Below, one piece after another: positions 1 through 64,000 of a stretch of 64,000 bases of DNA; positions within the stretch are counted from its first letter, which is position 1, and each line of letters opens with the position of its first letter. This DNA comes from Dysidea avara (taxonomy: Eukaryota > Porifera > Demospongiae > Dictyoceratida > Dysideidae): contig NC_089280.1 in the NCBI RefSeq assembly GCF_963678975.1, positions 31,266,603-31,330,602 of the forward strand. The letters run 5' to 3'. A program made the position numbers and the translations under genes. The notes below the pieces were generated by a model, which was not told where the DNA came from, searched no databases, and saw only the letters and a list, made by a program, of their open reading frames with translations.

Positions 1-216
1 GTAGTGTGTCGTGCGACCCAAGAAGCTGGCACGCTACACCCGTGAGTATATTGACAGGAAGAACGAAAACGCAATTTTTGCACCTCCGTAGCTCTGTGAT
101 GCCTTGAAGACAATTTTTGCTGTGGACACTCCCTCCAACTTCAGTACTCAACATTCCAAATTTGAGCGAAATCGTTTCAAGCGTTCCCGAGATATGCGAC
201 TTCAAAAATTGGCTTA
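1..216 (-). repeat. R1 repeat, hairpin-end part (interrupted copy 1)
   Basis: Matches 4239-4461 closely: the GTAGTGTG start, the stretch reading GTGAGTATATTGACAGGAAG, and the final 'gacttcaaaaattggct'. The copy is cut at 217-221 by the 2.8-kb inverted-repeat element and resumes at 3049. I put it on the minus strand so that the conserved hairpin is its 3' end. No coding potential is supported. Confidence 0.8.
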
Positions 217-220
217 GTGG

Positions 221-706
221 GTCATTCCATACCAAATCAACAAAAAAAAATCCGGACCCCTTTCGATTTTCATGAAATTTGGCACAAACATGGACCCTAT
301 CAAGAAACTTTCTCACACCAAAATTTAGCTCATTTCATTGGTCTCCCTTTAAGTTATGACCACTCAAAGTTTCTGCTGAAAATTTTATTTTGCTTACACG
401 TCTTCAATAAAATGACCATAACTTTGCTTGTGATTGATGTAGAAATTTCTAGTTTAGAGTTTTGAAATCCTTATTTAATTCTCGTTCAGGTGATATATAA
501 TATTTTATAATTGCTCAAAGGAAAAGGTCAAACCACAAAAAGGTAGTTTTTTCCTTTGATCTTCATTTTCAAACATATATATTCTTTAATTAAATTTATT
601 TTTGGTTTACATGTTGCTCTAATACCTATCATTCATCACTGTGAGTTTAAAGTTGGGACCAATAGTAGATCATGAGTTATAAGTGTTAATGTGTAGCCTT
701 GTAATC
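221..706 (+). repeat. Left terminal inverted repeat of the 2.8-kb element
   Basis: About 486 bp, outer end GGGTCATTCC, inner end near 'gtgtagccttgtaa'. A few mismatches and small indels against the right arm show the arms have diverged somewhat since insertion. Confidence 0.8.
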
Positions 707-819
707 ACTGCTGTTTGTATAGTATTTTTACAGTGTAATTTATAATACCAATTGCAAGTAGCCTTATATTGGTATGTTAAATATCATTTATGCATTAAAA
801 TAGTATTGACAAGGGCTCA

Positions 820-1307
820 CTACAGTGAAACCATACTAACAGAGCCACTTTTAAAGCTAAGAAAGTTGGAGTAATAATAAGGCTGCCTAATAAAGGAATC
901 ACTGATTATGTTTTTGCTGTAAGTTCAGTGTCCTATAAAATAGAGGTGGCTACTATAACAAGGTGGTCTTATTATAGGGGTAGCTATATTTATAAGGGAT
1001 TTACTGTACAACTAATGATATTCCAATCCATTCTTTCACTGTATAATAATAATATTCAGCCACAGATTATGATGATAGTTTCCAATTTTATATGCGTGTA
1101 TAATGGATGCAAACAACAGTTATTCGTACATATGTACATGTAAAGTGGAATTGAAATGCCATGTCTTAGTGATATCCAAAGTTTCTTGGTATTAATACCT
1201 AGATAGCTGCTTCATATAGTTGCACTAGAGTAGAAATATCCTATTTTAAGTTGGCTCTTATAAAAAGGTGGCCTTTAAGGTAGCCGCTAAGGTATGTTAC
1301 ACTGTAT
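820..1307. mobile_element. Nested short element with TACAGTG... ends
   Basis: The left end 'tacagtgaaaccatactaac' pairs with the right end '...aaggtatgttacactgta'. The CAGTG-type ends and TA edges resemble Tc1/pogo-type MITEs. It lies inside the 2.8-kb element. Internal phrases ('aggtggcc', 'agccac') recur at 1375-1545 and 2050-2210, so several diverged copies of this family lie in the interior. Confidence 0.5.
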
Positions 1308-2049
1308 ATCACTTTTGGCCAACTTTATATGTTTGTACCTATAAACAATGCCTTTGCTGGAAAAATGTACACTTTTAAAACCACTTACTCGTCAGAAATT
1401 TGATGGAATAGAGTGGAAAGTTACCACCTGTATAGAAAGGCCACTACTCCATAAGAGCCAATTTAAATTGTTGCTATACACTTATGCAAATGTATTAAGC
1501 AGCTACCTGCACATTAAGGCCCAGAAATTTTGGCCCTAAGGTACCTGACTTTAACTCCATACATCAACTGTATCATGATAAAAATAGCAATGTATATAGC
1601 TCTTCTATAATTAGAATCATAGAAATGTTCCATAGAAATTACATTGTAGAAAGGTTCACTACAGCAATTGCACACTGATACATATCTATAGCTTTAAGCG
1701 AAATACATTAACAATCAATTAAAGAAAGGGTCAAGGAAATTAACTTCAAAGTTAAACCAGAGAATTATAGTAAAACTTGAGACTGAAAGTGGTGCATATT
1801 GCATGACAGTCTCTACAATCATTCACATGTAACTTTGATATGCAATGAAATCTGATGCATTGATATCAGTACACAATTGAATTGTTGAAGGTATAAGTTG
1901 AAAAGACTGTTAATACTGCATCAGTCATTCATTACTACTTTTTTAGAAAATCTCTAGTAGATTACAATATTAAATCATTCATGCCTGTGTTAAGAACAAA
2001 GAATGCAGCTACATAACATCATGTTTTATTTGTAAGTGTTTCAAATTAC

Positions 2050-2214
2050 AGTGGAACTTGTCTTAGTGGCCACCTGTAACGAAAGTCCACCTTTCTATTA
2101 AGGGCCAACTTTAAATTGTTCTAGTAAGACATTTATACACATCAAACAATATAAATAGCCACCTGAATATTAAAGCCAAAAAAATTTGCCCTGACTGGCT
2201 TAGACAGTTTCCAC
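2050..2214. mobile_element. Nested short MITE, pogo-like ends
   Basis: The left end 'acagtggaacttgtcttagt' and the right end 'cttagacagtttccactat' are imperfect inverted repeats. Same type as the element at 820-1307, nested in the 2.8-kb element. Confidence 0.45.
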
Positions 2215-2562
2215 TATAGCTATCAAAATACATACTTGCATATCAACAATCAGCATTAAATGCTAACAGTAGCAGTAGCAGTTACTGTAGCTAGTGAAAA
2301 TGTCATCAAGTTCAATATGTCACTACTGTATAATAGACTTGGCGTCATAATCAGAAACAATATATACAAGCTTGATAAGGGGTAAATTACTTGAATATAT
2401 GTATTTAAGTATAAGTTTTTACTGGGTTTTCTTACAAGACATAAACAAATTAACATTACTTACAAACCAACAATGTATTAATGATTGTGACATAGTATTA
2501 TATAACGTTACTTGCAATTGGTATTGCATCTTTGCATACTTGAACCATACAAACAACAGTAT

Positions 2563-3048
2563 TTACAAGGCTACACATTAACACTTATAACTCATGATCT
2601 ACTATTGATCCCAACTTTAAACTCACAGTGATGAATGATAGGTATTAGAGCAACATGTAAACCAAAAATAAATTTAATTAAAGAATATATATTTTTGAAA
2701 ATGAAGATCAAAGGTAAAAGCTACATTTTTGTGGTTTGACCTTTTCCTTTGAGCAATTATAAAATATTATATATCACCTGAAAGAGAATTTAATAAGGAT
2801 TTCATAAATCTAACCCAGAAGGTTCTATGTGAATCACAAGCAAAGTTATGGCCATTTTATTGAAGATGTGTAAGCTTCATAAAATTTTCAGCAGAAACTT
2901 TGAGTGGTCATAACTTAAAGGGAGACCAATAAAATGAGCCAAATTTTGGTGTAAGAAAGTTTCTTGAAAGGGTCCATGTTTGTGCCAAATTTCACGAAAA
3001 TCGAAAGGGGTCCGGATTTTTTTTTGTTGATTTGGTATGGAATGACCC
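2563..3048 (-). repeat. Right terminal inverted repeat of the 2.8-kb element
   Basis: Reverse complement of 221-706, outer end GGAATGACCC followed by 'tagtttcttcgg', which is R1 host sequence. Confidence 0.8.
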
Positions 3049-3640
3049 TAGTTTCTTCGGTTTTTTTTTCTTCTTCCTCTTCTTATTTTTCTTTCTCTTT
3101 TCGCACACTTACAAAAACTGCTATAAAATGCGAATGCAATATCCGATTGCCTTGAAATTAGGCACGCAGAAGGAGGGTATAAAGGCGCATCTCTGTACCA
3201 ACTTTGGCTGGAATATGATAAACAGGCAAAGAGATATTAGCGATTATTCACGAAAAATAACACCAATATGTTGTCACGCCTACAGGGTAAACCGCTTATG
3301 GGAAAATCGGTGGGTGAATAGGTTTACTATTGAACCTCAAACCTTTTGTGGTTTAAAAGAAATCGAGCTAAAAACCAGGAAGATACAACGAAATAACCAA
3401 CAGTGTGTAACAATTATGCAATCGAGATTAACTAATTAAAAAAAAAAACGACTACTTTCCATGACCACCAGAAAAACTGCTTAGGGTAATGCTTTGAAAT
3501 TTGCTGTACAGATGGAGTAATCATCTTAGAAAGGATCTTCAATGGTGTAGAAGAATCAGACTTAAAGCCACGGAGTTATAACACGAAATCAAACTTGGTG
3601 TAGCAAGTGCGAGATTGAGATACTCTAATAGAGCAGTCAC
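3049..3640 (-). repeat. R1 repeat, body (interrupted copy 1, continued)
   Basis: Resumes R1 after the inserted element and matches 4461-5060: a T-rich tract, 'ttacaaaaactgctataaaa', 'ttgtcacgcctacagggtaa', and finally 'agatactctaatagagcagt' at the junction with the satellite. A reading frame of about 110 residues is shared with the copy at 4461-4850 but is broken by stops in the copy at 21590-21900, so I treat it as non-coding. Confidence 0.8.
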
Positions 3641-4222
3641 CCTAGTAGCTAGAGTAGTCACCCTGAAAAGAATTCAAAAGATCAGCTAGAAACTAGTAAC
3701 CTGTATAGAGATAAGCTACAAACAATTCACTGTGTAGAGAGATCAGCTAGAAGAAGTTACCTTGTAGGGAGTTCAACTACGTAGTTCAGCTAGAAGAAGT
3801 CACCTTGTAGAGTGTTCAGCTACAAAGAAACCATCATGTAGAGAGTTCAGCTACAAACAAATCGCCCTGTAGAGGGATCAGCTAGAAGAAATTATCCTGT
3901 ACAGAGTTCAGCTACAAAGAATCCATCATGTAGAGAGTTCAGCTGCAAACAAATTACCCTGTAGAAAGATCAGCTAGAAGAAATTACCTTGTAGAGAGTT
4001 CAGCTACTAACTAGTTACCCTCTAGAGACATCAGCTAGAAGAATGTACCTTGTAGAGAGTTCAGCTACAAACAAATCATCCTGTAGAGGGATCAGCTAGA
4101 AAAAGTTACCTTGTAGATAGTTCAGTTACAAACAATTCACCCTGTAGAGAGATCAGCTAGAAGGACTCACCTTGTAGAGCATCAGTTACAAAGAAACCAT
4201 GCATCATGTAGAGTTCTGTAAT
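3640..4222 (-). repeat. 31-bp satellite array, short block
   Basis: Tandem 31-bp units alternating between two types: 'gatcagctagaagaagttac' plus 'cttgtagagag', and 'ttcagctacaaacaaatcac' plus 'cctgtagaga'. It directly follows the R1 body and stops at 'gttctgtaataaa' just before the next R1 copy starts at 4234. Confidence 0.9.
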
Positions 4223-4233
4223 AAATCAAGACA

Positions 4234-5050
4234 CACGGTAGTGTGTTGTGCGGCCCAAGAAGCCGGCGCGTAACACCCGTGAGTATATTGACAGGAAGAA
4301 AGAAAACGCAATTTTCGCACCTCCGTAGCTCTGTGCTTCCTTGATGAAACAAGACGATTTTTGCTGTGGACATGCCCCCCAACTGCAGCACTCTACATTC
4401 CAAATTTGAGCGAAATCGCTTCGCGCATTCCCGAGATATGCGACTTCAAAAATTGGCTGAGTTTCTTCGTTTTTTTTTTCTTCTTATTTTTCTTTTTCTT
4501 GTCGCACACTTACAAAAACTGCTATAAAACTCGAACGCGTTATCCGATTGCCTTGACATTTGGCACACAGAAGGGGGGTATAAAGGCGCATCTCGGTACC
4601 AACTTTGGCTGGAATACCATAAACAGACAAAGAGTTATGAGCGATTATGCACGAAAAATAACACCAATATGTTGTCACGCCTACAGGGTAAACCGCGTAT
4701 GGGAAGAAGCTGAAAATCGGTGGGTGAATAGGTTAACTATTGAACCTCAAACCTTTTGTGGTTTGAAAGAAATCGAGCTAAAAACCAGGAAGATACAGCG
4801 AAAACATCAACAGTGTGTAACAATTACGCAATCAAGATTAGCTAATTTTTAATATTTTAATTTTATTATTATTATTATTATTATGCTTGCCACGCCTACC
4901 AGGTAAACCGCTTGGGGTAATGCTTTCAAAATCGCTGTACAGATGGAGTTATCATCTTAGAAAGGCTCTTCAATGGTGTAGAAGAATCAGACTTAAAGCC
5001 ACGGAGTTATAACACGAAATCCAACTTGGTGTAGCAAGTGCGAGATCGAG
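4234..5050 (-). repeat. R1 repeat, uninterrupted copy 2
   Basis: The outer end is TCAAGACACACGGTAGTGTG, which folds as ACACAC-ggta-GTGTGT. Going rightward come the same body blocks as copy 1, an (ATT)n run at about 4860-4884, and 'gatactctaatagagcagtc' at about 5050, where the 31-bp satellite begins. It serves as the empty-site reference for the element at 221-3048. Confidence 0.85.
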
Positions 5051-8000
5051 ATACTCTAATAGAGCAGTCATCCTAATAGAGCAGTCACTCTGAACAGAAT
5101 TCAAGAGATCAGTTAGAAATAAGTAACCTGTATAGAGATCAGCTACAAACAAATCACCCTGTAGAGAGTTCAGCTACAAACAATTCACCCTGTTAAAACA
5201 TCAGTTAGAAGAAGATTTCTTGTAGAGAGTTCAGATACAAACAAATCACCCTGTTGAAAGATCAGCTAGAAGATGTCACCTTGTAGATACTTCAGTTACA
5301 AAGAAACCACCATGTAGAGAATTCAGCTACAAACTAGTGACCCTGTAGATACATCAGCTAGAAGAAGTTACCTTGTAGAGAGTTCAGCTACAAAGAAACC
5401 ATTCTGTAAAGAGCTCAGCTGCAAACAAATCACCTATACAGAATTCAGCTACAAACAAATCACCCTGTAGAGAGATCAGCTAGAAGAAGTTACCTTGTAG
5501 ATAGTTCAGCTACAAACAAATCATCCTGTAGAGAGATCAGCTAGAAGAAGTTACCTTGTAGATAGTTCAGCTACAAACAATTCACCCTGTACAGAGCTCA
5601 GTTAAAAGAGGTTTCCTTGTAAAAAGTTCAGCTACAAACAAATCACCCTGTAGAGAGATAAGTAAGAAGAAGTTACCTTGTAGATCGTTCTGCTACAAAC
5701 AATTCACCCTGTAAAGAGATCAGCTAGAAGAAGTTACCTTGTAGAGAGTTCAGCTACAAAGAAACCATCATGTAGAGAATTCAGCCGCAAACAAATCATG
5801 TATAGAGAGTTCAGCTACAAACAAATCTCCCTGTAGAGAGATCAGCTAGAAGAAGTTTCCTTGTAGAGAGTTCTGCTACAAACAAATCACCCTGTAGAAA
5901 GATCAGCTAGAAGAAATCACCTCGTAGAGAGTTCAGCTTCAAAGAAACAATCATGTGAGAGTTCAGGTACAAACAAATTGTCCTGTAGAGAGATCAGCTA
6001 GAAGAAGTTACCTTGTAGAGAGTTCAGCTACAAAGAAACCATCATGTAGATAGTTCAGGTACAAACAAATCACCCTGTAGAAAGATCAGCTATAGAAGAA
6101 ATCACCTTGTAGAGAGTTCAGCTATGAAGAAACTATCATGTAGAGAGTTCAACTACAAACAAATCACCCTGTAGAAAGATCAGCTATAGAAGAAATCACC
6201 TTGTAGAGAGTTCAGCTACAAAGAAACCATCATGTAGAGAGTTCAGCTACAAACAAATCGGCCTGTAGAGAGATCAGCTAGAAGAAATTACCTTGTAGAG
6301 AGTTCAGCTACAAAGAAACAATCATGTAGAGAGTTCAGCTGCAAACAAATCACCTGTAGAGAGTTCAGCTAGAAACAAGTCACCCTGTAGAGAGATCAGC
6401 TAGAAACAATTCACCTTGTAGAGAGTTCAGCTAGAAGAAGTAACATTGTAAAGCTACAAAGAAGCTACCATGTAGAGTTCAGCTGCAAACAAATCACCCT
6501 GTAGAGAGCTCAGCTACAAACAAATCGCCCTGTAGAAAGATTAGCTAGAAGAAGTTACCTTATAGGGAGTTCAGCTATGAACAGATCACCCTGTAGAGAG
6601 TTCAGCTACAAACAAATCACCCTGTAGAGAGTTAAGTTACAAAGAAACCACCATGTAGAGAGTTCAGCTGCAAAAAAAATCAATCACTCTGTAGAGAGTT
6701 CAGCTAGAAGAAGTCACCTTGTAGAGAGTTAAGCTGCAAATAAATCACCCTTTTGAGAATTCAGCTACAAACAAATCACCCTGTAGAAAGATCAGCTAGA
6801 AGAAGTTACCTTGTAGAGAGTTCAGCTACAAAGAAACCACCATGTAGAGAGTTCAGCTGCAAACAAATCACCTGTAGAGAGTTCAGCTAGAAACAAGTCA
6901 CCCTATAGAGAGATCAGCTAGAAACAAGTCACCTTGTAGAGAGTTCAGCTAGAAGAAGTAACATTGTAGAGCTACAAAGAAGCTACCATGTAGAGTTCAG
7001 CTGCAAACAAATCACCCTGTAGAGAGCTCAGCTACAAACAAATCGCCCTGTAGAAAGATTAGCTAGAAGAAGTTACCTTATAGGGAGTTCAGCTATGAAC
7101 AGATCACCCTGTAGAGAGTTCAGCTACAAACAAATCACCCTGTAGAGAGTTAAGTTACAAAGAAACCACCATGTAGAGAGTTCAGCTGCAAAAAAAATCA
7201 ATCACTCTGTAGAGAGTTCAGTTAGAAGAAGTCACCTTGTAGAGAGTTAAGCTGCAAATAAATCACCCTGTAGAGAATTCAGCTACAAACAAATCACCCT
7301 GTAGAAAGATCAGCTAGAAGAAGTTACCTTGTAGAGAGTTCAGCTACAAAGAAACCACCATGTAGAGAGTTCAGCTGCAAACAAATCACCTGTAGAGAGT
7401 TCAGCTAGAAACAAGTCACCCTGTAGAGAGATCAGCTAGAAACAAGTCACCCTGTAGAGAGTTCAGCTAGAAGAAGTCACATTGTAGAGAGTTCAGCTAC
7501 AAAGAAACTACCACGTAGAGAATCCAGCTGCAAACAAATCATCCTGTAGAGAGTTCAGCTAGAAGAAGTCACCTTTTAGAGAGTTCAGCTACAAAGCAAC
7601 CACCATGTAAAGAGTTCAGCTGCAAAAAACTCAATCACCTTGTAGAAAGATCGGCTAGAAGAAGTTACCTTGTAGAGAGTTCAGCTACAAAGAAACCACC
7701 ATGTAGAGAGTTCAGCTGCAAACAAATCACCTGTAGAGAGTTCAGCTAGAAACAAGTCACCCTGTAGAGAGTTCAGCTAGAAGAAGTCACATTGTAGAGA
7801 GTTCAGCTACAATGAAACTCCCATGTAGAGAGTTCAGCTGCAAACAAATCACCCTGTAGAGAACTCAGCTACAAACAAATATGCAGTGAAAAAGATCAGC
7901 TAGAAGAAGTTACCTTGTAGAGAGTTCAGCTACAACGAAACCACCATGTAGAGAGTTCAGCTACAAACAAATCACCTGTAGAGAGTTCAGCTAGAAACAA

Positions 8001-9058
8001 GTCACCCTGTAGAGAGATCAGCTAGAAACAAGTCACCTTGTAGAGAGTTCAGCTAGAAGAAGTCACATTGTAGAGAGTTCAGCTACAAAGAAACCACCAT
8101 TTAGAGAGTTCAGCTGCAAACAAATCACCCAGTAGAAAGTTCAGCTATGAACAGATCACCCTGTTGAGAGTTCAGTTAGAAACAAGGAATCCTGTAGAGA
8201 GATCACCTAGAAGTATCGCCTTGTAGAGTTCAGCTACAAACAAATCACCTGTAGAGAGTTCAGCTACAAACAAATCACCCTGTAGAGAGATCAGCTAGAA
8301 GAAGTTACCTTGTAGGGATTTCAGCTACAAACAAATCACCCTGTAGAGAGTTCAGCTACAAAGAAACTATTCTGTAAAGAGCTCAGCTGCAAACAAATCA
8401 CTTGTACAGAATTCAGCTACAAACAAATCGCCCTGTAGAGAGATCAGCTAGAAGAAATTACCTTGTAGATAGTTCAGCTACAAACAAATCACCCTGTAGA
8501 AAGATCAGTTAGAAGAAGTTACCTTGGAGAAAGTTCAGCTACAAAGAAACCATTTTGTAAAGAGCTCAGCTGCAAACAAATCACCTGTACAGAATTCAAC
8601 TACGAACAAATCACCCTGTAGAGATCAGCTATAAGAAGTTACCTTGTAGATAGTTCAGCTACAAACAAATCTCCCTGTAGAGAGATCAGCTAGAAGAAAT
8701 TACCTTGTAGAGAGTTCAGCTACAAAGAAACCACCATGTAGAGAGTTCAGCTGCAAAGAAATCACCCTGTAGAAAATTCTGCCAGAAACAAATTGCCCTG
8801 TAGAAAGATCAGTTAGAAGAAGTTACCTTTTAGAGAGTTCAGCTACAAAGAAACCATTCTGTAAAGAGCTCAGCTGCAAACAAATCACCTATACAAAATT
8901 CAGCTACAAACACATCACCCTGTAGAGAGATCAGCTAGAAGAAGTTACCTTGTAGATCGTTCAGCTACAAACAATTCACCCTGTAGAGAGAGCAATTAGA
9001 AGAAGTCACCTTGTAGAGTGTTCAGTTACAAAGAAACCACCATGGAGATTTCTGTAAT
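5051..9058 (-). repeat. Main 31-bp satellite array (~4 kb)
   Basis: About 130 tandem units of 31 bp, in two alternating subtypes that give an approximate 62-bp dimer, with many point differences and a few indels. Recurrent variants ('aagaaaccaccatgtagaga', 'ctgcaaacaaatcacc') recur in the same order, showing larger duplicated blocks. No gene is present; every frame is repeatedly closed. The array ends in 'catggagatttctgtaat', close to the end of the first array. Confidence 0.95.
6430..7470. repeat. Higher-order duplication (~520 bp) within the satellite
   Basis: The block from about 6440 (aacattgtaaagctacaaag) to about 6955 recurs at about 6960-7475 with very few changes. Both blocks contain the same oddities: an 'atgaacagatcaccctgtag' unit and a unit with the insertion 'gcaaaaaaaatcaatcactc'. 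This is a recent segmental duplication by unequal exchange or slippage. Confidence 0.8.
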
Positions 9059-9062
9059 CAAT

Positions 9063-9295
9063 ATATGTGACCGGATTTGCGAAAAGGGGTCTTCCACACA
9101 CATCCAATTCCGTAAATGTTGGAGACCATAACTCAGTGTTCAAGTAACATATTAACCTGAACATTTCACCATGTATTCAGCTATAGTGGTGCTCACCACT
9201 GCCCAAATATCAAGGCAATAGCTCTTTCCAATCTGAAGTTATCAATTGTCAAAGTTGGCAAATTGGACCCCTTTTCGCAAATCCGGTCACATATG
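9063..9295. mobile_element. MITE, family T (TATGTGACCGG ends)
   Basis: The left end 'tatgtgaccggatttgcgaa' plus 'aaggggtc' is repeated in perfect inverted form at 9266-9295 ('gaccccttttcgcaaatccg' plus 'gtcacata'). It sits at the right edge of the satellite array. Related ends occur at 39831-40042, 42491-43346, 49580-49836 and 51610-52874. Confidence 0.85.
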
Positions 9296-9458
9296 TATTA
9301 TACAGTATATATAATTTGTACATTTACTGATAAAATATTTAAAGTACATCTACTTCATCTTTTCTTCTTCCTGTAGTAAAGAAAAAAACATAGGTTAAAA
9401 AAGTCCCAAAGCTGGTCATAGGCCGGCTTTGGGGTATACAAATACAAAAAGAAATGAA

Positions 9459-9781
9459 ATCTAATCCAAAACAGCCAAGCTGTAAAAAAAGTGTGCGGCC
9501 CTCAGAAAGGCTATGGTGAAAAAAGATGTGAAATCCAAGGTGGCGGCCAAGAAATGGCTGTGATGGTAGGTTAGTGGTAAAAATTTTAATAATGACAATT
9601 CAGGTGAATTTTTGTGCCGCTTCACAAAAATTCACCTGAATTGTCGTTATTAAAAATTTTACCACTAACCTACCATCACAGCCATTTCTTGGCCGCCACC
9701 TTGGATTTCACATCTTTTTTCACCATAGCCTTTCTGAGGGCCGCACACTTTTTTTTACAGCTTGGCTGTTTTGGATTAGAT
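9459..9781. mobile_element. Foldback element FB1, ~160-bp arms, 6-nt loop
   Basis: A nearly perfect hairpin centred at 9619-9620: 'atctaatccaaaacagccaa' at 9459 pairs with 'ttggctgttttggattagat' ending at 9781, and the loop is about 6 nt. A conserved flank at 9340-9458 (with 'ctttggggtataca') accompanies this family elsewhere, so the full unit may be longer on that side. No open gene. Confidence 0.9.
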
Positions 9782-9839
9782 AATATCATACAGTACAATA
9801 GTACTGTATGGTAGGGACGACGAAGATGTGGGCGTGGTC

Positions 9840-11150
9840 TATGAAGATAAATCAAGCCAAAATCATCTTTGCAAACCCTTCACGGCCACTTGACAGTATT
9901 GGTCAGGTATAACCAAGCCCAAACATGCCTTCAGAACGACCAGAAGCATTTTCAATTAGGTGCTACGAAATTAAAAAAAAATTTTTTTTGCGAATTTTCT
10001 ACTGCCTCACTGCCTGCCTGATGCGTTCAGTCAAGCGTAGCGGAAAATTGGATACAGCTACAGCCTTACTTCTTTGGCGGAAATGCTTCGAATTTCATGG
10101 AGATGAAACTTTTAGTATTTTAAATATCCTACAATGTATGCGCTATTGCTTACTGATTTTCCTTTGATCCTTCTTTATCGTGGCCATTGCTCATCAGTAG
10201 GGCTTCTATATCAATAGGGCTTCCATAATCATTGTGAATACATGTGTTATCGCACCAAACTTTTAGAATACGTTTATACAGGACCTATCGTACATCTTCG
10301 ACAAGATACACGCGTAAGACTTCTTGTTTAGTATTAGTGTGTTTGTTGTTTAGCAGCTAGGTTTAACTGCTTGCATTTCTAAACGCATTTCTTTGCGACT
10401 AATACATTCTTCGCTATTACAGTATTAACACCTCTTTATGTATCCTTGCATGTGCTTACTATTGTCTACACAAGTCAGCAAAACCATATACATACATGAT
10501 TTGAATAGTCAAATAACTATCTAAAGCTGTTAACACTATTAAGTGTAAAATGCATATACAAAACTTCTAATTCAATGCATGAATAAATAATGTATTAAGT
10601 GCATAATCTCATAGAAACCCTGCATATTATGTTTTGTCACAATTCCTTGTCAGTTGTCAGTCGCTCCAGCGCATTGTCCTTATGTGCAACAATTACTTAT
10701 TGTATTCCACCATATTCTCACTACAATGATCAATGTGTACTGTATAGCTAACCTATGACAGGTACAAGGAAAGCATAGCTTATTCGGTAACATCATTGTT
10801 AACAAAGTTATAGCTAACGAATGTGTAAAAGGTAGAGTAGGGACCACAAAGGAGTAGGCGTGGCCCACAAAATAATATCACCCAAAAATCAGCCTCAATT
10901 TTCCCTTACAACGATGAGGCAGTATTGGTGAGGTAAAACTAAACCCAAACAAGCTTTCAGATCGATCCGAAATGCTTTCAACAAGTTCTTGATTAAAATG
11001 CTGTGTAACGGGTTGAACATAGCTGACAATGAAGCGTAATGGTAACTTCACTTTTCACATGATAATTGATATAGCTGGGGCACGTGGTGCCTTTTCAGAT
11101 GAGGTATGCGTGGGGTCACCAGCTATAATAAAATTATTTACAAAAAAGGT
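9840..11150. repeat. Gene-free stretch with R2 dispersed-repeat fragments
   Basis: Two fragments (about 9850-10170 and 10870-11110) share 'aaccaagcccaaacatgcct' and 'gaagcgtaatggtaacttca' type phrases with copies near 31600-31850, 36450-36700, 37430-37560 and 62820-63270. Between them the DNA is AT-rich and shows nothing else. Confidence 0.5.
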
Positions 11151-11156
11151 TAACAA

Positions 11157-11454
11157 ACAAGTACACGAAAAAATTTGGAATTTTCAACTACAGTAGGGAC
11201 CATAGCACATTGATAAAAAGTACTGAAACAAGTTGGAGTAGTCCATGATATTAAATCATTGTAATACAATAAGAAGTGTTATATCCCTACTGTGCATTTC
11301 CGTTATGGTATCTTGAGCACAGTAGGGATATAGCATTTCTTATCGTATTACAGTGATTTAATATCATGGACTACTCCAACTTGTTTTAGTACTTTTTATC
11401 AATGTGCTATGGTCCCTACTGTAGTTGAAAATTCCTAATTTTTTCGTGTACTTG
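11157..11454. mobile_element. Foldback MITE with 'caagtacacgaaaaaatt' ends
   Basis: The left arm from 11158 is matched in reverse complement through 'ttttttcgtgtacttg' at 11454. Arms are about 135 bp with a small loop near 11303. The inner arm contains 'gtagggaccatagc', related to the MITEs at 32449 and 63362. Confidence 0.8.
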
Positions 11455-11600
11455 TTATTGATAAAATCAAAAATATTTAAAGTATTCATCTGCTTCATCT
11501 TTTCTTCTTCCTGTGGAAAAGAAAAAAAAGATAGGTTAAAAAAATCCCCAAAGCTGGCCATAGGCCGGCTTTGGAGTATACAAATATAAAAAGAAGTGAA

Positions 11601-11828
11601 ATCTAATCCAAAACAGCTAAGCTGTAAAAAAAGAGTGTGGCCCTCAAAAAGGCTATGGTGAAAAAATGTGAAATCCAAGTTGGCGGCCAAGAAATGGCTG
11701 TGATGGTAGGTTAATGGTAAAAATTTTAATAAGGACAATTCAGGTGAATTTTGTGCCAAGCACCAAAATTCACCTGAATTTTTGTTATTAAAATTTTTAC
11801 CATTAACCTACCATCACAGCCATTTCTT
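11601..11828. mobile_element. FB1 element with truncated right arm
   Basis: The left arm and loop are as in the 9459 copy, with loop 'gtgccaagcac' near 11760. The right arm stops at 'catcacagccatttctt' (11828) instead of running to 'ggattagat'. The upstream conserved flank is present at about 11480-11600. Confidence 0.85.
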
Positions 11829-11849
11829 AAAATTCTTAATTTTTCCTTA

Positions 11850-11917
11850 TACTTGTATCAAGAGTTCATAATATTTGTATGGGCCTCATACAAATACTAT
11901 AAACTCTTGCTTGTATT
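11850..11917. mobile_element. Small hairpin element
   Basis: 'caagagttcataatatttgt' pairs with 'acaaatactataaactcttg' around a ggcc centre. Total about 65 bp, next to the truncated FB1 copy. Confidence 0.6.
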
Positions 11918-12430
11918 ATCAAACAGTACAGTAATAAAAGTGACGTATATGCTGCCTTTAAAAATCAACTTAGAGACATCTTACATAACAAAAATCACCT
12001 TTACGGAACATTGTTAGTCTATCTTTCATCAAATACAGCATTGAATACACTTACAGGCAGCTGGATCTAATTTAAAAAAAAAATGCAAAATTCAAATTTT
12101 TGTCTGCCCATCCACCCACCTGCCTGACCACAGTCGCAAGACTGGAGACAAATGAGCAGTGCACGTCCACCATTTTACGCAACAATAATAAACTCCACAG
12201 TGGCATGTGCCTTTGGGGTTCCAACAAGTGTGTTCCCTCTGTGCCTTATCTTTCCTTTTATCTTCAATCAGGCTGGTCTTCATGCAATGAAACCATATTG
12301 AGACGTTAATTTTCCCTATTAACACTTTCCTTGAGCAGCATACTTAGATAGCTTACGCTTAGATACCTGTAATTAAGAGTTCATTAATTATTGATTCAGA
12401 AATGAAGGAATAAAAACAATGAAGCAATGA

Positions 12431-12614
12431 TCCAAGCTATAAAAAGTAGTGAAACAAGAGATGAATGATGGTATTGCAGCATAGCTCAGTGAGAAAATCC
12501 CTACAATGGCTTTGAACAAAATCATAGTTATAACAGCCAATGTAGGGATTTTCCCACTGAGCTATGCTGTAATACCATCATTCATCTCTTGTTTCACTAC
12601 TATTTATCACTTGA
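12431..12614. mobile_element. Foldback MITE, ~80-bp arms
   Basis: The left arm (from 'tccaagctataaaaagtagt') and the right arm (through 'actactatttatcacttga') pair almost completely, with an inner loop of about 25 nt near 12525. Related to the hairpins at 24315 and 29993, which share 'aaaaagtagtgaaacaag' type ends. Confidence 0.8.
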
Positions 12615-12639
12615 ATCCCTATTCCATTTTTAATAAGTT

Positions 12640-13258
12640 TTAATATACTAGTTAAGTACCACTAAAGTAAGTAGAGTAGTTTAGAACCTTTGTTCATGGG
12701 AATTTGGGTTAATACATCATTTTTTGGTTTTAGTATGGTATGCTACAATGTTACTGCAACTTTCTGCATCAGATATTCTTGTATAATAGTGAGGGAGGCC
12801 TCTGTATTAGTGTAAAATAAGCGAATGGTAGGGCCACGTGTAGAATTTTTGTACTGGCTGTAAATGCTACAGCAGGTTTTAGGTTCCTTCATGATGGTTA
12901 AATCCCAAAGCCATATTTAACCTTGTGTAAGCTGAAGTTGTATTCATTGTGCCCTGGTTATGCTGCTAAAGTACAGGTTCCACAATTTACATGGCTTTAA
13001 TGTGTAAGAAGCTTTGCGTAAACTGATGCCAACACATGCTGTTACAATTGGTACATTTATTCAACATCTAATGGCTATACAAATCAGCATGCAGATAAGG
13101 AAAGAGCTGGTCTACAATGTAGTGTTGTTAGCTTTAGTGTAGTTCTCAGAATGTATTCATAACTAAATTTTCTTCAAACCAGAAATTATCAGGAAACTTG
13201 CTGACATTTTCAGGGAGAAAATGCATTTTTTGTTTGCATTATCTCCAGAAATATTAAA
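12640..13258. other. Gene-free stretch
   Basis: AT-rich unique-looking sequence. No splice-consistent coding segment or repeat was recognised here. Confidence 0.4.
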
Positions 13259-13512
13259 CCACACAAAAACAGCCAAGCTGTGAAAAAGGTGCAGCCTTAA
13301 AAAACCTGAGTGAAAAAAGTTGTGAAATCAAAGGTGGTGGCCAACAAATGGCTGCAATGATGTTAATGCTAATAAATTTTAACAATGCAGCCATTGTTAA
13401 AATTTATTAGCATTAACATCATTGCAGCCATTTGTTGGCCGCCACCACAACTTTTTTCACCCAGGTTTTTTAAGGCCGCACCTTTTTTCACAGTTTGGCT
13501 GTTTTTGTGTGG
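13259..13512. mobile_element. FB1-related foldback, ~120-bp arms
   Basis: 'ccacacaaaaacagccaagc' at 13259 pairs with '...ggctgtttttgtgtgg' ending at 13512. The centre is near 13385 (AACAATGCAGCCATTGTT). Same 'cagccaagctgt' and 'ggtggccaa' blocks as FB1, but diverged elsewhere. Confidence 0.85.
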
Positions 13513-14169
13513 ATATCAGTTGCTTTTGTAATTGCAAGTTCCAAAGCCAGCGTATATGGTTGGCCTTGATAATTCCTTTGATCTATTCCCCTTTACAGGA
13601 ATCATCAAAGTCTACATGGCAAATGAAGAACTGAAATAAGATAAATTTTTGAAGGCATGCATATCTTTTTTATTTTTACTTTTATTCCTAGGGTTATATA
13701 CCAGCCCCCTTTGTCACCACCCCTAGCACTAAAGATGTTAGAAGTGCTAGACAAACTGGTGCTCCTAGTGAAAGTGATGGACAGCCCTGTTGTGTAATCT
13801 AGCTCCTCTCAAGCCATATAGCGCAGCGTAACAAAGAATAACTAATCCTGCAACACAGTCATAATATCACAGGACTCCTTCTGAAGAGACAAGGAAAGAA
13901 GTCTTCTGTAAAATACAGCAGTAGCATGATCAATACCACCACTGCACCAAATGTTGAAAATACAAGTGGGGTGCTGAAAGAACCCATCTTATTTCCATAG
14001 TACTACGTTGTTCATAGTTGTGTTGTTTCTCACGTTCAAAACATCGATAAAGTGAGGATAATTGGGTGCCACAATATTATGAAGGTGCATTAGCATTAAT
14101 AAACACTTTTACATCAAAAATGGCTTACCGGCCTCCCCAGAATCCTGAAGCAGAAACGTCTAGACAAGC

Positions 14170-14400
14170 TCCATCTTCACCCATTTCACAAAGACACGTA
14201 TATCCCAGGACAGGTTCGACTCAAATTAGGAATGAAAGATACCCTATCCTAAGGAAGCTTCCATAACAGAAATGGTTATCGATTACACCAATCAAGACTA
14301 TGGAGCAACAGATACATAAAACGGTAATTTTTGATTCCGTAAAACGAACATGTTGCCCACCCACCCACCTACACCAACTGTACTTGGCCGCATGACACAC
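14170..14400 (+). repeat. R1 3' fragment
   Basis: 'acacgtatatcccaggac' to 'cataacagaaatggtta', followed by 'gtacttggccgcatgacaca', lines up with 18905-19115 of the next R1 copy. The terminal hairpin is decayed. Confidence 0.55.
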
Positions 14401-15376
14401 TTGGCATAGGTTTTTTTCATAATTTTTGTAGTAGCTACTCTAATAAAGCACACATTTTTTCTGAGCAATTCAATACAACACATGTAGAATGTTCTAGAAT
14501 TTCTACTGATAGATCTACAAGTTGTATGAATTACAAATGTTGATGAACTTTCATTTATAAAGCAGAAATAAATTAAGGTGAGCAGCCAAGATAGCAGTGG
14601 TTCAGCGGTTACGGATGTGGGTGTTAGACACGTATGGAGGCCCCTGGTTCGAACTCTGGTAAAAAAATTTATCGACATTTTTTGTGCACCTTTTTACCCC
14701 ACGGTGACTACTCTATTAGAATATCTCGATCCCGCAAATTTAGACATGGTTGGAGATTTTGTTATAATTCCATGACTATTAGTGCAATTTCTTTCAAACC
14801 ACAAAAGGTTTGCACTACGATAGTTACTCCATGTACAAACCGATTTTCAAGTTATTCTGTCAAGCAGTTTGCCCTGGAGGTGTGACAACAAATCGCCTTT
14901 GCAATTTTAAAAAAATGCGCATAACTCCTTTGTTTTTTGTCTGATCTGTGCCAAAATTGGACTGTAAATGTACAGTATTACACTGTTACTGCCATCCAAA
15001 TTTTAAGTAAATCGACCAAAGCACACTCGAGCTATTACGATTTTTCTAAAGTGTGCAAGACGAAAAAGAAGAAGATGACTGCTCTATTAGAATATTTTGA
15101 TCCCGCAATTTTACACATTGTTGAAAATTTTGTTATAACTCTATGACTGTTAGTGAGACTTCTTTCAAATCACAAAAGGTTTGCACTACGACAGTTACTC
15201 CATGTACAAACCGATTTGCAAGTTATTCTGCCAAGCGGTGTACCCTGGAGGCGTGACAACAAATTGTCTTTGGAATTTTGAAAAATCGTGCATAACTCCT
15301 TTGTTCTTTGTCTGATCTGTACCAAAATTGGACTCTAAATGTACAGTATTACAGTCTTACTGCCATCCAAATTTAA
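14400..15376 (+). repeat. R1 repeat copy (left part, interrupted by piggyBac)
   Basis: A plus-oriented R1 copy whose remainder is at 18803-19122. It includes a tRNA-like segment, the 'ctctattagaatatctcgat' motif and a ~370-bp internal tandem duplication (14706-15060 and 15077-15376). The first unit holds the undisturbed sequence 'catccaaattttaagtaaat', which is the empty version of the piggyBac target in the second unit. Confidence 0.75.
14588..14655 (+). repeat. tRNA-like segment (SINE-type pol III promoter) in R1
   Basis: 'agtggttcagcggttacgg' resembles box A and 'ggttcgaactctgg' resembles box B, about 40 bp apart. It is followed by a T-rich stretch and the 'ctctattagaatatctcgat' core. The same order occurs on the minus strand at 20545-20620, and more decayed at 40235-40290 and 55030-55100. 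It does not fold as a complete tRNA by eye. R1 homology continues upstream of it, so it is an internal part of the repeat rather than its edge. Confidence 0.55.
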
Positions 15377-15577
15377 CCCATTAACGGCGGTAGCCGCCAT
15401 ATGGCGGCATGGATTTAAAAATCCACATGATTTGGCAAAGCACGCTAGTTAAACCATGAAGCAGCTCCATAAGGGCCGACGCACGTGTGCTAAGATTTGT
15501 ACGACCACACCCCTTAGGTTACTAGGATAAATGGTCCTTCCCGCAAAGCGATTCGCATTTTGCGCGTAAATGACATA

Positions 15578-18106
15578 ATGGCATCCCGACTTTCCGTAAC
15601 AGACGTTCTCGATACTCTTCTTGATGATGGATTCAGCAGTGATGAGAGCGACGATAATGAAGGAGAAGAGATATATGCCTACTTGGGCGAGCCTATTCTC
15701 CGTCGAAGCGAATTGGAGGCTGAAGCTGTACTCGAACCAGTGGCAGACGCTTGGGATGCTGCTGACGACCTGAATGAGGACAGAGATGATATTGAAGACA
15801 GGGACAATCCTTCTACTGAAGACATGAACGATGCTACTACTGAAGAGAGGGTTGATGAAGAACAGTTTGATGATGCTTCCAGCGAACAAAGTGAAGCCAT
15901 CAGTAGGACAGGAAGTATTAGTGATCACAATGATAGAGATGAAAGTGTAAGTGATTTCACATAGATATGAATAGGTGACAACTAAGGTATAAATGGTTGA
16001 TGATAAATATGCACTGGTGAAAAGAGATAGAATACATACAAGCATACAAATAGAAAACATACAGACAATAGATAAAAAAATACAAGTTGTGGCTAAGTAA
16101 AATTATTTATGAGTGACTACATAATGCAAATAAATGTTTGTATTCCTCTGCAGCAATCCAGTTCAGAACACCCAAGTTCTCCCAAGCAACGACGACTTGA
16201 TCCTACTGATAGTGACACTTCCGATGATGACTTCATACCAACATCACCTGATCGACCAACCCGTGCCACCACAGCAGCTCGAGGAGCAGCACGTGCACAT
16301 AGACGAGGACGGGGTACAACAAGAGGTGGTGGTGGTGTAGGACCTACTGACAGTGCCAGGCGTGGACGTGGTGTACGTCGCAGTGACAGCAGAGGACGTG
16401 GTCGTGGCAGGGAGCGTAGTTGGAGTAGAACAACTAGTCTTGGTAGAGGACGTGGACGTGGCAGAGGACGTGGTCGTGGTGCTGGTAGGGGACATGGGAC
16501 CATACCTGGTGATGGAAGAGCAGCTGGAGTAACTTTTCTACCTGGAGAGTGGGAGAATATAGAGCCCACACACACTAAATTTAGCTACTCACCAACTGCT
16601 GGTCCAAATGTACGATTTCCACCAAACACAAGGCCAGTTGATTTATTTTATTTGTACTTTACTGATGATGTTTGGGACTTACTGGTCACTGAAACCAATA
16701 GTTATGCTGCTTTGCGGTTTCCCTGTCGGCAATATGCAAGACCATGGAAAGATGTCACCTGTGAAGAAATGAAGGCATTTATTGGAATGCTCATAATGAT
16801 GGGGATCTTACACTTGCCACACCTTGACATGTACTGGCAGGTTGATGAGGAGATCCTGAGTACTCCTGGTATCTCAGAAATAATGAGTAGAGACAAGTTT
16901 CTCCAGATCTACCATTTCCTTCATCTTGCTGATAATAGACAGCAACATCCAGCAGGGCATCCACGACATGACAAACTTTTAAAAGTGAGAAACTTGCTGA
17001 ACTTGGTCACTGCCCAATGTGCTTCCAATTACACACCTCACCAGGCTGTGACTGTAGATGAGGCTATGATTCCTTTCAAGGGTCGTCTCAACTTCAAGCA
17101 ATATATGAAGAACAAGCCTACAAAGTGGGGGATAAAAGTGTTTGTGTTGTGTGATGCAACAAATGGGTACATATACAGAATGCAAATATACACAGGCAAA
17201 AACATGGAGTCAAACCTTGATGTTGGGCTTTGTTCAAGAGTTGTACTGGAACTTATGGATGGACTTGAAGGGCATGAAGTTTACACCGACAATTATTATA
17301 CCAGCCCTCGCCTGTACATGGCCCTGTATGAAGATCAGAACAACGCTTGTGGGACAGCTCGAACAAACAGAACAGGGTTTCCTAAGTCAATAATTAGAAG
17401 GACAAGGGAAGATAGGGGATACTATAATTACCTATCAAATGGTCCACTCCTTGCAGCAGCATGGTATGATCGAAGACTTGTCTATTTTCTATCAACCTTT
17501 CATGACGGGGCATCACATGGAGAGACAGTCCGACGTACTAATCCTGATGGGACATCAAGTGATGTTTCTTGTCCGCCACTGCTACCTGATTATCAGCAGT
17601 ACATGCGAGGGGTGGATCGCAGTGAAGAGCATATAGGATACTATAATGTGGGGAGAAGATCCCACAAGTGGTGGAAAAGAGTTTTTGCTCACCTGATAGA
17701 ATGTGCTCTTTACAATGCTTACATCTTAGAGAGGTACTCCAATCCATCACTGTATGCTGGTTATCCAAGTCGACGAAAGCGAAGTTATCTTAGCTTCCGC
17801 ATTGCAGTAGCCAATCAGCTAATCGGACCTTATCGTTTCCGGCAACGAGCTGGTCGTCAGCGGAGTGGGGAGCATAGTGAAACACGACTGAACTTGAATC
17901 TTGGTCACTGGCCTATACAACAGACAAAGAAACTTGAATGTGTAGTGTGCAACATGACAAGGAACAAGCAACATCTTTCTAGAAGTGAACTGAGGCATGA
18001 AACTCGATTTAAATGTTCTTACTGTAATGTACATTTATGTGTAAGTGATGATAGGGAATGTTTCAAACTTTATCACACAAAGGTAGAATACTGGAACATT
18101 AGCTAG
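15578..18106 (+). CDS. piggyBac-type transposase (two exons)
   Basis: Exon 1 is 15578-15946 and exon 2 is 16154-18106, with phase-0 donor GTAAGT and acceptor CTCTGCAG. The joined product is about 773 residues. The N-terminus is acidic and low complexity (about 1-130), then comes a Gly-Arg repeat region (about 175-275), then the piggyBac-type DDE core. The likely catalytic aspartates lie in VDEAMIPFKGR (about D425), TDNYYTSP (about D502) and GVDRSEEH (about D611). The C-terminus has a cysteine/histidine cluster (ECVVCNMT... FKCSYCNVHLC... CFKLYH), the zinc-binding end typical of the family that helps bind the transposon ends. The ATG at 15578 opens the MASRLS frame. No stop or frameshift is seen. 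Known chemistry of the family is cut-and-paste at TTAA; activity here is inferred. Confidence 0.92.
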
Positions 18107-18239
18107 CCCAACTGTAGTAACTAGTACGCAGCACTTTATTGTTTTGCATATAATGTTTTGTAACAAATGCTAATTGCTTGTATACTAATCTATATTAGCC
18201 AGTAAACAATAACCAATACAAATACGTCCATTCACTCAC

Positions 18240-18380
18240 GTAAACATCACGATACCATTGATCTACTTCGATAGACTCGTTTGTTTCATACTTCCCCCTA
18301 AGAAATCGCTCCGTCATTGATCGTTCCTTTGCTGCTATGACCTCTATCATCAATGAATTTGTGAAACGTGACGACGCCAT
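18240..18380 (-). CDS. Possible antisense first exon inside the piggyBac element
   Basis: On the minus strand an ATG at 18380 opens 47 codons beginning MASSRFTNSLMIEV and ending QWYRDVY, followed by a strong donor GTGAGT. Residue composition looks protein-like (mixed polar, charged and aromatic) rather than like a chance frame. No second exon was identified, and the region further along the minus strand is antisense to the transposase. It could be a second element gene, a captured host exon, or chance. Product unknown. Confidence 0.3.
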
Positions 18381-18802
18381 TGTTATTGCATGAGTATTTA
18401 CGCATGCGTGTACGGCAATCGTATCAAAAATCTATGGCTGAATACGCTTACCTGAAACATCACCTTCCGCTCTCAGGGAAATGAAGCGCTTTACCCGTCG
18501 GCGTATACAACGCAGTTGTAATGAAGTAAGGTTTATTGTTAGCTGTCTAAAGTTAGAATAACTGTGTCAAGTATGGTTTTATCGTTTGCATATAAAAATA
18601 CGAAGTTATAAAATATTGTAATGTATATGTGGTTGCTGCTATGGCAACAAATTGCATATAGTTGTATTCCTTGGTCCATGGGGAACATAGTGATATATGG
18701 TTTCCAAGGGGTTTAACCGTTTGTTTGCTTAGAAAAGAGGCTTGTCTTGAGTCATGCGTTTTTTTTTAATTCCCTCCAGGAATTCAGCTGTTAATGGGTT
18801 AA

Positions 18803-19122
18803 GTAAATTGACCAAAGCACGCACGAGTTATTACAATTTTTCTAAAGTGTGCAAAGAAGAAAAAGATTAAGAAAAATACAAAGAAAATAAGATGAACTTT
18901 GAAGACGCGTATCTCAGTGATGGATGGATGGATTCACCTCAAATTTGGAATGGGAAGTGTCCTACCCCGAAGGAATTTCCACAACAAAAATGGTTAATTT
19001 CTGTTTAGCCATTATTGAGCTACGAATGCATGAGAATGCTATTTTCTTGGTTCCTGTAAAATGCATACTTGTCTGTCGCACGCCCGCACTGGTGTACTTG
19101 GCCGTACAACACACTATCGTGG
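18803..19122 (+). repeat. R1 repeat, right part after the piggyBac insertion
   Basis: Continues from 15372: 'gtaaattgaccaaagcac', 'ctcaaatttggaatgggaag', ending with the hairpin-like 'acacactatcgtgggtcttga' at about 19122. This is the same 3' end that other copies show in reverse as TCAAGAC... Confidence 0.75.
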
Positions 19123-19256
19123 GTCTTGATATTCACTCACTAGGTGTAGATGTAGTTACACACAGATAAATACTTCCTTGCCATTCTAGCCGGAATTAGG
19201 AAATCTTGACTCATTCTGCTTCCACCACAGAAGAATCTCACATGAGTTTTCATCCA

Positions 19257-20760
19257 TGTATCAAGACACAAGGTTGTGTGTTGTGTGGCCAAGAGGGCCA
19301 GTGCGCAACACTATGAGTGTATTTACAGGAAGAACAAAAAATACAATTTTCATGCATACATAGCTCTATGTCCCCTTCTCGAATTGGAATTATTTGTACT
19401 GCAAACGACCTCCACAGCATCCAACTTACGAAATTTGACTCCACCTTCAGCGCCCCACATACACAATCTGAGCAAGATAGCCTAGCACAATCGTGAAATA
19501 CAAATCCTCAAAATTTGGCATCATTTCTTCATTTTTTTCTTCAGGGGGGGGCTTAGATTATTCTTTTCACACACTTTACAAAAACCATTATTAAATTTAA
19601 ATGTGCAGCTTAATTTTCTTGAGCTTTGGTGTACTTTAAGAACATATTGTGGCGAATCTGATAAGTGTGACCAGCTGAGCAAAAACTGGCCATTTTAGCA
19701 CATTCCTTGAATTCCATTTTATTGCTTCTCTGTTATCTATAGTAACGAAGAAGTGGACAGCCTAAGTTTCAGCCTTTTACGATGAATAATCTTGGATTTA
19801 TAATGATAGACAGTTGGAACAGGAATAAACTCGATTTATACAGCAACAATATAGCAACTAAAATACAGGTGCTTATTTAATCAATCATAACTCAGGACTG
19901 AAATAAGCTGCGAAGTTTGGCTCAATCTGATTACCATGAACTGGCACATCAATCAAGGTATAGTGTTTTCCATGTACGTCTCTGTGTGGATAAAGAAGAA
20001 GGTTATTTCAACACTATTTATACTGCATCATAAATATGTACCCATAATTCACGTACCATGCGCTGTAAGAACACAAAATTTTCTTACTCCCAATGAATAG
20101 GAGAATCTGATGGTGTATAGGTTTTATTGATTTGTACTTTGTTTTAGTACATACCAAAGTGATTATAACATGCGTAAAATTTTTATGTAGCATGTATATT
20201 CTTAGCTGGTTTATTTCAATATGTTATTATAGCAAAATAGAATTTTGCAAAATTGTCCAGTAGCCTGTCACAAATAGTCATACAGCTTGATGAGTATTTG
20301 CATTAAAAAAGGTTGACTTGTTGTCATGCCTACAGGATAAACCGATATGGGAATAACTTAAAATCGATATGAGCCCAGGATAACCATCATAGCTCAAACC
20401 TTTTGTGGTGTAAAAGAAATTGCATTGATAGCTATAGAGTTACAAAGCCAAAATCAAACAACTGTAAATCATGGGATTGAGATACTCTAATAGATCAACC
20501 AGTGTAGGGTAAAAAGGTTCATGAAAAATGTCGAAGATGCTTGCCAATGTTCAAACCACGGACCACCATACTTAACACCAAAATCCTTAACCACTAAGCC
20601 ATTGCATTCACCTCACTTTATAAATGAAAATTTTTACAAAAATCTCAATAGTAAAAGCTTATAATTATCTACAATGGAAAATCTAGATTGTTCTAGAATG
20701 TTCTATGCGTGTTCTGTTAGAATTCCTGTGTACTTTATTGGAGTATTACTAATAAACTCT
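19257..20760 (-). repeat. R1 repeat, full-looking minus-strand copy
   Basis: The hairpin end at 19257 is TCAAGACACAAGGTTGTGTG. The body continues to the 'gatactctaatagatcaacc' motif (about 20500), the tRNA-like segment (20545-20620), and an outer region that still matches 14400-14560 ('agaacattctagaa', 'tttataaatgaaaa'). This copy shows that the tRNA-like part lies inside R1. Confidence 0.7.
20545..20620 (-). repeat. tRNA-like segment in the R1 copy (minus strand)
   Basis: Reverse complement reads 'aatggcttagtggttaagg' (box A-like) and 'gtggtttgaacattgg' (box B-like), in the same position relative to the R1 core as at 14588-14655. Confidence 0.5.
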
Positions 20761-20769
20761 ACAATGCAA

Positions 20770-21320
20770 TATCATCATCATAATAAGTGTTATGCTAGAA
20801 ATACTTGTGATAATGGGCTGGAAATAATATTCTAGCATAAAAGGTGTAGAATTTGCTTTATAAAAGTTGAGCAACTGCAACTTATCATGTTTTGCATGAA
20901 AAATCAAAATACTATCTAACAGAACTGTCACTACAAAATAAAATGGCTTGCTTGTATTTATTTGCAATAGTGTTTTATAACAAAGTGAAATTCTTCCAAG
21001 TTAGGTATATATGATTGTACTACTTGTCTATTAGACTTTGGCCATGAATTAGCAAATTAGCTATACAGCAATTATCAGTATTAGCTAGCTAATTGGTTAT
21101 TGCATACATCCTTTGGCTTGCTATTGGATCAGTATAAGTTTTTTTCTGTATTGGTACAGTAGCTAGAGCACTAGTTTATCTTATATCATCAACATTGTAT
21201 CTGTAGATAAGAAGAACAATGATTTGTATAAAAACAAGCCTCAAAGCCGGTTTATGGTTGGCATTTAAAATACAAACTAGCTATATAAAAATTAAAAATT
21301 TTAAAGGAAGTAGGGATTGA
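20770..21320. other. Gene-free AT-rich stretch
   Basis: No credible coding segment. The last part (about 21205-21270) shares 'aagccggtttatggttggc' with the FB1 flank. Confidence 0.4.
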
Positions 21321-21324
21321 TATC

Positions 21325-22150
21325 AAGACATGTCGTGCGGCCCAAGAAGCCGGCGCGCCACACCGTGAGTATATTGACAGGAAGAAAGAAAACACGATTT
21401 GCACACCTTTGTAACTCCGTGATCCTTCATCCGATTGGAACCAGTTTCGCTGCAGAGGTGTCTGCCAGGTAGGCCACTCCACATACCAAATTTGAAGAAA
21501 TCGCCTTAGCCATTTCTGAGATATGAGTGGCCAAAATTTCGTTTTTATTTCTTTTTTCTTTTCTTTCTTATTCTTCATCTTTTCGCACACTTTGAAAAAT
21601 TGCTATAAAACACAAACGCGTATCCCATCGCCTTGAAATTTGGCACACGTAAAGAGAGTGCAACAACATATTGTATTACCACATTTGGTGCAAATTCGAT
21701 GAATGGTTCAGGAGTTATGATCGATTATTCACGTAAAACAAGATCAATTTGTTGTCACGCCTACAGGGTGAGCCGCTTCATGGAATGAGTTGAAAATTGG
21801 TTTGTGGATAGATCAACTATTGTAGGAGTGCCTTTTGGTGGTTTGAAAACAATCGAAATTAAGGTCATGGAGATATGACATGAGACCGAAGGTGTGTAAC
21901 AATTGCGCGATCAAGATTCATGAATAAAATTACCAATAATGTTCACGCCTACCAGGCAAACCGCTTAGAGCAATGAGCTGAAAATTGGTATGTGGCTGGA
22001 ATAATAATCATAGAAAGTCCTTGCAGTAGAAAAGAAGAATCGGAGTACAACCATTGAGTTATGATTCGAAAGCCAACTACGTGTAGCAAATGCGAGATCA
22101 AGATACTCTAATAGAACAGTCACCCTAATAGAGCACTCAGTTACGTTTAT
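21325..22150 (-). repeat. R1 repeat, copy attached to the third satellite array
   Basis: Begins 'tcaagacatgtcgtgcggcc' (hairpin partly lost), then the same body blocks as copies 1 and 2, ending with 'gatactctaatagaacagtc' at about 22105 just before satellite units. More diverged than copies 1 and 2; the frame shared by those copies is broken here. Confidence 0.8.
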
Positions 22151-22189
22151 GACTTACTCTATTATAGAATTTTCTATTACATTGCAAGT

Positions 22190-23955
22190 TATTCTGTAGG
22201 GAGTTCAGCTGCAAACAGTTAATTTTATAGACAGTTCAGCTACAAGCCAAGTCACCCTGTAGAGAGTTCAGCTACAAATGTATCACTGTAGAGATTCAGA
22301 ACATTACAAGTCACACTGAAGAGAGTTCAGCTATAAACAAGTCATGCACCCTGTAGAGAGTTAAGCTGCAAACAAATCACTGAATAGAGATTTAAACTAC
22401 AAACAAATCATTTTGTAGAGAGTTCAGCTACAATTAAATCAACCTGTAGAGATTTCAGCTACAACCAAATCACCCCGTAGAGAGAAACAAGTTACAGAGA
22501 TCCGCTAAAAGAAGTCACCTTGTAGAAAGTTCTGCTACAAATAATAAACCACCCTATAGAGAGTTCAGCTACAATGAAACCATTCTGTACAGAGTTCAGC
22601 TAGAAACAAGTCACCCTATAGAGAGTTCAGCTACAAACAGATCACCATGTAGAGAGTTCAAGTAGAAACAAGTCATGCTGTTAAGAGATCAGCTAGAAAA
22701 AGTCACTTTGTAGAGCGTTCAGCTACAAAAACTACCCTGTGGAGAGTTCAGCTATGAACAGATCACCCTGGAGAGGAAACAAGCTACAAACAAGTCACCC
22801 TGTAGCCCTGTAGAGAGATCAGGTTACAGAGATCAGCTAGAAGAAGTCACCTTGTAGAGAGTTCATCTACAAATAAACCACCCTGTAGAGAGTTCAGCTA
22901 CAAAGGTACCATCCTGTACAGAGTTCAGCTAGAAACAAGTCACTCTGTAGAGAGTTCAGCTATGAAAAGATCATCCTAGAAAGAGTTCAGCTTGAAACAA
23001 GTCACCCAGTAGAGAGATCAGCTAGAAGAAGTCACCTTGTAGAGAGTTCAGTTACAAAGAAATCATCCTGTAGAGAGTTCATTTATAAAAAAATCACCCT
23101 GCAGAGAGTTCAGCTGCAAACAAATCACCCTGTAGAGAGTTCAGCTACAAACATATCACCCTGTAGAGAGTTCAGCTACAAACAAAATACCCTGTAGAGA
23201 GATCAGCTTGAAACTATACATAATGTAGGGAGTTCAGCTACAAGCAAATCACTCTGTAGAGAGTTCAAGCTACCCTGTAGAGAGATCAGCTACAAACAAA
23301 TCACCCTGTAGAGAGATCAACTAGAAAAAAGTCACCCAGTAGAGACTTCAGCTACAAATAAATCACCCTGTAGAGAGTTCAGTGGCGAACAGATCACCCT
23401 GTAGAGGGTTCAGCTAGATACAAGTCACCCTGCAGAGAGATCAGCTAGAAGAAGTCACCTTGTAGAGATATCAGCTAGAAACAAGTAACCTTGTAGAGAG
23501 TTCAGTTACAAAGAAACCATCCTGTAGAGAGTTCGGCTACAAACAAATCACCCTACAACATTCAGCTGCAAACAAATCACCCTGTAGAGAGTTCAGCTAC
23601 AAATGAATCACCCTGTAGAGAGTTCAGCTAGATAAAAGTCACCCTGCAGAGAGATCAGCTAGAAGAAGTCACCTTGCAGAGAGTTCAGTTCCAAAGAACC
23701 CACTCTGTAGAGAGTTCGGCTACAAATAAGTTACCCTATAGAGATTAGCTAGAAAGAAGCCTGTAGAAAGCTCGGCTAAAATCAAATTACCTTGCAAAGA
23801 GTTCAACTACAAACAAACCAATTTATAGTGAGATGAGCTAGAAACAAGTCACCTTGTAGAGAGTTCAGCTACAAAGAAACCATCCTGTGGATAGTTCAGT
23901 ACATTTCAAGTCACCCAGTAGAGAGATCAGCTGTCAACAGATTATCCTGTGGGGA
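22190..23955 (-). repeat. 31-bp satellite array, third block (~1.75 kb)
   Basis: Same 31-bp units ('gttcagctacaaacaaatca' plus 'ccctgtagaga') but with more indels and a different mix of variants (atgaacagatcac, agataaaagtcaccctg). Again joined to the core-motif end of an R1 copy. Confidence 0.92.
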
Positions 23956-24098
23956 ATAATTGGCATGCAATAAATATATGTAGTATAATTACTCAAAATA
24001 GTTGAAGTATTAAAAATCTTCTTTAACTTCTTTTCTTCTTCCGGTGGTAAAGAAAAAAACAGATGGGTTTAAAAAGCCCCAAAGCCAGCCATAGGATA

Positions 24099-24307
24099 AT
24101 CTAATCAAAAAACAGCCTAGCTGTAAAAAAAGGTGCAGCCCCCAAAAAGGCCATGGTGAAAAAAGATGTGAAATCCAAGGTGGCGGCCAAGAAATGGCTG
24201 TGATGGTAGGTTAATGGTAAAAATTTTAATAACAACAATTCAGGTGAATTTTGTGCAACTTTTGGGGGCTGCACCTTTTTTTACAGCTTGGCTGTTTTTG
24301 ATTAGAT
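24099..24307. mobile_element. FB1 element with internally deleted right arm
   Basis: The left arm is complete from 'atctaatcaaaaaacagcc'. The right arm jumps from the loop directly to 'cttttgggggctgcacc' and ends 'ggctgtttttgattagat'. The outer ~45 bp still pair while the inner left arm has no partner. Confidence 0.8.
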
Positions 24308-24314
24308 AATAATT

Positions 24315-24630
24315 ATACATGCTACAAAAAGTAAGGAAACAGGCTCAAAAATGATACAGCTGAATTGAGAAACAATCCATGCAATAAAAAGTAAGGAAAC
24401 AAGTTAGATCAGATAAATACTTGGTAAAATGAGACACACTTTAATCCCTATACTTTTGGCTAATTTGATGGTCTCATTTCAAAATGCTAGCCAAAAGTAG
24501 GCATTAAAGTGTGTCTCATTTTAGCAAGCAGTCATCTGATCTGGTTTTCTTACTTTTTATTGCATGGATCGTTTCTCTTTTCAACTGTATCATTTTTTAG
24601 CTTGTTTCCTTACTTTTTGTGGCATGTATA
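24315..24630. mobile_element. Foldback MITE, ~150-bp arms
   Basis: 'atacatgctacaaaaagtaa' pairs with 'ttactttttgtggcatgtat'. Inside, 'aatgagacacactttaat' pairs with 'attaaagtgtgtctcatt'. It lies immediately next to the FB1 copy. Confidence 0.8.
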
Positions 24631-24639
24631 ATCATTATA

Positions 24640-25332
24640 TCAATCCCTACTTCCTTTTATATTTTTAATAGCTAGTTTGTTTACTTTTTATGTCTAGTTA
24701 GCTAGCTATATTATACTCTTTGTTTTCCACATAGTATAAGCAGTTAACTTTTTCCTTCATACGCAATAAGCACCTCTAAAAGTAATTATTGTTTTGTCTT
24801 TTAAAGTTATTATAGCAACTGATAAAGGTTTCAGCTGCATTTCTAATGGCCTAAATGTTGATGATTCAGTAAAACATCACTGTAGAGTCCACCATTACGG
24901 GTGGAACCCTCGCTTTTAGAAGTCTACATACCAAGGTCGATCCACCCCTCAAAGTCATTATTAGCTAGCTACCTCACAAAAAAACTAAACTGGTAAGACT
25001 ACAAAACGATTACCCAGCGTTAATAAATGCTAGAGACGACTCCTTGGCTACTACACCCGTTCACCTTCGTGTTATGCACATGTACAACCATGTGTTTGGG
25101 TTGTGGCGCGTGCCACAACTATTAAGCACCGCAGCTATTAATTATCCTTCCAGAAGAACAAAGAAGCGAATGAATGATGAAAGCAAACAGCATGGTGCAG
25201 TGGACAGAACGTAATCAGAACAACACATTTGTGAATCCGCTGTCATTAAAATGCAAAAAAATACGAAGCCATATGATTTCTTACCAATTCCTACTTATTA
25301 AGTACTATTGTACTTAATGATGTAAGTAAGTC
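24640..25332. other. Gene-free stretch before the hAT element
   Basis: Mostly unique AT-rich sequence. No exon-like segment was recognised. Confidence 0.4.
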
Positions 25333-28105
25333 CAGTGTGCGAAATAACGTCCGGACACCAGACAATTACATCATTTGGCAGGGAATAATTAACTTTGTCC
25401 GGAAAAAATGTCCGACCATGGCAGAAAGGCAGGAAAAAGGAAGTAATAGAAGTGTTACAAGGAAGACGGTGGAAAAATGGATTCGAGAGAATGATAAAAC
25501 ATTAGACACCACCCTATGGCTGAAATTCAACGTTGTTGCTGGGGACCGCGAGCATGTGTCAAAGCTAAAGTGCAGTATCTGTGGTCAGTTCCAAGAGCGG
25601 TTAATATCAATGCGGAACTATAACTCTGCCTTTGTGGAAGGAACAACTAATACCCATGCTTCATCATTCAAGGAACACGCCAGCACGGAAATGCATAAGC
25701 GCGCAATGATTTTATATAAGAAGGAGCACTCAACTAATGTTTGTGACTACGTTCCAATAGCAAGGGCCTTACTTCTACCATCGATGGATGAATTGACTAG
25801 AGCTAGATTGAAGCGAAAGTTTGAAATAGCTTACCTGATAGCAAAGGAGAAGATGTCATTTAAAAAGATGAAGAGTCTTTGTGACCTAGAGGAAAGACAC
25901 GGTGTTGATATAGGAGGAAGCTATCGTAATGACCATGCTTGTGCAACGTTCGTTGAATTCAATGGTGCAGACCTGAGGCACCAGTTGAGGAAGGATATTA
26001 ATAAGGCTAGATTTTTTAGTATCCAGGTAGACAGTAGCACAGACTGTGGAAATAGTGATGAAGAATTGTTTATGGTATTGTTCTTTGATGGATTGTCAGA
26101 AGATGGAAAGGTAATTGTAAGAGACAAGTTTTTTGCTGTACGACAACTCCGCCATGGCACGGGGCAAGGCCTCTATGATTGTTTTAAACAATCTATGGCT
26201 TATTTAGATATCCCACCTGCAGAATGGAAGCAGAAAATTATTGGCTTGGGGTGTGATGGTACTTCTGCAAATATAGGGAGTGGTGGACTGAAGGGCCACC
26301 TTGAAAGAGATGTTCCATGGATTATAGTAAGCTGGTGTCTTGCACATAGATTAGAACTCTCCATCAAAGATGCGTTGAAGACCACATTCTTTGCAACAGT
26401 GGATGAGTTTCTGCTACAAATATATTATATGTGTACGAAAAGTCTCCCAAGAAGTGTGCTGAATTGAAAGAAATAGTGGAGGAGCTTAAACAATGTTTTG
26501 AAGATTGTGAATTGCCACACAAAGGAGGAGCAAGGCCTTTACGAGCTTGTGGCACCAGATTTGTGGCTCACAAGGTGGCTGCTTTATCACGAGTCATTGA
26601 CAGGTTTGGTGCTTACCTTAGCTTTATCACGAGTCATTGACAGGTTTGGTGCTTACCTTAGCCATTTGAAGTCACCGTCAGAAGATCGCGGTGTCAAATC
26701 AGTCGACAAACAGAAGTTGAAAGGTTACATTCTACGTTAGCGTAAATCCAAGGTCTTGCTTGGTTGTGCCTTCTTTCATGATCTGTTAAAGCCAGTGGGA
26801 ATTGTTTGCAAAATTCTTCAAGAGGATGAACTCTGTGTTGTTAGAACAGTTGAGGCCTTTGTAAAGACGAAGAGGTCACTGGATGAAATGAAATTGAAGT
26901 CTGTTGAAAATCTTCCTACAGTTAAGAAAGTCCTCACTCGAATTCAGTCAACAGATGTGGCAAGTATTGTGACTTATCAAGGTGTTAACTTGCATTACCA
27001 CACTCAAGGCCTAGCATTCTTGAAGTCAAACTATCAAAGCTGGTTGGAAGCAGTTGACTCTTGTCTTGTTAGTCGATTGAAGGTGTAAGAGGAGCAGTTG
27101 CTTATTTTAACTCAAGCAGTAATGCTTTTGGCTACCCATGGGTGGGAGCGTGCCAGCACTCCTTCATTTGGTCATGCTACACTGGAGGCAGTGTGTGACT
27201 GGTTTTCTATTCCTCTTGAGAAAGCTGGCATTGACATATCTTTGGTCCAAGAGGAATGGGACGACATGGTGGAATATGGCAAACAGTACTTCAATTTAGT
27301 ACAAGATGACTACAAGGTGGTGTGGTGGAAGGTTTTCAATTGTGTAGATGCCAAACGATGGAGCAATGTTTTAGGAGTAGTGGAATTGTTGTTCTGTCTA
27401 CCTTTGTCCAATGGACACCTCGAAATGGTGTTTTCACAGCTTAAGTTCATAAAGAATGACCGTCGTATTAATCTTACTGAGAACAGGCTTGATCAACTGC
27501 TTCGGATTGATTGTTGTGGTCCACCAATTGATCAGTGGGATCCTTCAAATGCCATTTCAGAATGGTATAAGGACAGAACAAGGAGAGTTACTGCTTCTAC
27601 CAGAGGAATAACATCAAGCAGGGCTGGGAGAGAATCAGATGAAAATGATGATGATAATGAAGAGTTTTCTTTAGCTGCATGGAAATCTTGGCTTCAGATA
27701 AGCAGCAGTGAAGAGTCCGGATCTGAATCAGGTGATGGTTGTGAAACAGAGGACCGTGCATGATGTTGTTATACCGTGTTTGCTGTTATAGCTTATCTGT
27801 AACTCATGTGTAATCAGCATATCACTTATACTAACTCACCAATAGTGTCACTATGTCAATTTAAATTAACTCCATTTTCTCCAGTTAAATGTAACATTGT
27901 CACTGTAAGTTGTTTACATTGTTCATTGTTATAATACTGTAATAATACATAAAACAAAATACAATACACTAACAGATACATACATTAATAAATGCACTGA
28001 TACATTTTAATTTAAATGTCCAGGCAAATTCCTTGGTGTCTGCTCAATTCTCATATTGGCCTGTCACTTTGTCAGTACATGTCTGAAAAGTTATTTCGCA
28101 CACTG
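25333..28105 (+). mobile_element. hAT-type DNA transposon, inactive (2773 bp)
   Basis: The left end CAGTGTGCGAAATAAC is repeated in perfect inverted form at the right end (16 bp, ending at 28105). A 6-bp direct repeat TAAGTC abuts both ends (25327-25332 and 28106-28111). The interior carries a single transposase reading region on the plus strand that is broken four times. The transposase class and ends agree with a hAT element; the 6-bp flanking repeat is shorter than the usual 8 bp. Confidence 0.88.
25418..27763 (+). pseudogene. hAT-family transposase, broken (ZNF862/DUF4371-like)
   Basis: Starts at the ATG at 25418 (MAERQEKGSN). An N-terminal zinc-finger-like region (KLKCSICGQF ... HASTEMHKRA, about residues 48-100) is followed by an RNase-H-like core (FSIQVDSSTDCGN, IIGLGCDGTSANIG, SWCLAHRLELSIKD) and, at the end, the hAT dimerisation stretch (LPLSNGHLEMVFSQLK, about 27400-27450) and an acidic tail. 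Lesions: a frameshift near 26430; a 40-bp tandem duplication (26581-26620 repeated at 26621-26660) that shifts frame again; a TAG at 26738-26740; and a TAA at 27086-27088. The stops sit in otherwise continuous frame. Not functional as it stands. Family placement is from motif recognition. Confidence 0.88.
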
Positions 28106-28115
28106 TAAGTCCATG

Positions 28116-28372
28116 CAAAAATCCAGCAGTCAGGCTATATAAAAAGGGTGCGGCCTTCAAAAAGCCTGGGTGAAAAAAAGTTGTGAAATCAAAAGTGGCA
28201 GTTATGAAATGGCTGCAATCATGGTAATGCAATTTTAGCAAGAGTGAATAATAATGACACCCAAACCATTTATAAACAATAGCATCATTACAGCCATTTG
28301 TTGGCTGCTACCTTTGATTTCACAGAATTTTCACCCTGACTTTGTTGATTACACCCTTTTTACCGAGCTTAT
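28116..28372. mobile_element. Diverged FB1-type foldback
   Basis: 'aaaaagggtgcggccttcaa' and 'gttgtgaaatcaaaagtggc' pair imperfectly with 'gctacctttgatttcacaga' and 'gattacacccttttt'. The loop is larger than in the other copies. The FB1 flank ('ggccaactttggggctt') follows at 28373-28430. Confidence 0.65.
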
Positions 28373-28429
28373 GGCCAACTTTGGGGCTTCCTTTTGACTT
28401 GTCTTTTTTCTTTACTACAAGAATAAGAG

Positions 28430-29992
28430 AAAGACTTCTGTATGTATATGGCTTTGTTTTGGGTGATAAAATCCACAGTTAGGCCACTATTACACAGATT
28501 GTTAGATGATCATTTGTTGTGTTCAGATCACGATTTAACGAACTTTGAAACATTGAAATAGTAATGCACCTTCAGTATCCCGATCATGGAGGCTATACCA
28601 ATCTTAAAAGTCTAACCTTTTGTGGTGGATTTTGGAGGTATCTAAGTTACTTAGACCCTTTTGTGTTTACTTAGATCTTTTGCATGTTTATTATACGCAT
28701 CGACCTATCAGTCTGTAGGGAGTTCAGTTGTGTTACATATCATCAAGTTGAGAGTTCAGCTGCAACCAGGGTAGAATATTCAGTTACATAGCAACTCACC
28801 CCATAGAACATTCGATTATGTAAAGTCTCCCTATTAGCTACATATTAGTAATATTATTCAACTGCAAAGTGCAAAGTTATAATATAGAGGGCCAATTACT
28901 CAAAGCGCCCGAGATTAGCATCTTCATAGTTAAGGATTGAGCTTGAATTTGCCTAAGTTTGTTTCGCCAAATGCAGTATAGCTTGTTATTCGCCAAAGTT
29001 TACTCCTGCCAAAGTTTCCCTCTATACAGAATATTGAATCAGTTGTCACCTCCAATAGCTTCTACTATAGACTTCATTACGTATTTATTGCTCAATGGTA
29101 CCATATTCACTATCAGTTGACATAGATCTCCTTCCAATTGCACACAAATTGGAACTCAATGGTTCTGGCTCTGATATTCTATCAGCGACATAGTATGCTG
29201 AGTTCCACTTACTTGAAGTGTCTTGCACTAAACACGGTCCCTCATAATGTACGACGATCCATTTTTTCCATGGCATACATAGATTTTGTGAAATTATAAA
29301 TGCAACTCACCTCGCCAGTCTTTGTCAACTAGCTAAGGCATTGGAGGCTGCAGATAACTTTAGCACAGCCTCTACTTCCTTCCATTATAGGCTATGTGAA
29401 AATATGGAATTCTTACCACTTACCAGTATGAGTACCATGTTTAGTTAGTTGCTGCAGATATCTGGTCAGGTGAAAGAGTTCCATTTATTAAGCACATTCC
29501 AAATTTCTCCAGTGATATTCTCTCTCATGCAGGATTGCACAAGTTCTTTTCATGAATATCAAAAGCACAATCGGCATAATGAACAGTTACCATTCCATAT
29601 GATTGGTTTTGTCTGGATGCCCAAATATCTACGATGACAGTACACATTCTCTCTCCCTTTTATACAGCTTGCACATGTAATTGCTAGCCAGTGTCTTGCT
29701 ATCTACAGGCTCACATCTTAGTCCCAACACATGTATAGCAATTTATAAAATTCAGGTTCATTTACTGTTTGGAAAGGGTGCATATTTTCGGAAAATATGA
29801 GACTATCATAAATACGTTAAATATTAGTGGAGTTTTCAAATTTTAGGCTAAGATAGCAACTCACTCACTTTTGCTTCTTTTTGTCCAACTTTTTTGTCCA
29901 TCTGATCATTTTGTTGTCAAAAGTTTGAACACAGTATTAAAACATACTCTTAAACTACTGTAATAAAAATTATCAATTTAAAAATGTAGAAT
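28430..29992. other. Gene-poor stretch with decayed satellite
   Basis: About 28700-28830 has degenerate 31-bp satellite-like units ('gggagttcagttgtgttaca'). The remainder shows no secure gene; one coding-like minus-strand segment is listed separately. Confidence 0.4.
29085..29276 (-). CDS. Coding-like minus-strand segment, unknown product
   Basis: 63 codons from an ATG at 29276 (MPWKKWIVVHYEGPCL...) to a stop at 29085. Composition is protein-like and an AAGTAAGT donor-like site lies inside. No partner exon was found, so it may be a chance frame or a decayed exon. Confidence 0.15.
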   Translation of the reverse strand: MPWKKWIVVHYEGPCLVQDTSSKWNSAYYVADRISEPEPLSSNLCAIGRRSMSTDSEYGTIEQ

Positions 29993-30202
29993 TCCAGCAA
30001 TAAAAATAGTGAAATAAGAGATGGTGGTAGCTATGAGAAAAAATCCTCACTTGGCATTGTAGGAATGTGGCCTAAGTGGTATTTTTTCATCATCTTTCAA
30101 TGCCAAAGTAGAGATTACCCTCATTGCTACAATGACAAGTAGACAATTTCCCCCATAGCTACCATCATATCTTAATTGTTTCACTACTTTTTATTGCTTG
30201 AA
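29993..30202. mobile_element. Foldback MITE, imperfect
   Basis: 'cagcaataaaaatagtgaaa' pairs with 'tttcactactttttattgct', and 'agatggtggtagctatg' pairs with 'catagctaccatcatat'. Same family as 12431-12614. Confidence 0.7.
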
Positions 30203-32448
30203 CTCTGCTTCAATCACACTAGTTTTAAACTTTTTTGTTAGACCATAACTGTAAAATAAACATGTGGTGGTGATTGTTGTATTAGAGTATCTCAATCTCG
30301 CTAAAGTAGAAAAAATAAGCCAGAGGGCATGGTACAATACCTTGTTTTCTATGGAGCTAGATTATTGAGGGGCAGGGCCTAAGCACTAATTGTGGTAGTG
30401 TGTTCTGATTGTTTAAGGAGGTGTAAGCCCAACTGCTACCCGATACTACCAAGGATACTACAATCCGTTGATTGCCTCAAATAGTTTTGTGGCATCTAAA
30501 TTCACTCTTTAAAGGAAAATGTCAATATGGAAAATTAACACCTTGGAATGGTTTCCTGGCATGAAGTAGAAGACAACCATTTAGTTGAAGATAAAAGGTA
30601 TGGCAAAGCACAAAAGGCAGCATTCATCAGAACCACAATGGGCACATTCCACCAGTGAATTTAGTTTTGTGGCATAAAATGGTAACTGTGCACAGGCAGC
30701 ACGGTTTTGTTTGGCTTTACAACTGTGGTCAGTGAGGCAGCGAGGCAGGCAGACCAATCTACAGGTTTTGATGATTTAAAAAAAGTTCTATATACAGGCG
30801 TTTGTAAGTGTTTTCTTGTTTTAATGCTGTACATATGATGTTGAATGGAGTAAGACTATTCCGTTGTGTATGATGTTTCTATGATGGCCTTTAGATGCGG
30901 AATTTTTAACAGCACATGTCACTTTAGCGGGAACTCTACTAAATAATACTACCATATTGCTTGATATAAGCAATTAAAGAAACTACATCATCAGTAGCTA
31001 CTTTAGTAGCAAGAAAAAGAAGATACTGAACTCAGGTAAGATTCAAAGAAGATGTCTACAAGCAACAGTTAATTTTTGTAGATATAGTTTAAAAGTTTTT
31101 GGACAGCTGTAAAGACAATTTTAATAACTTGTCCATATTTGTGGATATTTAGAGAGGCCAGTGCAGGAGTCTAGCAGTGGGTCCATCATGTTACACGTTG
31201 CAATAGTATTTTAAAACCCTTTAAGGAATCTAATGTTGTATAAATCCAGCTGTTGTATAGACCACTGATGTACTACCGCATTTATAGCAGGTATTTGCAG
31301 ACCGCTACTGTGTACAGTGGTCTCTCCTTTATCCAAACTCATCGGGCCCAAAGTGTGCACATACAATGGAAAAGTTTGGATAAACAGGTTTTATGTAACC
31401 ACCAAACTTTGACTGACTGCGTGACTGACTGATGCCTCCATAACTTGACTATGGATAAAGATATGGGCTTAATGTCTTCACCCAAGACATACCTTTTTGT
31501 CAACCACAGCAGCTCCATTATATGCATGCATCATGGACCTTCCTTTGCCTTCCTTTGTGTCCAATTTCTTTCTCCACTACCACATAGATGATAACTCATG
31601 ACATGGTTTCAGTGCTATATTTTCTGTAGTGTGACTGCATTGATTACAGAGATGCTTCTTGTACTGTTCTTTGCTTGTGATGCTGTATAGCGGGTGGAAC
31701 ATGGGAGCAAAACGGACACTTTGCAATTGATGCTTGGGGCATGCGTTCAAATGTAATTTCCATAGTGATTGGATTTTTTTTTGTGGAGGTGCTTTTCGTA
31801 TCGTTCTTAGTTTGTAAAGCTGTATAAAGGCCGAAAAGGAAGCAGAATGGTGACTCACATTTCAGTCATTAATAATTGTGGTGCTCATTCAGTTGTGCAA
31901 TTAATGTGTCTAGCACTATTCTTTCCTTTGATGCGGTATGTGATGGTTAAGGACTGGCCAATTATGCTGACATAATGTTGAACATATTAGGTGCCTGAAA
32001 GCAATAAGCGTAATGCTAGCATAATAAACAGAGTACTTGTGCCATACTATAAATCCTTGCTTGTCAAAATGCAAATCACAGTAAAGATCTATATACTCTA
32101 ATAGAACAGTCAGTAATTCTAATATATAGAGCAATCAGGCAGCTGACCGTTCTATTGGTCTATGAGTAAGTTGATTTTTTCTCTGTAATGCGTTTTGACA
32201 AGCACAGATATAGTCTCTACTTCAGCCACTTATGATTTACCCATAAAGTGCATGTTTATTAACTAAAGATAGAAACTGATGCATATATTTTAAGTACACT
32301 TTTGAGCATAATAGGAAAAATTTTGAGCATTGTTCAAAAGCATAATAGGTAAAATAAAAAGCATAATTGGTGGGTCCCTGGTGATGGTAATGAATTACGT
32401 TACTGCAAAAAGAGTAAACAAACAAGTGTAAGGAAAATTAGAAATTTT
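30203..32448. other. Gene-free stretch with dispersed-repeat fragments
   Basis: Contains a 'ttgtattagagtatctcaat' core motif (about 30280), an R2 fragment (about 31600-31850), a single pogo-like end (about 31314, 'tacagtggtctctcctttat') and a further core motif (about 32095). Upstream ectodomain exons of the phosphatase gene would be expected in this direction, but none could be recognised. Confidence 0.4.
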
Positions 32449-32624
32449 ACATTTGAGTAGGGATCACAGCTATACTAGTTGACATTTAATCCCTACTTCA
32501 GTCATAGCTATACTATTGACAGGCTGAAGTAGGAATTTTTTAAAAAGTCAGCTAGTATAGCTGCAGGTGTATATGACCTTCCTTGTTTCATTGCTTTTTT
32601 TATCTGTGACCCCTACTCAAATGT
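32449..32624. mobile_element. MITE, family M2 (acatttgagtagggatcac ends)
   Basis: 'acatttgagtagggatcac' and 'gtgacccctactcaaatgt' are near-perfect terminal inverted repeats. The inner part pairs around 'gctatactag'. Relatives lie at about 37612-37930, 62000-62110, 63362-63626 and 63741-63892. Its right end lies directly upstream of a possible receptor exon. Confidence 0.75.
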
Positions 32625-32664
32625 ATAATCCTTATGCTTGCAAATGTTTAATTGTGGATGGTAG

Positions 32665-32820
32665 CTCAGTGTATGAATTAGAAATAATAATCCATGAATC
32701 GAATACCAATGAATTAGACGTGCATAAAATGATTATCAACATACTGTCAAGCTACAAAAAGCAAAGAACAGAAGAACTTATAAACAAGCAAGAAATTTTT
32801 GATTATGCATCAATTTTGTA
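32665..32820 (+). CDS. Possible membrane-proximal ectodomain exon of the receptor phosphatase
   Basis: An open segment (SSVYELEIIIHESNTNEL... DYASILY) ends at 32820 with a GTATAT donor whose phase (1) matches the start of the transmembrane exon at 32889; joined, the junction codon is ATG (Met). The acceptor (gatggtag at 32661-32664) has a weak pyrimidine tract. The pattern of alternating hydrophobic residues could suit a small SEA-like or Ig-stalk fold, but I do not recognise it. Confidence 0.35.
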
Positions 32821-32888
32821 TAGTATATAATTTCAGCTGTTGAACTGATGTATGCATGTATCCCCTTATTGTGGATTATACTACACAG

Positions 32889-33012
32889 TGAGCCCAACAC
32901 AAGCTAGTAGTAGTAGTGATGGTGGTAGCAGTGTGGTGGGGCCAGTGGTTGGTGTGATAATGGCACTGTTGATCATTATAATCATCATTGTTGTGGTCAT
33001 CGTACTATTGCA
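32889..33012 (+). other. Transmembrane exon of the receptor phosphatase
   Basis: Codes a Ser-rich stalk ([14 protein letters not shown]) and about 24 hydrophobic residues ([20 protein letters not shown]). The next exon supplies QYYKKGN...SKRKSE, a typical positively charged cytoplasmic stop-transfer sequence. This fixes the topology: everything after it is cytosolic. Confidence 0.9.
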
Positions 33013-36000
33013 GTAAGTTAACGTATAACTAGTTCACAGTGCATTACAAGTTTTGTAAATTTAAGGTATTACAAAAAGGGTAACTTAAAATTTATATCAA
33101 AAAGAAAAAGTGAATCTGAAGTGACTACAATGACCAGCATACCAATGAGAGAGAAAGTAGAAAAGAAAATTTCAGAGCCAATGCCAGTAGGGCCCATTCA
33201 GGCAGAGGAATGGCCTATCCAAGATGCCTCCTTTAGTAAGTGCAAGAGTTAAAGTTGTCACTTAAAGTAAACTGCTACTGTCTTTCATGTAGCTATTGGT
33301 ATAGAGTCTGAAGAAGTGAACTCATCAGTTGGTCAACCAACTACACTTCCCATTGGTCTCCCTGATGTCCACAAACCAGAAATCACTTGGATGAAGGATG
33401 GAAGACCAGTTAATCATCCAGTACTCCCAGATGGTTCCCTGTTTATAACAAACACTGACATTAGTGACCAAGGAAAATATACAGTGACTGTAACTAGCCA
33501 TGGAAGTGTTGCCTCTGAGAACATCCATCTTATTGTATGCAATCCTCAGCTGCCTGCAGGTTAGCCTACAATAGATGTACATTAGCTTGTATTGTACTCC
33601 TTGTGTTTGTTATAGACAACACTGGACGAGGAACCATTAAAATGGAGGATTTTGCTGAACATGTGGTTTTATTGAAGGCTGAAGAAAATTCTAAAGTTAC
33701 TGAAGAATTTGAGTCAGTAGTTGTCGATGCACCCTACACTCATCACGCTGCACAATTAGCTCGCAATAAGGCAAAAAATCGCTACAAGAACATAATACCC
33801 TGTAAGTTTCCAATTTAATGATCCTAACTCACAGTAGTTTATACTGTTTTAAGATGACCATTCCCGAGTAGTATTGAATCAGCAGGATGAGCTTGTTGGC
33901 AGTGATTACATTAATGCATCTTTCCTTGATGTAAGCTAGCAATTAGTAAAGATGGACGACAGTTACTGTCATCACTTTAGGGCTATGGGGAGAATAAGGC
34001 ATACATTGCAGCACAAGGTCCACTTGGTTGCACTGTAAATGACTTCTGGAGGATGGTCTGGGAACAAGAAGTCGTCACAATTGTAATGTTGACCAAGTTG
34101 GTGGAAGATGCTAAAGTAAACAGAAAAACATTGCTGTGTAACAATCTCTATATCTTGCTGTTTTGTTGTATAGATCAAATGTCATCAGTATTGGCCCAAC
34201 AAAGGGTTCGACATGTTTGGCGACATAAAAGTGACACTACAGAAAGAGGAACAGTTGGCAAACTATTGTATCCGTCAGTTGTTTGTTGAAAAGGTAAATT
34301 TTTGATTAATAGTTATAGAACCAAACCTGAGTTACATTAGCATAACATTTTATCTATAGGTACCAGGTGTTAAGAAGGACATTCGTGTGGTGAATCAGTT
34401 TCATTTTACTGCTTGGCCTGACCATGGTGTTCCGAAATATGCAACAGCTCTTCTAGAATTTCAGAAAAAAGTTGATAAACATTACAAGCGTAAGAATGCT
34501 AAACCAATGTTAGTTCATTGTAGGTAAGTAAACACTTTCACCAAAAATGCATGCAGTACATAATTGAGTATCTGTTAGTGCTGGTGTTGGGCGTACTGGG
34601 ACATTTATAGCCATTGACAGTGAGATACAACGCGTAAAACGAGAGAGCATTACTGATGTGTACAACTGTATACGGAAGATGAGATTCTGGAGAAAATTCA
34701 TGGTGCAAACACTAGTAAGGCCCAATGTATTCTTGCTGCATTTTAGTAATGTACTTGCTTATGTATAAAGCCACAGTACACCTTTATTCATACTGCTCTG
34801 CTGGAACATATTGCTTGTGGAGATACTTCAATTGCTGCTCCGTTTAACAATGTTCAAGACAAGATTGATGAGTTGTCAGCTGTAAACCCAAAAGCTGGCA
34901 AGACAGGATTTCAAATTCAGTTTGAGGTACACAATTGTTTCATGGTCACTGTTTGTATTGTAGTACATTAGAAACTTGTACGGACTAGTTCCAAAGAAGG
35001 TGATTTTATGTATGTGGCAGCAGTGTCATCTAAAAATAAGGTCAAAAATCGAAGCCAGAAATTATTGCCACGTAAGTGTGTTGATATATTTACCACTGTT
35101 ACTGATTTAGTTCTGTCATTGTGTGTACAGCTGATTCTGCAAGAGTGATTGTACCTCAACCTGATGGAGGCTCTGATTACATAAACTTTTGCTTCATTGA
35201 TGTAAGCACAGATTGATATTTACTGAACATGTCTGATATATATGGAAACACTAGGATTATCGTCAAACTAAAGCATTCTTAGCTGGACCAGGACCCATGC
35301 AAACTACAGCAGCAGATTTTTGGAGAATGATTTGGGAAAAGAAGTCTCATGCAATTGTTATGCTGGGCCAGCTAAAGGAGAATGGAGAAGTAAGTTCAGC
35401 AAATTCCAGCATCTTGATTGTACTGACTAATTTATCACCATATTAGGAATCCTCATTCAAGTATTGGCCCAATGAAAACAAGACTGTGGAATTTGACCAG
35501 TTCTTAGTTGAGACAGCTTCAGAAGATGCATGGGACAAAGATGTAGTTAAACGCACGTTTAAAATAACCAACTCTAAGCAGGTCAGTGTCATGTTGGAGT
35601 TATTTATACTTTCTTACACTGTTGGTTATTGACAGGATGCTACTAGAACCATAACTCAGTTACACTATGTGGAATGGCCTCAGCATTCCTGTCCAAGTAC
35701 ATGCACTCCCATAATTGACCTAATTGAGACAGTGGAGCGTGTCCAACGTAAAACAGGCAATGGACCCATTACTGTGCACTGCAGGTACTGTGTATTTTTG
35801 AAATCTTGTTGTTCATATCATTTTGTGTAGCGATGGTGTTGGACGTGCTGGAACATTCTGTGCACTGATGGTCAGTATTAACCGGTTCAAAGCTGAGCAG
35901 ATGGTGGATGTGTTCCGTACTATCAAGACCATGCGTACTCAGAGACCTGGGATTGTGGCAAATGCTGTAAGCTGTACTGGAGCATGGTGTCTTTATTTGC

Positions 36001-36105
36001 CTTGATATGTTTTAGGACCAGTTTGAGTTTATCCACAAGGGACTAATCACCATGTTGCAACGCTACTCCCCTTATGCTAACTTTACGGATGGAACTGAAG
36101 TTTAA
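32889..36105 (+). CDS. Receptor-type protein tyrosine phosphatase, 3' part (17 exons)
   Basis: Exons: 32889-33012, 33066-33235, 33293-33559, 33616-33801, 33854-33930, 33981-34115, 34174-34293, 34360-34523, 34579-34714, 34771-34926, 34972-35071, 35131-35201, 35255-35389, 35447-35581, 35636-35784, 35831-35966, 36016-36105. All junctions are GT-AG and all phases agree, giving about 783 codons from the membrane to the stop. Order: Ser-rich stalk, transmembrane helix, basic juxtamembrane segment, Ig-like domain, phosphatase D1, phosphatase D2. It would remove phosphate from tyrosines of target proteins at the inner face of the plasma membrane, with D1 as the active domain. The ectodomain and start codon are not identified and must lie upstream of 32.9 kb, perhaps outside the window. 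Introns are short (about 41-86 bp). Confidence 0.93.
33293..33559 (+). other. Ig-like (I-set type) domain exon on the cytoplasmic side
   Basis: A single phase 1-1 exon of 89 codons. Recognisable Ig signature: [11 protein letters not shown] (C strand with the core Trp), [20 protein letters not shown] (E-F strands, D-x-G-x-Y pattern) and SENIHLIV (G strand). The two cysteines that normally join B and F strands are replaced (PIGL in the B strand, YTVTV in the F strand), as in intracellular titin-type Ig domains. It lies between the transmembrane exon and D1. The phase match makes it insertable by exon shuffling from an Ig ectodomain exon. Confidence 0.85.
33616..34926 (+). other. Phosphatase domain D1 (catalytic motifs intact)
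   Basis: In order: [17 protein letters not shown] (pTyr loop), [32 protein letters not shown] (general-acid Asp), [10 protein letters not shown] (catalytic Cys codon at 34519-34521, P-loop split by an intron after HCS), and QTLPQYTFIH (Q-loop). All residues needed for catalysis are present. Confidence 0.95.
34972..36105 (+). other. Phosphatase domain D2 (predicted inactive or weak)
   Basis: Has [35 protein letters not shown] and the P-loop [10 protein letters not shown] with Cys and Arg kept. The general-acid motif WPD reads WPQ (WPQHSCP), and the tyrosine of the KNRY loop is lost. Such changes are typical of the second, regulatory domains of receptor phosphatases. The protein ends 28 residues after DQFEF. 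Confidence 0.9.
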
Positions 36106-38052
36106 TTGCTATGCTTTTCTACTATTGATGAAACTGAAGTTTAATTCACTGTAAATATTTCTCTGCTGCACATTTTTTGTTTGTATTTTAGCTATCTATA
36201 TTGACCCATGTAGAATGCTTTGCTTAAATGTAAAATTTATCACAAATTTGAGCACATAATAAATGTTTATGACTGCTACAAAGTACGCTATGAACTGTTG
36301 ATAAATAAATAGTAAAAGCAAAGTACACTGTACATGCACAATTGTCTGCTGGAGTCATTGGTCTAAGCATCCTCTGCTGCTTATTCCCATTTCTTATTCC
36401 ACTACTGTGTAGGTATTGATTTGCGAGTAGCATGTAATGGCTTTCTAGTTCTGACTAAATTAAAGTCCTTTGTAGTGGCTTGGTCTTGGACAGCTGGATT
36501 GAATGCAGTGGCACTGTTCATACCGTTCTTCGTTTGTAGCACTTAGGGTCTTAAGAAAGGTGAAATGCATACAGTATGATGCTTTCTTTTGACATAAGTA
36601 AAGTAATGTATGATATGTGCTGTGCTTGTCACAAACTGGTTTCTTTGCTTGTTGTAGAAGTTCCTCTGGATCCTCAATACTTGTAGCCTCCAAACTCAGC
36701 TGACACGGGGCCCCTTTGGTACCTTCTCCATAGCTCTGGGAAACTACTATGAAGAAGAAAGGAGGACAAGCTGCTCCACTAGGGAGACCATTTCCACTAC
36801 TACTGAGTAATGGGTGTACAAAGGCACTTTATTCCTATACAGATCCTTAGATGCAGAATACTAGATAAAATCTAATCTACCTTCTAGAATGCCTCCACCT
36901 TCCAATCCTCAAGTGTGTTTTTCAGTGAAAGTCCCTGGATATCAGTCACTTCACCAGCACCACTCCAATGTCATCAGAGTTGCCAACTGAATCCTAGCTT
37001 TCTTCAATCTGTTGTTTCTGTCAGTTAGCCATATCTTACTAACCTAGTCTGGTTTGTTCATCTTCAGCAGCAAGCAAGAACTATTCTGCAGCTGGATGCA
37101 GATAATTTCCTCCCAGAGATGAAATCATTACTGAAATTGCACTGACATGTACAGCTCATTTTTTATCTTTTGACATGAATACGAAATGTTGCAATGTAAC
37201 ATCAGTAACTATTTTACCACCCATACCACATCCCTCCATTCATAACGCTTTCCCTATTTCTTATAATGGTATTAGTTAATGTATTAAACATTTATTTATT
37301 TTTGCTTTAAATGTAATGGTGTATAATGCTGCAGCACATGTTGCTGTCAGACCTTCAGTGCTGGTCACTGTAAAGCACTAATAATAATAATAATAATAAT
37401 TGAAAATACTGATATTTTGGTGGCAGATCACCAGTTTACTGCTCTATTTGCTGGAAAGAATGCTGGCACTGTGTAATGGGTGGAAACATGGAGTACAAGT
37501 GTAATAGCCATTTTACTTTTCGGTAATTGACAGTTGGGGCGAGCATTCAAAATAGTGCAAAACAGTTTTATGGTGTATCTGGAACCATTCTATCGGTATG
37601 TGCTTAATCATAAATGTGTTACAAAAAAGCAAACAACAAGTATAAGGAAAAGCAATTATGAGCCCTATATAGATTACAGAAATATATATATTTATAGTAA
37701 TGAAACAATGGATGTTAATTATCTATACCTGCAGCTATGCTAGTGTGCATGTAATCCCTCTTTATTCAGTCATGACCATAATCATGTATATATATAAACA
37801 CTAAAGTAGGAATAATATGTGCACTAGTATATAACTACAGGTGTAGGAGACATCCCTTTCTCTGTCATATTCCTTTCTGTGATCCCTCTAGTTCCCACTT
37901 GAGACTTGTAGCTACTTGTTATCATCAAATACAGTAGTATTATTTTAATTTATAATTGAGGGTAGAAATTCTTTTAATAAAGCTATATATTATATTATAA
38001 TTATGCTATATATAATACAAAAACCAAGTTCTGATTGTATTGGTAAATAATT
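36106..38052. other. Intergenic stretch after the phosphatase gene
   Basis: An AATAAA-type signal is at about 36258 (cataataaatg) and could end the transcript. R2 fragments lie at about 36450-36700 and 37430-37560, an (AAT)n microsatellite at 37381-37401, and an M2-type repeat at about 37612-37930. No gene recognised. Confidence 0.45.
37612..37930. mobile_element. M2-related element
   Basis: Shares 'acctgcagctatgctagtgt', 'ctttattcagtcatgacc' and 'tgtgatccctctag' with the M2 copies. 'ctgcagctatgctagtg' pairs with 'cactagtatataactacag'. The outer ends are decayed. Confidence 0.55.
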
Positions 38053-38331
38053 ATCTAAACCAAAACAGCCAAGCTGTAAAAAAGAGTGTGACCCCAAAAG
38101 GGCAGGGTGAAAAAAGATGAGAAATCAAAGGTGGTGGCCAAGAAATGGCTGTGATGGTAGGTTAATGGCAATTATAACACAAATTCACCTGAAATGTTGT
38201 AATTAAAATTTTTGCCATTAACCTACCATCAATCATTTCTTGGCTGCCACCTTTGATTTCACATCTTTTTCACCTTGGCCTTTTTGGGGCTGCACTCTTT
38301 TTTTTTACAGCTTCACTGTATTGGTTTAGAT
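38053..38331. mobile_element. FB1 foldback element, ~120-bp arms
   Basis: 'atctaaaccaaaacagccaa' at 38053 pairs with 'tattggtttagat' ending at 38331. The inner part has 'ggtaggttaatggca' against 'tgccattaacctacc'. The FB1 flank follows on the right in reverse orientation (to about 38420). Confidence 0.85.
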
Positions 38332-38559
38332 ATCACTTCTTTTTGTATTGCAAGCCACAAAGCTGGCCATAAACTGGCTTTGGTGCTTCTTTTTAACTTG
38401 TTTTCTCTTTACTGCAGGAATTGTGGACCAAAAGAAGCAATTGTGTGTATAGCTTTTTGTCTGATTAAATATTTGTATATTTTAATACTGAATGATTATC
38501 ACATAGTTAGTAAGGTAACTTCTTACACAATTGAACTATAGCTGAAACTCTCATTGTTT

Positions 38560-38780
38560 GTAGTTGAACTCTTTTCAGGGTGACTTGTTTCTAGCTGACT
38601 CTCTACATGGTGATTTGTTTCTAGCACATATTTCTACTGGGTGATTTGTTTGTAGCTGATCTTTATAGGGTAACTTGTATCTAGCTGATATCTCTACAGG
38701 GTGATTTGTTTCTAGCTGGTCTCTCTTCAGGGTGACTGCTCTATTAGAATGACTGCTCTATTAGAGTATCTCGATCTCAC
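38560..38780 (+). repeat. Short 31-bp satellite block (opposite orientation) with core motif
   Basis: Reverse-complement satellite units ('ctctacagggtgatttgttt' plus 'ctagctg...'), followed by 'gactgctctattagaatgac' and 'ctctattagagtatctcgat'. It repeats the satellite-to-core junction seen in the three large arrays. Confidence 0.8.
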
Positions 38781-38789
38781 ACTTGCTAA

Positions 38790-39212
38790 TTGCTAAAACT
38801 ATTATTGTCAGAAACCAAAAAAACAGCTGAAAAACAAGACAGTTAAAGAAAGCTACCGTACAATAGCTGTAATAAACCTAACTCAGTGATTCTTTTACTG
38901 CTACTCTACTGGCCTAGCACATCACATTATTTCTAGATGTACGCATGCTAATTGAACATGTGACCTGCTTTTTGTTAGTTTACATGGTGATGAAATAGAA
39001 AAGAAAGGTAGTATTGTCAGTATATAGGTGTCTGTTTATACTGTCAAATTGAGCTATGATTATACAGGCTATAGCCATTGGAGGCCAGTTCAGGCTGACT
39101 GATACATATGTACAAATCAAAAATTAATTCGGCACCATGCACTAGTGTCCCTGCTGTACAGTGAAACTTCTATAATGTGATACTCAAAACCTGTGTTGAT
39201 GCCTTTGCTATA
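38790..39212. other. Gene-free stretch
   Basis: No exon recognised. A pogo-like single end ('tacagtgaaacttctataat') is near 39158. Confidence 0.35.
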
Positions 39213-39433
39213 TCACTCAGCTGGCTTATTTATAACACAATAATTAACATTCTCAGAAATATAAGCCTCTGTGAAACAGAAGAACCAATCAAGATGACGT
39301 TTGCCCTTGGTAGTAATATTCACTCCAGAGTCAGCAAACTCAGTACTGTCTGACAGAGGAAAGAAAGTCTGCTTGTATACATACAAATAACCAGCTGCAG
39401 ATCTTGGCAACATTAGAGTAGTATCCATACCTG
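39213..39433 (-). pseudogene. Retroelement protein fragment (possible)
   Basis: The minus-strand frame contains FADSGVNITTKGKRHL followed by EAYISENVN, which resembles the ITxxGKRHLG...EYV stretch common in invertebrate reverse-transcriptase-type proteins. It is preceded by an acceptor-like TTTTTTCTCCAG. Only about 70 residues remain. Assignment is from memory of the motif and unverified. Confidence 0.35.
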
Positions 39434-39830
39434 GAGAAAAAATCCAGAAACTTAGTCCACCATTTATATAGCCCTACAATGCACCCTTAGTTGTTACATC
39501 ATCACTTTTGTGCCATACTAGGATTTTTCAGCAAAGTGATCAGTGGTGTGACACAAAAGAGTGCACATTACTTAAGAGACATATAGTGCGGTCCCTCAGA
39601 AAAAAGAATGTGACCAACAAAAGTACTTCACGATCCAATCTTGAGATAGCCATTTTTTATTTTGTTATCTACTTGTTGATTACAATCCAACTAGTTTAAT
39701 TTTCTTTATTACAGTCCTTAAAATCCAATGAAATGAGGCTTGCATGTTTATTATGTAATTATACCTTAATTATTGTTAAAATGTGTCTCTTCAGCTTGCT
39801 ATTTTCTTAAATTACTTCCAGATCATCTGA

Positions 39831-40042
39831 AATTGTGACTGGATCTGCAAAAATGGGTCTTATAGCCTTTCCAATTGCATGTACTTGGCAATCCATAACT
39901 TGACTTGTGTGCATGGTGCCAGCCTGAAATTTGGTCACCTTGCACTCCTAACAACACTATTTCTGAATGTAATTTAAGACAACACATTAAGCATATGATG
40001 AGTTATGACTTGAGAACTCTTTTCGCAGATCTGGTCACAATT
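39831..40042. mobile_element. MITE, family T
   Basis: Ends 'aattgtgactggatctgcaa' and 'ttcgcagatctggtcacaat' form terminal inverted repeats of about 25 bp. Same family as 9063-9295. Confidence 0.75.
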
Positions 40043-40231
40043 GCTTTCAGATTCAATCTTGGCACACTTACATTTAAAAATTTCCCTGGGGGAGTACTGA
40101 TGCCCCAGACCCCACTAGCTAGTCAGATATCCCTACAGTTTTCCTCTGTACTGGTTTACTGGTACATTACTATACAAGCCCTCTTTGTGTATCACCTGGT
40201 CTCAGGTTAGGGATAGTTGTAAAAATAGTTT

Positions 40232-40770
40232 TTTTAGCCACTGAAATTCAGTGGTTAAGGGTTTAGCATACCCTGGTTAAAGCTTTGGACAACTTTTTTG
40301 TCAACAATTTTTGTGTACTTTTATTACTTGGTGACTGTTCTATTAGAGTATTTTGATATTACATCATGTTTGTTTTTCCTTGTAAGTCACATGTAGTTGT
40401 CACTACAATTTTTTAAACCATGAAAGGCTTGAGCTATAAGGGTTAACCTACACAGCACAGACTGATTTTCAAGCCATTCTCTTGCAGTCTACCCTGACAA
40501 AAAATTGGTCTTCTTGTATGCAATCTTTTTGTATCTCAATAAATATTATTAGATTTGTGCCAGACTTGGAGGTGAATGCACCTCATTTATATCCTTAATA
40601 TATGTCAGAGTTTGTAGCAATTGAGATGGAAATTTGCATTTTATACTGGTTTTTTGTAAAGTACAAAAAGAAGAAAAATTAGATCCCAGGATTGGCCAGG
40701 AAAAGTAAAGAAGAAGAAACAATGTGGTGCATACCAGCTTCTGCATGACACACTACCATGTGTCTTGAGA
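40232..40770 (+). repeat. R1 repeat, shortened copy
   Basis: A tRNA-like start ('cagtggttaagggtttagc'), 'gttctattagagtattttga' core, body, and end 'gacacactaccatgtgtcttga' at about 40768. The hairpin is ACACACTACCATGTGT. Confidence 0.7.
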
Positions 40771-40789
40771 CCAGCATTACAATGATTTA

Positions 40790-41960
40790 TTTTAGTACAG
40801 GAAAAAGCTGCCATCCTTCTATTAAAGCATCAGTGTTTACTTGTCTACCAGCAGTCTGTATTGTGTCATGCTGACTTTTTCTCCAATCAATTTATATTAA
40901 TCATCAGTTAGACCAAGCCAGTGCAAGAAATTATTTGGGCTTGTGCCAAGTATGCCAGCACAATTTTGAGCATAATAGGCCAGCAAAAGCATCAAGTGTT
41001 ATATATACCAGCATAAAAAGACAACTATTTTCAAGATTCTCAATTAAAATGTGTAATTCACATGCCAAAATGACAGCATAACATGACCACACTACACAGT
41101 ATTACTGGATTTCATATGGAAAAGTTCAATACTGTTATTTTTAATCTTAGACTGCATGTTGCGGGGAATCAAGTCACCACTGGGTCTGGAATTTTTTCTG
41201 CATTCTTCATGTTTCAGCTACAGTTTCTGACTCCCTGTATTCACAGGCTTTAATTTAAGCCTTCTGCCCTTCTCACAGGTCCCTAGTGGGATAGCATTCA
41301 CAGAATCTTACTTGGCTGATTACTCAATGCTTTGCAGAAATAAGAGTCAAGATACTCTAATCAATTGCAGTCAGGAGGGGAAATATTTCATGAATCGCCA
41401 CCATCAAAAATTTTTAGAGGGAACGTGTTTAAAATCTATCATGCACTTCAACAATGCCACTTTGGCAAAGCTGCAAACTTTGAGGAGGGAAATTTTCACA
41501 TAGCAGCCAATCCAAGAAAATCACAAAAATTTCCCCCTCAGAAAAACCCACTATGTGGTAAGTAGGCACAGAGATACCCCTCATCAACAGTCAGGTCAAG
41601 GGTCAGGTAGATGTCCAGGGGAGGAGAAACATCAGTGTAAGCACAAAATAGCTAAGCGCATTAAAGAAAAACCAATGTGAACATAATTAAAGCCAGCAAT
41701 AGGTGTGACTTGTTGACTTCCCTTATTGCATGAAGACAACCTTTTTAATGACACATTACCATTGGGTCACAACCTCCAGCAGCTGAAAAGAGAGGTGGTG
41801 AGGAACTTCCCATCTCCACATCATATATTCTCTGGTCATACGCCCTGCTCTTCTGCTATTTATTATAATGATAACATGCAAGTTGCCAATGGTAAGAAAT
41901 GATAAGAATGGGCATATGGATTAAAAAACTATGCATCGAAGTATACATGTTGATGAGAAA
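40790..41960. other. Gene-free stretch
   Basis: Contains one degenerate core motif ('aagatactctaatcaattgc', about 41345). No exon or element edge could be assigned. Confidence 0.35.
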
Positions 41961-42206
41961 TACCATAGGACCTCCATTATCCGAACACCATACCTGTGTG
42001 CCAGTTAAATCATAAAAGTGTTCAGATAAGTGAATTTGTTTGGATAAATGGAGCCCATTCATTTATATACAGAGTTCTGTCCAACTACTCTAATAGAACA
42101 TACACTTACTCTAATAGAACGTTCACCTATTGACGAAATACTCTAATAGAGCAGTCACTTATACTGTTCGGATAATCGAGATTCGGATAATCGAGGTCCT
42201 ACTGTA
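41961..42206. mobile_element. pogo/Tigger-like MITE
   Basis: 'ccataggacctccattatcc' on the left and 'ggataatcgaggtcctactg' on the right are terminal inverted repeats, flanked by TA on both sides. The ends resemble CAGTnGGACCTCGATTATCCG of pogo-type elements. Inside are three copies of the 'actctaatagaac' motif in a row. Confidence 0.75.
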
Positions 42207-42490
42207 CCCCCCAAAACAGTGTAGTTGGCTCAAGCCTAAGATTCAGCAGGAAGCCAACAAAGAGATTCTGTATCACGTTATTGACACAATCTTACAACCT
42301 GTGAAATAAGCCATCCCTTGTGCAATCCTAATGAATCTCCCAATTGGTAGTAGCACACCTTGTAACAAAACAATGGAGTTTTGATGGTCCATGCATCATC
42401 ATATATAGGGATGTCAGATGTACAAGGCTATAGTTGTACAATAAATCTATATAGTGTCTTTTAGAATCATTCAGCTAGTAGAAAGTTAAA

Positions 42491-43346
42491 TATGTGACCA
42501 GATTTTACAAAACCAATCCAAATCGCACATCAGACAAAATCAAACTAACACCACCAGTGGATAGCTACACTATCGTACTACTAGTTTTGACACTCAGTAC
42601 TACTCAAACTACACGAGGCTGGTTTTACCAGACGTCTTTTCTGGGTGGTGTGGAGTGCTCAAATGGCGGTTTCAGGCCTTGTGAAGGACCTGGCTTGGCA
42701 AGAATCTGTGGTTTACTGATGGACAGCCTTATAATGTTGGCCAGACGTGTTCTCTGTTGATTTTGTTACTTATCAGCCACTAAGGAGCCAGCACAGCCCT
42801 GTAATCTCGTGTCTGGACTCCAATCGTGGTCTGCCTCCATTTTGAGGTCTATCTCTGGTTTTAACAGACGTCTTTTCTGGGTGGTGTGGAGTGCTCAAAT
42901 GGCAGTTTCAGGCCTTGTGAAGGACCTGGCTTGGCAAGAATCTGTGGTTTACTGGTGGACAGCCTTATAGTGTTGGCCAGATGTGTTCTCTGTACATATC
43001 AGCCACTAAGGAGCCAGCACGGCCCTGTAATCTCGTGTCTGGGCTCCAATCGTGGTTTGGGGTCTATCTCTTGCCCTCCCCGCCGCCCCCCACCCTCCAC
43101 ACTCGTGATACTACTTTGCTCGTCCAACTGTTCAGATTTTCTATCTTATTTGGTGGGAAACTCTACAAGCAGCTACAAGTATTGGAAGTGGCCTGAAAGG
43201 TAACAGATTGATGCATCTTTTGTGGAAATTTCATACACGTGCTTGCTATCCTTGGAGAGTTATGCTGGCTTCAATTATTTAAAACCGTTTATCTCGAAAC
43301 TTCTGATGTGCCATTTGGACCGTTTTTCCAAAATCCAGTCACATAT
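42491..43346. mobile_element. Large family-T element with internal tandem repeat
   Basis: Ends 'tatgtgaccagattttacaa' and 'ttttccaaaatccagtcaca' are inverted repeats. The interior has two copies of a ~226-bp unit (about 42640-42865 and 42866-43060), beginning 'gacgtcttttctgggtggtg'. No coding capacity recognised. Confidence 0.7.
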
Positions 43347-43602
43347 AATGTTTTAATTTTACAATTATTGGGAGTGCATGCACTATATACACTGAAGGCG
43401 CATTTGGGCTTGATCATATCTAACCAATACTGCTAATAAACGATGAAAGTATTGTGAGAGACTAGTTTCTGGTTGATTTTTTTGTGGGAAAGTGCTAACC
43501 TTTATGAAACCTACCATATGACTATGTGGTATGATTCTGTAATTGGTTAAATATTATTGTAACTAGTTAGTGACTAATTTGCCATTTAACATGTTTTTAC
43601 AG

Positions 43603-43872
43603 CTCTTCCCAAGATCACAGATCACCCAACAGGTGGTGATGTACCAATGGGAAGAAGCATCACTCTCATGTGTAGAGCTAGTGGTCTAGGAACACTAGTA
43701 TATTCCTGGGAGAGAAGAAGTTCTGGTAGTAGTTGGACTACTGTTAGCAATGATAACACAACATCATACACTACTGATACAACACTGACTATTGGAGAGT
43801 ACATGTACAGGTGTAATGTGAGCAATGAGGCTGGATCAGTTGTGTCTAATAGTGCTACTGTGAATGTGTATG
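43603..43872 (+). other. Ig exon 1
   Basis: Acceptor TTTTTACAG, donor GTGAGT. Key residues: ITLMCRASG (B), LVYSWERR (C), EYMYRCNVSNEAGS (F). The usual D-x-G before the F strand is replaced by TIGEY. Near-copy of exon 2. Confidence 0.9.
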
Positions 43873-46800
43873 GTGAGTATTGTCTTAACAGGTAAGACAT
43901 GATGACACAAGTGTCCACAGGTCCTCCAGAGATCACAAATCACCCAAAAGGTGGTGATGTACCAATGGGAAGAAGCATCACTCTCATGTGTAGAGCTAGT
44001 GGTCTAGGAAAACTAGTATATTCCTGGGAGAAAAGAAATTCTAGTAGTAGTAGCAGTTGGACTACTATTAGCAATGATAACACAACATTATACACTACTG
44101 ATACAACACTGACTATCGGAGAGTACATGTACAGGTGTAATGTGAGCAATGAGGCTGGATCAGTTGTGTCTAATAATGCTACTGTCACTGTGTGTAGTGG
44201 TACGTACTAAAATCACAGTCTTAGTGTATGCTAGATTGCAAGTAAAAGTGATAATCAACCTTAATACATTGTCTATTTCAGGCCTATTTCCTCACATTAT
44301 CGCTCACCCTACTGATACAAGTGCTGCTGCTCCATTCAGTGGTGTGTTCACATGTTCTGTTACTGGATGTGGTCACCTCAACATCACCTGGTACAGAAGA
44401 GGAGGTTCACTACCTACCAAGTCAGAATCTACTGAAGTATCCTCCCCAACAGTCACAACTAGTACACTTGTCATTCCTAATGTGACCAGTGATGATGTTG
44501 GTAGATATTATTGTCTGGTATGGGCTAATAGTACAGCATCACGGTCAAATGATGTCATACTTAATTTCTCAGGTATGTACATAATTAAGAATACTCTCCC
44601 ATATGGCAGTGTATATTGTAATCTGTACCAAGACAGCCAAATATTTAAAATCCACTTCAAAAAGATTGGCTTTATACTGTAATTAAAGCCGATCTTTACA
44701 ATGACATTGACATTATTGACTGACATTGCAAATCGTGTAAATTGTTACCTAAATGGCTCAAACATCATTGCAGCCATTTCTTTGCCACCACCTGTGATTT
44801 AACAACTTCTTTCACCCTGTAGCATTATAATGGTTCTATTTTGTGTGCCTTGACTGTTTAGCATATTTAAACCAAACTTGGTACCAAAATTGCCTTTGAA
44901 CTCTGCCAAATTTCAAACCAATAAGATAATGAATATAATATTATGTTTATAGAAACTTTTTAAATGTATGAAAAGAAGAGGGATAAAAAGAAGAAAAAGC
45001 AAAAAAAAAATCCCATTTTTAAAAGTTCATACATACATCAGGAATCCCTGGAGCAGTTGTGCTCAAATTTGGTATGCAGACTACTAAAAGTGGAGGGAAT
45101 TTTCGTAGCAAAATCATTTTATTTTGTAAAAGCAGCATGGGGGTATGTATGCATAAAAACCTGTTGTACTCCCTGCTAAGTGGTGTACCAGTTTCTTGGA
45201 CTGTGTGACATACTTTGTGTCTTAATCTGAGCATGTACCCTTAGATGGTTTCTTTATCATTTCAAACAATAAATGTTCCTTGTTAATTGTTCTTATTTGG
45301 CTTTATACCTTTGGCTGAGGTTGCACAAATATGTAGCATTGCAATTTCCTATCTTCTTTATTGTATGTGCTACTGATATCAAGACTCACGGTAGTGAGTC
45401 GCGCGGCCAAGAAACTACAAAGCGCACGCCCAATTAAAAGACGCGCGGCCACTACTGTGAGTTATTTACGTGTAGGGCCGGTTTTGCAATATTAGTCCTA
45501 GATTATGCAACATCTCTCAATAGATTTGTATTGCGTTACGTGATAAAAAAATCTTTAGGAGTAGTCATCATCATAGTTTTCTTGCGACCTCGCTAAAATA
45601 AAAAAGTAACCATCGCAAAATAAAAAATAGGCATATTTCACTTTATTTATCTATCTTATGTTACAACTACTGTCATGTTATACCAGTCAACATAGTCGTG
45701 TTTGTATAGTCCATCTAGCACTGACATTATCCAATCCTGGTTTGCCTATACGCGTATTTTCTTCAATCAAACCTCTAATCCCTACAATAACTTTTAAAGG
45801 CACGACGTGGACACAAACTCTAATGCCTGATAAACAAGTTGTGACAAAGTGCTGAACCGTAAGTTCCCTAGGGATGGCGTTTTAAGCAGAAATCTTTTAA
45901 ATTCCATTTAGTGCCACACCCCATGCGAGCGTTTATAAATCGCCAGTTGTCTTATGGTGTGAAGAACAAAATCACTAGCGAAGGTGCTTTAAGCATACTC
46001 TTCAATTCTCTATTTACATGTAATTTTTAATAGATTAACCACAAAGGCCGATAAGGTGAATACAAAAGGTAACAAGCCTTTAGGGGTTACCACCTCTATG
46101 TAGTGTTTACCATGTAGCTTGTGTTGTGGCTTTCATTAAGTATTATGCACACACAAATGGTGCAACAAAATTTTGTAATGGATTGCTCGAATGTGGTTGG
46201 TGGTGTTGTGGCTCGAATGTGGTTCATGGTTTGCCAGTGACCATGTATGAGTTGGGGTTGTTCCACACAACTTACATAATATTCAAATTTCATGATGGCC
46301 ATGAAAATTTCTTGCCATATGGTAAACATACAACAATGTGTAACAACGTTAATCAACATCACATCAAGACTTGACTAAAAATAGTTCCAGCAATAGTGAT
46401 GATTTCTTGTATGTCAGCATGACGATACTGAGACCTGTAAAAGAATAAGCAGGCACTGAAGTTAACCTTAAATTAAACACTCATGCAACTGACCTGGAAC
46501 ATTGGTCGCAACACCAAAAACACTTGTTTCGATATCTGATGACACAATCCAGCAGGCACTGAATTAAAAGAGAATGTACAAAAAATCAATATGCCGGTCT
46601 GTATCAATAATAGCATGGATAATCAAAATGAACAAAAATTATATCCCAGGCTAAGTGAATGAATAACATAACTGTTGGGTAAGCATGTCAAACCTGAACA
46701 TTAGGACATTAGTCAAACAAAAGTATGCTATCACAACTTGGGTCATAATACAATGTTTGTACCACTGGACTTCACACTGGTTGCCCAAAAATTGTGCCAT

Positions 46801-49800
46801 TCCAGGACAACAGCATAATTATGAAACAAATAGTTACTACAACACAGAAGGCTTACTGTTGTACTGTCTACACTGATATACCATAATTTAAAAACATAAC
46901 AGGTAGGCATTAAATACAATACACTTAACATCTGGGTACTAGGAAAAAATCACTAACATCACAACATGTAAACTGACCTAGAAATTAACACCCTTGATGC
47001 CACTACAGTCTACACTGGATATTTGTTTGAACCCATCAACACTATACCCGATACATCTGAGTAGACTGACCTGCAAATTCACATCACTAGTATACAGTGA
47101 TAATTGATAGCTACAAAAACAACAATTGCAATAATACAATTCTTCTGTACGTCAACTGACCTGAAATTCATGATACTCGATACCGAGACCTGTAAAAGAA
47201 TAAGCAGGCACTGAAGTCAACCTTAAATTAAACACACATGCAAACTGACCTGGAACATCGGTTGCAACACCAAAGACACCTGTTTCGATATCTGACGAAA
47301 CAATCCAGCAGGCACTGAATTAAAAAGAGAATGTGCAAAAAATCAATATGCCAGGCTGTACCAATAAAGGATGGATAATCAAAATGAACTAAAAAAAAAT
47401 ATATCCCATATGCAGGTTAAGTGAGTAACATAACTGTTGGGTAAGCATGTAAACCAGAACATTAGGTCATTGGTCAAACAAAAGTACGCTATCACAAACT
47501 GGTCACTGATAATTGATAACTACAAAAAGAACAATTGCAATAATACAATTCCTCTGAACGTTAACTGACCTGAAATTCATGACACCTGTATCTTTGTTCT
47601 TGCATGGTCTCAACTTACATATGTACCATGATCACATTCAACTGCTAGTGGATAAACCAGTATGACCAGATGGCCTGCAAAAACCAACAAGCAGGTGTTA
47701 AATACAATACACCTAAAGCCTGAAATATGAAAAATATTATATAAGCATTATTCCACACTGATATAGTAATAGATTATAGGACATTGTGGAACTTGCCTAA
47801 ACGTGTAAACTTGAACACGAGGACAACTGCATAATCTGGACACTTGGAATTATCCAATACCTGATGAACAAGTTAGTACTAATGACATTCACTTCAACAT
47901 TTTATCCCAGCTGGGTGAATCTCTTGTAACTGAGTAAAAAGGTGTTTATTTTTCACCTGCAATCAAAGTTCTACATTTCGATCTGTGGTTGAGTGTACAT
48001 AAACTGACCAGGAAAATCAGTATGCCATAGCTGGGGTATGGAAATGGTTCCTTTCCTTCTGTTGTGACATTACTTACAGCTGACTGGTAAATGATCATCG
48101 ATGTCCCCGTGGACCCCAACAATGAGTATATCAATAACTTCACAAGTTGGAATGAATTTCCTTTCAACATGTGGTGGAATGAATTTCCTTTCAGCATCTG
48201 GTGGACAGGTCCATAAACCCTATCGCACAAGCACGGTGAATCAGTGTGTGGCGATGTGACACGTTACACAAACTTCACTCCTCGTTTCGTTAGCATTCAA
48301 GACCGGCATATATCATAGAGTACCTCGATCAGTATTCTTGACTCTTACTTCTTCAAGCGTTGCTCAAGCGATGTAGTTTCTCACGAGGGGTTCGAGTTTC
48401 TCATTAAAGTCGAGCCGATTAAAGTACGTCTCACCATCTAGTTACATTCTTAAACCATTTTTTTTTTCAATTTAAAACCACGTATCACGAGTGTCCGCTT
48501 CAGGTAATTAGGAACTTTCCACGAGATTTCCCCTATATAGATCACGTGTTAGTTGTGAATCCGGTGGATTCTGGTGGTATACATGGTTCAACAATGCGGT
48601 AAGTGTACATGTGCTGTCAATAATTGTTTGTGCACTGCTAAACTAAGCTATTTTTGTGTGATAAGCATGCTTGAGGAAGGGTCTGGGGGACGACACTAAT
48701 GTTTTGACAGCAGTTGATGATGGCCAGGAAAAGAACTGCGAGAAGAACTACTGTGATAGTGTGATAGTAGGGAAAAATTCCCACCCCTATAGCTCTGCCT
48801 AGGGGCATTATCTACAGCTACTGTATTATGTTGCCGATATGTACATCCGGGCCAAGAATAAAGGTGAAAGTGGTAGTAAGGTTCAATCCTATTATTCTGC
48901 TGAACAGGCAAGGGAGTCTGGGACTCTGGAGGCATGCTCCCTCAGGAAAGTATAAGTACTACAACTTTTTTGTTTTAATTGCTTCATCAAGTATAAAAAT
49001 TTCAGTCAAAAGGTGATGATCGAGGCTCTGGTCTTATGCACTGGTTGGAGTGGTTGTATCGATACTGCACTGTGGCAACCTTGAGGGGTTAGTGCTGGCA
49101 TTATCCTTGGAAATACTATTCCATCTCCCCGAGTCTTGATGATTGAGTCCTCCATTCCTTTCTCTGCTGCTCCAATCCTGAAGTTGTGACCACAGTCAAA
49201 AGGTGACAATCGAGGCTCTGGTCTTGCATCTATACTGTACTGCAACACCCTTGAGGGGTTAGTACCGGCATTGTCCATCGCAATACTGTTCCATCTCCCA
49301 TATACAAGTCTTGATGGTTGAGTCCTCTATTCCTTTCTCTGCTGCTCTAATCCTGAAGTTGTGACCAAAATAATAAAAAATGGTTATAACATGATAAATG
49401 ATTATGGTGATAACAATTACAAATGTATTTATAGCTGTGTAGCAACTGTAAACTAATTAGTCACTTGCAAGTTTAATTAGGTGTCTGAAGCATTTAACAT
49501 GCACAGATACGAGATATATTCGTCACATGCAGGCAGTAAAGATAGATTTACTCTAATAGAACAGTCATACTACACCGTAAATTGTGACTGGGCCTGCAAA
49601 AATAGGGCATGTGGGCACATGATTTTTGCATACTTTTTAAAACTTCCATCACTGATAACTTTTTATACCATTATGCTATGGCAATGCAATTTTCAGCTCT
49701 TATGAGGCATTTAAATGGCTTTATATGGAAAGTTACAGAATGAAAATATTCTGTTCCAATACTGAATTACGACCTGTAGTGTGACGGGGTGTAGTATGTG

Positions 49801-52800
49801 CCCACATGTCCTGTTTTCGCAGACCCGGTCACAATTCATACTTCCGAATTTACGGTGTTATGAAACAATCATTATTATGTATGGATTTTACTGACTCTCC
49901 AAGATAATATTCTGCATTAATGTTAATTGCTCATTTCCAAAAAAAAATTACCTTTTAAACCAAATGTAGAGTCTATCACTGACAAAAATGAGTGATATCC
50001 ACCCCAAAAACACCTTCGCTGTAAAAAAGGCGCGCCCAAGAAACTACAAGTACCTGGAACACAATGTAAAAAAACAAAAAGAAAACAGCTCAGCTGAAGT
50101 GAAAAGTAACTGGTAATTTAATGAGCTGATATCTGAAGCGGCCAAGAATACAATTACTAAAGTTTAATCCATACAAGAACACCTTGGCTATAAAACAGGT
50201 GTGTACATGAAAGTAACTGGCAACTGAAATGGCTGATATCTGAAGCGGCCAAGAATGAATGGTCATATACAACTAATTCAAAAATTTAACACTGAACCTT
50301 TATAATTCAGCTGTGTTCTATATTCACTCTTGCTGCATCGTAAAGTAATTTCTTTTAACTCTAATTGGCTGATAATTTGGCCGCCTTTTTTTGCTCTATT
50401 ATATACTGACTATTAAAAAAGGCGGCCAAATTACCAGCCAATTAGAGTTAAAAGAAATTACTTTACGATGCAGCAAGAGTGAATATAGAACACAGCTGAA
50501 TTATAAAGGTTCAGTGTTAAATTTTTGAATTAGTTGTATATGACCATTCATTCTTGGCAGCTTCAGATATCAGCCATTTCAGTTGCCAGTTACTTTCATG
50601 TACACACCTGTTTTATAGCCAAGGTGTTCTTGCATGGATTAAACTTTAGTAATTGTATTCTTGGCCGCTTCAGATATCAGCTCTTTAAGTTACCAGTTAC
50701 TTTTCACTTCAGCTGAGCTGTTTTCTTTTTGTTTTTTTACATTGGGTTCCAGGTACTTATAGTTTCTTGGGCGCGCCTTTTTTACAGCGAAGGTGTTTTT
50801 GGGGTGGATACTATGTACTTGTACAGATTGATAGGTCTCAATTTAGCAAACAAACAAACAAACAGATTCGCACTCTAAGCTTGATTTTGTATGGTTCAAC
50901 TGCTATTCAGCTCAAAAGGCAAAAGCTCTTAGCTATTACCACATCTATGTGATTATAAGCCTTTTCCATAATGCTGTCAGAACAAAAAATGGCGACCTCT
51001 ATTTGGGGACTCTAATGTTTTCAAGTACAGGTGATGTTGGGCGACAAATAAAGATTGATCGTTTGTGTGATCCAGGAAGAAGATATCAAGCTAAAACTAA
51101 CAGGTATGGATATAATGCAGCAGAATAAAATGGTTTAAGAGGGGTTTTGAAGATTACGGCTGATTTTAAAGGTTGAGTAGAAATAACATTCCTTTATATG
51201 CGTTGTAACCATACCTGGTAACTTGGCTTCAATGTCATCCTTTATTAACAATTAAATAGTTCACGAAAAACTTATGGTCATAGGACGCAATACTCGAAAA
51301 TATAAGAGTACCCCAAATAGAAAACTGATGTGATGTCCTTATGGAAAAGGCTTATTGGAGAGGCATATTATAATCATGTGAAGCAGGCAAAGTTTTTCCA
51401 GGCTTTTAAACTATTGCTCTAAATTTAGTTTTTTGTATACCTGCCAGCACAGAATAGTTAGTAAAACTCCTTGGATGCTCTGTAAAAATTAACATAGAGT
51501 AGTTTGACAGTTTATAATGCTGAAACACTACAAAGCAACAAGAAGTGATAAAGTGTTGTGTGAAATTAGCACAATTGTCCAAGTGAGTCTGGAGATACAG
51601 GTAAACCCCATGTGACTGGGTCTGGGAAAACTGGTCTTATTGCCAATGACAGCAGATTTGATTTTTCACCAAGAACACAAATAAAAGCTACATGAATAGC
51701 TATCAAATTTCATAATCAAAATCAGCTACGCTTGAGTGGTCTGCTTTTGCTGGCTGCGTTTCCCAAGCACAGTGCATGGCAACGGTCTGAGGCCCCAATG
51801 GAGCTTTGGCCAGCCTCAGGGGTGTAGCCAGGATTTTTTGAAGGGGGGTTCCAGCACCAGCATTGAGTTACTAGAAGCAGGAGTCTGGGGGCGCAGCCCC
51901 CAGCCACTGAGAGACTTTCAATATTTTAATAAATCAAAACTCAGCAAATTGCTATATTTTATGCAAAAAGTACATTAATTATGATGCATTAAGTGCCCCT
52001 GGGATGAAGGTAGTACTAGATAAAGTCACTTAGTGGAAACAGACAGCATAACATATAGAGACGCATATAGTAATCTGTAAGTGATGGTTATATCTCACTG
52101 TGGTATAGAAGCCATGAATCCACTGATACAAATGACAATCAAAACAATATAACGGCTATACAAATATGCATAGCATGAATTCATTTTGCCTAACACAAGT
52201 GATAAATTACTGGACCGGAGCTCTGTATCTTTAAACACTGCACACCAAAGCTATAGCAGTATAAGGTCATGCTAAGTTTTGCATTTAATGTTGGAATGTC
52301 TGAAAAACTTTATAATATTATGGACAGTATTATGTATTTACATGCATGTTCTATTAGAGTATACCTGACTGCTCTATTAGAGTATATACCTGACTGCTCT
52401 ATTAGAGTATATCGATCTTTTTAACAAGTTTTGAAGAGGGCTAATGTTACCTCTGTAAATCCTTCCCTGAGAGATGAATGTAAGTTTTATCAATTGTTGT
52501 GCTGTGTCATTACACTATATTGCTCACTCATTTTGTCCTGCCACACTAAATGGTGTGTTAGGATCCTGCTTGCAGAAGTCTAAATTTTACAGGGGGGGTT
52601 CCTGAACCCCCCGGAACCCCCCCTCCCTACGCCCCTGAGCCTGGGGATGGCTGTGTGTGGCTGTAAAGCTCTGTGGTGTTGAATAAAGACCTGTGCTGTA
52701 AATGTCCTTTCATTTTAGCCAGTTTTGATACCTGAATGACTCATATCTTGGCTTAATTCATTCATACGCCTTCCTCCATTGGTGAACTACAATACACTGA

Positions 52801-55800
52801 ATACTTAAAACTGGAATTTCTTGACACTTTTAATAAATAGGTGATAAGACTGGTTTTCCCAGACTGGGTCACATATAATGCAGCTGTTAGTTATTCATTA
52901 TAATTCAATTTGTAAGTGATAATTAATAAAGATACGTATGGTGCATAAATTTGATGTGACTTGGTTTATGAAGCGTGTTTAAGCAAACAACTATGTAAGT
53001 ATACAGTGATTTATTGTTTAATGACTTTTCCTATTGAATAAGAGTTTGTTTAGCTCATGTGGATGAATCAGAAAGGTTTAAACATGACTTGTTTACCTAC
53101 ATGTATATACGAGTCCTGATCTAGACTATGCATATGTGCATTCCACACTCCACCTTCTAGTGCATAATTTTGTTAATATAGGTTTGCATCCTAATGCATG
53201 TGTAGTGATTTCTAATCCTTTAATACACCTTCAAACAAGCAATCAAACGTTGTCCATGAAGTGTATACCAGATACTAAAAGTGTTAATTACACTTGGGAG
53301 AAGAAATGCAGTACTCTTCCTTCAAGAGCACAAAGAGTTAACACATCTAATCTGATCATTGTTAACATTAAACCAGAAGACTCTGGAGAGTATCGATGTG
53401 TAATAAGCAACTCTACTGGGAGATTATTTTCTAAATACGAATCAGTTGCTGTGAAAGGTAAAAGTTTTAAAGTACAGTACATATGTATTAATAATGTCTT
53501 GTTAGCAATCTTAAACCTTGCTGTACTATTGTAAAAATAGATTTTCCAATCCTTTGTAATATTATGTATATATGTACATGCATACATATGTGTACATGCA
53601 TACATATGTGACATTTGCTTCAATATGATCAAATTATATAATTATCAGAAATGTTCTGTTCTTAAAGAAATTTTTGAGATGTGTACTGTATTATATGATT
53701 GCTTTACAATTACTAAGAAATGAAGTTTGTGTTTTACTTTATTCTTTAGTAATTCCACCTAAAGTTGTGCGGCAGCCTTTTTCTGTAGTTGCCAACTTTT
53801 CATCAATGATTATATTCAAGTGCAATGGCAAGGGATATGGACAGAAACAAGTGACATGGCATAAAGATGGTTTATTACGATTACCAACTACTGCTGTTAC
53901 AAGTGTATCTGAGTCATCAAATGAAATTATTGGCACACTAAAGGTTTATGAGGTCATTGGACACTACAAAGGATACTATTACTGTAGCATCAGCAATACT
54001 GCTGGAAGAGTAAATTCCATACGTGCATACTTGAACATAACTGGTATGGTTTCTTAATGTGAAACATTTTATTATAAATTTTATTCCAATTTTTAGTGCC
54101 TCGTCCTGAAATTGTAAGGCCCCCACACCGAATCAGTTTGCGACCCGGTAATTCAGCTTTCTTTGAATGTTTAGCTTGGAGCTACAGTGGACTAGTCTAT
54201 GACTGGTACAAGAGAAGTACTAATATTTCCACCAATGCAGTTATCTCACACAATAGATGGTCAGAGGATGGTAGTTGTATTAGTACCATTTACACACTGA
54301 GCATTTCCAATGTACAACTATCAGATGAGGGTTTGTACTGTTGTGTGGCCACCAATGATTATGGGAGTGTGGAGGAGTGTGCTTGGCTGGAAGTAAATAG
54401 TAAGTTAATTGATAGCATTACAAATGTGTAAAAACTTTATTTTATGTTTCCTGTTAAATCACACACTTGTCTGTTGAGTAGCAGTATTGGCTCTCATGGC
54501 TGCACAACACGCTCAGTAGTGCCAGTTCAGAAACAAACCATGAAAATTTCTCATGATGAAACACTATAATGCATGCCAAATTCTTTGAGATACCTGCCTG
54601 TATCATTTTCATGTTTTTCTTGTTCATTGTGCAACACACAAATAGCTTGCACGTGCTTTTCCATTTTACTTTAAACATGAGGAGTTATGCGCTACATATG
54701 TAACATCCACTTTTTGGGTTATAGCATTAGTGAGTTACATATTATTTTTTTTACATTTTTTGTAAAGTAACAGTATAAACTTTGTTTTTATGCCTACTAC
54801 ATGCACAGACACCATTTAGAGAGATTTTATAGAGCTTGGTAACTATAAAGGTACAAATGTTTCTGGGACTACAGGCAATGTGTAGAGAGCTTGGGTACAA
54901 ACGTTTCTTAACTTAAAGTGGAATGAAACTTTGATATAAGATGAAGAAGTTGCAACACAAAGGAAAACAAACTTGTAATAAAAATGTGATTGAGATGTGT
55001 TAATAGGACAGTCACAGCAAGTGGCACAATTGTCTAAAACAAAAAAAAACCAAGACCTTCATAACTAACACCAAAGGTTGTAACTGTTGAACCACTGCTA
55101 TGAATTCAAAAAAAAAAAAACTACCATTGGAATTAACTGCATGAGAAGTTATGCTGTTTTAAGGAGTGGTTGAATGTGTGATGCAAAGCTAACATGATTG
55201 TCTAGTGGTTGTGTTTTGTACTGTGTTTATTGTTGTGTGTGTGCTCTGGTAGGGAAGAATGGATTTTGCTGACTACCATAAAGTTAAACTAAAAATCAAT
55301 CAATCAATCAAGCTGTGTGGCTCCTTAGGTATTTGCCTAGGCTATAGATTATCTATGGATCAAGTCAACATCTGGTCTGGCATTTATTCTGCATTCAACA
55401 GAGTTTTGGTGTTATGTTTCTAGCTGACTCCTAGCTACACAGATTTTTGGTAGCCTTTCTTGCAGATCCCTAGTGGAATAGTTATATACATCATCTATTG
55501 ACCTTTTTGTTTCTTGTCTAGGAGAATATACAATTTCCTTTATGCAAGTAGCTATGATGCTCATTGCTTTAGGTTATGTTAATAACCCTATAATGTATGT
55601 GGGCTGAGTAACTTTTGAGCTGGGCTATTGTGTCAGTTCATATACAATGCTGTTATGATGTTATACTTGCTTATATACAATGTCATATGTTAGTGTAAAA
55701 CCTTGAAAATATTATAACTTAACTGAAACTACTGCAATTATTTTTATAGCTACTGCAAACATTACTTGTCATCCATCATCCAGTATATACAGAGCAATGG

Positions 55801-58800
55801 AAGAGAAATTGAGTGCATTAAAGTGTGAGGCTGAAGGAATGCATCCTATTTCTTACAAGTGGGAGAAGTACCAATCATCCAATGATAGCTGGATAAGACC
55901 TTCTGATAGAGCTGTTAATATCACATCAACTAAACTGATATTTACTGTGATCATGGAAGAGGATGAAGGTATCTATCATTGTGTTGTTACCAATGATGAT
56001 GGAAGTGTGGTGTCTGATAATGCTACCATCACTGTGTATGGTGAGTGTGTAAAGTATTGATACATATACACATTACCTGTAGTCCTGTTCACTATGGCTA
56101 TAGTGTATTACAGTGTATGTTAACTTCATGCTATAGCATGGCACAGGGCATCCCCAGTAGTGTGCTTTTGTGTGATTAACGATCTTTCAGTCCATCAAGA
56201 CTCGTGGTAGTGAGTCTCACAGCTAAGAAAATACAAACCACATACCACAAACAAAACTGTGCAGCTTATTATATCTAGGTATCTACAGTTGTGAAATCTT
56301 CTTGTCATTCAAAAGGGCTTAACTCAAAAGTCTGATTAGTTAATAGAGTATCCATGTCATTATCATGTAATGTTCCAGTTGCATTCATATATGTGGATAT
56401 GCACAAGTGTAGAGTCAGTAATTATGTGCAAAGTGTAGAAATCACAATTTCTTAAGCACCATCAGCCTGTTACTGTTTCAAGTGAATCCTTGCTAAAACC
56501 AATCAGAATTTGCACAAGCTTCAAAAACATTGTCTTTGTTACTACTTAACATTTTTTCAACTATTCAATGTACATACGTAAATCTTTCCTCACTAACAAG
56601 ATACGTTGTTATAATATCGATCCTCTGTGTGCCATTACTCAGCATCCTAGTTCTCTGAAATCAAATAAAAATGTGTGGATGATGTAACATGATGTCTCGT
56701 TTGAAAAATATACATGCCTTTTTGTGACAAAATACTACATATAAAATACTGTAGTGCTGCAGTCACTTACGCATACAACAGTCAGGAAATACTGATAACA
56801 CTTAACTAAATTTTGAGCATAATCTGAAAACATGATTTTGTGTATAGTATACACTTGATTTTTGAGCACTGCTCAAAGTACAATGGTAAAAATTTGAGCA
56901 TAATAGGCAGGGGCTTATGCATTAAAGACTGTGTTGTAATTTATCCAATTGAAAATGCGAAGGAAGTAACTTCTGCACCAAAATTATATTTAACAGCCAA
57001 AGTAATGAATTTTCTTATCTTGTAGATGGCTAGGAGCAGCAAGGGTCATATCTAATTGAAAGGAGGTAAAACAAACTTTAATGTATCTAAAATGGACAGC
57101 TACATAAAGACTGGAGTTAGTGCATGAAACGTGATTTACAAGCATAAAATAGGTGATAACATTTCTTTGGTTGTACTATTTTTCTCTCAAATGTTAATTC
57201 TCTGGTGGAACTTCCCAGGGGTGGAGAACAGTACTCCAAGCTGGGGTGGGTAGTCTAATGGGGTTGCTGTCATTTAGGAAGTATCTAACTGTACCTTAGT
57301 GTGTAAAGTAAGCTAGCATGCAAATTGTAGAGGTGTTTGGGGGTATGACCCCTTAGAAAAATTTGAATTTAAATGCTTTGAGATTTTGTATATTTTAGTG
57401 GTGCATGTATACTTGAATAGGTAAGTATGCTTTAATATGGCAAACACTACTATAGAATACTAGTTAACATCAGTAAAAGAAAAGGCTTCGAAATAGGCCT
57501 GCACGCTTGATTACGCTACGTGTGTTTTAAAATGCAGGCAAATTTGCATAGCAGAACCTACTTCTATTTCCACTGAATGTGCTGGTAGGGTAGTTAGGTG
57601 ACTGCTTCATTTAATAGTTATACCATGGCAATGAGGGATTTGCCTGGTATATATGCCCAAGCCCGAGGGCCGCAAGCCCGAGGGTGTGGGCATATAATAT
57701 ATCAGGCAAATCCCGAGTGGCCATGGTATAAGTAATATATACTACTCTGGTATGCTCACCTAATAGGTGAAGAAAGACAAACCTGCATTCACCACATTGC
57801 TTTTATACAGAGGTTTGCAGACATCGATTGTGGGTTTAAATTGTGGGCACAAAAAAGAAATGATTGTGGGTTTCATTGGTTGTAGTGATACCATTTTAAA
57901 CCAAATAACCACTTTTTGGATGAATAAAGTAACCTAAGGTGCTAAGATAAACACTTAGACATATAGGTTGGGAATGTTTGAGGCATCTTTTCATGCATTT
58001 GAAATGCAGTTGAAATGTATTGTGTAGAAAAACAATTCCCACATTGCTAAGACAATTGTTTAGTGATACCTAGTAACTGAACTATGCAATGCTGACTCAC
58101 TCAATTCATTTTGCTTCACAACAATGCCCCTAACTAAACCATCTTGTTTAACTCAAACCCACAGTGCAAAACTTTAAGCAGCTCTATTCAAACCCACAAT
58201 GCAAAACTTTAAGCAGCTCTATATAAATAATCAAAGGGAACTGATGCTTTGTAACTGCAGTTGTGGTCAGTGCAATGTGTGATATATAGCCCTGTGGTTT
58301 CCTTTGATCTGAGGTGTCAAATGGTATATTAGAGTATCATGACTATCAATACTGGTTTAGATAGAACTTCACTGTTGCATAAACTGTAGGATAAATTCTG
58401 CTATACCAATTAATACGAAGTGATAAGTAAAATAGAATTGCAGCAGTTATGTACTTTAGCTTCTGAACATGGAAGTGAGGGGGCACTGTTCAAAATGGAA
58501 GTGCAGTTGCCTCTTCTACCATACCCCATGTTCTTTGTAATTTCTATACAGTAAACTGTTGTTTTTTTTAAATTAAAAAAAAATTTTAAGTCAAGAAATT
58601 AGTACTGTGGAACATTTTTTTTGTATACAGGACCTCCTACCATCAATTTTATAAGCAATCCTCAACTAACAGTTGAGGGAAACAAGACAAATCTAACATG
58701 TAATGCTACTAATGATGAGGATGCTGTAGATTCTTTAGAAATACTCTGGTACAAAACTAAAGATAAGGTCACAATAACAGGACAACAAGATGTGGCAGGG

Positions 58801-61800
58801 AAGAGTAAAATTACCAACTTGACTACTGAACTACAATCAACAATATCATTTGATCCCATAAGTCACAATGATGATGGAGAGTACACGTGTAGAGCATTTA
58901 ATCATCCTCAATCCTACAATGAGGCAAAGACTAATGTGACTGTTGAATGTAAGGAAATCTACTGTTTATTTTCTATGTGCTTCAGCACTATAATAGTAAA
59001 CTATCCTATCTAAACAGGTTATCAAATATTGGAGGTCCCACTGTAAAAACAAGTAACAATCGTTACATTAGTTCAATCATACTGTGAAGTTAGTACATGC
59101 AATTATTTCATATTCTTTGTACATACATTTCTATCCTAATTATTTGGCTCATCCCTTGATTCTAGCCCTATAAACCATAAATAAAACCATTAACTTTTGA
59201 TAAAAGCACCAAACCTTTATGCAATTATTAGTGATTTTGGAAGGGGAGGCATATGAACAGTCCTTTGCAACCCTTTTTTGGACTTGGTCAATAAAATTAT
59301 TTGTTTACAAAGAAAACAACTAGTTTAATGGTTTATAAAGAAAACAACTAGTTTAATGGTTGGATTTAGTATTAATACAGTACATGGACTGCAGCTGCAG
59401 TCCCGAAAAGCTATCACTCAGTAAACAAAATTACTATGATGCCATTTAAAAAATGTTTTATTAAGGTTTGAATTTTCAGCTCTGTTAGTATCTTGAACAA
59501 TGATCGTCTGTGTATAACAAAAGTTATGAATGATGAAGTTTTAGTTGACATAAAGTCACTGAAATATCTTTGTTTATGTACCAAACAACAATTAAGTTAT
59601 TTCTGCAGTACTGATTAAATTTGATCAACAATGTAAAGATTTATGCATTTACAACAGTATTTCAATAATTTTATGCCTGAAATTGTAACTTCACCATTCA
59701 TTAATGTGTTCAATAAAGAAACATGGGGCTGCCCCCATGGGGCTGCCCCCCCCAGACCCCTGTTCCATATGCCTACTACTCTGCTGCACCCCCTTGTCGA
59801 ACTCTGGATCCACCCCTGTATCAGACTTATCCTTGTATATCATACTACAGAACTGAATTGATTGGAAATGCAAAAGTATAATAAAAACTGGTTTTGTTTA
59901 CTTCCAAGTTAAGAAAACAATTTGTTTTATATAACCTTTTAATGCTATTATGTTACAGTGCAGACTCTCACTGTTTCAGCCATTAAACTAACAAGTTGTT
60001 GATTGTAATCAAAATGCTTTTATTGACTAAGCCCAAAAAAGAGGGTTCCAAAGGGCCTTTTACATTCCTTCCTTTCTACGCAAACACTGTTCTCATAAAA
60101 AATATGGTCAAAAATTGAACGAATATATCTGTAAATTATAGGATCTTATATGTAGATGCTGCACTACATGTATGCCTAGATCTGTCTAGTTTTTCTTTCA
60201 AGTTGTATTAGAGACATTTAAATATACTAACTATTTTATTAAAGTATTTTTAAATCAGTAATTGAATTATTTGCAAGGTACATGCTAATATTGTTGTGGC
60301 ATAATGAAAATAGTATATGATAGCATCAAGTCTGTAGTGCTTTGATTCATGTTTGCCTACCTGTCAGTTTGACTGCATTCACTGTGTTCAAGTTGACTGG
60401 CATGCAAAAAATTCTTCATTTTAAGCTTAATATTGCAAATATAAAAAAATTGAAATTTGAGCAAGAGTCATAGAAAGGCCTGCATCAAATATGCTAGCAT
60501 AATGAAAAGCATAATAGGCTGGAGTGACATGCCAGCATAATGCTAGCATATTAAGTGGATATTTTAAACTATGGGGCTTAAATGCATGAAAATAGATTGA
60601 TACTTCCTAATAGAGCAGTCAGTGGAAACTGCAATAAAGCAATCAAATACATTGTACATAGCTGCTTAGATCAATACTCTAGAACAGTCAGTTTGTAGTA
60701 AAATACTCTAACAGAGCATCAGGGGCGAATGCAGGAATTTTGAAAAGGGGTTTCCACTGCAGCTAATTTTAAGTGACTGTTATATTAGAGTAGTTTATAT
60801 TGCCTGACTGCTTTGATTAGAGTATCTCAATCTTTTCACCAATATCATAATTCAGAGAAATGATATAATAGTCTCATGTAGGGTTGGGCGATATTGAATT
60901 TGTGACATGCGATTATTGCATGAGTCATTTAATGCAATTATTGCAATATTGCATGTGAAAATTGAAATACAACAACATAGTCTGAAAAGTCCATATGATT
61001 GCTTGTTTTCACTGAGAATTAGTTTACAAGCACAACTTCTTTGCTAACAAGTTAACCAATTGACATAGTTAGCAATAATATGCATGAACTGTATCAAATA
61101 TGAGTCCTAGAAGAGGCACGAAATGGATGATCAATGTGATAATTATTGCAAAATGTGATAATATTGCAAAGGAAGAATACATGCGATAATGGTATTGTGA
61201 GTGAGCACTTGCTTAGACGATATTGGCGATTTATTGAAATATTGCCCAACCCTAGTCTCGTGTAGCCAGACGCTTTTCTTTATTTTGTGTGGGGGCGGGA
61301 AAGAAAAGGGTCTGGTGAACATAGTATAGCATCGTCGTTGGGCTATCCCAAGATTGTGGGTATTCTACTGCGCAGTTTCCGGACTGTTAATTGGTACAAA
61401 TGATGTGATTTGCTAATATTTGCATCATTTGCATCCTGTTACCATAGCTACTGCTGAAATATCTATGGTAACAGGACGCAAATGCAGCAGACCACAATCC
61501 AGAAGCTGCGCATGCACAGTAGAATCCTTATAATCTCGGGATAGCCCAACGACGATGCTATACTATGTTCACCAGACCCTTTTCTTTCCCCGCCCCCACA
61601 CAAAAGAAGGAAAAGGGTCTGGCTACACGAGACTAATGCTATAAGTGTTGCTATCATGTGAGAAACTACTATTCAGATAAAAGTTTACGATGTGTCCTGT
61701 TCCGTGATAGATTCCACATTCTGGAAACCTAAAGTTTCAAATTTTAAATGTTCAAGTAGTGTGTAAAATCCAAAAGGGTTTCCTGAAACCCCTGGAAACC

Positions 61801-62697
61801 CATGCACCTTAGTACACCCCTGAGCATTCACTGATTAAAATGTTCCAAGATTACTGTAAGAAATGTTGTTAACCTAGGAGCATAATGCAATCATAATGGG
61901 AACACTGAAGAGCATAATAAGTGAAAAATTTGGAAAAATTCTGAAAGCATTTTGGGCAAAATTTTGAGCATATTTGACTCAGGCCTGGGAGGTAATCTAC
62001 ACCTGCAGCTTTATTGATTCCTACTTCATTTCATGTACAGCCTGCCAATTGTATAGTCATGACTGAAGTGAGTGGGATTAAATGATTAAATGTTACTTTC
62101 ATAGGCAGTGGAAGGGAGGGGGGCTCAAGGGCTGAAGCTTCCACATAGTATAAGCTGACTGCTGAACTAATAGTGTGGTCAAACACTTTACTGTGGGAAT
62201 CAAACCAATCACTTTTCATTTTAACACTTACCTCCCACTGCACCAAGTGTTTGTATTCCTTTTATAATTTACACAGTTATACTTATAGCAACACTAATAA
62301 CTTTCTCTTTCATTAATAGTTAGTTATATTGTGGTAAATGTCAAATAATCAATTTATCATCTCTCCACAGCTGTCAATATGTAAATAGTCATGGTAATGT
62401 TGCTAAAATTTCTTTCTTATATGTGTACAGTTGCTCCAATAGTGACCATTGATCCTCCACAGTCACCACTCACTAAGTGTGTTAATGACAGTCTGAAATT
62501 GTTCTGCACAGCAAAAGGTCTACCAGTTCCTAAAATACACTGGTATGAAGGCAACATGCCTATTAATCAGCTATTCCCATATTCCTTTCTGGTTCCTACC
62601 AAATCTCCACATACCACCAACTATACTTGTGTGGCAACAAACAATGCTGGAGGGAAAACACACCAAGCAAGTGTCAGTATCATTGTGATAATTAAAG
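43603..62697 (+). CDS. Ig-superfamily receptor, ectodomain exons (nine Ig domains; partial gene)
   Basis: Nine exons: 43603-43872, 43921-44199, 44282-44572, 53182-53457, 53750-54043, 54097-54399, 55750-56040, 58631-58948, 62431-62697. Each encodes one Ig domain with B- and F-strand cysteines and the core Trp. Every exon begins and ends in phase 1, so the series splices in frame. Introns range from 48 bp to 8.6 kb, the large ones filled with transposons. No signal peptide, transmembrane or cytoplasmic exon is visible; the start is probably upstream in 36-43 kb or unrecognised, and the 3' part lies beyond 64 kb. With a receptor phosphatase on the same strand just upstream, this may be a second receptor phosphatase or another adhesion receptor; that is inference. 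It cannot be excluded that the nine exons belong to more than one gene. Confidence 0.8.
43921..44199 (+). other. Ig exon 2
   Basis: Separated from exon 1 by only 48 bp. The protein differs from exon 1 at about 15 of 90 positions plus two inserted residues in a Ser run (NSSSSSSW). Acceptor GTCCACAG, donor GTACGT. Confidence 0.9.
44282..44572 (+). other. Ig exon 3
   Basis: VFTCSVTGCG (B), NITWYRRGG (C), DDVGRYYCLVWANS (F). Donor GTATGT opens the 8.6-kb intron. Confidence 0.9.
44573..46095. repeat. Intron part with R1 and foldback fragments
   Basis: Truncated foldback arm at about 44755-44820 ('cattgcagccatttctttgc'). A decayed plus R1 3' end spans about 45050-45225 (ending 'ttgtgtctta'). A minus R1 end at 45372 reads TCAAGACTCACGGTAGTGAG, a hairpin with compensatory changes relative to other copies. 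No exon recognised. Confidence 0.55.
46364..48219 (-). CDS. Candidate multi-exon gene inside the Ig intron, unknown product
   Basis: Coding-like minus-strand segments with splice sites: 48219-48078 (GLWTCPPDAERKFIP..., donor GTAAGT), 47674-47619 (HLVILVYPLAVECDHGTY, acceptor TTGCAG, donor GTAAGT), 47314-47250 joined in frame to 47189-47161 (ACWIVSSDIETGVFGVATDV, then LGIEYHEFQ; donor GTCAGT), and 46558-46494 joined to a last segment 46434-46364 (ACWIVSSDIETSVFGVATNV, then LSIVMLTYK..., stop). The 65-bp exon is present twice because a ~750-bp block is duplicated. Phases do not connect all segments (the 47.6-kb segment runs into a stop in the next short block), so parts are decayed or the model is incomplete. 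I do not recognise the protein. Confidence 0.4.
46430..47450. repeat. Direct duplication of ~750 bp
   Basis: 'acctgtaaaagaataagcag' at about 46434 and 47189, followed for about 250 bp by near-identical sequence including the 65-bp coding-like exon. A third, shorter relative (about 47510-47600) shares 'gaacaattgcaataatacaa' and 'acctgaaattcatga'. Confidence 0.8.
48530..48598 (+). promoter_or_regulatory. Candidate promoter and first exon
   Basis: A TATA-like 'cctatatag' at about 48532, an E-box CACGTG at about 48543, then ATG at 48583 opening MVQQC and a strong donor GTAAGTG at 48599. Arrangement is suggestive only. Confidence 0.3.
48583..48949 (+). CDS. Candidate small plus-strand gene, unknown product
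   Basis: Possible exons: 48583-48598 (MVQQC), 48711 to about 48770 (AVDDGQEKNCEKNYC, acceptor TTTTGACAG), and 48818-48949 (LLYYVADMYIRAKNKGESGS..., acceptor CTACAG, donor GTATAAG). The 1-2 junction is in phase; the donor of exon 2 is weak. The start MVQQC recalls THAP-domain proteins, but the rest of that domain is not seen. A stop would follow if exon 2 were not spliced. Confidence 0.25.
49006..49370 (-). pseudogene. Tyrosine-recombinase C-terminal fragments, two tandem copies
   Basis: The minus-strand frame reads GHNFRIGAAEKGMEDSIIKT, close to the SHSFRIGAATTAA...G..D..IK.LGRW stretch of tyrosine recombinases from DIRS or Crypton-type elements; H-x-x-R includes two catalytic residues. The region is duplicated in tandem (about 49004-49190 and 49191-49370). 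In the second copy, GHNFRI is followed by RAAEKGIEDSTIKT, then a frame shift. Both are truncated and non-functional. Confidence 0.55.
49580..49836. mobile_element. MITE, family T
   Basis: 'aattgtgactgggcctgcaa' pairs with 'tcgcagacccggtcacaatt'. The inner inverted repeat continues through 'catgtgggcacatg' and 'gcccacatgtcc'. Confidence 0.75.
49996..50810. mobile_element. 815-bp palindrome (giant foldback element)
   Basis: The left arm from 'tatccaccccaaaaacacct' is matched base for base with few differences by the right arm ending 'aggtgtttttggggtggata'. Arms are about 390 bp around a ~35-nt loop at about 50385-50420. Each arm contains two diverged copies of a ~110-bp block ('gctgatatctgaagcggcca'). 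Ends share the 'gctgtaaaaaaggcgcgcc' pattern with FB1 ('gctgtaaaaaaagtgtgcgg'), so it looks like an expanded FB1 relative. It lies in the 8.6-kb Ig intron. Confidence 0.93.
50953..51357. mobile_element. Short inverted-repeat element
   Basis: 'ataagccttttccataatgc' pairs with 'ttatggaaaaggcttat', and 'ctatttggggactctaatgt' pairs with 'ataagagtaccccaaatag'. Arms are about 70 bp, total about 400 bp, no gene. Confidence 0.75.
51610..52874. mobile_element. Family-T element containing a nested hAT-like MITE
   Basis: Ends 'atgtgactgggtctgggaaa' (51610) and 'ttcccagactgggtcacat' (52874) are inverted repeats. An unrelated element with its own target duplication sits inside (51817-52637). Confidence 0.75.
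51817..52637. mobile_element. hAT-like non-autonomous element, 5-bp target duplication
   Basis: The left end CAGGGGTGTAGCCAGGATTT and the right end ...CTACGCCCCTG are inverted repeats of the common hAT type (CAGGGGCGTAG...). AGCCT abuts both ends (51812-51816 and 52638-52642). The interior holds three 'ctattagagtata' motifs in a row (about 52345-52405). Confidence 0.8.
53182..53457 (+). other. Ig exon 4
   Basis: SMKCIPDTK (B), VNYTWEKKC (C, with an extra Cys), EDSGEYRCVISNSTGR (F). Acceptor TTAATATAG, donor GTAAAA. Confidence 0.88.
53750..54043 (+). other. Ig exon 5
   Basis: IIFKCNGKG (B), QVTWHKDG (C), YKGYYYCSISNTAGR (F). Acceptor ATTCTTTAG, donor GTATGG. Confidence 0.9.
54097..54399 (+). 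other. Ig exon 6
   Basis: AFFECLAWS (B), VYDWYKRS (C), SDEGLYCCVATNDYGS (F, double Cys). Extra cysteines (GSCIST, EECAW) could form a second disulfide. Acceptor ATTTTTAG, donor GTAAGT. Only 53 bp after exon 5. Confidence 0.9.
54470..55700. repeat. Intron with decayed tRNA-like R1 fragment
   Basis: The minus strand at about 55030-55100 reads 'agcagtggttcaacagttac', a box A-like segment, then a decayed core ('gtcctattaacacatctcaa', about 54985-55015). No exon recognised. Confidence 0.5.
55750..56040 (+). other. Ig exon 7
   Basis: SALKCEAEG (B), ISYKWEKY (C), EEDEGIYHCVVTNDDGS (F), NATITVYG. Similar in layout to exons 1 and 2. Acceptor TTTTTATAG, donor GTGAGT. Confidence 0.9.
56190..56270 (-). 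repeat. R1 hairpin end, decayed
   Basis: 'atcaagactcgtggtagtgagt' is the R1 terminal hairpin in reverse, followed by 'ctcacagctaagaaaatac'. The rest of the copy is not clear. Confidence 0.55.
57618..57731. mobile_element. Small palindromic element with agcccgaggg core
   Basis: 'ttataccatggcaatgaggg' pairs with 'cccgagtggccatggtataa', and 'tatatatgccca' pairs with 'tgggcatataata'. The GC-rich centre has 'agcccgaggg' twice. About 114 bp. Confidence 0.8.
58140..58226 (+). repeat. 37-bp tandem duplication
   Basis: 'caaacccacagtgcaaaact' plus 'ttaagcagctctatt' occurs twice in a row with one change. Intronic. Confidence 0.85.
58631..58948 (+). other. Ig exon 8
   Basis: TNLTCNATNDED (B), EILWYKTKD (C), HNDDGEYTCRAFNHP (F), TNVTVE. 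Starts with the common GPP linker. Acceptor TGTATACAG, donor GTAAGG. Confidence 0.92.
58949..60719. other. Intron with a truncated hAT-like MITE
   Basis: About 59720-59820 ends 'actctggatccacccctg', the reverse of a CAGGGGTGGATCCAG-type hAT end; the other end is missing. The remainder is AT-rich without recognised exons. Confidence 0.5.
60879..61254. mobile_element. MITE with tagggttgggcgatatt ends
   Basis: 'tagggttgggcgatatt' pairs with 'aatattgcccaaccctag'. Flanks GTCTCATG (60871-60878) and GTCTCGTG (61255-61262) form an 8-bp target duplication with one difference, as for hAT elements. Confidence 0.8.
61254..61635. mobile_element. Foldback element with tagtctcgtgtagccaga ends
   Basis: The left arm 'agtctcgtgtagccagac' and 'catagtatagcatcgtcgtt' pair with 'aacgacgatgctatactatg' and 'gtctggctacacgagact'. 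The inner part has 'tgttaccatagcta' against 'atctatggtaaca'. Arms are about 170 bp. Confidence 0.85.
62000..62110. mobile_element. M2 element remnant
   Basis: 'cacctgcagctttattga' and 'gtatagtcatgactgaagtg' match the inner part of M2 elements. Outer ends not found. Confidence 0.5.
62431..62697 (+). other. Ig exon 9
   Basis: LKLFCTAKGLPVPKIHWYEG (B-C), TTNYTCVATNNAGGK (F), ASVSIIVIIK. I-set type and short (89 residues); the D-x-G before the F strand is absent (PHTTNY). Acceptor TGTGTACAG, donor GTATTC. Confidence 0.9.
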
Positions 62698-62819
62698 GTA
62701 TTCACATGCATATTGGTATTTGGTAACTCTAGTTATTATGTGCATGTCAAAAGTAATTGCCTTTATCGTAGTACTGTGATTGCATTCTCTCACTATAATA
62801 AATTATTATCAGAAACCAG

Positions 62820-63270
62820 TAGCTTCGGATGCCTTGGCAATATTGGTTAAGCGTAACCAAGCCCAAAAGTGTCTTCAGTGACTCTTTTAATAGTTGCTGC
62901 AAAGTAGAAAAAAAAAGGTATTTGACTGACTTACTAATTTCTTCAGTCAATAATGGCAAAGGCCACAATTTAAATTTTTCACCGTTAGACATTGGCTTCA
63001 TCCCAACATGTGCCTTTTGGTATACTGCGATAGATACAATGTATGCATCATTGAAACCTTAAGTTTGTGTCCCATTTCTTTTTATTGACAGTGCAAGGTG
63101 TTGATTCATAGTATTGCATCATGACTTCCCTGTGCAGACTAAATTAGAATTCTTTGTATTTAATTGCAGAAATACTTCTCGTACTGTTCTATGTTCGTAA
63201 TGTTGTGTAACAGGCTAAACCTAGCTGAAAACGAAGTGTAATGGCTACTTCACTTTAGTAATTGATGGTT
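62820..63270 (+). repeat. R2 dispersed repeat copy
   Basis: 'gtaaccaagcccaaaagtgt', 'acgaagtgtaatggctactt' and 'aattgatggttggggcgcat' match the R2 fragments near 9.9, 10.9 and 37.5 kb. Confidence 0.55.
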
Positions 63271-63361
63271 GGGGCGCATGTTTGGACACAAAATCAATTA
63301 TGTCTGGCATTATTCTTTGTTGGGTTCACCGGTCTTAATTACATTATAAAAAGCAAACAAA

Positions 63362-63626
63362 CAAGTACTGGGAATTTTAAGGGTCATAAAAGTATAATCA
63401 AACAAGGGAAGTTGTCTATACACCTGCAGATGTACTACGACCAGGTGTCCTGCAGAGTGCAGACCTTCAGCACTTGTGCTGCAAAGGCTTAGTAGATAAA
63501 TTCAGTCATGAATATAGGCTGAAGTAGGGATTGAAGTCCTCTAGAATATCTGCAGGTGTATGCGACCTTCTATCACTACTTCTATGATCCCTAATTGAAC
63601 TTAAATTCCTATTTTCCTTGTACTTG
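63362..63626. mobile_element. M2-type MITE
   Basis: 'caagtactgggaattttaag' pairs imperfectly with 'aaattcctattttccttgtacttg'. The inner 'tatacacctgcagatgta' pairs with 'tctgcaggtgtatgcgac'. Confidence 0.65.
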
Positions 63627-63740
63627 AATTATGCTGACTATGCATTTATATTTTAGACAACAGTAAGTGTATGTGTAAGTATAGCTTAATTATATCACAA
63701 CTGTTCATTGGTATAATTAAAGTGTAAGGAAAAATTAGAT

Positions 63741-63892
63741 ATTTGAGTAAGGATCATAGAACAAAAAGCAAGGAAGTCATCTATATACACCTGCAGCTAC
63801 ACTAGTGGACATTTAATACCATGATGGCTATAATATCACTGAAAGTAAGGTAGATGACCTCCCTTGCATTTATTTCTATGATCCCTACTCAA
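63741..63892. mobile_element. M2-type MITE
   Basis: 'atttgagtaaggatcatag' pairs with 'ctatgatccctactcaa'. The inner 'aaagcaaggaagtcatctat' pairs with 'gtagatgacctcccttgc'. Confidence 0.7.
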
Positions 63893-64000
63893 CCAACGCA
63901 TACCACATTAAAGGAAAGAAAGGGACCGGCCAGACATAACACATGCCCCAAACATTAATCACTGGAAAATGTTGTTGTAAATTTGTTTTCTGTATTTTGA

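Follow-up and report, generated by a model that had tools for sequence, protein, structure and literature searches.

The closest described relatives of the gene examined here are the type IIa (LAR-class) receptor phosphatases PTPRF, PTPRD and PTPRS, which likewise combine Ig domains, one membrane helix and tandem phosphatase domains D1 and D2. Receptor Ig domains are generally taken as extracellular, and the Ig domains of the LAR class belong to the ectodomain. We know of no LAR-class protein with an Ig between the membrane helix and D1. LAR-class Igs do appear among the matches to the Ig profile described below. Cytosolic I-set Igs are found in titin, myomesin, obscurin-like-1, palladin and myotilin, all of which turned up among our profile or Foldseek matches. 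However, these muscle and cytoskeletal proteins have no adjoining phosphatase in a membrane receptor, the domain order of the present gene is common with none of them, and the likeness is that of generic I-set domains. A further candidate is a receptor phosphatase from the sponge Geodia cydonium, which Mueller CI and colleagues reportedly described in 2001 (Gene 262:221) under a title naming a catalytic domain, an Ig-related domain and an FN3 module. This protein may have the same architecture and may be prior art. In the open-licence literature we found no description of the order membrane helix, Ig, D1, an absence that carries little weight, and passages of PMC5336234, PMC6208332 and PMC3192720 do not describe it.

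Gene model and membrane side of the Ig domain

The window is a 64,000-nucleotide stretch (G000:C9:31266603-31330602) of a genome that was searched over 550.8 Mb in 108 contigs; the host is probably an early-branching animal. On the + strand of this window, we modelled a gene of 17 exons running from 32889 to 36105, with GT-AG at every junction. The joined reading of 783 residues is free of stops, and its first codon is split with an upstream exon. Since Pfam Y_phosphatase matches the joined protein in 2 stretches (517.8 bits), the gene is a tandem D1-D2 receptor-type protein tyrosine phosphatase. A stalk leads into the membrane helix, behind which come a basic juxtamembrane segment, the Ig, D1 and D2:

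32889..33012, + strand: Ser/Gly/Asp-rich stalk and single transmembrane helix (22 residues); phase in 1, out 2 (hydropathy, splice sites)
33066..33235, + strand: basic stop-transfer (14 residues) and juxtamembrane segment; phase in 2, out 1 (splice model)
33293..33559, + strand: I-set Ig without the canonical cysteine pair; 267 nt, phase 1-1 (Pfam, AlphaFold2, Foldseek, VIA-align, paralogues, selection, trees)
33616..33801, + strand: 7 linker residues, N-terminal helical segment of D1 (14 residues) and start of D1 (KNRYKNIIP); phase 1-1, with 13 further exons to the stop (splice model)
33854..34926, + strand: D1 and the linker after D1, in exons 33854-33930, 33981-34115, 34174-34293, 34360-34523, 34579-34714 and 34771-34926 (splice model, Pfam)
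34972..36105, + strand: D2, in exons 34972-35071, 35131-35201, 35255-35389, 35447-35581, 35636-35784, 35831-35966 and 36016-36105, ending in TAA at 36103-36105 (splice model, Pfam)

The label "helical segment" at the start of D1 is one that we take over from known D1 structures. D1 contains the motif WPDHG and a 10-residue motif with the HCX5R signature, and appears active by motif. D2 carries WPQHS and a 10-residue motif at the second place; by the same token it is degenerate and probably inactive.

An earlier note on this DNA had placed the Ig after a transmembrane helix and directly ahead of D1, with matching splice phases on both sides. Both statements hold. The Ig exon is a 1-1 exon between phase-1 neighbours with GT-AG borders, and its position is borne out by the splice model together with hydropathy. 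The best 19-residue mean hydropathy (3.99) and all of the 25 most hydrophobic windows lie in exon 32889-33012, where the helix is preceded by the Ser/Gly/Asp-rich stalk and followed by the basic stretch. After the helix the best window reaches 1.02 and lies within D1, and the helix is the sole membrane-like segment in the model. The Ig would come to lie outside the cell if another helix crossed the membrane before D1, a reading that this hydropathy profile rules out. With one membrane helix N-terminal to D1 and a basic cytosolic flank behind it, this topology suggests that the Ig would reside on the cytosolic side, the same as D1, provided that the cell produces the modelled protein.

Fold and cysteines of the Ig domain

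As a Pfam I-set domain, the Ig of the window gene reaches 33.2 bits when the entire protein is searched and 38.4 bits when its exon is searched alone, above the cut-off of 23.7 bits. Its counterparts in the loci L029, L030 and L031 score 51.4, 52.5 and 24.4 bits. AlphaFold2 predicts an Ig beta-sandwich for exon 33293-33559, and Foldseek and VIA-align find Ig structures as its matches. The I-set fold claimed in the earlier note is supported by these observations, and the outcome that it had named as damaging, a structure prediction with no Ig fold, was not what the model and the structure matches returned.

A cysteine pair on strands B and F is usual in I-set Igs but not obligatory. In the window copy the two canonical places are occupied by I20 and V64 (numbering of alignment A1), as expected from the claim that both disulfide cysteines are missing. 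The same is true of the paralogues introduced below: of the 21 rows of A1, 20 carry I or V at column 20 (the B-strand place) and the remaining one carries H, and at column 64 (the F-strand place) 20 carry V and one carries L. By a simple pattern search, the canonical pair is present in 0 of the 21 intact cytosolic-type copies, in contrast to 52 of the 57 Igs of ectodomain type at these loci, a fraction that may be inflated because the latter were baited mostly with cysteine-containing Igs. In two of the 21 copies (L028 and L029), a cysteine stands one column ahead of the B-strand place. The hydrophobic residues at both cysteine places would fit disulfide-free folding in the reducing cytosol.

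The end of the Ig exon is separated from the helical segment of D1 by 6-7 residues in 11 of 11 genes compared. In the AlphaFold2 model, the last Ig strand ends about 13 residues before this segment, which leaves room for a flexible joint and weakens the reading of a rigid connection. Alignment A1 contains 13 invariant columns across 21 sequences; since the invariant residues look mostly core-like, they do not pinpoint a binding surface.

Paralogues, selection and origin of the Ig

To follow the Ig through the genome, we fetched 20 stretches around phosphatase matches on contig C9, six on C1, C2, C5 and C11, and another four to close the gap on the upstream side of the window. The stretches were selected by phosphatase matches, and those on C1, C2, C5 and C11 were picked after a first hint in L002. 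A tblastn search with the window Ig detected 20 genes (window, L002, L009-L011, L013-L026, L028). The profile built from these added L030, L031, L032 and L033 and gave, at 60 bits or more each, 24 genes with an Ig ahead of D1 on C1, C2, C5, C9 and C11, a count that holds for the chosen stretches and is not a share of all receptor phosphatases in the genome. As 20 of the 24 copies built the profile, these match by construction, and only L030-L033 came from the profile itself. The profile also identified L029 as the remainder of the L002 gene. L003, L004 and L005 overlap the L030 gene, L015 and L014, and L001, L006, L007 and L008 cover the surroundings of a phosphatase match and not the membrane side.

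All 24 genes have a D1 phosphatase match downstream on the same strand, and no other domain was seen at the place of the Ig in any of them. The Ig exon is intact in 21 and broken in L020, L032 and L033. Inspection by eye gave splice phases of 1-1 for this exon in every subgroup (the L030 donor is unsure). A strong hydrophobic helix lies upstream of the Ig, by position, in 23 of the 24 genes, with none within the fetched stretch for L023; the other outcome that the earlier note had named as damaging, evidence that the helix is not the membrane anchor, was not borne out either. The window gene shares 90% identity with both L014 and L015 in exon 32889-33012, and 100% (L014) and 95% (L015) in exon 33066-33235. 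As a control, none of 7640 residue-shuffled open reading frames matched the family profile at E<=10.

A genome-wide search with one 82-residue copy as the query (E<=0.01), which misses divergent copies such as that of L027, returned 29 matches. By eye, and among the matches listed, at least 26 of the 29 have a phosphatase match on the same strand no more than 1.4 kb downstream, and two of these (C5:4133313 and C5:3875056) are beyond the 24 genes that we read. The Ig matches at C9:33509050, C9:33851770 and C9:31478702 have no nearby phosphatase among the matches listed. The genome contains at least 184 matches to PF00102, counted exon by exon, with arrays of phosphatases at C9:30.7-34.4 Mb, which includes the window (31.27-31.33 Mb), and at C5:2.6-7.0 Mb.

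Some loci depart from this pattern. L027 (L027:1486-2760; C9:25.79 Mb) is a 25th gene with an Ig between helix and D1, but this Ig is divergent and interrupted by an intron. When joined, the two Ig exons score 62.7 bits as I-set and match A1 by profile comparison with a probability of 94.8 and an E value of 5e-8; the F-strand cysteine is kept and the B-strand one is absent. L034, from the same genome, shares the membrane helix and the PTP domains with the family, but no Ig was detected between helix and D1, where the best profile score is 0.6 bits. This suggests that the domain is dispensable in some receptor phosphatases. L012 (C9:30974500-30984400) is a decayed paralogue in which D2 and part of D1 remain, and neither the front D1 exons nor the Ig were found in this copy. 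The D1c copy of L011 has an in-frame stop.

Ratios of dN/dS were calculated by the Nei-Gojobori method over 17 genes, exon by exon. For the Ig exon, the median is 0.21 over 22 within-subgroup pairs. Between subgroups, where synonymous sites are close to saturation, dS was defined in 103 of 114 pairs, and these have a median of 0.27 (maximum 0.50). For the D1a exon the medians are 0.12 within and 0.21 between subgroups (48 pairs defined), and for the D1c exon 0.16 and 0.13 (77 pairs defined); near-identical pairs reach values of up to 1.10 and 2.61 in the D1 exons. Judged from these sequence comparisons, the Ig is under purifying selection, with a constraint somewhat below that of D1. An exon arising by chance or left untranslated was also considered, and was rejected on dN/dS together with the shuffled-frame control.

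In a tree of 78 Igs (91 columns), the 21 cytosolic-type copies form one clade with support of 100/100 on a long branch. When L027 is added, support for this clade drops to 86/84, and the 21 copies plus L027 group with 94/87. Kinship of L027 with the 21 copies is thus favoured, short of shown, and L027 is possibly an early branch of the same architecture. Because the 21 copies group together across five contigs, the simplest reading would be a single gain before the spread over C1, C2, C5, C9 and C11. No ectodomain Ig stands out as the donor, and the 1-1 phases fit exon shuffling without proving it. The idea of the earlier note that this gene had adapted a shuffled ectodomain exon of its own proved too narrow, since the Ig is common to genes on five contigs and its copies cluster; nor is the exon a novelty of this gene, being common to the whole subfamily. 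A search of bacterial and archaeal contigs for microbial relatives with one conserved peptide pattern, a weak test of a microbial source, returned 10 stretches, none of them related.

Possible roles of the Ig and the surrounding sequence

We think it probable that these genes form a subfamily with the order helix, juxtamembrane segment, Ig, D1, D2, in which the Ig acts as a regulatory module beside D1; within this account the order is the sure part and the mechanism the unsure one. The Ig would have been gained once, before the subfamily dispersed over five contigs, and then kept by purifying selection. Lacking the disulfide, it would fold in the reducing cytosol, where it may fix the position of D1 near the membrane. 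Its surface could also provide Ig-Ig or Ig-partner contacts, by which receptors would be clustered or substrates brought to D1. More tentatively, and with slightly less than even confidence, we propose that these receptor tyrosine phosphatases make up a class not described before, whose single inner-side Ig, gained once, lost its disulfide and became a standing cytosolic part beside D1. This class would have been duplicated to at least 26 genes that combine varied Ig/FN3 ectodomains outside with one shared Ig-gated phosphatase inside, and L027 would be an early branch caught halfway. An Ig between membrane and enzyme is in an unusual place, and here it recurs across a large family that is under selection. 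Nature thus provides an example of an Ig that lost its disulfide in a reducing compartment, and a handle on how the region from membrane to D1 gates receptor phosphatases.

Other explanations partly overlap with this account, and their probabilities need not sum to one with it. The Ig may mainly dock partners, binding a cytosolic or cytoskeletal protein and so recruiting substrates or anchoring the receptor, with effects on D1 being secondary. The Igs of titin, myomesin and obscurin-like-1 do bind partners. The Foldseek neighbours of the domain include the cytosolic Ig complexes myomesin:obscurin-like-1 (5fm5) and titin M10:obscurin-like-1 (2wwm) as well as Igs of palladin and myotilin, and selection on the domain is in line with such a function. 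However, cell-surface Igs (Robo, FGFR, Sidekick) score equally well or better, which makes these neighbours unspecific. We regard docking as a real possibility, although one that we would not bet on.

We consider it unlikely that the Ig merely keeps D1 at a distance from the membrane, as a passive spacer for which any small rigid domain could stand in. A single domain with a linker of similar length in all 11 genes compared would suit such a role, as would the fact that L034 manages without an Ig, but the median dN/dS values of 0.21-0.27, the 13 invariant columns and the absence of any other domain at this place in 24 genes speak against it. Equally doubtful is a switch by alternative splicing, producing receptors with or without the Ig: skipping the 267-nt 1-1 exon would keep the frame with both phase-1 neighbours, yet such symmetry, usual for Ig exons, proves nothing and the splice sites are ordinary. 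It is very improbable that exon shuffling left this exon behind as a neutral remnant, or that the exon is untranslated, for although 3 of 24 copies are broken, 21 are open, dN/dS stays at or below 0.50 in pairs with defined dS, and 0 of the 7640 shuffled frames match.

The earlier note had spoken of ectodomain exons nearby, and Ig exons do exist in the window, but they lie downstream of the stop codon and look like those of the next gene. Positions 1-32888 of the window yielded no ectodomain exon. On the + strand at 43605-58947, 3' of the stop codon, there are eight Ig matches with cysteines; they probably belong to the ectodomain of L015, the receptor phosphatase that follows about 110 kb further on. 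Near-copies of these eight Igs occur outside the window at C9:31,233-31,242 kb, and this set is the likely candidate for the ectodomain of the window gene. On the likeliest reading, an ectodomain and its membrane exon would be tens of kilobases apart, with the ectodomain on the upstream side. The exons for Ig, FN3 and membrane helix of L016 all fit into 5 kb, and in paralogues of this kind the Ig and FN3 exons come before the helix. A conserved extracellular membrane-proximal region is found at L016:4258-4785 and in L009, L017-L021 and L028; it looks similar to the last FN3-like unit of receptor phosphatases, and has no match in the window at E<=1.

The sequence upstream of the membrane exon holds an open frame of 669 residues at 16097-18103 that matches Pfam DDE_Tnp_1_7 with 314 bits. 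We take this transposase to be of the piggyBac type, and the frame probably sits in an intron. At 25277-27760, several open frames have what we assume to be a transposase-like appearance; with Pfam, the first gives a weak zinc-finger match below the cut-off, and 27089-27760 gives none. Similarity of the window to L014 and L015 ends at 32767, some 120 bases before the membrane exon begins, whereas between L014 and L015 themselves it extends further upstream. This break probably reflects an insertion or rearrangement in the window copy.
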